Source of the DNA: Hypomesus transpacificus | Taxonomy: Eukaryota; Chordata; Actinopteri; Osmeriformes; Osmeridae | Direction of reading: 5' to 3' | Length of the DNA stretch: 64,000 nucleotides | Assembly (NCBI RefSeq): GCF_021917145.1 | Contig: NC_061065.1 | Location: 7,032,313-7,096,312 of the forward strand | In this document: in pieces, positions 1 through 64,000 of the stretch | Layout: each line of letters opens with the position of its first letter | Numbering within the stretch: the first letter of the stretch is position 1 | The notes under the pieces: model-generated | What the model was told of the DNA's origin: nothing | The model's input: only the letters and a program-made list of their open reading frames with translations | The model's database searches: none | Position numbers and translations under genes: made by a program

Positions 1-1541
1 ATTACAGTTACTGAGGATTAAAAGCAGTTTGACAGTTGACTGTGAAAAGTAAATAGAATAGGATTGAGACAATGTGTAGACTACACTGAGCAGATTGCTT
101 AGGACTCACTATCAATATAAATGATCCCCGATAATTTATCACATATTGCACTCTTATTATTATACTCTTTTTTGTGTAATAAGAACCCTTTCCTCTCCTG
201 ACTTCCCCACCCCTTTGATTAGGCTGCGTCTCCTTCACAGTCCTTGGTGATGCCTCTACCTGGAAAGGCCAGATTTAGCATGAAGAGGTGGATCAATAGG
301 AAGATATCATCAAAAACGTGGAACTGAACAACAGGTTTAGAGGTATTGACTTTGGACGTTGGAAGCTTTTGAAAGCCATGCTTCACTAGAGTTTAGTGGC
401 CGGATTTGGCCTTAGGGACTTCTTTAACAGACCTTTACAGGGTTCTAACCTATCAAAGTAAGAAAAAGCATTTGCCCCAGAGAGAGACAAGGACAGAGCA
501 AGTGAGGGACAGAGCAAAGGAGACTAAGTGCTTGGGGATAAGATCACATAAACATCTACCCTTGAATGAGACTACACACAGTTCCATATATAATGGTGTG
601 AAACATGGCTTACTATACATTTACTCATTATCCATATCATCAATACGACCATCAAAACAATCACAGGAAAACTTGTACAAATACCATGTACAGGTTGCGG
701 TGCAGATCAATGTTTTTTCACCCTGCATGAACTGTACTGCACCCTCATGGGACAGTTCCAAAGGGAGTGGACATAATAGAAAGTAGACTGTCTCGTTGTT
801 GTCCACCGTAGAGCATAAGCTTATTGATGCAAGGCAGGGCCAGGACACAATCCCATCTCCATTCCACTACGACAAATAAGTCCAAAATGATGGGATTTAA
901 CAAGATCAAGATAATACAAATCGTTTTATGTAAGGCAAATGCCATTTGACTAAATATATAATGTAGAAATAACCCACTATGAACTTAACATAGACTGTCG
1001 TCTCTGTTTTGCATGTTTAAGCTTTGTCCTCTGGGATTTAAAGCCACATCTAAAGCGGTCTAACGTAAATGTGTATTTTTTTTACACAAATCTCCCTTTG
1101 ACAAAATCCATTTATGACGCAGTATTCATGGTGCTTCCTGCCTCAATGAACTGTGTTATACAGATAACAGTGATGCATCGTTCCCTTCAGATATTCTTTA
1201 TAATACAAACACATACTGGTTAAATATTGACCTATCTAAATCTGATTGAAATAAATGTAATGCAAGATTACAGTGGCATTTGATCGTATCAAAAAGTGCA
1301 GGAATTAATTAGAAGTCCAAACAGGCGGGTTTGCTGTGACACATTTTTAAACAAATCAGAGTTATTTGAAGCATGGGAGGCCACACATGGTTACATAATA
1401 CAAATGAACGTACATTCCTTTAATCACAACTTTATTACATTATGCATATCTGAGAATCTAAACTGATTCATAAAACACATTATGTATGCCATAACTTTTT
1501 ATTCAACAGCCCAATGGCTCTAGTTAAACAGTCAGATTATC

Positions 1542-1641
1542 NNNNNNNNNNNNNNNNNNNNNNNNNNNNNNNNNNNNNNNNNNNNNNNNNNNNNNNNNNN
1601 NNNNNNNNNNNNNNNNNNNNNNNNNNNNNNNNNNNNNNNNN
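1542..1641. other. Assembly gap (100 N)
   Basis: Exactly 100 N, the usual placeholder for a scaffold gap of unknown length. The flanks show no shared repeat. Confidence 0.98.
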
Positions 1642-1806
1642 AACCCTTCTGAGACTCAGACCACCATTCCACGGCTTTAACAGTGAGAGGACGCTTTGCT
1701 GGAGAGTGCTATCTAGACTTCCCTCAGATAAACCTCCCTCCTGAGAAACAGCCGGAATGTAAGACTAATCCCAAGCTGCCAAAATATTGTTTCTGTTAAG
1801 GTAAGA

Positions 1807-1862
1807 AAGAGAGAGATGGGGGAAAGAGAGAGAGAGTGGAAGAGAGAGAGAGAGAGAGAGAG

Positions 1863-1957
<95 letters not shown>

Positions 1958-2030
1958 AGCAAGAGAGAGAAAGAGCGAGCGAGCGAGAAAGGAAAAGAGA
2001 GAGAAAAAGAGAGATGACAGAGAGACCATA
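1807..2030. repeat. (GA)n microsatellite and GA-rich flank
   Basis: The core at about 1867-1952 is a nearly pure GA dinucleotide run, flanked by interrupted GAGA/GAAA sequence. It ends about 65 bp from the donor side of the mmut exon at 2095-2262, in the intron leading to the unseen last exon. Confidence 0.95.
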
Positions 2031-2094
2031 AATATATCCATCAGCGGGGAGACAGGAATTGACACGTCTTGATCCTCCGGAGGACAGAGGTTAC

Positions 2095-5000
2095 CTGTGG
2101 TGGAATGACGCCCCCGCAGATGACCAGGATGTCGGGGCGGTTCAGGTTCCTCAGCTCCTTGATGAGCTCGGGGACTAGCGTCTTGTGGCCCGCAGCCAGG
2201 GTACTGACTCCCACGCAGTGCACATCAGCATCCACAGCCTGCTGGGCCACCTCAAGCGGAGTCTGCTCTCAAGAGGGAACACAGGACAAAACGTGACTGA
2301 GACTCACACTAAGGATTTAAGGACAAATGGTTCATGATGAAAGACAGTGACTTTCAGGTCATTTTTGTTGTCAGGGAGACAACAAAGTTAAGCCCGGAAA
2401 GGATCCTCAGACCAACTCAATATGGTCCTTTACCAAGGACAAACCGTTAATCTGACAGCCGCCTTGAAAACTACTGGAGAAAAATAGATCTGTGAAGCTA
2501 CACAGGTGCAAATGAATTAGATTCCACTTAACAGCCATCAATACCTTAAGAAAAGCCTGTTTACATGTAGGTTCACCTAAAATGACATGAATTAGCCATA
2601 AAAAATAGCACGCCAGGCGTGAACCTACAGGGAAGCTGTCCCAAGGGCAGGCAGAGGACACAGGTTAGTGAGCGCTGGATGTGTGATGATGCCTTTTTAT
2701 CAAGGATCCCAAAAAGTGTAACAACAGGAGGAAGACGCATCACAACATGTAAATACTGCGAGGTGAAGTCTTCACTTCAATGACGTCTCGGAGGAGCGAT
2801 GACGCACACACGTGGCAGTTATGAAACCCAGGTTCCAGTCATGTAAGAGACACACACGGGTCACACTCACCCGTCTGAACAATCGGCTGGCATTTCCCTT
2901 GGTCACGTACTCGCAATTTTGATGGTATTTCTGATTGATGGATTTTTTTTTACTGTGTATGTACAAAAATAAATAATGACTTGGCTAGAGCAAGTTTAAT
3001 CTTTGGCTGTGGTAGGAAGTAAAATAAGGTTGATGGATGACAGCTAGAGATTTGATTTAGACAATAGTTGAGACTTATCTTGGCGACACAGGGTCACACA
3101 CATCTCAACTCTGAATTGGAAGTCATTACACATTAGATTTGACACAAAGTCATACAAAGACATGCTTCTGTCACTAACGTCAGCGAAAAGATAAGAACCC
3201 TAACAGACGGTATCGTACGTCCTTCTTTCAACTTCATCCAAATGCGTACGATCTCTATCAAAGTCGTTTAAGGAAACGTCTCTATTGAAACTTTCGCTTT
3301 AACTGAATTTATTAGATTTGCTGACCAGACTCCAAGACCACGTTATCGCTCTGTCACAGCCATAATACTGTTTAGATGTCTCACCCGAGTGTACGAAGCA
3401 GACACTACCGTACCAGCAGCCCCCCACACACACACCATCAACTTGTGACCTCACTCTGTAAGGAGACAAATGATCTCGAGCATCGTTCTAGAACACTGCA
3501 AGGGTCAATGTAAATATGAGTCAAGAACCTGAAAAGCTGGCTGAGAGAAGGTAAAGCAGAGAGACTGGGCTCTGGGGGCAAGCAGCAAGAGATAAATTGC
3601 CATACTTCACTGCATGGAAGGTTTTCCCTGGTGGTCCAGCTAATTGTCAGTCTCTCTGTCTCTCTGTATCTCTCTCTCTTGAAGAGGAAGAGGTTAGGGA
3701 GGCCGAGAATGTTAATGATACCTAGCCAGTAGAAAAAAGGAAATGGGCACTTTGCATGAACAAAAGGGAGGGATTAGTGATATTTTCCAAACTTGTGTGA
3801 AACACTAGCTTAACTCCAAGGTATTCTCCATTGATCTGCAGAGCAGCTGTGTTCTTCATTTGTGGGGAATGTTTTGGCTTGGTCTACAGAGGCTATTTTA
3901 TCTCGTTAGACAGCATTAAACATGAGTATGGCTCTTGTATATATCCCTACAGCTGCTCACTGTAATACAGAGTAATAAACAACCTCGTTGGAATAAATGT
4001 AACCTCGGGCCCCCAGCGCCTCAGATGATACAGGCCATCGCTGTCTACAACACCACACAACATTTCATAAGGGAATGGGTATAGCTCAGTAGTGTAGCTT
4101 CAGACTGGTCTAGTAGTTGCACACAGGGCTAAAAACTAACAGCGTCCCGTCAAAAAAACTTTGCCCCCCCCCAAAAACGTTTTTAAAACCTTTTTTTACC
4201 ACTACCACACCAATAATTGCGTTAGCCCCACCACAAAACAAGCAAGACAATTTTGTATTCTCTTGTGTATGTATTCACATTGAAATTCAGATATTGATTT
4301 GAGCCCCTCGACTGTATGGATTAATTAAATAGTGTCGGAAATAACCTAGACCCATGTCAGGATGTCAAAAACACAAGAATTTACATTTTGGGACAGGTCA
4401 AGTTCAGTTTGGGACGATTCATTTTGCACTTCAGGATGGTACTGGGACAGTGAGGACAAAAGTTAGTTGCGAGCCCTGGTTCCAGGTTCACATCCTAGTC
4501 TGTATATCCCACTTTGGATCAACTGAATCCATTATTATTAGCATTATAAATCAAACCCATGAGCACACCATCAGCACTGTACGTGCTGACTCACCTGGAA
4601 GAGAGGTCCAATGTCCACATCAAAGCCCAGGTCAGCGAAGCCTGTGGCGATGACCTTTGCGCCCCTGTCATGACCATCCTGGCCCATCTTCGCCACCAAT
4701 AGACGAGGGTTTCTCCCCTCATGCTTTTTAAACTCAGTAACCCTGGAAACGCCATGCAAGAAATGACTTTATCAGCACATACACAGTAAACGTCTGTGAT
4801 CAAGTGTCCCACCACAAAATGTCTGAATGAACACTCGTGATGCCAAATTACAGAACATCATTGTACTGTACAAACAGGAGTCAGATGGCTGAGCGGTTAG
4901 GGAATCGGGCTAGTAATCAGAAGGCCACTGGTTCGATTTCCGGCCGTGCCAAATGACATTGTGTCCTTGGGCAAGGCACTTCACCCTACTTGCCTCAGGG

Positions 5001-8000
5001 GGAATGTCCCTGTACTTACTGTAAGTCGCTCTGGATAAGAGCGTCTGCTAAATGACTAAATGTAAACAAATGCGACATACTCTACTTTGCTGTTCTCAAA
5101 AGGATGAGGACTATGAAAATGATGCACATGATTATCTAAATACCTAACACAGCATCACTCAAGGGCTGCATTTTCTTTTTAAATATAAAACCTTGTTTAC
5201 GAACACCTTCATAATCAGATTAAAGAGAGGCATCATGAAGCCTTGTAAGCCAGTCCTAGTCTCACAGGTAGTTGTCCATCTTACCTGTTGTTGGTCAGCG
5301 AGATTTCCTCGTTTTCTCCGTACTCGCTGCGATAGGCTCCGCTCACCATCCTGGTGCTGGCTTTGTGCTCTCCAAACACAGTCTTCATGGCATCTGTGAT
5401 CTCCCCGACTGAACACCTGTTTAAGAGAACATGTTCCCTCGCAAGGATTATAAAGACAAACCAGTGGAAAAGGACTAGAGCCAAGCTAGGAGCATTCTAG
5501 AACCCGACTAGAACCATACCAAAACCATTCTAGAGCCAAGCTAGGAGCATTCTAGAACCCGACTAGAACCATACCAAAACCATTCTAGAGCCAAGCTAGG
5601 AGCATTCTAGAACCCGTCTAGAGCACGACGGGTCTGGGGTTTGGGGGCGTACCTGGCCCGTGCTGCGTCCACAGCCAGGCCCAGGAGGTTCCCCTCTCGG
5701 GTGCGAGCGCACTCCTCGATGGCTGCCAGACACGCCCTGGCCTTCTCTGCATCACGGCTCGCTCTGACCTGCGGGAAGAATAGCCACAACATTAGCATTA
5801 AGTCTTGGTCCAGCCTTTACAAGGAGGACATGGCCTGTGTGACATACTGAGACTGTATCCGTCTCACGGTACACTTTGTGTGAAGTGTGTGTTTCTAATT
5901 AGCCCCTGTGGCACAACAGCTGAAACTGAAACAACATCAGTTGTTGGGCAATTAGGCTTGGCTGTAGATCTCTCTATTACAGGGCTGTGCTAAATGTGTA
6001 CGCCACCAGTTTCTACAAATCAATGTCCACACAGACCCTGCTGAAAAAATACAGGCAGGTAGGCGGACAGAGAGAGAAACAGATGGACGTTCAGAGAACA
6101 GACAAGAAGACAGACAGGTAGACACACAGAATGAGAGACAGACAGGAAGATTTATCATTATATAAGGAGTTTATCTTACCTCAGGATGAAGCTAACAGAT
6201 GGTTCATGTTCATCAGGCATTTAAAACCTTCTACCTAAAGTCTTTCCATATCAAATCTCAACAACTAGTCCCTCAACCAGCCCGCCTCTGCCTTCATTAA
6301 CCGAACCTACACTTGTCTGAGAGTCTGACCAGCCGTTTCCCTGAGAGACAAAAGCGTGAAGAGGGAGGGATGTAAACTTGATACATCCGTGCTGCTCTTC
6401 TCTCAGGTCAACCCTGTTTGATGTCTTCTCTCAGGTCAACCCTGTTTGATGTCTTCTCTCAGGTCAACCCTGTTTGATGCTAAGTGACCTTTCAGGAGAG
6501 CCAGATAGACAGACCTTGCCTCGTGGCCTGCAGCATTAGCGTGGTAGAACCTGGCTTCCCGGACACTGGTGCTCCAGAGCCAATGTGTACAGCTCCTAAT
6601 GCACATCAAATGGATTTGATTCTAAACTGCCTAATCCCTTTGTGCTCAACAAATGCAACAAGACTATGCAAAAAAAAAAAAGAATAATTTCGCCCGGAGG
6701 AGATAATCCTACTGTTCATCCAATCGCCTCTCACCCAGGCAGACACCATGTAAAAGAGATCCCAACTTTGGCAATATGTGCCAGCCTGCAGCTGTATGCC
6801 TGGGAGCTCATGTTGGCTTACAGATGCATTTTGAATCACAGCGGTGGAGGAATGAAAATGTACAATGTACAATAATAAATCAGAGTGGATGAAGCCATCT
6901 GCCTGCTAGCAATCCAAATCCATGTTCCTGACACCAGATAGTAGGAAACAAAGAATTCTACCGAGGATAAACAGGTCAAGGATGCAACACAGGAGCCTGA
7001 GGAGTAACCTTTCCTTCAGCGGATCAGATTTACACACGTTGGACCACAGATTGGATGATTCTTATCTAAGCTTTTCAGGGCCAAACAATAGCGTAGCTTT
7101 CCTTGGAGAGATAAAGGTTGTCATTAAATGTAATACACAAACTGCAAATGTTTACTCTTCGACAGGTCTGCAAACACCTTTGTAAGCAGAGATTTGTTAA
7201 AATCTCGACCGTAGGTCAGCGTTTGCTGACCTGTCGAAGAGTAAACATTAGGTTTCTTAAATACTACAACAATACGCGGGAAGATCCCAATACAAACGGA
7301 TTTGTTTACCTTTGAAAACGTCTCTGGACCAATAAGAACAGCGTATTGATCTAATTATACTACTAGTATATAAGGAACTAGTTTATTTCTAGAGAGCCGT
7401 TTCTTCTCATGTGAAAGCCGAACACCATAATCGGGTCTTATGACCCAAATTTATCGTTGAACAGGAGACTTAGAAAACAGCATCATGTAAAGCACTGCAT
7501 TTGCTATGGAGGGTTATGATCAAATGGCATTACGGCTGAAAACATTTGGAGTAGTGCGGATTAGGTGAAATATAATCAAATTATCCAAATGATTTATTTC
7601 AGTTGCATTGCAGAGACACATAGCCCTATATTCTGTGTATCTGTGAGTCCTTTGTATTGCTGATAATTATATAACCTCAATGTTATAACTCAGCACAGAT
7701 AATGGTATTATCTTTGTTGAGTTAAAAACCTCTTATTTTACTTCCTGACTCTTATCCAACATCTCTATGAATTTTGGTTTGTGTTTTTGTCAGCTGAAGT
7801 GTTGAAATTTCAGTTTAGGAGAAGACAGCGGTTTGTTGAAACATGTTTAGCTGAACCCTGTTAGAGATCTGAGCAGTATATTGTGGAGCACAGCAATTCA
7901 ATCTAAACCTCAATTCACCTTTCCATAGATAACCATCTGCAGCAAGGTCGACTCCTTAATCGACTCCTTAATCAAACCTGAACCTGAACCCTGATACATC

Positions 8001-11000
8001 TGATGAGGTTATTTTTGGCAAACATTCCTTTGCTGGTCTAATACCACAGATGGAACATATGATCAAGCGTGTTTGTTTGAACTCTTAACACGAGTTCAAA
8101 CAATGTTGCATGGATGTGTTTGTGAGCAAAATGGTAAGACTATCGCTGGAGCTGTGATGTGCTCTAACAAGACAGACAGACACAGACCCTTGTGAGCGTA
8201 CTATGTTACTCACGTTCTTCAGTTTGTTGATCTGTTTATTGCGCACGCTGGTGTTGTCTATAGCCAGCACTTCCACCGTCTCCTCCGTCTCCAGACGATA
8301 CTTGTTCACACCCACAATGACCTCACTACCTGTGGAGGCCAATCATGAGGAGACACGTTCTGGATCAATAAGACGACCAAGAACACGCACACACACACAC
8401 AGACACACACACACACATCTGCTACCTGAGCAGCACCAGCTACAGCCAGCTGAAAGCATGGGAACATCTGTGTTTGTTTTCGTCACAAGAGACTAAATCC
8501 CGATTTTACACAGAAAACACCCATGAGTAGGGGGGGGGGGGTCACTTTCAAAGCTAGACAGTAGCCAGTTTGCTCCCAATGGGTTCACTTGGCAAGGAAC
8601 ACTGACAGATCCCAAGTCACCTCATTCCTCCACCTCTCCCACTCCCCCCTCCCTCAAACCCCCCCCCCCCTCTTCACAGGCCTGGCTCTGTGAAGAGGGC
8701 AGCAGCAGTTGGAAGGGCTCTCTCCCCCTCTCTCCCCCCCTCTCTCCCCCCTCTCTCCCCGTCTCTTCCCCCCTCCCTCTCTCTCCCCCCCCCCCCTCTC
8801 CCCCCCCCCCCCCCTCTCCCCACCCTCCCCCCTCTCTCCCCCGTCTCTCCCCGTCTCTCCCCCTCTCTCTTCACAGGCCCTGGCTCTGTAAAGAGGGCAG
8901 CAGCAGTTGGAAGGGCTCCCCTGCGTGCCACATGCTGGCTAACCCCTGCCATGTTCACAAAGCCAATCCTCTGCCATCTGACGCCAGCCGGGGGTCCTCG
9001 CTGGGATGAAAGGCACAGATGAGGGAGATGGAGCCAGGATTTCAGGGGGGGGGGGGATGCGTGTTTGTGGTCAAACAGGTGTGAATACTGAGAAAACCAA
9101 TTCAACCCCATGAGATAGTCAAGTAACATGACATGATATTAAAGTGATAAGAGAATTGTATACTATATTGACAGCACTGGGCAGAAGTCTTAGGCCCCCA
9201 AGATTTGTGACGGATATTGCTTGTCTTTATTAGATTTTTGTCCTCTATATATGTGTGTTTAGTGAGACAGGAATAAGAGCATGGATCTTGTTGCTATGGT
9301 GTTTGGATTTGGGATGTAATTTCTCGTCTGGTTAAGACAACATGACAACGAGCCTGGCCCCAATAAAGCTTCAGCCTTTAGTCGAGGCCCATTCTCCAAG
9401 GAGAGCCACAGAAGATGAATAGATCGACAACTGAAATCCAACTAAATCCCAGAATTAACATGCACACACACTTGAAGCCCACACTTGACAACAATTCCCT
9501 TATCATTAGCCTCTTAATCCCAGCCACATCACACCATCTGTGTAAACACACCCTCAACACACACCACACACACACACACACCTGCACAAAGTGTGCGACT
9601 CCTTCCATAGCAGGTATTATTTAAGGCCAATGATGAACGTGTGAGACCAGGGAACGGAGTGTGCAGTAGGCAGAGCTTGTAGATGGCTTCTGCTGGGCTC
9701 CCCAGAGAGGCCCCTGCAGAGGCAGGGCCTCAGGCTGGCCCGCAGCCACGCCAGCCAGAAAATTGCTGTTAAAATTCATATATGCAAACTGTGTGTACGA
9801 AGGACTATGTGGAATTCATATGAGAATGGAGAGTTTTACAGTCCACTTTAATACATATGTCCGCTTCGGCGCATTCAGGATGTGATTGAGAGCTGCTGTG
9901 GAATTTAATGGGAATCTGAACGTTTGAGGATGAGGAGGGCAGACACGGGGTCAGATCGCACACAGAGAAATGTGTGAGTAGCCTGGGGAGACCTCTAACG
10001 CCCCCCCCCCCCCCCCCCCACCCCCCCCATCCTCCCTCCAGTATCTGGGGACAGATGTGAGGCAAGTCCCGGAGGGTGTGCTAACTCGCTGCTCTCATCA
10101 CACACGGGTCCCTTGGAGAAAGCAGAAACCGTTGGGCATCCGTAGCCCGCTGCCTTGCTTCTCAGGGACTGGCGTGGTCAGCGACAATGCTGATGCCATC
10201 TGCTGAACGAGAAGACCACAACAGCTGGCAGCTCTGCCCTCCAACTCGACTCTAAATGAAGCATGTGACTAATTGGTGGTTGTGCTATTTTGGAAACTGT
10301 ATGGGTCTGGGTGTAGGTCTGGAGGTTCTCTGGGGCGGGAACAGAGAGTTTGGGGTGTGCTCAGGCCCTTGTGCATGACTACACATCAACACGACTGACT
10401 GAAGAGCACTCTACATCCAGTAACCCACGACTTTCTATTGAATGTATTCAGTGGACAGTTTGAAGGTCCTTTCGAGGTGTTCTGTTGTCCTTTTCAAAGA
10501 AGAAGGCCTTCTAAAGAAAAACATTGTGTTCTGAAAGAGCATGAAATATGGTTGCATAGTGTCTGGTAAATAAAGACATGGTTGGTGGGAACTAACCAGT
10601 AACCTTCTGTGCACTTCTGATTCTTGACTATCTGTTGTGCTTACTTTATGAGCTGCTTCTTTGTCCCTTTAGTTTAACGCATGTGCTGAATGAAACAATA
10701 TCCCTCCCCCTTCCCCCCAAAAAAGTTTAATGAAATATTGAGTGGATGCCTTCTGCCTGACTGGGCCCCCAGTCTGCCTTGGGGGAAACACTTACCTTAA
10801 AGGGTCGTGGAGGAGAGGGAGAGAGCAGGTGAGAGAGAGCAGGAGAGAGAGAGCAGGAGGGAGAGAGCAGGGGGGAGAGAGCAGGGGGGAGAGAGCAGGA
10901 GAGAGAGAGCAGGAGAGAGAGAGCAGGAGGGAGAGAGCAGGAGGGAGAGAGCAGGGGGGAGAGAGCAGGAGAGAGACAGCAGGAGGGAGAGACCAAGGGG

Positions 11001-14000
11001 GAGAGAGCAGGTGGGAGAAAGCAGGAGGGAGAGAGCAGGAGGGAGACAGCAGGAGGGAGAGAGCAGGTGGGAGAGAGCAGGAGAGAGACAGCAGGAGGGA
11101 GAGAGCAAGGGGGAGAGAGCAGGTGAGAGAGAGCAGGTGAGAGAGAGCAGGAGGGAGAGACCAGGAGGGAGAGAGCAGGTGAGAGAGAGCAGGAGGGACA
11201 GTTAGGTCAGGCTGGTACAGTGTGCAGTACCTGAGTCTATGCGAGCCTGTCTGCGGGCAGCACACTCCTCTATGCGTAGTTTAGGAATGCCCTCCGCCAC
11301 AGCCCGGGCCATGCCCCCCATCTCCTCAATCTCACTGATGAACTCTTAACACTTACCTTAAAGGGTCGTGGAGGAGAGGGAGAGAGCAGGTGAGAGAGAG
11401 CAGGAGAGAGAGAGCAGGAGGGAGAGAGCAGGGGGGAGAGAGCAGGGGGGAGAGAGCAGGAGAGAGAGAGCAGGAGAGAGAGAGCAGGAGGGAGAGAGCA
11501 GGAGGGAGAGAGCAGGGGGGAGAGAGCAGGAGAGAGACAGCAGGAGGGAGAGACCAAGGGGGAGAGAGCAGGTGGGAGAAAGCAGGAGGGAGAGAGCAGG
11601 AGGGAGACAGCAGGAGGGAGAGAGCAGGTGGGAGAGAGCAGGAGAGAGACAGCAGGAGGGAGAGAGCAAGGGGGAGAGAGCAGGTGAGAGAGAGCAGGTG
11701 AGAGAGAGCAGGAGGGAGAGACCAGGAGGGAGAGAGCAGGTGAGAGAGAGCAGGAGGGACAGTTAGGTCAGGCTGGTACAGTGTGCAGTACCTGAGTCTA
11801 TGCGAGCCTGTCTGCGGGCAGCACACTCCTCTATGCGTAGTTTAGGAATGCCCTCCGCCACAGCCCGGGCCATGCCCCCCATCTCCTCAATCTCACTGAT
11901 GAACTACACAGGGCAACACACACAAACACACGTACTAACATGGAGCAAATCTCTTCTACACAAGTTGGAAAAAACGAAGTTCTAAGCAGTGGAGAAGTGG
12001 CCCTTGACCCTCCTGACCCCTGACCTTTAGGGCGGTGTTGTAGACGTCATCTGTCAGGGCCTCCATCATGTGGGATCCGCCCCATGGGTCGGCCACGTTG
12101 GGTATCCCAGACTCCTCCTGGATGATGATCTGGGTGTTGCGGGCGATGCGGGCGCTCTTGACCGTGGGCAGACCCAGAGCCTCGTCAAACGAGTTGGTGT
12201 GGAGTGACTGGGTCCCCCCGAACACTGCTGCCATGGCCTCGATCACAGTCCGCACCACGTTGTTGTAGGGGTCCTGGAGGGGGGCGCAGACAGAGCCCTC
12301 TGGGTCTAGCACTGACACTTAGGACAGACACTCCACATGGAAGTGGCTTCATACCACATCCACATTCAGATCCGCCTGAATTCACTGACGCTGAAGACCA
12401 TCATGTCTGTTAGAACAGCTAATCTGATGTTATATGTCTGTGAAAACCCCATGCAGGATCCCATGGTGCCAGTGTTGGCTGCAGGTACCTGTTCAGTGAG
12501 AGACCATCCTGAGGTCTGGCAGTGCGTTCTGAGGAGGAGGGACTTGGCCATCTTGGGCTGGAAGTTCTTCTTGATCAGCGTGGCCCAGAGTCGCCGCCCA
12601 GCCCGCAGTTTGGCTATCTCCATGTAGAAGTTCATGCCAATGCCCCAGAAAAAGGACAACCTGACAGGACAGAGGGAGGGAGGGAGTGTGCGTGTGAGAG
12701 AGATTTGTCTAAAAACATGCATCTTCATGTCAAGAGACAATTCATTCTGTCAAAACACTTCAAAGAACTAAATTAATGAATTCAGGATTGGGCCAGCCTC
12801 CAACTTTATAAGACCCTTTTCTCTGTGAACGACCTACGCTTCAAGTTAAGGCTCTGTCACTATAGACTGGATGATGAGGATGTTTCAAGATCACCACCCT
12901 CCCACAAACCAGGAAGTGTCTGTGTGATTGGCAGATTAGCTCCAGTTTGCTGCAGAGAGCAAATGGAAGGAGGATAAAGGGAGGAAGAGGGAGGGATGAC
13001 GAGGGCTGGCATGTAGCTTATGACGCATAACAGAACACTCAGAACAAAACAAAGGAGTTTGAGTGAGATGGTGAGGTCAGTGAATATGTAGTTTCTCTTC
13101 AGCACCTTGGGAGAGAGACACATCTCACGACTGAGCTCTCCTTCCCTGGCGGTCTGCAGTGTACTATCTGATCTGGAGGACTGTCACATGGCTCCACAGG
13201 GCACAGTGGAGACAGGCAAACTCAAGACAACAGACAGAGACTGTGGGAACATAACTGAGACTGTGTGACTGCTCTGGGCATTATAAGCCCATCCATTACT
13301 TTCACACATGGGTTTTTGTGAAGTTATGATCTTGATACAGATCTTATGACCAGGGCTGTGGGAAGCGGGGATGCTGATAAATAAATGAATTCAATTGAGT
13401 TTTAGACAAAGAAAGGTAGCTGAATATTCATTTCTCATATCAAGGTCGGCAATGAGCACCACGGACAGCGTACAAGCATTCCACACAGTCAAGCCAACGG
13501 CCTTTATCTGATGGACGATTTTTGAAAAGAATAACCGGCCATGTAGAGTTGCTGCTACTGTCGTGTTGGCCGCAGCCTGTCTGAAGTAGATTGACTAGCG
13601 AGGTGAATAGCAAATGGGATGTGAGATGAGCGGTTACGTGACACTGACACACTACATTCAGAAAATATTTTTTTTTCAAATAGGTTAAAATAAATATTGA
13701 AGTCACTCATTGTTGTAAATACAAGTTAGCTTGTTAAAGTCTTTCACGATCGTAAATGGAGGCTTTGACTACGTCACTGTTGTTATGGTTACTTATTTAA
13801 GATATTTTGTACAGGCTCCTGTGTAGCAAGCGGAATAATTTAGAATGGTGAAAAGACAGATTTTCTGCAATGACGCAGTAGGTGTACGTTATCACCCTAT
13901 AATGTACACCCCTGCAGCCAATCAGAATTGAGTATTCACCCAGACCATGGTATAAGCATCTATATATTAGTTCAGATTCCCGCAAAGACTGCGGCATGTA

Positions 14001-14166
14001 TTTTGTTGAGTTACATTTTAATTAGTATTCATATTATTTTTTTATGTATTACTGTTATCACTTGTATTATTGATTTTATTGATTTTATGTAAAGCACATT
14101 GAGCTACAATTCTTGTATGAAATGTGCTATATAAATAAAGTCTTCTTCTTCTTCTTCTTCTTCTTC

Positions 14167-14197
<31 letters not shown>

Positions 14198-15729
14198 GGA
14201 CACTCATTCCCACCAGGCCAAATTATTATTTTTTTAAGTCGCGGCCCAAGCTCCCGTGCGAGAAGGTCCCGTTACTTTTCTTCTTACCTGGGAGCAAACT
14301 CGTCGATGGTGAGACCAGCTTTCAGCCCTGTGCGGCAATACTCCAAGCCGTTGGCAATGGTGTAAGCCACCTCCAAGATGGCGTCTGCGCCAGCTTCTTG
14401 AAGGTGGTAGCCGCTGATGGAGATGGAATTGAACTTGGGCATGTTCTGTTAGGGTTGGAAGGTAAATGCAAACCAAATTTATCATTTGATTTGCAGAACT
14501 CAATAGGAACTTCAACCGGGTACTGAATCAAGTTGGGCAGTAAAAGTTACATCAATAAAATAAGTGGAAAACAGTGGATGCCTACTTGGGATGTGTAGGC
14601 GAAGATATCCGCGATAGCGTGCATTGATGGTTCCGGGGGGAAGATATAGGTGTTGCGCACCATGAACTCTTTCAGGATGTCATTCTGGATGGTCCCTGTA
14701 AGCTTAGCTTTGGACACCCCCTGCTCCTCTCCTGTCACTATGAACATGGCCAGGACAGGGATCACCGCCCCGTTCATCGTCATGGAAACGGACATGCGCT
14801 CCAGTGGGATTCCGTCAAACAGCATTTTCATGTCCTCCACGGTGTCTATGGCAACTCCAGCCATTCCCACGTCTCCATGGACGCGGGGGTTGTCCGAGTC
14901 GTAGCCTCTGTGCGTGGGGAGGTCAAAGGCCACCGACAGACCTTGCTGACCAGCTTGAAATACAGAAACGGAGAGAGAGAGAGAGAGAGAGTTTGAGATA
15001 GAAAGAGAGATTACTAAAAGGGGTAAGATGGAGGTGATTCAACCATAAACTAGACTTGAGGAGATGACTTTAAGAGTCTTTCCGTTTTACATCAGGCGCT
15101 TTAAATGATTGAATTTATCTTTGATTGGATTAAGTTTATTTTATTCAACTGACCTTAAGAACAGAAAATTGTATAACAAGGCCTTTTCATTGCTGCACGA
15201 ATATTTACACAATTTTTAAAACCTGATAACATCAAAAAGAACTGCCATGACTGGTTCAGAGGGTGACCACAAACACTGAAGGATGTTTACAGTCCTGGCG
15301 CTAGACGTGTCCACGAGGTGTAAAGTATTTACCTTTGATATTATCTCTGTAAAACTTGTTGCTTTCCTCCACTGTGCTGAAGCCAGCATACTGTCTGATG
15401 GTCCAGGGTCTAGATGTGTACATGGTAGGATAGGGCCCCCTAGTGTAGGGGAAGACTCCTGGTAGTTCATCTGGGACCGCAGCAGAGTCTGACTTTGTAT
15501 AAACGGGCTTGATGTTGATGCCTTCGGGCGTGCGCCAGATCAGGTCCTCTGGGTTCTTCCCTTTGAGCTGCTTCTTGGCAAGCTTCGCCCATTCTGGGTT
15601 GAGCTCAAGTTTGTCGCGATTGCGAGCGGCGGTGCGGAACTTGCGGGAGCGCGTGTGTGTGCCGGAGACGGACGTTCCAACAAGTCGCTGAGCAGTTAGC
15701 GCTGCACATGCTCTCTGTGCGGTCAGCAT
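2095..15729 (-). CDS. mmut: Methylmalonyl-CoA mutase, mitochondrial (3' end missing)
   Basis: This adenosylcobalamin-dependent matrix enzyme converts (R)-methylmalonyl-CoA to succinyl-CoA in propionate, odd-chain fatty acid and branched amino acid breakdown. Coding exons in transcript order: 15333-15729, 14586-14953, 14288-14445, 12489-12660, 12025-12273, 11792-11903, 8214-8329, 5653-5768, 5285-5416, 4595-4742, 2095-2262. They join in frame to 712 codons and align collinearly with human MMUT, about 4 residues longer at the N terminus. The first ~35 residues are Arg/Ala/Ser/Thr-rich with almost no acidic residues, as in a mitochondrial presequence. The substrate-barrel signature [19 protein letters not shown] is present, as is GYHLQEAG with the catalytic His (about 269). 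The C-terminal cobalamin domain has the DxHxxG motif in GQDGHDRG (about 628-634), whose His coordinates cobalt. The last ~42 residues after IPPQ, one exon in human, are absent: they lie in the N gap or left of the window. A second copy of exon 11792-11903 sits at 11231-11342 and is excluded here because adding it breaks the frame. Identity is very secure. Confidence 0.96.
2263..4594. other. mmut intron (between exons 4595-4742 and 2095-2262)
   Basis: About 2.3 kb with no coding signal on either strand. It is A/T-rich with no recognisable mobile element. A short C/A-rich stretch lies near 4160-4250. Confidence 0.7.
4877..5067 (+). mobile_element. tRNA-derived SINE (full-length copy 1)
   Basis: The head has polymerase III-type boxes: an A box in TGGCTGAGCGGTTAGG and a B box in GGTTCGATTTC. 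The head resembles tRNA-Leu/Ser types. The body contains TTGGGCAAGGCACTTCACCC and the tail reads GTCGCTCTGGATAAGAGCG then CTAAATGACTAAATGTAA. Three more copies occur at 35876-36065, 48648-48832 and 53256-53450. The tail resembles the HpaI-like SINEs of salmonid-related fishes; the family assignment is from memory. It sits in an mmut intron. Confidence 0.85.
5475..5616. repeat. 55-bp tandem repeat, 2.6 copies
   Basis: Units at 5475-5529, 5530-5584 and partial 5585-5616 match almost perfectly. Each unit contains the palindrome TTCTAGAA plus further CTAG sites. The array lies in an mmut intron, ending 36 bp from the exon at 5653-5768. Confidence 0.9.
6397..6480. repeat. 28-bp tandem repeat, 3 copies
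   Basis: Three consecutive 28-bp units (6397-6424, 6425-6452, 6453-6480) differ only in the last base. Each contains CAGGTCAACCCTG, so AGGTCA recurs every 28 bp. It is in an mmut intron. Confidence 0.9.
7147..7249. repeat. Inverted repeat, 29-bp arms
   Basis: Arms 7147-7175 and 7221-7249 are reverse complements with one mismatch and a 45-bp loop. I see no clear target-site duplication. It may be a small fold-back element in an mmut intron. Confidence 0.8.
8330..10786. other. mmut intron rich in simple repeats
   Basis: It contains (CA)n at 8387-8416, a C/T-rich tract at 8631-8872, (CA)n near 9560-9582 and a long C run at about 10001-10028. A ~51-bp sequence containing CACAGGCC and GGCAGCAGCAGTTGGAAGGG occurs at 8670-8720 and again at 8867-8918, flanking the C/T tract as a direct repeat. 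I see no coding sequence. Confidence 0.8.
10787..11905. repeat. 558-bp tandem duplication with exon and GA-rich minisatellite
   Basis: Bases 10787-11344 and 11348-11905 appear identical and are offset by exactly 561 bp, with three filler bases (CTT) between them. Each unit carries about 28 copies of a 14-bp GA-rich minisatellite (core GCAGGAGGGAGAGA with variants) followed by one 112-bp mmut exon. Identity across the minisatellite implies a very recent event, a conversion, or an assembly duplication. Confidence 0.9.
11231..11342 (-). CDS. Duplicate copy of mmut internal exon (112 bp)
   Basis: This is a base-for-base copy of the mmut exon at 11792-11903, which encodes the helical linker beginning [10 protein letters not shown] and ending RQARIDS. 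It lies downstream of the original in transcript direction. It keeps the AG acceptor dinucleotide and the same donor (CAG|gtactg). However, the 18 bases before its AG are purine-rich and include a donor-like AAG|gtaagtg, so the polypyrimidine tract is poor. The exon is 112 bp, so including both copies would shift the frame and destroy the cobalamin domain. Use of only one copy restores a normal enzyme. I infer that this copy is skipped, is used as an alternative to the other, or is an assembly artefact. Confidence 0.7.
12661..14287. other. mmut intron with retroelement-like 3' tail
   Basis: About 1.6 kb without coding potential. At 14088-14145 the sequence GTAAAGCACATTGAGCTAC followed by GAAATGTGCTATATAAATAAA matches the 3' tail commonly seen on fish LINE/SINE elements. 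It runs into (TTC)n and (TTA)n at 14141-14197. The body of the element is not recognisable. Confidence 0.55.
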
Positions 15730-16500
15730 GCTGTTGGCTGTCTGGAGGACTCAGTCGCACATGAGACACCTGTGTAGACAGAGAGGAAGAGTTTAAATAC
15801 ATTAAAAAGTTGAAAATAGATTCACTAACAACTGTCTATCTAATCTCAATATAACAACACAGTTATGCAGTCATTAAGGCATGTAACACACACGGTTAGA
15901 GGCCGATTACATATAGGATTTCGTATACCACCCCGCTTATCTGTGTAAGTGTTGGTGTACTTCAACGAATGGCTGGAAACCTGGTATTAGTCTTTTGGGC
16001 GACTTAAGTGACATGCAATAAGATAAACTTTGTGCTTGCAAAAACGTTATAACTTAAGTGATTTGCATGTTGCCAAACTGGCTGTCATTTTCATGACATT
16101 AGTTATGTTCCTGCTTTAGCTAGCTATATAGCTAACCACCTACGTTAGCTAGCCTGCACTAGCTGTTAAATGCATTATTCAGCTTAAGTGGTGAAGAAAC
16201 ATGAAACATCCTACATATGGATATGATAGAAGACTTTCGCAGCAAGAGGGTATGTTTTCAGATAACGCAATTGTATTAGTAAGCACACATTCTGACCTTG
16301 TATTTGTTATGTTGTTGAGTGGCGTTGAAGTAAAGGCGTGTGTTTGACTGACCAATAACGTTTCACAACATCAAAACTGACCAATCGCAAAGAAGTAGCG
16401 CTTGTTACACTCTGAACTAAGACACCGGATGTAAAAAAAAGCAGCAAGAGAGTTCAGAATCTTCACAAGATGTATCACGCTCACCGCTGTTCGTCTAAAA
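15730..16500 (-). promoter_or_regulatory. mmut 5' UTR part and probable promoter region
   Basis: An acceptor (ctacacag, minus strand) ends at 15770, so 15730-15769 is 5' UTR within the first coding exon, and a further upstream non-coding exon is needed, as in human MMUT. I could not place that exon. Two CCAAT boxes (plus strand 16352-16356 and 16381-16385) and an ETS-like ACCGGATGT near 16423-16431 lie in one short stretch, which is the best promoter candidate. The rest of 15770-16900 shows no coding potential. Confidence 0.4.
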
Positions 16501-16929
16501 ACCAAACACGTTTTTCAACTCACATTACACTCTGCGGTTTACATGCTATCATCTAATGGAAGAACATATTTTTTTTACCATGTCTGATTTCAGCTTAGCG
16601 ACTCCAACGTAGTTTTTTTAATAAACCGTAATGCAATGTTCTGATCTGGCCAGATGAGGGAGGAGTTGCTTCCACTATTTATCAAACGGGAACCCTTTTA
16701 ACCCAAAGATACATTAGTTTAATTCACCATTTTACTAATTTTGACAACCATCCTTGGAACCATATATACTTAATGTTACTGTTATATTTGCTAGTGGAAG
16801 ATTTGGATAAATACGGGCATACATTAATTGATTGTGTCATATAGGGCTAGCTAACCTGTTTTTCTTCTCATACAAACACACAGAAATGAGTCTGAAGTCA
16901 ATTTCAACAAACGCAGTTCTCACCATTTT

Positions 16930-16935
16930 TTTATT
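16930..16935 (-). other. Candidate fkbp1b poly(A) signal
   Basis: AATAAA on the minus strand, about 650 bp past the fkbp1b stop and before the mmut promoter region. It is the nearest canonical hexamer I noticed in that direction. No transcript evidence is available. Confidence 0.4.
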
Positions 16936-17581
16936 AAGTTGATCGATCAAATGGTTAGAAGCTGTGGCCGGTAGAAGTTCTGTACAGTACTGGATTTGAA
17001 CGACCTCTGTTGTGCACTTGCATTAAATGTTTAGAAGGGATACAAAATATTCTAAACACAGCAATATCATTTGTAGCATACAGCAAGATATATATATTTT
17101 TTTTTATCAAAGTGGCAATGCAGACAGTGGTTTTGTTAATGCCCAGTTAAGATACAGAATATTGTCCTCCCATAATGTACCCTACTTTTTTTAAACAGTA
17201 AGGCAGTATGTTTGTTTGCAGTGCATTACAGCTTTCATCAGATAACTCTTTTGTAATTCGTTGATTCAATAAAATATACAACCTAAAGTGAAAGAAATAA
17301 ACAATAAAGCCTAAAGACATAAAACATTAAGACAAAGAAATGGGATCTTGAGTGTAAAACATCTAAAAAGCAGCATCTACGTTAACAGAAGTTGGCAACA
17401 AAGCAGTAGATTCTTTTAAGTGTTGAGTGGAAGAAGCTTTCAATTCAAGGAGGGGACAGTTGTTCTGTGGTGGGGTGGCCCAGTCCATTGTAAATCCCTC
17501 TCGTTGAGAGTAGGGAGTGGAATACATAGCCCCTGTGACCTTTGAACCACATGACCCCCTGAACCTGAGACATCGTCACCC

Positions 17582-20500
17582 TCACTCCAATTTCAGCAGC
17601 TCCACGTCGAAAATGAGAGTGGCGTTGGGAGGGATGACCCCTGGGTGGCCCGTCGCTCCGTATGCCATGTCCGGTGTACAGGTGATCTTAGCCCGTTGGC
17701 CCAGGCTCATCTGCCGGGTGTGGAGAGAGGAGGGAGAGGGGGTTATGAAGGTAAGACCACTGTGCTGTGTGACACCTGTGTGTGTGAGTGTTCTACTGCA
17801 GGTGTCTTGTCTCACCTGTGCAACTCCTTCCTCCCAGCCTTTGATCACCTCCTGCCGTCCGATCTTGAACTTGAAGGGCTTGTTTCTGTCTCGAGAAGAG
17901 TCAAACTTCTTCCCATTCTGGAGCATCCCTGACACGGAGAGACCACAAAGTCTCATTCATCTTAACCGTCAACGATATAAAAGACCTCCCATTGTACTGT
18001 CTAAACACCACAAACAGGAAATGCTCACATACACGCCATTGTTACACACTAGTTAGATGTTTCTACAGTTCTTCAAATTAAGCATTGTGTGTGTTCTGGC
18101 TTCCCTTGTTTCCAAGACCAAACACAGCCTTTCTTTCATGTCGGAAAAGCATTTCAACATCAAAGCAAAGATGAAGGCAGCTTTTAATATTTTAGGTATG
18201 TCCTAAAACCATGGACTGATTCCAGTGGTCCTACTTATTCTGATCTTGCGCTTGTTTCAGTGGTTTCAATGGACAAGTGAATGTGGAATATGACGCATTG
18301 GCCTGATTCAGTAGATTTTTTTCTGAAGTTAAGTAGGCCATTGCTAGCCTGCATCTGGACCACAGGGGAGTTTGTCCTGTGTGTGCGTGTGCGTGAACTT
18401 TGCTGACCATTCAGGCATGCTAATACAATCAACCTCATTGGACACTTCCACAACAGAAAGAATGCTTTTAACCACTGCAATACATGACAAACTTGAGATA
18501 TTTATGTCTTTCGTAAGCACACAAAAAAAGAAGTGTGTTAAGGCTGAGGAACCAAGTGCCATCCTTTCAGAGGAGTAGCCTGTCACAGACACAGCAGAAA
18601 CCTTCTCCTTACCCACGGTATCAAATATCAACCTGAACCCAGATCCCCCAAAATATCCCGCTGGGTAAGACAACATAAATAATCAACACCAGCCTGTAAA
18701 GCATCGCCGTGTATAATGGTGGCGAGGGTATTTTAGTGTCAGATGGAACATCTCTTAATGTAGCAGTCCTTGGTCATCTACAGTCCCACCGAGATGGACC
18801 AATGATTCCATCACACACAGACATAACATCAGCGTAAATAGTTCCCATTAAAACCAGCCAACTAGAGAGATGAATCTTGTACTGTACTGGCTGCTTCTCC
18901 CCTTACAGTCCTCCCTAAACTTAGCCTAGCAGGAGCTGATGCTTCCAGGAATCCCTGTTGCACAGATATCACTGGGCTCCTGGCCTGGAGTCACAAGGGA
19001 CATGCCTGCATGGGTCTTACAGAAATTCCCTGGTTCAGGTCTGGGTGACGACCATCTGTTAATACTCTCCCACTGGCAAACCACAAGCCCTCTGTTGCAG
19101 CCTATTTCTATCTTAAATCTGTCTGAGCTCTTTCATTTAGGAAAAAAACATTTACTGGCTTTTCTGGCTGAAACCAAAAAATGAGCAGTGTTGTGATAAT
19201 TTACAGTGGTTTCCTGTTCCACTAGTATCTGAGGGTCCAAACTGTACAGATCAAAGGGAAAAACAGTTGTGTGTTGGTGATCAGCAGACGAATAGAGAGT
19301 TTAGTTGTAGCCAACAAGCCCAGTGGTCGAATAGAACCGGAGCTGAGTTGGGGTGAGGTCCCTGCAAATGAGCTGTCTTGAAACAAGGCTGGGCCATTCC
19401 TTTCCTGCGGCTCAGCCCCAGCCCCAGACACTCTGTCTTAAGAAGCGTGAGAGCTCAGAGCTCAGTAGGAGTCCGACGCTATCTGGAAACGCTGTGTGAA
19501 GGGGGGGGGGGTGGGGGGCTATTTTTACCCTGTTTACTGTATCCCTGTCTTAGCCCCTGTCTAGCAGGCTGGCCACACGGCCTCCGCAGCCGAGGCCCCG
19601 ATGAAACCAGATAGCGCACGTATGCCATCTGCTTACGACACACTATCGTAGACGCGTTGGCACATCTCAGGGCTGCAAACGCAAATGTGTCAACGTCAAG
19701 AAAACCTGTTCATGCGTCGTTTATCTTTCAGGAGATGCAAGATGAGGAGGGTGTAGGGTTTCATTTCTTCAGCGTTTAATTAGGCAACATGGTCACGGCT
19801 AACGTAGGTTATGAGCTTCAAAGACGTGCCTGGTTTAAACCTGAGCCATGACGCTTTGCTGTTTTAACTGTGAAGAAAAGAATCATAAATTTTGTGTGTG
19901 TGTGAGTCCGCCTCTGAGGCTGTCTATCATAGGTGGGATGGAGTGGGCAACAACTGCTTACATTTTTGGTCTAACTATTCGAACAGTTCTGCTAATGGAC
20001 AGAACCCACCATACGTGATTCTACTTTGCGTACAACTCCTAAACTCACCACACCAACACAGCTCTGCACTGCACCAATTATCCCCCATTCAAAAAAATCC
20101 GCATTCCACAGAAGACACGTTCAATCCTTGAAATGTTTGTTTCTATTTCAGTGCGACACCCTGACCAAGTGGCCTAGTGGCAAAGTTGTCACGTTTCACG
20201 GGAGCAGTGCTCAACTACAACGTGGAGAGAGACGCCTCATTTCTCTTTATGACATCAGGGCAGTGAGGCCAGGGGAAAAGGCCCGGCTTCATCCACAATA
20301 CTATGATCACAAGTCATCAATCATCCATCACACCAGCAGCATGTTTAAGGATTTTACCTCAACTAAACTCCTGTCAGCTAGGGTGGCAGGAAGTTCCCAC
20401 ACTAAACCTCGTTCAGCTTCCTCCTACCGGCCTCTCTTTCCACTTAACGTTGTTAGTGTTGTACCTAGCTGTGATGACAGGCGACTGAAAAGCAGAACCT

Positions 20501-22907
20501 CCAGGCAGAACCCAGTGTTTCCATGAATAGACCACCGGGCACGAGAGATCATTGATTTGTTCTGCCTGTTAGGACTGGGTGGGCCCTTCTGAAGGGCCTG
20601 TGTTTGACAGAGTGACCTCCAGGCTAATTTAGGTTCCTAGAACCGTGGATGAAATGCTGTCTAACAGACCACAAAGCCTTCCAAGTGCATGTTTGTATAA
20701 GCACTGAATATCTTGATGAGAAAGTAAAGTAAAACTCTAGGGTTAGACACTACTAAACACTATGAAGTGGATCTGGCTGTTTCGCATCTAACCAACTATT
20801 TGCTTAGTTGCTCAGGAAGGTTATGATGTCAGAACTGTGCTTGGTTTGGGATTTCAAGGATTCTCTCCAGGAGTTGTCTGTTTTTAGCCATAATGTGAGT
20901 GGTTGTCACCACACTTACACAGCGTGGTAAGCATCATGCTTTCAATAAAACCACCCCCTGCATAACACTCGAGGCTAACTCAATAAAGAGTTTGCAGCAA
21001 AAAAAGGTAGCTGTGTTAGGCTAATAAATCTACTTCCAGTTGGCTTGACACGAAAGCTTCATTATTCCCTGGATCTGGCACAAACAGCTGAGCTGGATAG
21101 AGGACAGAGACAGAGGCAGGGAGGGGGGGGGAGGCAGGGAGAGGGAGAGGAGGGAGGGAGGCAGGGAGAGGGGGGGAGAGAGGCAGGGAGAGGGGGAGGA
21201 GGGGGAGGAGGGAGAGAGGGAGGGAGAGGGGGAGGAGGCAGAGAGGCAAGGAGAGAGGGGGGGAGGCAGGGAGAGGTGGGGGGAGAAGTGGGGGGGGGAG
21301 AGAGGCAGGGAGAGGGGGGAGGACGGAGAGAGGCAGGGCGAGGAGAGACAGAGGGATAGAGACAGGATGAGAGAGAGAGACAGGGAGAGGAGACGATGAA
21401 AGCACACACAGCATTAGCGCTCCTCTAATAGGGTCAGCTTCCCTGCAGACATCAACACAGCAGCTCCACAGGCCTTAATATAGCCTGGCGCTGCAGTAGA
21501 GGACCTCCGAGCCCACAGACTGAGCTGCAGCTGACCCACTGAGACCAATAGAGGAGCACTGCTCGACAACCTCAACCAACCAAGACAATGTTTTAATCTA
21601 TTAACTTAAGCAGAAACCCTTTCAGGGGATGTTTGGTCACTTAACAAGATAAAGTGTGGCCAAAGTGGCGTTTTCTACATTTTTTAACATATTTGTCAGC
21701 ATTCGTAATAACTCCTGGAGAGAGGGATCAGACTGGCGCCACAAAAAAAAAATCTCCTGGAAGTAAGAAGATAAAACATCCGGTCTTCAATTATGTCTTT
21801 TTGCATGTTCAGCCTTTCATCCAGATTTCATTCAGTCAGTTCCTTATGGAATACAGTCATGTAGAGTATCATCCGTGTCAGTACCGTGACCGGATTGTAA
21901 CCATGGATCATGGCTATGGTAAAACTACCTGTTATTGCACATTTCTACTAATCAGAGTTTAGAATTCTTTAAAAGGTTGACGGGAGAGAAACACTATCTG
22001 GGTTAACTTGTTACATGGATACTATACAATCATCCTGTTTCACTGTAGGATTCATCCTTATCTTTAAGTCCAGCGGCCTTTTGTTCTAAGGGGAATTGTG
22101 CAGATAATTCCTTGAAATAAGTTCATTAAACAGTCTGAACTTGTGTAAATGTGGCTTTGAATTACTGTTCAGCATTTGAAGTGAAACAAGTTATTGGGGC
22201 TAGATGTAAACATTATAAACAGATGGAATCAACAGAAAGGAGTCTTGCTTGCTTGCTTTACCTGTGTAATGTACCACACATGTCTGGCCCTTCTTTGGAA
22301 AAGTCCTTCCTGTTAAGAAGAAAAATGACTAATTAATTAATTAAAACACAGAAATAATTTGTGTCCAAGAAGGTCCTCGACTTGAATAAAAAAATATTGT
22401 TAATTCCCCCCAAATACCGACATTCCTCCACAGTCTAGTCGAGTAAAAAAAAAAAACCCTGCCTTGAGATTTTCTGAAAATAATAGAGCAATGTGTGTTT
22501 AAATCAATATAAAAATCAAACGTTGACGAAGTACAACTATTTATATCAAGGCTATCTTTCTCGCGCGTTAAGTGAAGGTTTTGCTGGAGGCAGCATCTTG
22601 CAGAATATGGTTTTCGAGAGTTCTGGAAAGATTGTTCTGGGCTAGGAGGACAAGCCACCGCCGCTCACAACCGTCTAAAAATTGTACAAGCTGTTACAGT
22701 GTGTTATTAGACTGTAATTCCTTGCACCGCCGTCGCTTGCACAAAACGCAAATTCAGAACATGAATATCGCATTATCAAGACAATCTGAAAACAATCAAA
22801 CAAAAACTGCTGCAGAACAATCCCTATTCCCATTACATGACGAAACAGAAACAAAGATAAATCAACTCACCATCTCCTGGAGATATTGTTTCGACGTCCA
22901 CACCCAT
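17582..22907 (-). CDS. fkbp1b: Peptidyl-prolyl cis-trans isomerase FKBP1B (FKBP12.6)
   Basis: This small cytosolic FK506-binding prolyl isomerase binds and stabilises ryanodine receptor channels and is a calstabin. The four coding exons are 22871-22907, 22262-22309, 17816-17928 and 17582-17710. They splice in frame to exactly 108 aa, the family length. Conserved pocket residues by position with Met as 1: Tyr27, Phe37, Asp38, Arg43, Phe47, Trp60, Tyr83, His88 and Phe100. Gln32-Asn33 in [22 protein letters not shown] and [13 protein letters not shown] are FKBP1B-like; FKBP1A has GMLEDGKKF and SVGQRAKLTISPD. Trp60 is the FKBP1A-type residue, whereas mammalian FKBP1B has Phe there. Divergent wdcp next door supports the fkbp1b assignment, as in human 2p23. 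The 4.3-kb intron 17929-22261 is otherwise non-coding. Confidence 0.97.
17929..22261. other. Large fkbp1b intron
   Basis: It holds a G run near 19501-19516 and a GA/GGGA-rich low-complexity tract at about 21100-21400. Open frames here (for example 20026-20526 plus) lack homology and composition typical of coding DNA. I recognise no RNA gene. Confidence 0.75.
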
Positions 22908-24358
22908 TTTGAAAAATATATAAACAATGGTAATTAAAGCAAACTAAAAGCAGGTTATATAGCTATACTGGTAGCTACTGTGCAAGCTACAGTAAGACCA
23001 TTCATGCACAGATCCACATAGGTCTGCTTCTGCAAGATTGTATTACACCACTAGGTGAAGATATCCCCTACTATGAGATGTTAAACGTCCGCTCAATGTC
23101 GTCGTAAACCGTGGTATTTGAGCCAAATATTTGACAATTATTTTGTGAATAGCAAATGATCTCTAGATTAATATACACTTACGTATGGAGTTGTAAAATG
23201 TACTTTTTAATTGTATTTTATATCCATTACCTCAAGCACCATACCTTCAACAAAATACGATTTTCCTATCCTACAGCACCATCTTGTGTTTAACATCTGA
23301 ATAACGTAGAAAAGTTATAAAACGTCAAATCCCATAATTCCCAGTTTTATCAAACTTTTCAGTTCCAGGTCCGTCGAGAAACTATTCAAGCCGGGAAAAA
23401 GTAAACTAAACGTGGGAAACTGGTTAATGATTTGTTTTAGAAATTTGGTATTATCTGCACAAATACGTTTATCACATTAACAAGAACGTTGACATATCGC
23501 AAGCGTCTGTCAAGTGTCAACGTCGTAAGTGCATTCTTTCTCTGTGTTCATGCATGGCTGTCTGCTAGCCGTTCGTTGCTGTCACGATGCTATGTTAATG
23601 AGATACGAATCAATGTTCACTGCCTAGAACTTTATTAAATAAACGTGGTATTATTGCATTTTACTTCTAAACAACCCCAACTCAAAGTGAAGCCTTTATA
23701 TTCACGAACATCAACAGAAAGCTTGGCTACGTTAGACGGCACAGGTATTAGCAATCCTGCTTGTTGTAGCCTATAGCACCGCCCCCTAAGTGACATACCT
23801 CAATCCTTTACAGCAGGGGTGTCGAGCTCCGGTCCTCGAGGGCCGCTGTCCTGCATGTTTTAGATGTTTCCCTGATCCAGCTCACCTGATTCGAATGAAT
23901 GGTCGTTATAACAACCCTTTTAATTGAATCAGGTGTGTTGGAGCAGGGAAACATCTAAAACATGCAGGACAGCGGCCCTCGAGGACCGGAGTTCGACACC
24001 CCTGCTTTACAGGTAATGTGACGTTCCTCCACAGTGGTTGGTTCCCAAGATACTAGTGTATTATGTACACTGATCTGCGTAGGTAAGGTCACACTGGTCT
24101 TAAGCAGCTCAGTCCATTTCTCATGTAGTGGGGGGATTAAGGATTTCACCCTGATAAAGACACAGGGAAGAGGCTTTTCCTATTCTTAGTGTGTGATGGC
24201 AGCCGGGGTGACTTGTTAGAGCTAGTTAGTCCCCTGCATGACAACCTCACCCAAGGCTTGGATCCTCCTTTCACTTTCATCAATGTTGCCGATTGAGTGA
24301 TACTTCTTTCATTTCCTCTCGTTCGTCGGGTTAACCTGTGATCCCCTCTCTTGTCAGT
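22908..24358. promoter_or_regulatory. Divergent fkbp1b / wdcp upstream region
   Basis: About 1.45 kb separates the two divergent start codons, so the promoters of both genes should lie here. wdcp needs an upstream non-coding exon, because an acceptor (cttgtcag) ends one base before its ATG. GTAAGT at 23526-23531 is one possible donor for it. A 191-bp hAT-type element occupies 23814-24004. Confidence 0.5.
23814..24004. mobile_element. Non-autonomous hAT-type MITE with 8-bp TSD
   Basis: The element starts CAGGGGTGTCGAGCTCCGG and ends with the near reverse complement CCGGAGTTCGACACCCCTG, so the terminal inverted repeats extend over 60 bp. It is flanked on both sides by CTTTACAG (23806-23813 and 24005-24012), a perfect 8-bp target-site duplication, which is diagnostic of hAT elements. 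There is no transposase. It lies between fkbp1b and wdcp, about 350 bp upstream of the wdcp start. Confidence 0.93.
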
Positions 24359-27300
24359 ATGGATCTGGGCAAAGCCAAGCTGTTACGGACGGGACTGAAC
24401 ACTCTCCACCAGGCTATCCACCCAGTCCACGGGTTAGCGTGGACGGACGGGAAGCAAGTCTGCCTCACCTCTCTCTGCTGCGTCAATGGGGAAGTCAAAT
24501 TCGGCGACACCAACGTCATCGGGCAGTTTGAGCACGTGCTGGGGCTCTTCTGGGGCCCGCTGTGCTGCTCGGGCTCCGCGGCCCTGCTGGCCGTCCAGCA
24601 CAAGAAGCATGTGACCGTGTGGCAGTTGCAGCTGAGCTCCTTGGAGCAGAACAAGCTGCTGTGCACCCAGACCTGCGAGATGAGCGAGCCCTTCCCCCTG
24701 CTCTCCCAGGGCTGCGTGTGGCACCCTAAGATGGACATTCTGGCGGTGCTGACCAAGAAGGACGCCTCGGTGCTCTTCTCCGTCCGGGTGGACAACCGCC
24801 GGGTGAAGGCGGAGATCCGAGCCAGCGGACTGATCCACTGTGCCTGCTGGACCCAGGACGGCATGCGCCTGGTGATCGCTATAGGCAGCGCCCTGCACTC
24901 CTACATCTGGAACGACATCCAGAAGAGTCTGGTGCCGTGCTCCTTCTGCCCCGTCTTCGACGTGGCCGGCTACATCTGCGCCATCGAGTCCACGGGGGGT
25001 GCCCAGGTGGCCGTGGCGACAGAGCTGCCCCTGGACAGGATCTGTGGGCTGAACGCGGGGATGGCGTTCGATCTGCCCGCAGATGGCGAGAACCTGTCAG
25101 GGGAGTGCTCTCCCGTGGTCCTGCTGGATGAGGACGGCTGTCTGGACCGGAGGAGGTCCTTTAACTTTGACAGGTCCTGCATCTCCTCAAACTCAGGCCC
25201 CATGGACCTCACCCACATCCTGGCCAGACACCGGCGCTCTGACCCCAGCCCCCTCATCCACCTTCGCCGCAAGGACCACCTGACAGGCTCCGGGCAGGAC
25301 TCCTCACACCTGATCCTGGTCACCTACGAACGGAAGGTCACCACCACCCGTAAGGTCAGCATTCCTGGCATCCTTGTCCCGGACATCGTGGCCTTTGACC
25401 CCAGGGGCGGTACGGTGGCAGTGGCGTCTAACACGTGTAACATGGTACTGGTCTACTGCATCATGCCCTCGGCCATGCCCAACGTCCAGCAAATCTCCCT
25501 GCAGAAGAACGAGAGGCCCAAGGGAGTGTGCTTCCTCACTGACAAGATGCTACTGATGATGGTGGGAAAGCAGAAGTCCAACGACCCCGCCTTCCTCCCC
25601 TCCTCCAACACTGACAAGTACCTCCTGAGAATCACCTACAAGGAGCTTGTGTACGACGGAGAAGCCCCCAAAGCCTGCTCCCCGAGCCCAGGATACCCCG
25701 ATTCCCCCGTCAGCCTCCACCACGGGATTAGGAGACACTCTGAGTCCTCCAGCAAGGAGGAGCGAGAGCGTGTAGGGGGGATAAAGGAGCTGGTGCTGCC
25801 TAGCGGGGCTGTAATCTCATCTGCGTCACCTGGGAGCAGGCGCAGGCTGGTGGAGGAGGTCAGGAGCCCTGAGCCCAGCCCCTTCGCCAGCTCCACGGAC
25901 TTCTCCGACCGAGCCCCCTCCAGTGCCTCCTCAGTCACGGTGGAGAACTTCGACATGGATCACGTCCACCGCATGTCCTCGCTGGCCGTGACCGGCCAGG
26001 CCAGCCGCGAGTCCAGCCGACCCAGCTCCCCGCGCTTCGACCCAGCGGACAAGTTCCACAGCGACCCCACCCTGCCCAAGACCACCTGCCTCTCTAAGGA
26101 GCGACCGGTGGACCAGCTCAGCCAGAACATGGAGAGGATCTTTACACGGTTCGCCGACATGCAGCAGTGCCTGGCAGAGATCAGAGACTTCACCCAGAAC
26201 GGGAAGAAGGCCCAGGGGGGCTACCCCAATGCCTGCGAGCCCCCCTATGTCAACGTCACATGCCAGGTAGGCGCTTGTCTGCACATGTGGGTTCTTTCAG
26301 TTGATACTGTAGGCTAAAGACATCCTCTGTTGTATTCAAGAAAAAATGGCTCAATGGATGTCACTGTAAAAGGGTTTTGTTAGAGTCGATTTACGGTGAG
26401 ACACTGATGGGAGGAGGTTTTTTGAGGTGAAGGATTTTATGTCATCAGATTACTAATTTACTGCTGCTGTCTGGATAACACGACACCATGGAAAGACCTC
26501 GTATGGAAATACCTCAGTTAATGGGATCATACACTTGCCTATAAGTGAATTGGTGTTTGGTCACACGTGCAAAGCTTGTATACATGCAGAGCCCCACAGG
26601 CCCACAGGGTTAATAGGGTGACACCCATTGTCAGCTGCCAGCTCTCCACTGCCAGATTATTATTTGTTAACCAGATTAAGACATTGTTTGTGTTGCAAAG
26701 ATAGTCTTCACCACAGGGTCAAGCAAAGGAGATGAACACCCTCATTTACCTCTCCTTCTCTCCCCCTCCCCTGTCTCTCCTTCTCCCCCCTGTCTCCCCC
26801 CCTTCTCCTCCCATTTCTCCTTCCCTCCTCCCCCCGTTTCCTCCTCCCCCCGTCTCCCTCCCCCTCCCCCTCCCCTATCTCTCCTTCTCCCCCGTCTCCC
26901 CTCCTCCCTCCCCCTCCCCCTATCTCTCCTCCCCCCTGTCTCCCCTCCTCCCCCCTCATCCCTCCCTCCGTCTCCCCCTCTCTTTCTCCCCCTCCCCCGT
27001 GTGCAGAAGCAGCTGTCTGAGAACGTGTTTATAGACGAGAGGAGGCCGGTCCTGCTGTGTGAGGGGAAGCTGTCCCTGCGAGTCCTGCAGGAACTCTTCA
27101 ACACCTCCATAGTGGAGATGATGTATGGTACGTTCAGCACGTCCGGGCTCACCTTCACGGCACCCCCTCTCCCAGCACGTGTTCACAGCTTCCTCACGCG
27201 TTTGTACTGACGAGCAATTCCTCAGAAAACCAACCTTACTTGGCTTGTTTAATGGGAACTAGTACAAAAGAAGGGCCGTTAAGGTCAGGCTATCCTAGCC

Positions 27301-27893
27301 CCATCAGGTAGGAATGGTGCATGTGTAACGTGTAGATGTTAGCCGTAGATGTACTTTTTTAAACAGAAAGGTTTGACAGCAGAAATTGTTCTTCAGTCGA
27401 GGGAGGAATTGAATGCAGGCTATTACTGGAAGTGATTAACAGCATTGATGAGATTACAAAGCCTTAAAAGCAAGCTGCTTACAGCTCCACGCGAGAAGTG
27501 TGTGTGCTAATAGAACTCTAAAATACTCCTAGTTGGTATAATCCCATCGGTCAACTGAGCAGTTTGTTTTTGTTTTTCTGGTCGACCCGTTGGGGTTGTG
27601 TCAATGGCATGGTCATACTTTGTCATCGTGCAGCGAGGCTCAGCTGTGTTACGTAGAGACAGTGGACACATGAGTGAAGTGAGCCTTCTCTACTGTCTGC
27701 AGGTCCGCTCTGGGTGGTGTTGGTGGCTGACGGGGAAGGCTTCGTGCCGCTGGCGTTCAAGCCCAAGGAAGAGCTCACGGTGCGGAACGGGAAGAGGAAA
27801 TCTCCCCTGAGGTCTCCTGGAAGTCCCGAGGGGTCTTGTCCGTCCAGTCCCGTCCAGGGCAGCACCAATAACCACAACTCAGCCTCGATATAG
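24359..27893 (+). CDS. wdcp: WD repeat and coiled-coil-containing protein
   Basis: WDCP (human C2orf44) is a WD-repeat protein with a C-terminal coiled coil. The human protein is reported to self-associate and to bind the SH3 domain of the kinase HCK, and it is known as an ALK fusion partner. Coding exons 24359-26266, 27007-27127 and 27703-27893 join in frame to 739 aa, against 721 in human. The start [14 protein letters not shown] aligns with the human [14 protein letters not shown], and the first large exon holds the beta-propeller region. Strong matches include [36 protein letters not shown] and [12 protein letters not shown] Ser/Pro-rich region (about 445-600) precedes the predicted coiled-coil segment near [21 protein letters not shown]. 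The stop TAG at 27891-27893 lies inside the first unit of a 20-bp minisatellite. The gene is divergent from fkbp1b and convergent with mfsd2b. Confidence 0.95.
26755..27000. repeat. C/T-rich low-complexity tract in wdcp intron
   Basis: About 245 bp of CTCC/CCCT-rich sequence on the plus strand, running up to the acceptor of the wdcp exon at 27007. It forms an unusually long polypyrimidine tract. Confidence 0.9.
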
Positions 27894-28540
27894 ACACCCC
27901 AGCCTCGATATAGACACCCCAGCCTCGATATAGACACCCCAGCCTCGATATAGACACCCCAGCCTCGATATAGACACCTCAGCCTCGACAGACACCCCAG
28001 CCTCGACACAGACACCCCAGCCTCGACACAAGACACCTCAGCCTCGACACAGACACCCCAGCCTCGACACAGACACCTCAGCCTCGATATAGACACCCCA
28101 GCCTCAATACAGACACCCCAGCCTCAATACAGACACCCCAGCCTCGACACAGACACCCCAGCCTCGACACAGACACCCCAGCCTCGACACAGACACCCCA
28201 GCCTCAACACAGACACCTCAGCCTCGATATAGACACCCCAGCCTCAATACAGACACCCCAGCCTCAATACAGACACCCCAGCCTCGACACAGACACCCCA
28301 GCCTCGACACAGACACCCCAGCCTCGACACAGACACCCCAGCCTCGATATAGACACCTCAGCCTCCATATAGACACCTCAGCCTCCATATAGACACCCCA
28401 GCCTCCATATAGACACCTCAGCCTCCATATAGACACCTCAGCCTCCATATAGACACCTCAGCCTCCATATAGACACCTCAGCCTCCATATAGACACCTCA
28501 GCCTCCATATAGACACCCCAGCCTCCATATAGACACCCCA
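27881..28540. repeat. 20-bp minisatellite, about 33 units
   Basis: Units follow AGCCTCGATATAGACACCCC, with variants at the centre (CGATATAG, CGACACAG, CAATACAG, CCATATAG) and end (CCCC or CCTC). Most units are exactly 20 bp; one is 18 and one is 21. A seven-unit pattern (140 bp) starting at 28081 recurs at 28221, differing only in the last unit. The last 200 bp are homogeneous CCATATAG units. The array covers the end of the wdcp coding region and the start of its 3' UTR. Confidence 0.97.
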
Positions 28541-28910
28541 GCCTCTCTTCTGCAGGGCCTCGTCATAGCACCCAGAGAACCCATCATCCTCCCATTCTAA
28601 CACGACTCTCCAACTTCACATACCCATGATCTCTGCATGTTGACACAAAAACAAGGCATGGCTGCATTCAAGGACTCGATTTTTATTATTTTCCGTTCAC
28701 CTGAGGATATATATTTTTTTACTGTTCTGTTTAAGATGATAATTGTGCTTTTGAAATACCCACCTTTCAATCTGAATGTTTACATGTACTTCTGAAAGGC
28801 AGCAATGAGATTACTGGCTGTGAGCAGGTTGGATGATACAGTCCTGTTTTTGCTGCTATAGCTACACTTTGCAACTGTGAAGGATGTTTTGTGTGTTATG
28901 ACTATTTTAA

Positions 28911-28916
28911 ATTAAA
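28911..28916 (+). other. Candidate wdcp poly(A) signal
   Basis: ATTAAA about 1 kb after the wdcp stop, followed by a T-rich stretch. It is the best plus-strand signal before the convergent mfsd2b 3' end. Confidence 0.5.
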
Positions 28917-29014
28917 GTCTTTACATGTTTAAAAGGCATTTCATTTATATACTAGATACTGTTCTATGCAAGTAGTACTGCCAGTATAGGTGGCTTGGGA
29001 GGTGTGCTAAACTG

Positions 29015-29028
29015 CCACTAGGGGGTGC
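29015..29028 (+). promoter_or_regulatory. CTCF-like motif between convergent genes
   Basis: CCACTAGGGGGTGC fits the CTCF core (CCASYAGRKGGCRS) with one deviation. It lies between the poly(A) signals of wdcp and mfsd2b. Motif evidence only. Confidence 0.4.
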
Positions 29029-29150
29029 AAGAGATTTATAAATCAACCAATAATAAACAACTGGTGCGGTTTACATTGTCTTAATTGTATGAATGCCCAC
29101 AAAATTGTGAACACATGAAGAAACCAATCTTCTAACCAAGGTAAATAGCA

Positions 29151-29156
29151 TTTATT
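29151..29156 (-). other. Candidate mfsd2b poly(A) signal
   Basis: AATAAA on the minus strand (TTTATT on plus), about 275 bp past the mfsd2b stop. The 3' UTR would be short and would not overlap wdcp. Confidence 0.55.
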
Positions 29157-29428
29157 TTGGTATTGTCATTAAATTCGATACCATTCACAGACACCAGCAA
29201 TGTTGGCTTAAACACAGCAAATAGTGATATACATTCATTTATATAAATTAGGTAATCTTATATAATATTCATGATGGCTATACATTACAGGTTCATGTGA
29301 AAATACAGAAACAAACTCAAATGTTTACATTAAAACAGGATTCTTTTTTCCCCCAGTGTAACATACACTAATAAAAATCATTCCAGCTCCACACTGGAAT
29401 CTGATGGTGAGGCTGCTTCAGACCCAGG

Positions 29429-31455
29429 TCATGCGTTGCTCAGGTCCTCCAGTGTCCTGGTACGGAGGCCTTGCTTCCTGTGAGGAACAATGATATTACA
29501 TTTCAGATTGTCAGTATGTGAGAGCTATCTTTGCAGCGGGGGGCTGATGCCTTTCCAAAGCCCTGCCTTTCTCAAACGTTAGGAAATGAAAGCGGAGAGC
29601 CATTTTGACATGGTTACAGCCGTGCGCTGCGAAACAGGCGTTGGTGCCTGGGGAGGCCCGGAGCATTCATACACCCAGACAGATCAAACTGGCCTGCTGA
29701 CAAACCCTGTCAGTAGAGAATCCACACATATAAACAATGTTTTCTCTCATCTGGGACTTAATCCAGGAAGTTGAGCCCTAACCGCCAATGTGTGTCTCAG
29801 ACAGGTCGGGGGGTGGGTGGGGGGTGGGGGTAGGGAGGTGCGGTCCTCACCGTAGCTCCTCCAGACACAGCCTGTTCCTCAGACGGATGTCCTCGCTGAT
29901 GGGGTAGAGGAGGAGGATCACCAGGCCTGTCACGATGAAGGCCACCGGGGCGGCGCCGATGAGCAGCTTTAGGGTGTAAGCCACAGCCGCTGGCTGTCTG
30001 CAGGCTCTCGTGTCGTACCCAGCAAACCTGCCGATGCGCACGCATCCAGTTACCCCCGCCCACATTTACACCCATAGGGTAAAAGCAACTGCATTACACA
30101 GCAAAACGAGGGTCAAACTATGAACTATATTTGAGGAGAGTGTGGTTATATGTGTTTCTTCCCATTGGCACTTGGTTGCTTATCACCATGTATGCTCATG
30201 TTTTGGCTTCCCGCAATGTTTTTTTTTTTTTTTTTCTCGTTTATGATAATTGACCTCTGCACTTTTTTGTAAAGCTCTCTCTTGGAAGTCGCTTTGGATA
30301 AAAGCATCTGTTAAATGAATACATGTAAATGTAATGTAAATGTATGTCGCAATAAAGCATGTCCTTGTGTGCTGTTGATATGAGTGTGTGTGCCTGTAGG
30401 CTGTGACTCACTCCAAGCATAACGTGGAGACACCCAGGGAGATGCCAGCAGCAAACTTGGTGAAGAACACGTAGAAGGAGTAGAAGATGGCCTCATGTCC
30501 TTTAGAGTAGGGGTTAGCCAGCCTGAAGTCATCCACCACATCGGGCAGCATCGACCTGAGACACACACACACACACACAAGCTAGTCAACATAGTTCACC
30601 TGATCCTTTTCTGGTGTGTCTGTATGTGTGTGTGTGTGTGTGTTAGTTGATCTGTGTCCAAGGGAACGTCTACCCAGGGCTAGTAAACCCACAACACTAC
30701 TCCTTAATCTTGCATGCTGCCCCAGCAGCCAGGACGGCACCGTCCGTCTGACTGCGAAGGAAAGTCGACTTTTACGGCAGGCTGAAAAGAGGACCCTAAT
30801 AACAGGATTAGATGATGAGCGGAGCTCGGCCGTCAGCCACAGATGGGGATCGCTGGGTAAACAAACGGACTCGACCCGTCAGGAGAACCTGTCATTTGGG
30901 GAGGCTGAGCGAGAGCAAAACAGAGGGGCAGGGAAGGGAGGGTCAAAGTACAGAGGACTTCCTTGCTGCGGTGTAGCATGTTGAGTTTATAGCCGAGGTC
31001 TTCACAGTGACATCATGGGTATGCCCTAGCGGTGTCATGGCTGAACGGATGAGGTCAAGATGCTCCACTGCCAGTTTACAAGCTCACTATCACGAATCCG
31101 GCTTCTAAATATACTACTGTCTGGAAATAACCTCTGTTTGCTGTATTGCTGTTGGCGGGTTGTTCAATGTAATTGAATGTGTCTTTTTGCAGACACTTAT
31201 ATCCAAAGCCTTTTGATCAGCAGGCAAACACTCTGGCACCGAGCTGTAGGGATCTGCATCCATAACCCACAAGTTACCACTAGTGCTGCGTTCAACTGAT
31301 TCAATGTAAACATGGAACACTGAGATGTCCCCGACGGGTCGGTCACCATGGCAGCAGGAGCGAGGCGGCAACGCTGAGTCCTGAGGAAACAGCCACCACG
31401 TATGCCACCACCAGGTTAGGGATGAACACCAGCATCACTGTGAACGGCATGATCC

Positions 31456-31498
<43 letters not shown>

Positions 31499-31500
31499 GG

Positions 31501-31550
<50 letters not shown>

Positions 31551-34500
31551 AGAGAGAGGGGGAGAGAGAGAGAGAGAGCGCAAGAAAAGAGAGAGAGCGC
31601 AAGAAGAGAGAGAGAGCGCAAGAAGAGAGAGAGAGCGCAAGAAGAGAGAGGTGATTAGCAGTACTGGGGCGAGGGTAATCAATAGAGCATCAGTAGAGCA
31701 TTCTTATTTACTCTCCCATCTCAAACACGACCAACTAAAGTCAGGAGGACGAGGCTTACAGTGATGCCACAGAAGGCAGCTGTCTTCTTCCCGAAGCGCT
31801 CCAGGAACCACTGCCACAGGGGGATGCTCACCACCGCTGACACCTGGCAGAGCACAGCAGCTTCAGCAGACGCACTCACACACGGTCAACACGTGACCTG
31901 GACTTTGACCTTGGGATAGCGTGGCCAGTCAAGGGGTCACGCATGCAACTGAGACGACTTGGGGCCAGCACTCACCAGGATGGTTAGCACGATGTTCTGG
32001 AAGTGGTCGCGGAGGTCCACTGCGTATGTGCAGAACAGGACAAAGTTGCTTTGCACCAACTGGAAACCAGACGTGAAACAGACTCAGAAACATTATCGTC
32101 TCTTCAGTTTTGTCTCTTTCTCTCTGCCAACTGCCAAGTCACTGTGGAAGTTGCTGACAGGGCCTGAACCGATTCATCCTCACATTCCCTCTTTGATGAG
32201 TGGACGAGAAGTGCATAAAATATACTGTAAGTAGGACTTTTAAAGGTTAAACTGAAACATTGAATCGGATTTTGAATAAATCTTCAGAACCACTTGATCA
32301 TATATAAGCCAGGGACACATTGTGTACATTAGCTTATGTTATCATTTCGTTATTAACGTCAACATATATATATAAGTAATAACATAATATTGCCTTGTGG
32401 CTACGTAACTGTAAGTAGTTCTCAGATTTGAAGGATTATGTCAGCGCTTTAGCTCTGCGCTCGAGTTGAGCTACTTTAAATACACTTCCGTGCTTTCCTT
32501 CCACTGATCGAATCAGCATTGAACACTGTCTATTTCAGACTGCAACGAGTGCTCCACATCCATGACTGTGTGTAACGCGTACCTGGATGGCCACGGAGAT
32601 GAAGAGGAAGGCGGCGGTCAGGGTGAGGTAAGGGCCATGCTTCATTACCAGGAAGAAGCCCCGATGGAAGGGGATCGGCTTGTCCGTCTTAGGGGCGTAC
32701 GGGTCTGGAAGGACAGAAGGAGATGCCACTTGCGTGTGGATCGAATGCCAAGCTGAGACCTTAGGAGTCATGAGAGGTGGGAGGGGGGGGGGGGAGGGGG
32801 CTGGAGGAGGGTTGGTATAGGCAGAGGCTGAAGGGGGGGGGGAGGGGGCTGGAGGAGGGTTGGTATAGGCAGAGGCTGAAGGGGGGGGGGGGAGGGGGCT
32901 GGAGGAGGGTTGGTATAGGCAGAGGCTGAAGGGGGGGGGAGGGGGCTGGAGGAGGGTTGGTATAGGCAGAGGCTGAAGGGGGGGGGAGGGGGCTGGAGGA
33001 GGGTTGGTATAGGCAGAGGCTGAAGGGGGGGGGGGGGGGGCTGGAGGAGGGTTGGTATAGGCAGAGGCTGAAGGGGGGGGGGAGGGGGCTGGAGGAGGGT
33101 TGGTATAGGCAGAGGCTGAAGGGGGGGGGGAGGGGGCTGGAGGAGGGTTGGTATAGGCAGAGGCTGAAGGGGGGGGGGAGGGGGCTGGAGGAGGGTTGGT
33201 ATAGGCAGAGGCTGAAGGGGGGGGGAGGGGGCTGGAGGAGGGTTGGTATAGGCAGAGGCTGAAGGGGGGGGGAGGGGGCTGGAGGAGGGTTGGTATAGGC
33301 AGAGGCTGAAGGGGGGGGGGAGGGGGCTGGAGGAGGGTTGGTATAGGCAGAGGCTGAAGGGGGGGGGGGGGGCTGTAATAGAAGGCGGGAGGTTGGGGGG
33401 GAGGATTCGCTCCAGCAACACTATAACTGCCCCTGCAATGCAGTGTATGTTCTGTTAGTTCCTGATGGGGGTTTCCACACACAGAGCCACCGCTGACAGG
33501 TTCACAGTCAGATCAGCAGCTCATTGACACTCATTCCACACAGGAGGCACTTTGATTCTGAGCACAGAATAAGGACTGGAAAATAGTGTTGAAAGCACAA
33601 GGTAGACATTGGACCACAGTCCAGAAAGACTGTTCAAAACAAGCACAATAATACTGCACTGCACGATTCTGTAATGAGGTTAGAATGAAACAGGAGATTG
33701 AAAAGAGAACACACACACACACATAGACACACTCACCATCTCTCTCTTTGACTCCCAGGAACATCACAACGGTGCAGATAAGAAACACTCCTCCTATGCA
33801 CCCAGCAGCTATCATATACACTTCTTTCTGCAAGAGAACCCAAAAACACCTGAATGTGAACATATTTCTTGCTGTCTTCCTGAGGTTACACAGACACAAA
33901 GTTAGTTCTATTTCCAGCCTTCCCCAGCTTCCAGACTGCCAAACACACTTCACTTCCTTACACCTCAGACCTGCTTGAATGTGACAGCTCATATGTGTCA
34001 ATGCTTTCCAAATCTGTACAACTGAACAAGTGTACCAGCACTTAAGAGTGTACTTCTTCAAACTTCTCGTTACAGATTTAAGCCTAAACAGGAAAATGCC
34101 TAATATAGATCAGATGGTTTCACGTCTAACCCCAACAGGAACTGCTCTGCCCTAAACAACTTCATCTTGTTTGCTGTTTTTCCATGTGGTGCATAAATAG
34201 AGGAGTGGTTTATTATTATTTTTTTCACATCAAACGCTCTCCATTTCCGAGAGGCTGCTGAGCGACCAGACTTTGTGCCACCCTTGCCCGTGACCATGGA
34301 GGAATCCGGCGGGTGACTGGAGAGCAGATACCGAGCCCTCTGACTGGTGAGAAGTCCGCCTCCACCGGGGTTTACCCAGAATCCCATGGCATGGAACCAG
34401 CAGAGCCCCGAATAGCTGCGGTGCGACCGAGGCCAACGTGGAACAGTAACCGACGCTGATCTGGTATGATTCACCTCCCAGAAACACACTGAGGGGGTTC

Positions 34501-34570
34501 CACTGCTGCCCCGGTCATGTTTGTGTAGGCAGGTTTACTGAGCCCCAGACGGAGGTTGGCTCTCTGAGTG

Positions 34571-34601
<31 letters not shown>

Positions 34602-36669
34602 TCTGGTATTGGGAGAGAGCTTCTCTGTGTCCACATAGGCTGGGGTTGGGGGAGGGGGGGCCTCACATATCAAATCACCCTCCTCCAATCAATGGTTGAA
34701 TAAGATGTGAGGCCTGCTTTCTCTTGGCACTAAACAGACTGCAATAATAAACTTCATTTCCTACAAACGTACATGAATAGGCCGGGTTTCCCGCAGAAAA
34801 TGTGTTAGTTAAGGTGGTAGGGTGGGGTTTGCAGTCAGACCGGGGATGGGTGCTAGTTTGTGCGATAGACTAATGCGTTCTGCAGGGAAGGGTGACTGGC
34901 ATTGGTCACGGTTTGGAACGGAATGGAGAAAACAGGACAACAGCGGATATCACTATTTAAATAAAAAAGTTATTTAAATTGCGGCAGGCGACCGCCTTAA
35001 CTGAAAAGTGCTTCGGGAAACCCTGAAAGATGTTTTTTGTGTGCTTCTGGACAGTGTTTTCCCCTTTTACGGTAAAGAAATTGCGTTCAGGGAGGGCAGC
35101 TTTGAAAGGCAGACCCGATCTGGACAGGAGGTCACCAACGTCAGTTTCATTTAGGATCAAACCGGAGCATCGTAGGGACACCTGGGCTCAGGTCACAAAC
35201 TGACACTCACCGCATGTGACAGGAAGTCCTGCGAGTGCACGAGGCTCCTGACGATCTCCGCCCCGCTGCTGCTGTTGCCTAGGTGACCGGCAGACATGTT
35301 TTGGTGCGGGCAGTGCTTCAGGGTGTGGGCGCTGGCCACTATCTGTCCTTGGATGGCAGCCCCCACCAGAGTGCCCAAAACCTCCAATGTCATCCCTGTC
35401 ATCAGAAAAGAAAAACTCAACATTATCACCCCATGTCTTTGTGAGACAGCAGCAATAGGTGGTTAGCGGGAAAGAAGGAAGAGCAGATAAGGATGCGTGT
35501 CAGTCTGGCAGGTGGAGAGACCTACGGTAAGCGGTGGCTGAGTCTCTCTCCTTCTGGTCCGTGCTCAGGAACATGGTGAGAGCAGAGTAAGGCACGTGGA
35601 AACACTGCATCCATCCAGCCAGCATCAGAGAAAACACACAGAGAAAACACAACTGAGTCATCGCAACACATAACATCGACACATAACCAGTAGAGAAAAC
35701 TTAGTAGTTATTACAAGTCTGCTGGAAGTTCTAGACCTGGCCTATTTTTCCTCGGAAATTAGTATCATTGTCGTGAGCATATAGCCAAATTTACACGATT
35801 TCTTCAAGATGCATTTCTCCAATTCACCCTGTCTGTGTCGTCCTCTACACTTACATTTATGTCCGAGTATCGGTTACACTTACATTTAGTCATTTAGCAG
35901 ACGCTCCTATCCAGAGCAAATTACAGTAAGTACAGGGACTTCCCCCGAGGCAAAACGTGTGAAGTGTCTTGCCCAAGGACACAACGTCATTTTGCACAGC
36001 CGGGAATTGAACCGGCAACCTTCTGATTACTAGCCCGATTCCTTAACCGCTCAGCCACCTGACCTCACTTCCTCCTCACACTAGTGGGGCACCAGTGAGC
36101 AAGCACAGCCCTCAGTCTTCACTTTGTAATTAACATATCAGCTCAGTCAGCATTGTGCTCCAGCCATCAGCATCCACACGCAGCCATGAGCAAAACACAT
36201 GCAACCACCAGAGACAACTCCAGTCCTTTACCCTGGCCTGTCCCAGCACAGCATGTCATTTGTGGGGCCTTAATGGAATGCCATTTATAGATTTGAATGC
36301 GCCTAGGAACGACATGATACAGTAGGAGCAGGAAGATAACAAGTCAAGTGACTAATCAAAAACCTAATAAGCCAATCAGATGATTATGCTGGCTCTTGAT
36401 GAAATATCTGTGTTCTTTGCATTTGTTTATTAATGGACAAAGGCTTTTGAAGTGTTAACAGCTGTCCTTTCCAAGATCCACACACACACAAAGACAATGG
36501 TGGGCCGCTAAAAGTGGCAACCAGCATTTAGCCACCCAGCGGTCGCCGGCCGGCCTGGATGTATACTTATCAAGTAGTTAGAATGACATGTCATTATAGG
36601 CCACCACAGTGTGGCTAATGTGGTCTCCACGCTCCGGAGCACATGTTAGAGAAGTTAGCCCCACAGCCC

Positions 36670-36732
<63 letters not shown>

Positions 36733-39700
36733 GGGGGGGACTGGGCTGGACCTTTGCAACAAAAGTAAACCCAAATAAATACACATCTCCCTTGAGGTCC
36801 CATATCTCAGAGCTTTGGTTTGACATCCGCTCCACCTCTCCCTTATGATCTTATGTTTCCACTCTCAGGAGCGGTTGTGGCTGTTGATGCCAGAGTCTAA
36901 TACGGATCAACAGAAACTCAAAATCCTGTACTTCACTCCTTCTGTCCAGAAGGTTCCTATAGCAGTTGGTACTCACAGTGATGAGGGTCTGGTAGAGGCA
37001 GTAGAACCCCAGGTACCACAGGAACCTTCCGTGGGTGAAGGGAGGAACGAACCAGAGGTAGAAGTAGGACACCACCACAAACGGTGTGCAGCCCACCATC
37101 CTGCAGAGAGAGGCACAGTCACAGGTAACCAGGTGGTCATAGACTTAAGACCCATCTCCCTTAGGAAAACAAAGGACAAATATCCTGCAGAGTGGGGTGA
37201 CAAAAGTCAGGGGTAGAAGTCTGCTTTTATTTTTGGTGCGTGTCAGTGATGAATGGATGTGTTTGTGTATCTGACAAGAGGAATCTGTCATGGGTTTATG
37301 TGGAGACAGATCAGGAGAATATGTACCACAGGATTGTCAGCCCACATGACCAGGAAAGCGCTCCTAGGACAAGGCGTTGCACGCACACACACACACACAC
37401 ACACAGATATTCCCAGCAGAGCAAAATAATTCTGCTGAGTTGTGCTGTTTGCAGGATGTGGAGGGATATGTCAGCTATGTATAATTCATATGAATACAAC
37501 TAGTACATTTTATTATGGGCTAGGGGAACAGCTGGGCATATCATAGAGGGGGAGGAGGAGGAGGGGGATGTGGATTAAGTCCACACTGACTTGTTTGTCC
37601 ATACACCACTGTAATCTACAATGTTGACCTGCTTTGTATTCCAATTAACACAGAGCTCTCCTCATTGCAGTTGCAGGTCTTCATACACAGAATGTAACAC
37701 ATCTACAATTTACCTGGTGATCGTACACAACCACTGTTGACAAAAACTTTGACACAGATTTTTTTTTTTTTACTGTGAGTGAAATATTGGTGACTACTTT
37801 GTAAGTCTACACCATAGGCCAGGAACTTTGACCTGACATGACCCTAAGGTGTTTGACCCCACCTGTGCTTTCTCTGCACCCAGCACCTACAGGTCTCCAT
37901 GATCTAACCCCCTGCCCCTCTCTGCACTGCCCAAGCCCAACACAGAGAGGGAGGGAGAGCGAGGGGAGCGAACAGGAAGGGAAGCGTAAAGAGAGGGAAT
38001 GGAAAGACTGTGAGTGAGAAAGAGGTAGTGCCTGACCAGGAGTGTCTGCTTCTAGCAGAGTCCAGTCCTGCCTGTCACACAGTGGTCTGCCCCTCTGTCT
38101 CTCCCACTGATTGTTCTGACAGACAAAGGTTGTGACATCACCGGGAGCTGCAGAAAGGCAGGACATGAAAGGCCCACGGACTGAATGGGGACAGTTAGAA
38201 TGTTCTGCAAGATGGCTCATAGGACGTGTGTGGGACATGGTGGAAAGGTCTATTTGTTGACAAAAAACAGCAACCACATGCATTTCAACACAGACTTTCG
38301 GAAATATTTTACTTCCCTATTCATGTTTATTAGGCTGGTGTATTAGGTAACAGGCAAAGGAGGATTTGGAAAGAAACACTGAGCGTCTATTAAAAAAGGA
38401 CTTAGGAATGCTGTTATCTAAGTGTTCCTTTAGATCGGCATGGCGGTCGCTAAGACATCAAACACAGCAGCACCCAGGGGTAGCAGCTGGGTATCGCCCC
38501 TGTGTTCGGGACAAAGTGTAGATAGTGATCACTTCCTGTCTGGATGGTGATGTCAACCTAAGGAACAAGGGGACTTCCTGTAGAGAGAGATCTAGGGGGG
38601 TTTCCTACATCCAAACGAGGGTCCTACTTTCTCACAGCGGACATCACTGACACACAGACACACACACACCTTTCTCACCCTTCTCCTATAGTAAACAGCA
38701 GTATTTACAGACGACAGCATCTGTGCGCTGAGTGTGGCTCAGGTCAGCTCAGTGGTCTTGGTCTGCCTCCAGCACTGTGAGCCTGTGGGTAATCTATGGC
38801 TCACACAGCTCTCAACTCACAGATTCTCCACTAAGTACTTTCTCTGTAATTATAATAAGTGAACGGTGTCACGACAGTGTTCTGGCCTTGTGCTAACACA
38901 GATTAGAGTAGGCACACTCACTCAAACACACACACACATGCTTAAGGTAACAGAGATGTTTAACACTGGGTTGAGGCTGAATTTGATGTGTTGAAAACTA
39001 AAAGAGACACTTATCTTGCATCTTACGGTGTTTCAAGATCAGGGCTATATACAGCTTCCATGTAATCCAACTCAATGTGAAAACATTGACCTGAACCGTG
39101 GAATGAACTAACCAAACACTGAGTAGAATGATCCAGGGGGGAGAGGGTTCTCACCAGGGCATGAGTCTGCCAATCTTGGTCCATGGGGTCTTGGTAATGA
39201 AGAAGCCCACGATTGGATCTGTCACAGCCCCCCAGGTCTTCCCTATGAACAGCACCATGGATGCCTGGAATGGGTTGATCTGTGGGGTTGATGGATAAAA
39301 CTAGGCGTGAGTGAATCAGCACCCCCCCCCCACCCCCAAACACACACGCACACACACACGCACAATGTACCTGAGCAACATCGAGCAGGTAGATTTGGAG
39401 GAAGAAGGCGGTGGCACTTCCGGCCACCTGATTGGGTGCTCCTCCGATGGCAAAACACAGTTTACTGCAGACAGACAACCTCTGGTTTAGGTCTGTCTGT
39501 GGAAACAGGAAGTAGAGAGTCAGCATGTCCCGAGAGGGAGTTTAGCACGGTTAAGATCAACAGAATCGGATGGGCAAGTGTATCCTTGATTGTATTGGCC
39601 ATGTGTGGCAACAACAGATGGTGGAATAGGGTAAGGAGGTAGAGTTCATGTTCGATACCAGGTCACCACCAACAGAACTCACATCGTCAGCCATCCATTT

Positions 39701-42700
39701 GTAGCTCAACCTTTTAGCTCAAGGACACATAAGCATGTACGTGTATTTAAGGATCAGTAGTCATTTGAATGCAGCCTAGAAAAGGAATACTAAGTGGGAT
39801 AAAAGCTTTGTATATTGTGATGTCATCTTGGAATATTCATGTTTTTTTGTGTGTGTTTTTTTTTACATTATGAGGTCAAATTAAGAGAACTGTAGTCCTG
39901 TTGGTGATATCATGGGATGGTCTATACCTTTGAGTCTGGTACAGAAGGGATACGTCATTAGCCAACATCAATGCTGGTGGAAGATGATACATCTGGATCC
40001 CATCCACCCCAAACCACACCCCATCTCCCCCACCCTGATCATCTATCTCCCCCTGGTCCTCCGCCCTCTCCCCCTCCCCAGCACCAGAGCCCGACGACAG
40101 ACCCCTCCTGTGGTGTAGCTCCCAGTTGATGTGTGTGATATGGGATCAGAGAGCATCAACCCTCTGCAGTTTAGACTGTGGTTATCTCCAGACACGATGG
40201 AGCACACTGCTAAGACATCCCCAGCATTGCTTCCATAACCCCCTCTGCTAAAACCATCTCATGTGTTTAGTGTGGTACGGTATGTCGTGTGTGTGGTGTG
40301 TGTTTGTCTGTGCAACGCGCTCATCCTCATACCCGAGTAAGGACTCAAACCACCTCCTGGAATACCCGATATTTACGACTGCTGAATATCTCAGAGACAG
40401 ACACAAACATCCATCGAAGCCCTAAACACAACAGCACCACTTTAGATCTCTACTCCAGCGTCTCCCTCTCTCCTTCTCCTTCATCCAGCCACACTCCAAC
40501 ACTCTCTCCAACCTGTGTTGCATACAAACCACTTGGCTACACTCTCATGCACACACACGTAGCATGTCGAGGATAACCCACGAATAGTCTTTTCAAACAT
40601 CAAAGAAGAGTATCACCACACAACCACCACAGCTCAGACCAGAAGACTGTCATTATCCGAGTCACTTTTCTTCCTCCGGTCCTTCTTTCAACATAAAGCC
40701 ATTGATGGTTTCTAGGATGACAATTACCAGGAGGGAGCTGTGTAATTATTCAAACGGGCCAAGCGGGTCAGATGTAAGTAAAGAGTTGCACGTCGGTCGA
40801 CTTCAAAACTTGCTCTGTCTCTTCTTTCCACTCCCACTCTCGCTGCAATTATCTCTAATTGGAGAGAAAAATAAAAAGTCTTTGGTCTCCGGTGAATTCT
40901 GTCTAACTGATGATATGCAAAACTAGTCAACGCAAACAGCCTCTCTCACATCAACTATGGGTCCCATGTCAAGGCATAGACAGGATCTTATTTGAAGAAG
41001 AGGTCCGTGTATTTAGTTTAAAGAGGTAAAACAAGCTGGAGAGTCCTAAAGTACATATAATGATAGGATCCTTCAGTGCAGTTTACATGTCAGTGCCTTC
41101 AAAATAATTTGAACAGAGAAAGATTATGCATCTCATTCTTTTACACCATCAACTGGCTTCACCTTTGATGCTGGTGAAGACATGAATGTCTGTCTCACAC
41201 TCGTAACCCTGTCTTTCTTTCTCTGAGGATTTATCTCCACAGACATAAACAGGATATCCCCAATGCTATCTGGACACACATTATCTAACTCCCTCACTGT
41301 GCACGCTCACACACACACACACACACACACACTGCTAATTGCTCACTACTAAAGCCGATAAACATCCTCCAAAGTTTGAGCAGTCAGCAGAGTCGGGGCT
41401 GGAAGAAGTGGGGTTAATTTCCAAAGTTAATTAGACTTTAACTGATGAAACGCAACCAAGTCTGTAAAGCCGTCGTGGACAACGTGCCTGGATGTTTCAA
41501 GTGCGATTCAGGCCAAGTGTGACGCAAACAGAGGATGAATGCTAAAATGTGTCGCCCTGAATGTTAGCGAGGATATTTCATGTTTTGTTCAGCACTAGTG
41601 TCAGAGAGTCCAGAGTGAATATGCGTGTGGTAGCATAGATAAAGCTGCTATGATGAAAACATTAACCAGTTCAAAGGCTTACAGTGAAAGGGATTTTCTG
41701 AGCTGTTTCTCATTAGACTCAAAACTGATGTTTAGCCTGAGCTTGTGTTTGCTTGTGGCCAGATGGGGGCTTTAAGAAAACAAAAACACACTGGATATTG
41801 ACGTACATATATATTTGTCGCAGATGAGTTTAAGGTTGGGGATGAACGTGGTTGCATGAACATGGATGTCACGTGCCAGCTGACAAAAAGAAAACAACAA
41901 TCGGCAATACCCTGTAAAGAGAAACGTAAGGTGCCTTTCCAAGAGCTTCTCTTCTTATCACAAGGGCCTAATTGAGCTGGAAACTGTGTAAGAAAACAAC
42001 CAGAAAGGCATCACAACAGGCTTGTGATGAGTCTGGTACTCAGGTGTCCTGAGATGCTTATCCCTTCTCCTAAATCTGCCCTGACAAGAAAGCGCAGGGT
42101 AAGTGCTTACGTTGGAAGCAGACAAGGAGAAAAAGTCACATTAGACTACATAGATGCACCATGGCCTTCAAGAGTAACACACAGTTCATTGCTCAGTTTG
42201 CCCCTCCTGCCTTAACCTGTCATCTTAACTCTACAGTGACCACAAGGGGGCGCCGGGTAAAGACCCTTATTTTGACAAGCGAGCCATTAGCGGGACCAGC
42301 ATTTGCGTAGCCCATACGCTTCTTTATGTATAATTCACTCAGGCAACAAACACATTACACAAAGCCTCCATACGCTGCCACCCATGTTTGAAACTACAAC
42401 TGACAGCTATTCCTCCTTGCATGCGCATGTTCATTCACACACACAAACTTACATACCAGAAAGATTCATGTTAAGATTCATGTTTTCTTTTTTTTCAATG
42501 TACAGCACAATAAAGTCATGACCAACAGTATCACCATCAACAATGTCCTACTTTTTTTTAAATGTTCTGCCAATTCATCCTGCCTTAGCACTGAGACCTC
42601 GGCAGACAGATCCGGAAAAACATTCCTAAACTCAACAAGGTATCTTCAACATGACGTGTTCTCTGTATTCACAGGGACAGTACATATAGACTGAAGATGT

Positions 42701-42886
42701 GACTCCCATCTGTCACTGCCTAGCTTGTTCTGCCTGTGGGCATATACTCTGGAACAGCATCAATAAGTAAGCATTCCATTTATTCTCCCAAGCAAACGGC
42801 TTCACATACCTTCACAGACATGGCACAGCACTCATGCTGGCTCACACACAGGCTCACACACACACACACACACGCTCACACACAGG

Positions 42887-42940
<54 letters not shown>

Positions 42941-43648
42941 CTAACACACACACACACACAGGCTCACACACACACACACACGCACACACACACTGTTTCA
43001 CATTCTTTTCCTGCTTGTACCTAGACAGCCATCATCAGACCTGCTTCTCCACAAAGTCACTCAAGGTGAACTTGGAGTCGTGTCACCGTCCCTCCCACAG
43101 CCAAAAAGAGACAGAAAAAGGCTTTATGAACCTTCCCATCCCGAAAGAAACTAGCCAAGCATTATTCATAAACAACTAAACAATTCAAACCCCTTAGAAC
43201 TGTACTAACAGCAGTCCAGCAGTCACATACAAGGATCCCAGTGTGAGTTCTGGGGTGCAGTGCTTACCTGGTTAGGAGCTTTGGTGAAGGTGGGCTCTGG
43301 AGGCTTCATGAGCTTCCCTGCTGGGGTCTGTGTGAGCCGCTCCCCTTTGGCCATGGCTGTGTGTCTGTTAGCAGCTGCCTGACTGGACTCCTGACTGGCT
43401 GTGTGTCCCTGAGGGTCCGTGTGGGTGTGACTGTGACGTCTGGCGTGACCGAGTGTGTGTGCGTGCCTCTGTGTGTGTGTCTGCGGTGGGGTCTGGGTGT
43501 GACTGTGGCTCTGACTCCGAGTGAGCGTGTGTTTCTGTGTGCGCGTGCGACTCTGGTTGTGAGGGTGCATGTTTGTTTGAGTGGCAGGAGGAGGGTTGCT
43601 AGCGGGAAGGTCCTGTGCCTCTGTGGCTGTGCTCCTCTCTGCTGCCAT
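29429..43648 (-). CDS. mfsd2b: Sphingosine-1-phosphate transporter Mfsd2b
   Basis: This twelve-helix major facilitator exports sphingosine-1-phosphate from erythrocytes and platelets in mammals. Coding exons in transcript order: 43268-43648, 39371-39496, 39155-39279, 36977-37100, 35526-35604, 35211-35395, 33737-33827, 32583-32704, 31976-32059, 31760-31843, 31347-31456, 30412-30555, 29851-30027, 29429-29477. All phases agree and give 626 aa, against 504 in human. The homologous part begins near residue 130 ([21 protein letters not shown]). Asp190 in [11 protein letters not shown] and Thr252 in CLYQTLITC align with human Asp95 and Thr157, both reported essential for transport. The extra ~95 N-terminal residues are His/Thr/Gln/Arg-rich from CA-repeat-like DNA. 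Met99 (ATG at 43352-43354), in a GCCATGG context, is an alternative start that gives a human-sized protein. Assignment to mfsd2b rather than mfsd2a rests on sequence and on wdcp/ubxn2a synteny. Confidence 0.95.
30165..30342 (+). mobile_element. Truncated SINE/LINE-type element, second family (copy 1)
   Basis: It shares with 52703-52865 the segments TTGGCACTTNNTTTNTGGTT-like, CATGTTTTGGCT..CCGCAATG, and the tail GAAGTCGCTTTGGATAAAAGC then TGTTAAATGAATACATG. The tail differs from the main SINE family. It is in an mfsd2b intron. Confidence 0.65.
31457..31652. repeat. (GA)n tract forming an mfsd2b splice-acceptor tract
   Basis: A GA-rich run on the plus strand, i.e. CT-rich in the mfsd2b transcript, starting directly at the acceptor of the exon 31347-31456. 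It also contains an 18-bp unit (AGAGAGAGAGCGCAAGAA-like) repeated several times at 31577-31650. Confidence 0.95.
32779..33372. repeat. G-rich ~48-bp minisatellite, about 12 units
   Basis: Each unit has GGAGGAGGGTTGGTATAGGC, then AGAGGCTGAAG, then a run of 8-14 G and GAGGGGGCTG. Unit length varies mostly through the G run. It lies in the mfsd2b intron between exons 33737-33827 and 32583-32704. The plus strand could form many G-quadruplexes; the mfsd2b RNA would carry the C-rich strand. Confidence 0.95.
34573..34600. repeat. Poly(G) run
   Basis: A nearly unbroken run of about 28 G after GTGTG, in an mfsd2b intron. Its length is likely to be unreliable in sequencing. Confidence 0.9.
35876..36065 (-). 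mobile_element. tRNA-derived SINE (full-length copy 2)
   Basis: Reverse-complement copy of the family at 4877-5067. The tail is TTACATTTAGTCATTTAGCA and the head ends CCGCTCAGCCACCTGACC. It is in the mfsd2b intron between exons 36977-37100 and 35526-35604. Confidence 0.85.
36671..36730. repeat. (GA)n microsatellite
   Basis: A GA dinucleotide run of about 60 bp in an mfsd2b intron, followed by a short G run. Confidence 0.95.
37101..39154. other. mfsd2b intron
   Basis: About 2 kb without coding signal. It has (CA)n at 37383-37405 and no recognisable mobile element. Confidence 0.7.
42240..42253 (+). promoter_or_regulatory. Strong CTCF-like motif
   Basis: CCACAAGGGGGCGC, preceded by TGA and followed by CGGG, closely fits the CTCF consensus. 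It lies in mfsd2b intron 1. Binding is inferred from the motif only. Confidence 0.5.
42842..42993. repeat. (CA)n microsatellite, interrupted
   Basis: CA runs broken by GG-CTCA and CG interruptions, about 150 bp in total, in mfsd2b intron 1 some 275 bp from the first coding exon. Confidence 0.95.
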
Positions 43649-44300
43649 TCACATGCTGCTGCGGGCTGGAACAATGCCAGAGGTGGAAAGGCAGAGTCAG
43701 GCAAGGGGTCCCACACACATCCAGACACAATTCACCCTCACTTAAGAGTGTGGGACATATGCACATCACACACACACACCACACACACACAACCATCCCC
43801 CCATCCTAACGGTATAGGACACACACACACACACACAGAGAGACCCAATCCTCCCTCCTATAGGTCTTCTCCAGTTCCTCTGTTTATCATGTACATGCAT
43901 TTGCAATCTACTGTATGCTTAAAATAAACGAAATGCTGAGTTTTTCCAATTACTTTGAGTAGTAGTCCAGATGCATTAATGTGCAATATTAAAACAAAAA
44001 AGCTATGGAGGGTGATATTTGGAGAGTGAAATAAGTACAGTCATAACCTGGAAATTGTCCCAATTGTGCAACTGAACTAAACAATTAGAAAGGCTTTGTA
44101 AAAAGATGGGTTGACTTACCAGAATGATGAGAAAATTGTTGTTTACACAGTCAGCAAGTGCGAGAATCAGTCAGACTGAATCGGATGCTCATCCCAGCAG
44201 AGGAGAAGGAGACTGCAGAGGACAAACTGTCAGTGCGGTTGCACTTCAATGTATAATCCTCGTCTTCAACAGAGTACTGCTCCACTCAGCGGTGGTAACT
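43649..44300 (-). promoter_or_regulatory. mfsd2b 5' UTR exon and promoter candidate
   Basis: The coding exon has a possible acceptor (ttgttccag) placing its 5' edge at 43665. A strong minus-strand donor, CTG|gtaagtc, lies with its exon edge at 44120. A non-coding first exon therefore probably starts above 44120, with the promoter further up. (CA)n runs occupy 43768-43792 and 43819-43837. No transcript evidence. Confidence 0.4.
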
Positions 44301-46502
44301 AGGCACAACAGAGGTGAAGAGATGACTGAATTATTGGCCATCCCTTAATTCAACTGAAACACAATGTTCTCAATTTAATGCCATTTGGATAAATACACGG
44401 TGATAACTGTACTTTGAACGTTCTCAACGTAATAAAAAAAAAAATCTAAAACGTTTCATGTTTGCGTCGGGCTGACTTGCCATCCAGGTTATAAGATAGT
44501 CATAAATTATTTTAATTCATTTCCCCTTTTTAGGCCACCACATTACAATACCAAACCTTAATGACAAATCTCTCAGCAGTTTTACAGGTCACTGATGACA
44601 GGTGTGGTAAGAAAGGAAAATTGCAGTTTAATTTGTTGTTTTATGGTTGCCGTTTTACAGTGCAGTCGACAAAGAACTGTGTTTCCCACAATAGGCCTTG
44701 TAGAAGAAACCATGTAAATAGCCATGCCAATGAGCATTTGTGCAACTATCACGGCTCAGGTAAATAGTCCTACTTATAGCTACAACTTCATCCAATTGTT
44801 CCAAATCACATCGAGCATCAGCTTCAATCAACGTTCTTGACTGGTATGCATACTTTGTGCCCTCGTCTGACCAATTACTATTAGATGTTCAACACCTTTG
44901 CACAACCACAAAGACTTCCTGGTAGTTTTCAAAGTTAAGTGACTATCAGATTATCTACAAAATAATGGATATTTAAAACACTTACCAGTGCATTGACAGC
45001 GACTTTCTCAATAAAGACTGGCCTATTTTAGACACCTCCCACCTACCATCCAGCGAAATGTGATTCCTGGCCAAGAAACAAATGCCGGTGTATGGCCTTA
45101 AATCACCTGTATTAGTCGGGGTGACCCAGATCAGGCAGACGAACAACCCTCATATTTCCTCACAAATTCCAAACATTCATGGACCTCTGGCTAAACATTA
45201 TTACTACTCCAAAATATGACCATCGGGAAATCAGGCACGTACTTGTGCACGTTTCAGGTAATGCCGAGTAATGCGTGAAGAGGAACGCTTAAATGAAAGA
45301 GAGCAGCAAATGTATCTGTAAAGGCAAAATGACTTAAAGGAAAGGTTTTGAGATAGAGGAAAGAGTTAAGCTACAAGTTATTCCATGCGTGCTTAGGCTT
45401 ATTAAATATGCAGCAGAGGAAATATGTCCTATTTTACTCTAAAACAGACCCCCCCCCGCTGGTTGCCCCACCGAGCCAAGCAGATCCTTATCATGTCCTA
45501 TATGCTACAGGCACTACATGTTCCACAAAGTAAACTAATAATTTCATGTCGATTTTCAAGGTAGATGCTTGCGGTTGATACGTTGGCTAGGACAATTTCC
45601 CCTTCCAATGTTGACCACTACGCTCATAGCTGTAGTGCACACAGCACTAGGCCTTGCATCTAAGTCCCTCCTGTAGCTTTAAATATTGAAGATGGATAAT
45701 GGCATTCGGCTTCCCGAGACAAGGCTGTATCGACATACCGCACGAGCTGAAAAAAACACTTTGTACAGTGCAGTCTTTGAAAAGAATTAGCCTCTATTTC
45801 ACCCAATCTTTCAGTATTATACACGTTCCATATTTAACAATCTCTCATTACTTACCCAAGCACAAACTTTCTACAATGCACTCAAAGAAATACTGTGCCA
45901 TTAAACAGTTCCAAGTTATTTAATGTGAAGTATGATGTTTCTTCTTTGAAATAAAATTAGTACATTTAAACAGAGTTCTATAACATAGAGGCAAGTCCTT
46001 ATCAGGACAAGGTTTTTCGCACCTCAAATGCAGACAACACAAAATCATTTGTGGGTTTATGAAAACAAAACGGCAAAGCAAATCATTCAGTTTTCTTTCC
46101 ACAGCACCCATTTCTGAAAACAAATGTACCATAGCAAAATACTGTAAGAGAATACTGTAATATCACCACTTCTCTATTCACTTTCGACTTATTATTTTAG
46201 TAAATTCAAATACCTCATAACCAGATGCGTGTTCTCATTCTAGTGACAGTCACTGTTTAGGAAGCGTGCCATCAGCGAGGAGGTGTGTTTGTGGGCGATG
46301 ATAGACAAGAACGTCTCCCTGGACATCCACCGTTAGATTTTCTTGTTTCCTAAGTGTTGCAAACTCTGTCTGGCAATTTATGTGTGTGAGCCTGTTGGCA
46401 CAGTGCACTGTGTGTTCATGTTGTTATGTTGATTGCCACTCTAGACCGACCAGAGGAGAGAAATGAAGGTTTCCCCCAAACGTTGCTATAAATGCAGAGG
46501 CG
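44301..46502. other. Intergenic region upstream of mfsd2b
   Basis: A/T-rich intergenic DNA between the presumed mfsd2b promoter and the ubxn2a 3' end, both genes being on the minus strand. I see no coding exon, SINE or RNA gene. Short open frames here (for example 45699-45923 plus) show no recognisable similarity. Confidence 0.65.
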
Positions 46503-46508
46503 TTTAAT
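46503..46508 (-). other. Candidate ubxn2a poly(A) signal
   Basis: ATTAAA on the minus strand, about 112 bp past the ubxn2a stop. It is a non-canonical but common hexamer. Longer 3' UTRs are possible. Confidence 0.4.
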
Positions 46509-46619
46509 ATCAGGGCCCTGTGTGTGAATGTGTTCCCCTGGCTGGCTGTGACTCGGGGTGCCTTGCAGTGGCTCAGACAAGCTGTGTACATTGTAGGTCT
46601 CAGTGAGCATCGTGATTGA

Positions 46620-49600
46620 TCAGGAGTGTCCGAAGGGGGGCTGTGTGTTCAAGGGCCTCTGGACGATGACGGCATGAGCCAGGTTGGCCTCCTCCAGACT
46701 CAGCTCCTCTTCCTGGAGCTCTCGGAAGGGAAGTGATGTCGTCAGGATGAAAGGGGGGCCATTCCTTTGGCAGCGAGACACAAAGTCCTGGACGTCACTG
46801 ATCCTAAAGGGTTCACAGTGTTTCGCAGATGTATCATGTCATTGTTTTACACAGCTGAATAACACAAGTAACAGGCCTACTACAAGTTAAATAATAACAC
46901 AACAGGGTATTTTTCTTTTGGGAATACTAAATCAAGCATTGCTTGAGGCAACGTTGAACAGTTTTTCAGACCCACACAAATTCTCTGTCCTCTCAATGCT
47001 AACTGTTTATTATTCATTACCCTCAAGCCAAGTCTATAGTGATTCTGCTCACATTTATACCAGCTTTGGCCTCGGCCCTTTTCCCCTCCACTAACCCTGT
47101 TATATAAAAGCTGCATCTTACGCAATCCCTCTCTTGGGATTTTATAGATCCACGCCGTCGCCATCTCTCAGATTATGTTTTCTGCAGCCCTGTGCAGCGG
47201 AGGATGACATGCACAGGGCTGCACTCAGACCCTGCTCCACGCCAGGATCAAGCGTTACGTCATCTCTCTGTCATATCTGCTTCAGCTTTGAATTATACAA
47301 TATGATACCCTATAGAGTCCATGTTGGTAACATACACTGGGACAGATGTAGAACTACAATTAATACAATGAAATAATCATATTACTTCAAGTGGATCATC
47401 CACCTTCATCAATCTCAATCGTTCTAAACAGACGAATGCAAAATACTGTCCATTATAAAAACCACTAGTATTAATAGTATTATGTATTAATAAACCGAAT
47501 TCAGCTGAATGCATACATATTTAGAACAGAACCCACCGATGTGATAGGTTGAACCGCTGAACCAGCCTTCTGCCGTCAGCCAACCAGATCTGCAGCGAGG
47601 TGACAGGGAGGGCGTGGTCGAGTGTCACCATGGGAACCGGTGGAGACTCTCCATCCTCATGGATGGATGGAGACCGGGCTACTACCCTGGGAGCAACACT
47701 ATAGGAACGGGTCAGAACATAACGCACCTTTAGGGAACTGTTAAGATAGATGGACACCTAGTGGTAAGTAATAGTATTACACTCTCATTAATGTTGCCTC
47801 ATGACTTGGAGAATTCAATTCCAATGACATTGGTTGCCCTTTCCAGAGATCAAATCAAATCAAATGTATTTGTATTGCGCTTTTTACAAGCAATTTCACT
47901 AAGGGTTTTGCATACGCCCATAGAACTGCCCCTCAGCCAACCTAAACCCTCATGGAAGACGAGGACTCCCAGAAAAACTTGTGAGAAAAAATGTAAGAAA
48001 CCTTGAGAGAAGCTATTCAGTGAGGGATCCCCTCCTCCAGAGATGGTTCGTGAAAGAGAGGTGCAGAACACTGGCTAAACATAATCATACATCAAGGAAA
48101 GTGCCAATGGGTGTCGAAACACAGAAATCCAAAATTCAACTCGGGTCAGAGTTGGCGAATGTCAGTTCAAGCAGTGGAAGAATAGTGGAAAGTATAGGTG
48201 TCATTGTATATTGTGTGGTAAACTCCAACAACTGCAACACATTTCTAGCCGGTCGCTTCAGATCTTTGAGAGAAAAGAATCCGTCTGGGATGGAAAGTAC
48301 CTCTGATGTTAAAAAATATCCTCCCTGACACCATTCTGTCAGTGAGTCCATCTCACCTGCCGAGTCTGTAGCCCCGCCCACTGAAGGGGTGGAAGGTTTT
48401 CTTTTTGGGGACGTACGTCTCCTCCGTCAGGTCTTCTACGTTGATCTCCAGCTCTTCTTCCTCCGCCCTGCTCTCCAGCTCCACAGGCAGCTCCCTGTGA
48501 CACGCCACCCCAGAGAGAGCAGCACACCAACACGCGTCAATATCGAATCACGTCCAGTTTCTCTCGCGGTGTTTGTCTGTGGCACGGCCAACTTTCCTGT
48601 TAAGACGCTGAGAGGTTATCCCTCGCTTAAAACAAGTAAATAATAGGGGTCAGATTGCTGAGCGGTTAGAGAGTCGGGCTAGTAATCTGAAAGTCGCCAG
48701 TTCGATTCCCGGCTGAGCAAAATGACGTTGTGCCCTTGGGCAAGGCACTTCAACCTACTTCCCTCAGGGTAATGTCCCTGTACTTACTGTAAGTCGCTCT
48801 GGATAAGAGCATCTGCTAAATGACTAAATGTAATTGATTGTTTGATTGATAGGTCTACAGTCACATGTCCAGGCTCTACAGTGTTTTCTGAGAAGAGCTC
48901 ACCCTCGTTTGATGGCTTCCAGGAAGTCCTGGTTCTCTTGTATGGAGTAGCTCCGGAACTCCTGGTCGTTGACAGTGAAGCCATCCTTCCACAGCCTCAT
49001 CACCATCTCCACCTGAAACACAAACCTCCCGGTGATGCCAAATCCTCAATGACATATTTCACTTGGACTAAATTCAGTTTTGCTTGCCCCAAGGGCACCG
49101 AAAGCAGCACTTGGCAGTCTGTTACTTCTTGTGATGCGTGTGAATTTGCTATGGTTGCACACTGTAGCATTCTTTTTGTTCACTGTGCCTGATAGCTTAG
49201 ATGTGGTTTATGAGGGAAAAAATAAAATCTACATTAATGGATTCTTTACAAAGACTTCAGATTCCAGTTGATTTACAGAGAGAGGGTTGGTAGAATACAC
49301 TTCTGTGCAGATACATAGGTCTATACTGTATATTATTTCATGTAATGGTAGTGTAGGTTTGGAAGTGTAGGCTATGAACTAAAAATCAACAAATATATAA
49401 TAAGGTGGCGTATGATTTCTAACCTTTGAACTTCCTGAGGCAACATTGCTGATCTTCTCCACCTCATCCAGAAGATCCTCCACTGAAAAGCTGCGTCTGA
49501 TAGGTGCCTCCTCTTCCTCATCACTACCTCTGCGTCTGATTGGTGCCTCCTCTTCCTCATTCCTCCCTCTGCGTCTGATTGGTGCCTCCTCTTCCTCATC

Positions 49601-49878
49601 CCTCCCTCTGCCATCAGCACTAGAAACTACAGTCTATTAGGATGCCTTTTCCTAAATTCACACGTTTATTTAGTACATCTAGAGCACCTGTTGTGTCAGT
49701 GACATAGTCATGTGTCTCTGTGAATCAATAATATCCATGTATCATCAATGCATTCTTTATAAGTTACATTAAAGGAATAGTGTCCTATGCCACAGTATTT
49801 TAATTTAAGGTAATAATGCTTTTTTTTCTTCAAAAGAAACACTGTACTCACAATCTCGGACTACTCACCTTTTTCCAT
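46620..49878 (-). CDS. ubxn2a: UBX domain-containing protein 2A
   Basis: A p97/VCP cofactor of the p47 type. It couples ubiquitin-pathway clients such as nicotinic receptor subunits and mortalin to p97 in mammals. Coding exons in transcript order: 49869-49878, 49424-49626, 48903-49012, 48357-48494, 47537-47698, 46620-46803. They give 268 aa (human 259). A SEP domain covers about 72-130 (MRLWKDGFTVNDQEFRSYS, then FLEAIKRGELPVEL), followed by FHPFSGRGYRLGS. The UBX domain covers about 180-260 (LQIWLADGRRLVQRFNLSHR and the C-terminal LSLEEANLAHAVIVQR). The first exon codes for only MEK plus one base. The acceptor for exon 2 was chosen because only GACTGTAG|TTTCTAG keeps phase; the nearby TTTCTAG|TGC does not. 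Residues 10-48 are three 13-residue acidic/basic repeats absent from human. atad2b diverges from its 5' end. Confidence 0.93.
47848..48130. mobile_element. Widespread teleost dispersed repeat
   Basis: The start AATCAAATCAAATGTATTTG, then TTGCGCTTTTTACAAGCAAT, GCCCATAGAACTGCCCCTCA and the GGGATCCCCTCCTCCAGAGA segment match a repeat I recall as common in many teleost genomes. The exact class and ends are uncertain. It is in a ubxn2a intron. Confidence 0.65.
48648..48832 (+). mobile_element. tRNA-derived SINE (full-length copy 3)
   Basis: The head is CAGATTGCTGAGCGGTTAGA with GTTCGATTCCCGGC, and the tail is GTCGCTCTGGATAAGAGCAT then CTAAATGACTAAATGTAA. Same family as 4877-5067. It is in the ubxn2a intron between exons 48903-49012 and 48357-48494. 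Confidence 0.87.
49493..49609 (-). repeat. Coding 39-bp tandem repeat in ubxn2a (3 units)
   Basis: Three 39-bp units encode RGRDEEEEAPIRR, RGRNEEEEAPIRR and RGSDEEEEAPIRR (residues 10-22, 23-35 and 36-48). DNA identity between units is very high, so expansion is recent. The unit length keeps frame. Confidence 0.93.
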
Positions 49879-51519
49879 TTTTCTCGTTCTCTCTCTAAAT
49901 CTTTCTTTGCATGTTTTGTCAACCATCTGGAAGAATGAAATAGGCTACTATGAAAAATATATTAAAGAAACTAACATGTGTCTAAACAACTGTCGTTCAA
50001 TCAATTACGAATCAACATATCAACCTTGAAAGACGAGAAAATGTAACCAGTCGAGTCATTACGTAATCACAGATCGTAACACTACGTACGCAATTATTGA
50101 TAGCATAAACATACACTTGTCCTCCTCCTCCACTTAAGAAATCGGTATGACAATTCTATATAACAAGCCGCTGTACATTCAATAGACTGCATTTTATTCT
50201 AACCACGATGTTTGCATGTTGCAGTGCAGTAGGCCATGTATCAAGATTTTTTAAAGAGCGTCAGCCGTAAACACAGGAACGAACGAATTCAGTTTAAGCA
50301 GTTTAAATCAAACAGTGCCCTGCGATGACACGCCACTTATTTAGCAGATGTTCAAACATATTAATATATAATCTGCCAACGCCTGCCATTTACCTGATCG
50401 TGTTTTATTCGTTCCATGAGCTACAGATAGCCTACAAGGGCGTAAGTTTTTGTTTTGCAAGCGGTGCTGGTGACGTAGCAGCCGTTTGCTCACTTCAACC
50501 GAGAACGCCACAGAATGGGTTGGGCTTTGAAAACGCTGTTTAATATTATAAGGATTTTCTAAAGCGCGAAAATTTGACTATGTTAAATATAGGTTATGTC
50601 TTATATGTTCAATGCCATACAAAACGATATATATATAGTCTAGGCCTACTATGTTTTTGTGTGTGTGCTTTAAAAAAAAAAAAATGTAATGATCAATTAT
50701 ATAGTGTAAAATAATAGTTACTATCTTAATAAATATACTTAGTTTTTACCAGACAGCAATGACAACAGATCGATTCACATGCATGTATGAGAGCTTCTTT
50801 CAGTTTGCTGCCCTTGTGGGAGTGCGCGCACTCGCGCCTGCTATTTAGAAATGTGTGTATGCATATTATGCGGCCTATACCCACACACGAACGAATTATC
50901 CACATCAGACTTTTGTTTTGATTCTGAGTATTGCTGTGAAAGACAATGTACGCATCTCTAAGTTGTTCTTACACAGTAGGCCATGAACCCCAAATGCTAA
51001 AATGTAAACAAACTTCCTCTTATGCGCACGTGGCTCGCCGATTGACACGATCTCAAAGTCCTCAGTGTGCATTGGTAGGCTACAGAAATAATGTGACTGC
51101 ACTGTGATCTCCCCTCCCCTCTAGTCTACCTAGTTTTACCTAGAGTTTCTTGGATTTGTGTTTTAAATGTGCATAATAACAGATTAGTTTCTGTCTAATC
51201 CAGTCGTCAGGACAACAGTTTAGTCTAATTTCATAATCCAGGCCACGGTCTTGGTATGGAAGGGATCAGAAGGATGTCCCCCCCTGCTACGTGACCTCGC
51301 GTGTGTTCTCTCAGGACTGTATTAAACTCGAGGAATGCTTAATTACAAAATTAAGTAAAGTTGAAGATTTATAGTATTTATAGCATATTGTCAGCCGCCA
51401 ATAAAAGATATAACTGTTAAAAGAAGTCACTTGTAGCACTGCTCTTGGGTTGAGCAAAGCGGAAGAGGGCGAGCGAGCCTGCTTGCCTGCTGACAGGAGC
51501 GAGCGAGAGAGAAAGAGAA

Positions 51520-51546
51520 ATGGCGCCTCAATGCTGTGCTCACTGA
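51520..51546 (+). CDS. atad2b uORF 1 (8 codons)
   Basis: ATGGCGCCTCAATGCTGTGC onward encodes MAPQCCAH then TGA. The context gagaaATGG has A at -3 and G at +4, favourable for initiation. It ends 55 bases before the atad2b ATG, which allows reinitiation. It depends on transcription starting upstream, which I infer. Confidence 0.4.
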   Translation: MAPQCCAH

Positions 51547-51596
51547 GGCAGTGTTTAATACAAATATATAGACATAACAACGGTAAAAACGAATAG
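51531..51596 (+). CDS. atad2b uORF 2 (21 codons), overlapping uORF 1
   Basis: An ATG inside uORF 1 in another frame opens a 21-codon frame that stops at 51594-51596, five bases before the atad2b ATG at 51602. No homology; the interest is regulatory. Confidence 0.35.
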   Translation: MLCSLRQCLIQIYRHNNGKNE

Positions 51597-51601
51597 AAAT
51601 C

Positions 51602-60795
<9,194 letters not shown>

Positions 60796-61758
60796 GTAAG
60801 GACACACACACACACATACTGAGAGAGGTCAGAGTTCACTGTACTCGGTCACATCTCCCTTATTTGTTTATTTAGGGGTCAGGGAGTTGTGCGTGGGAGC
60901 TGTGATTGTGCTTTGAGGTGTGGGATTGGTGTATGTGAGTGCTTGGAAGTGTGTTTGGTGTTGTGTGTGAGTGAGTGCGTGCTGGGGAGGTGTGTGTGAG
61001 TGCTGTGTCTTTGATCGAGGCCTAGCTCCAGGGTGGCTCCTGGGACAAAGCTCTCCCCGCGGCCCCTCTCCCTGCGGTCCCCTTCTTTAGGACAGACAAC
61101 ACTGGAAGGCAGAGCAACAGACTGCTTCCTCTTGATCGCTCCCTCTTGTCTTGAGCTTTGAGGGGCAAACACACACACGGCATCTGCCACCCTGTAAAGC
61201 TTCCCTAATGCTCGGATCGTCGTCGAGATGTTTCACCATGTCTGAGCTGGCAACCTCAACACAGCAATATTAAGTTGTGTGGTCAAGTGCACTTTGAAGG
61301 GATTAACCATAAAAGGAAGCAGTCCCTTCATCTTGACAGGTGGCCTGGCCTGTTGTCCTGTCACACCTGTGCTCTGTGACAGTGCTTCTCTTCTAAGTGC
61401 TGTCACTCTGGACCACGCTCTGGGACTGATGCATTGAATCCAACCCACATCTTTAGCTGAACTCAAATACACGGAAGTGCTTCTAAATGTCTTGGAAGAT
61501 TGATTCCTTTTTTAACTGATCACAGACCCTTCACAACACCTGCCCTTCTCTGCATTGACCCGGTTGTATTCTACCATCCTTGAATGTAGAGGAGGAAGTG
61601 GCACAATATTGATTTGATCACAGTGAGGTTGAGGTATAGGTTTTTTTCTGTGAGGTGTGTGTCACTCGCTGTCCTGTCCTGTGGAAACGTGTTGTAATCA
61701 AATATATTCTCTGCTCCGCCAGAGCAGCAGGATCAATGTGAGCATTAGGTGTGTGCTT

Positions 61759-61846
<88 letters not shown>

Positions 61847-64000
61847 TCACACACTCTCTCACACACTGAGCAGGGGGTAACAAGCACACACACAGACACA
61901 CACACTGAGCAGGGGGTAACACACTCACTCTCGCCCAGGGGGGATGGCTCATGCACTCACACACAGCAAGGGGTCCTCCCTCCATGTCTCCGTGGAGACT
62001 CGGGTCGATGGCTTAACTCTATTATAAAACATTGAGCACTTAAATGCAGAGAGGCAAACTACTCAAACCTGGTTGGAAGTAGTAGGAGTTAGGAGAGTGC
62101 TGGAGAGTTGAGACGGGCACAGCCTCAAGAGAGGCACGTCAGACAGTGGAGTGGAGGGGCTGGGATAGAATGCAGAGTTTGCAACATTCAGAGAGAAACT
62201 ACATTTGCAGAGCAAATGAGCCGTTTGTTGAATTTGTAGAGCTTTTAACATTAGCAGAGCTTCTGAAAGCTGGAATAGTAAAAGACCTGCAAGAAATCCC
62301 TAGTGAGTGTACTTTTCCCCATTAGGATGAGGTGGAATAAATGAGACTGAAGAAGTGTTTTTCAATTTCTTTTTTATTGTTGCAGAATGTAGGTTCGAGT
62401 CTGCAGACAGTGGCCAGGCTGTTAAATAGCCACTCAGCTCTGGTTACTTCCATTGTGTCGCTAAGAAGTAAAGCAGCTTTTCTTAGCCGTGATAAGAGCT
62501 TCCAGAGATGGAGGCTTGGTTTTTCCCCTCCCGGTGGGCTAGCCTATGGTCTGGAACATTCTATTTAAATGGCTGTTGTGTCATCCTGGCATCAGCGCTG
62601 ATGACAGATGTCCTCTCAGCACCCAGAGAGGGAGCGGTGTCCCTTCTGCCAAAATCACAGGTCCCCAGAAACGCTCCCCCCCTCTATCCCCTCTCCATCC
62701 CCTCCCCTCCTCCATCCCAGATCCGATAGAAGAACTACAGACAGACGATAGATGGAAGAGGGAGGGGGGGGGAAATGTTCCAGGTGGTTCCAGCTGCCAG
62801 TCTCCCCTGCACACGTCAGGGATTTGTGCCTGTGAAAACAGCATCTGTGCCGTGGCTGTGGGTGGGATGGTGGAAGGCTGTGGAAGCATTGGGTGGCGAG
62901 AGATCTATAAGGGCCTATGAACCTGCTCTGGACCTGTTGTGAGCTGGGCTCCTCCAGAGCCAGGGTGGTCAGAACCTCTGCCAGGACCTTCTGCCAGGAC
63001 CCCCTCTGTGGAGCCACACCCTCTGCTACCAGGACACATGCTACATCTCCACCTTTGCCAGCTTAGCAGGCAGGGGGGGGATTAGTTGGATGAAAACAGC
63101 TCTGTGTGACTTCAACCTTGGGGTGGCTTCAGAAAAAGTCAGTATTCAAACTGATTCAACCCCTCATGACTGGTCACACTTGCCATTTCAACACTGATGA
63201 GATGGGCCAGCCTGATATAGTGTACAAGGAGCATCTGAATCGATAGGTCCTCTCCCCTGTCAGCAGGCATTGCATGTTATCTTGTCAACAAAGGCAATGT
63301 CAACCTGCACGGACGACGTCAGTCTCTCTGTCTGAGTTTGTGAGAGTGTGAAATGAACAGTGATTTTGGAGCTCTCAGATAGGCTTGAAGGTACTCTGCA
63401 TTCACACTGACATGATTTGGGATGGATTTGAGGTAATTGGCCACTTTCAAGGGCAGATTAAAGATTCAATTCAATTGAGCAATAACTCAAACTCTCAGCA
63501 GCAGCCTACTGAATCTGCTCCTCAAACAGGGACGCTCTTGACTTTTTCCACTTGTTTATTGATCTGTCCTTCCTTCAGTCTTTCTTTTGTGTTGCCTTCA
63601 CCTCCTGAGAGGTTCTGGGCATTCTGAACTGGTAGGGGATGGCAAGATGAAGAGAGGAAGGATTTTATTGTGATGTTTTTTGTCCCCTACCGACCAGTGG
63701 ATTTGTTATTCCACCAATGGAGCTCTGGCCCAAGTTTGGCTTTGTTGCTGTAGCGGTGAGCTCCACTGATCTCTAGCCGGTGGGACTCCCCTCTTTTCCA
63801 GCCAGCCATCCATCCCTCCTTCCCTCCCTCTGTGTCTCCCTCCCTCAGCCCTGGAGCGTTGATCAGGACAGAGGAAAATCGTTAGTGCTGCGCACACACA
63901 AAGTTTTCCTCTCGTCCCTCGATCCCCTCTTTCACACGTCTCCTGTTGAGGGGTCCAGAAATGGGGGCGCGAAAGAGCCAGAACAGAGGTGAGATGAAAG
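60796..64000. other. atad2b intron running off the right edge
   Basis: At least 3.2 kb with no further atad2b exon; the next expected coding segment (after LPEE) is not found. It has a (TC)n plus (CACTCT)n tract at 61759-61866, followed by a GAGCAGGGGGTAACA sequence repeated at 61868 and 61906. Confidence 0.75.
61759..61866. repeat. (TC)n / (CACTCT)n microsatellite
   Basis: A TC dinucleotide run of about 50 bp grading into (ACTCTC)n and then ACACTCTC repeats, in an atad2b intron. Confidence 0.95.

Follow-up and report, generated by a model that had tools for sequence, protein, structure and literature searches.

A tandemly copied exon in mmut

The window analysed here is a stretch of 64,000 nucleotides from Hypomesus transpacificus (contig NC_061065.1) and holds mmut on its minus strand. 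Eleven coding exons of the gene were located between 2095 and 15729, all of which are open, and the translated product matches the solved mitochondrial methylmalonyl-CoA mutase; the last coding exon was not found within the window. The gene is a fish-like mmut of which one exon is tandemly copied in this assembly. This 112-nt exon is present as two identical sequences at 11792-11903 (copy B) and 11231-11342 (copy A). Both lie on the minus strand between a preceding exon of 249 nt (12025-12273) and a following exon of 116 nt (8214-8329), the same flanking exons that the first-pass annotation had placed there. Copy B starts in phase 0 and ends in phase 1.

Each exon copy is part of a larger repeat unit. 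An exact-repeat search showed that positions 10787-11344 and 11348-11905 are identical at all 558 bases, and that this pair, at an offset of 561, is the single maximal exact repeat within 9500-13000; a self-BLAST recovered the same pair at 100%. An exact repeat of this length is far beyond chance. In gene sense unit B (11348-11905, minus strand) comes first, nearest the preceding exon, and holds the native acceptor side, while unit A (10787-11344, minus strand) comes second and continues into the native downstream intron. The bases 11345-11347 between the units read CTT. No microhomology was seen at the unit ends when read from the sequence: an A at 10786 corresponds to a T at 11347, and a C at 11345 to an A at 11906. 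The assembly thus contains homologous exon copies that are adjacent, in one gene and in one orientation, as in other tandem exon duplications.

Each unit also contains a minisatellite of 27 units of 14 bp, at 10815-11192 in unit A and, as derived from the offset of 561, at 11376-11753 in unit B (minus strand in both cases). The 27 units of the array in unit A fall into 11 types, which follow in the same order in unit B. The array is GA-rich on the plus strand, CU-rich in the transcript, and lies 28 bp from the unit end on one side and 152 bp on the other. The earlier description of two identical 558-bp units, separated by three filler bases and each carrying the same mmut exon and a GA minisatellite of 14-bp units, was therefore accurate in every part.

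When the unit was searched against the whole 437-Mb assembly, 119 matches were listed and the best candidates scored. Among the listed matches, the two window copies alone extend beyond query base 416 into the unique and exon part, and the remaining ones cover the minisatellite part. Neither a third copy nor an alternative one-unit haplotype on a small contig was found among these 119 matches, the best candidates being scored. Of the 40-mers found exactly two times in the window, those at other offsets sit in tandem arrays, with the exception of one 40-bp pair in a dispersed SINE. SINE copies with a UnaL2 tail, a type that points to a ray-finned fish, are found in the window. Elsewhere in the mmut intron that contains unit A, a CT-rich array lies between older 60-bp direct repeats of 93% identity (8662-8720 and 8859-8918); a duplication of flank and array seems to have happened earlier in this intron.

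Splice signals of the two exon copies

In gene sense, the 558-bp unit begins only 2 nt (AG) upstream of the exon. Copy B retains its own donor and its native acceptor, tgccctgtgtAG. Copy A has lost the native polypyrimidine tract and branch point, and its native acceptor is reduced to AG. With a crude scoring matrix, the acceptor of copy B scored 3.45 and that of copy A -4.31, which correspond to ranks 1624 and 6698 among the 9314 AG sites of the window. The donor, GTACTG, is common to both copies and weak (3.99), the weakest among the 11 mmut exons scored. The splice path with copy B alone reads through, whereas a premature stop arises if both copies are included and likewise if neither is. 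The first-pass annotation had also claimed that inclusion of both copies shifts the frame and that the downstream copy has a poor acceptor tract with a donor-like AAG|gtaagtg, and both claims were confirmed.

Because its natural splice signal is lost, copy A is probably skipped and harmless. Judged by these signals, splicing should use 11792-11903 and leave 11231-11342 as intronic debris. In the pre-mRNA, exon 12025-12273 would be joined to copy B and copy B to exon 8214-8329; copy A would be lost with a longer intron, and mmut would stay functional. As the upstream copy keeps both sites, ordinary splicing past a dead copy suffices and there is no paradox. Skipping had been proposed as one of two routes by which the duplication is tolerated, and it is the probable one, since copy B keeps both sites; the other, either-or splicing, is made unlikely by the bare AG acceptor of copy A.

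A possible shifted acceptor lies at the sense end of each unit, where AAG|GTAAGT is found on the minus strand (11351-11359 in unit B, 14 nt before exon copy A; 10790-10798 in unit A, within the native intron that follows). Behind a CT-rich tract, the unit closes with AAG|GTAAGTG, which shares first place among the donor-like sites of the window. If TTTAAG|GTAAGTG served as an acceptor, it would define a hypothetical exon A' of 126 nt (11231-11356, minus strand), which carries an in-frame TAA when placed after copy B.

Alternative uses of the second copy

Three other fates of a real second copy were weighed against skipping. Either-or use of the two identical exons would agree with the frame arithmetic, as both copies together or neither of them break the frame. 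However, usable splice sites on both copies were not found by sequence and with this crude matrix, copy A being without its native acceptor. Moreover, A' alone after exon 12025-12273 leads to a stop, and identical copies would yield the same protein, so that nothing would be gained; we regard such mutually exclusive use as extremely improbable. A' could also act as a poison exon, recognised via the CT-rich tract and TTTAAG|G and included after copy B, where it reads GKC and then stop, which would lower mmut output. The shifted acceptor scores above the native one of copy B (5.55 versus 3.45), both copies share one donor, and a CTCAC word resembling a branch-point consensus was counted by eye at 34 nt upstream. 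Yet the acceptor triplet is AAG and not YAG, the scores come from the same crude matrix, and the weak donor of the exon itself would face competition from the rebuilt one. We consider this fate unlikely.

The same rebuilt donor is the basis of a third fate, which we hold to be very unlikely, namely that the ratchet-like site of the unit (CT-rich minisatellite and TTTAAG|GTAAGTG) became a recursive-splicing exon by landing 14 nt before copy A. Once copy B had been joined there, the rebuilt CAG|GTAAGT would outcompete the copy's GTACTG, and the frame-breaking exon would then be removed without a trace. Judged by sequence, the first bases of A' would recreate a 5' splice site where it joins the exon before it (CAG|GTAAGT, 12.7), as in the definition of RS-exons given in PMC6224609. 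The recursive splice site motif described in PMC10156609, a pyrimidine tract followed by YAG|GT, was not found at this position, where the site reads AAG|GT. Already in the single-copy gene, this ratchet-like site could provide the mmut exon that has the weakest donor with a strong one. If this were true, it would be a ready-made recursive site that allows a conserved metabolic gene to tolerate the duplication of an exon out of frame. Looping out of copy A between the CU-rich arrays in the manner of PTB was also thought of and set aside; each unit holds 33 overlapping CTCTCT words and no TCTT.

Real duplication or assembly artefact

We give an even chance to the reading in which a very recent duplication arose by end joining, copy A is skipped and mmut is functional. 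This intragenic 558-bp duplication, with its copies head to tail, would possibly still be polymorphic. A junction that shows no homology and has a 3-bp filler is of the kind left by end joining, classical or polymerase-theta. Unequal crossing-over in the minisatellite was rejected as the route because the repeat ends fall outside the array, by 28 bp and 152 bp. Nor could polymerase theta be recognised by a templated filler: a nearby 5-mer that covers the filler is uninformative, as an equal match was found in 63% of 20,000 random trials, in which draws touching N were counted as misses. A cDNA-derived junction was likewise dismissed, since AG alone is common to the repeat end and an exon-exon junction when the sequences are compared by eye.

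We infer the presence of the duplication in the animal, the joining route and the skipping, and several observations speak for this reading as a whole. These are the 558-bp repeat, which is exact and has unique ends and a filler, the acceptor of copy B against that of copy A, and the open path through copy B in an otherwise open mmut. Furthermore, 558 bp is short relative to a long read and no N run lies between the copies, the sole N run of the window being at 1542-1641. A heterotype false duplication is disfavoured because all 558 bases are identical, whereas divergent haplotypes are needed for it according to PMC9516828. In 20 stretches of 10 kb from the same assembly, neither perfect two-copy tandem repeats of at least 80 bp in complex sequence nor N runs were found. 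The assembly is thus not full of such errors, although 200 kb of 437 Mb is a small sample that cannot show their rarity. Counting against a real duplication is that one repeat end lies 2 nt from the exon edge, for which we estimate by hand about 0.8% per breakpoint and which is unexplained.

Perfect identity is equally expected from an assembly error, and a homotype false duplication is a serious contender that we place somewhat short of an even chance; our odds for a real duplication are thus a little higher. Here the 558-bp overlapping ends of contigs or reads around the GA-rich array would have been left unmerged and set end to end, and the gap closed with three bases, while the animal carries one unit. 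The order of left flank, unit, filler, unit and right flank is the layout of an unmerged overlap, and the VGP authors report homotype duplications at contig boundaries that look tandem after scaffolding (PMC8081667). GA-rich sequence is described as breaking HiFi assemblies and causing HiFi dropout (PMC9186530, PMC9668749), and the overlap encloses such an array, with 28 bp to one side of it and 152 to the other. In addition, a scaffold gap lies 9 kb away, and minus one unit and the filler the locus would presumably be an ordinary mmut. On the other hand, PMC8081667 expects a gap between the copies and copies that are often as long as a read, and neither holds here. Seven further arrays rich in GA or CT were tested and none has perfect duplicated flanks; one of them (8718-8869) has flanks duplicated at 93%, too diverged for such an error. 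The 200 kb sampled contained no comparable case. The 3-bp filler, taken in the first-pass annotation to speak mildly against an assembly error, is weak evidence because so few bases cannot reveal a template and because wrongly filled gaps between false duplicates have been described (PMC9516828).

If real, the locus would show an intragenic exon duplication before any base change in a conserved metabolic gene, and a simple route of tolerance, with the extra exon disarmed by the very breakpoint. As an artefact, it would exemplify a false exon duplication that surrounds a GA-rich minisatellite, shows no gap and would mislead gene annotation.

Comparison with known systems

Vertebrate tandem exon duplications, as described in PMC9741552 and PMC9013439, likewise consist of adjacent homologous exon copies with a frame rule against inclusion of both. 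In contrast, the mmut copies are 100% identical, one is without its native acceptor, and no isoform choice is expected. The out-of-frame tandem exon duplications reported for ATP7A patients (PMC3240829) are also head-to-tail, intragenic and frame-breaking, and skipping permits a wild-type transcript. However, 2-15 exons are copied there and normal splice sites are joined in the main transcript, whereas in mmut a single exon is copied and its acceptor is cut off. Homotype false duplications (PMC8081667, PMC9516828) are similar in being adjacent copies of one locus, but the mmut pair is short and without a gap. Like the RS-exons and recursive sites of PMC6224609 and PMC10156609, A' would begin with GTAAGTG and rebuild CAG|GTAAGT at 12.7, compared to 3.99 for the exon's own donor. 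The mmut site differs from these in that it carries AAG instead of YAG and would have arisen by duplication.

The mmut gene model

Exons of mmut were located on the minus strand with a human MMUT probe, and their borders were fixed by splice consensus. The resulting model has 11 exons, all open, encodes a protein of 711 residues and ends with exon 2262-2095. Residues 41-711 match the solved chains 2xij and 8gju, named mitochondrial methylmalonyl-CoA mutase (E-value printed as 0) and presumably human, and the protein matches the Pfam families MM_CoA_mutase and B12-binding. After the first exon, the lengths are 368, 158, 172, 249, 112, 116, 116, 132, 148 and 168 nt, which agree with human exons 3 to 12; the duplicated exon would then correspond to human exon 7. 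The human probe did not detect the last coding exon in the window, and this exon may sit in the 100-N gap at 1542-1641. This gap is the sole N run in the window and lies between exon 2262-2095 and a TTTATT at 1431-1436, which is AATAAA on the minus strand.

A perfect 558-bp repeat within mmut

When the window sequence was compared with itself, positions 10787-11344 (unit A) and 11348-11905 (unit B) proved to be the same 558 bases in the same orientation, with zero differences and CTT between them. This confirms the two identical units and three filler bases described in the first-pass annotation. The immediately adjacent bases match at neither end, which leaves no microhomology. For all other 40-mers that the window contains exactly two times, the offsets lie within tandem arrays, bar one pair in a dispersed SINE. 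Each unit contains a minisatellite of 27 fourteen-base units of 11 types, which necessarily follow one another in the same order in units A and B. Independently grown arrays would not match so closely; units A and B are thus a single sequence copied, either naturally or by software. The 14-bp GA minisatellite (10815-11192; L003-L008) is itself one of many alike, with more than 100 matches across the assembly among those listed.

Reading frame and splice sites of the two exon copies

The frame is open along the path 249-112-116 nt, which includes one exon copy. Inclusion of both 112-nt copies (copy A, 11231-11342; copy B, 11792-11903) adds three foreign residues (VHQ) before a stop, and omission of both adds seven (VVRSLWV) before a stop, so the earlier frame arithmetic was right. 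In gene sense, the unit runs from the AG of the exon acceptor to a terminal GTAAGTGTT. The native acceptor (tgccctgtgtAG) is retained by copy B, which adjoins the preceding exon (12025-12273); in copy A it is replaced by ...TTTAAGGTAAGTGTTAAGAG. Using crude matrices, the acceptor of copy B scored 3.45 (rank 1624 of 9314), in itself not strong, and that of copy A -4.31 (rank 6698 of 9314), as poor as had been claimed. The donor CAG/GTACTG is common to both copies and scores 3.99, lower than any other donor among the 11 mmut exons. The simplest prediction is that copy B would be spliced normally and copy A lost inside a longer intron. The 'either-or' splicing allowed for in the first-pass annotation is unneeded and unsupported.

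Real duplication or assembly artefact

The assembly comprises 437,198,280 bases in 376 contigs, with the window at positions 7032313-7096312 of contig C6. In a genome search with the unit, for which the best 40 of 1711 first-look candidates were scored, only the two window copies among 119 listed matches extended beyond query base 416; the remaining listed matches were minisatellites of like kind (70-88% identity). We also sampled twenty 10-kb stretches from four contigs (C1, C6, C9 and C10), which held no N runs. Exact repeats of at least 80 bp, traced from 40-mers seen exactly twice, numbered two, both in low-complexity arrays (stretches L027 and L028). Self-BLAST of these twenty stretches gave 26 rows of at least 100 bp at offsets below 3 kb, of which 25 fall in tandem arrays (L009, L019, L027 and L028) and one is an 82% pair in L016. 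Judged from this sample (200 of 437,198 kb), the assembly does not often contain perfect two-copy duplications.

We consider a real duplication in the animal about an even bet and an assembly artefact somewhat short of even, the remainder going to variants; this is a judgement rather than a computed value, and later facts were too weak to change it. Published descriptions of false tandem duplicates at contig boundaries include a gap and often copies of read length (PMC8081667, excerpt). The present case departs from both, as the 558-bp copy is short and no N lies between the units. Heterotype duplication needs divergence (PMC9516828, excerpt), and the units show none. End joining has been described to produce tandem duplications with inserted bases (PMC7368036, excerpt). 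The surroundings also favour a real event. None of the seven other GA- or CT-rich arrays tested has perfect duplicated flanks; at 55232-55514, there is no more than a 20-bp match, which lies within the ends of the array. The CT-rich array at 8718-8869, in the mmut intron that also contains the units, is flanked by a 60-bp direct repeat of 93% identity (8662-8720 and 8859-8918), which may reflect an earlier duplication of similar style. Since this pair has diverged, an older natural duplication fits it better than an assembly error.

On the other hand, perfect identity of the units is what an artefact would leave. A GA-rich array lies inside the overlap, and HiFi assemblies are known to break at GA-rich sequence (PMC9186530 and PMC9668749, excerpts); the present assembly was presumably built from long reads. 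A wrongly filled gap need not show any N (PMC9516828, excerpt). A limited look at one open-access collection, covering titles and abstract starts of the 12 listed papers out of 244, found no mmut exon duplication.

Other elements and neighbours

A SINE-like repeat of about 190 bp is present in four copies (4873-5066, 35874-36064, 48642-48836 and 53258-53450), of which three carry an Rfam UnaL2 3' tail. A palindrome of about 210 bp (23805-24013), which shares 88.6% identity with its reverse complement, resembles a foldback or MITE element; weaker palindromes lie at 7147-7249 and 56462-56569. Long clean minisatellites occupy 27880-28545 (20-bp unit x 33) and 32785-33372 (48-bp unit x 12). The neighbouring genes encode an FKBP-type isomerase (17585-17956, minus strand), WDCP (660-codon open frame, 24335-26314, plus strand) and an AAA ATPase (exon 55970-56293, plus strand), which we take to be the order FKBP1B-WDCP-ATAD2B.

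A candidate recursive splice site

Behind the CU-rich minisatellite of each unit, donor and acceptor scoring on the minus strand picked out AAG/GTAAGTG at 11357 and 10796. When the 7792 GT sites of the two strands were scored as donors, this donor-like sequence, already pointed out from the first reading, shared the top score with 55906. It also scores as an acceptor (5.55, rank 772 of 9314, crude matrix) because the CT-rich minisatellite precedes it. Among 513 AGGT sites, the two rank 23rd-24th when the lower score is used and 3rd-4th when donor and acceptor scores are added. Cut-offs of 5.5 and 12, set after the site had been seen, were both passed by three sites, 11357, 10796 and an mmut exon end (4595), where a first-order Markov model (40 simulations) expects 0.325 per 64-kb strand. 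In the single-copy gene, too, the sequence is a candidate for recursive or alternative splicing of the mmut intron.

Use of AAG/GTAAGTG as an acceptor would create a 126-nt exon (A', 11231-11356), which after copy B reads GKC and then a stop. The recursive splice search motif of PMC10156609 (excerpt) requires a YAG, which this site lacks. A recursive-splicing role is kept as a bold reading of low probability. By the definition of PMC6224609, as excerpted, exon A' would be a putative RS-exon, because its joining to copy B rebuilds CAG/GTAAGT (12.7).
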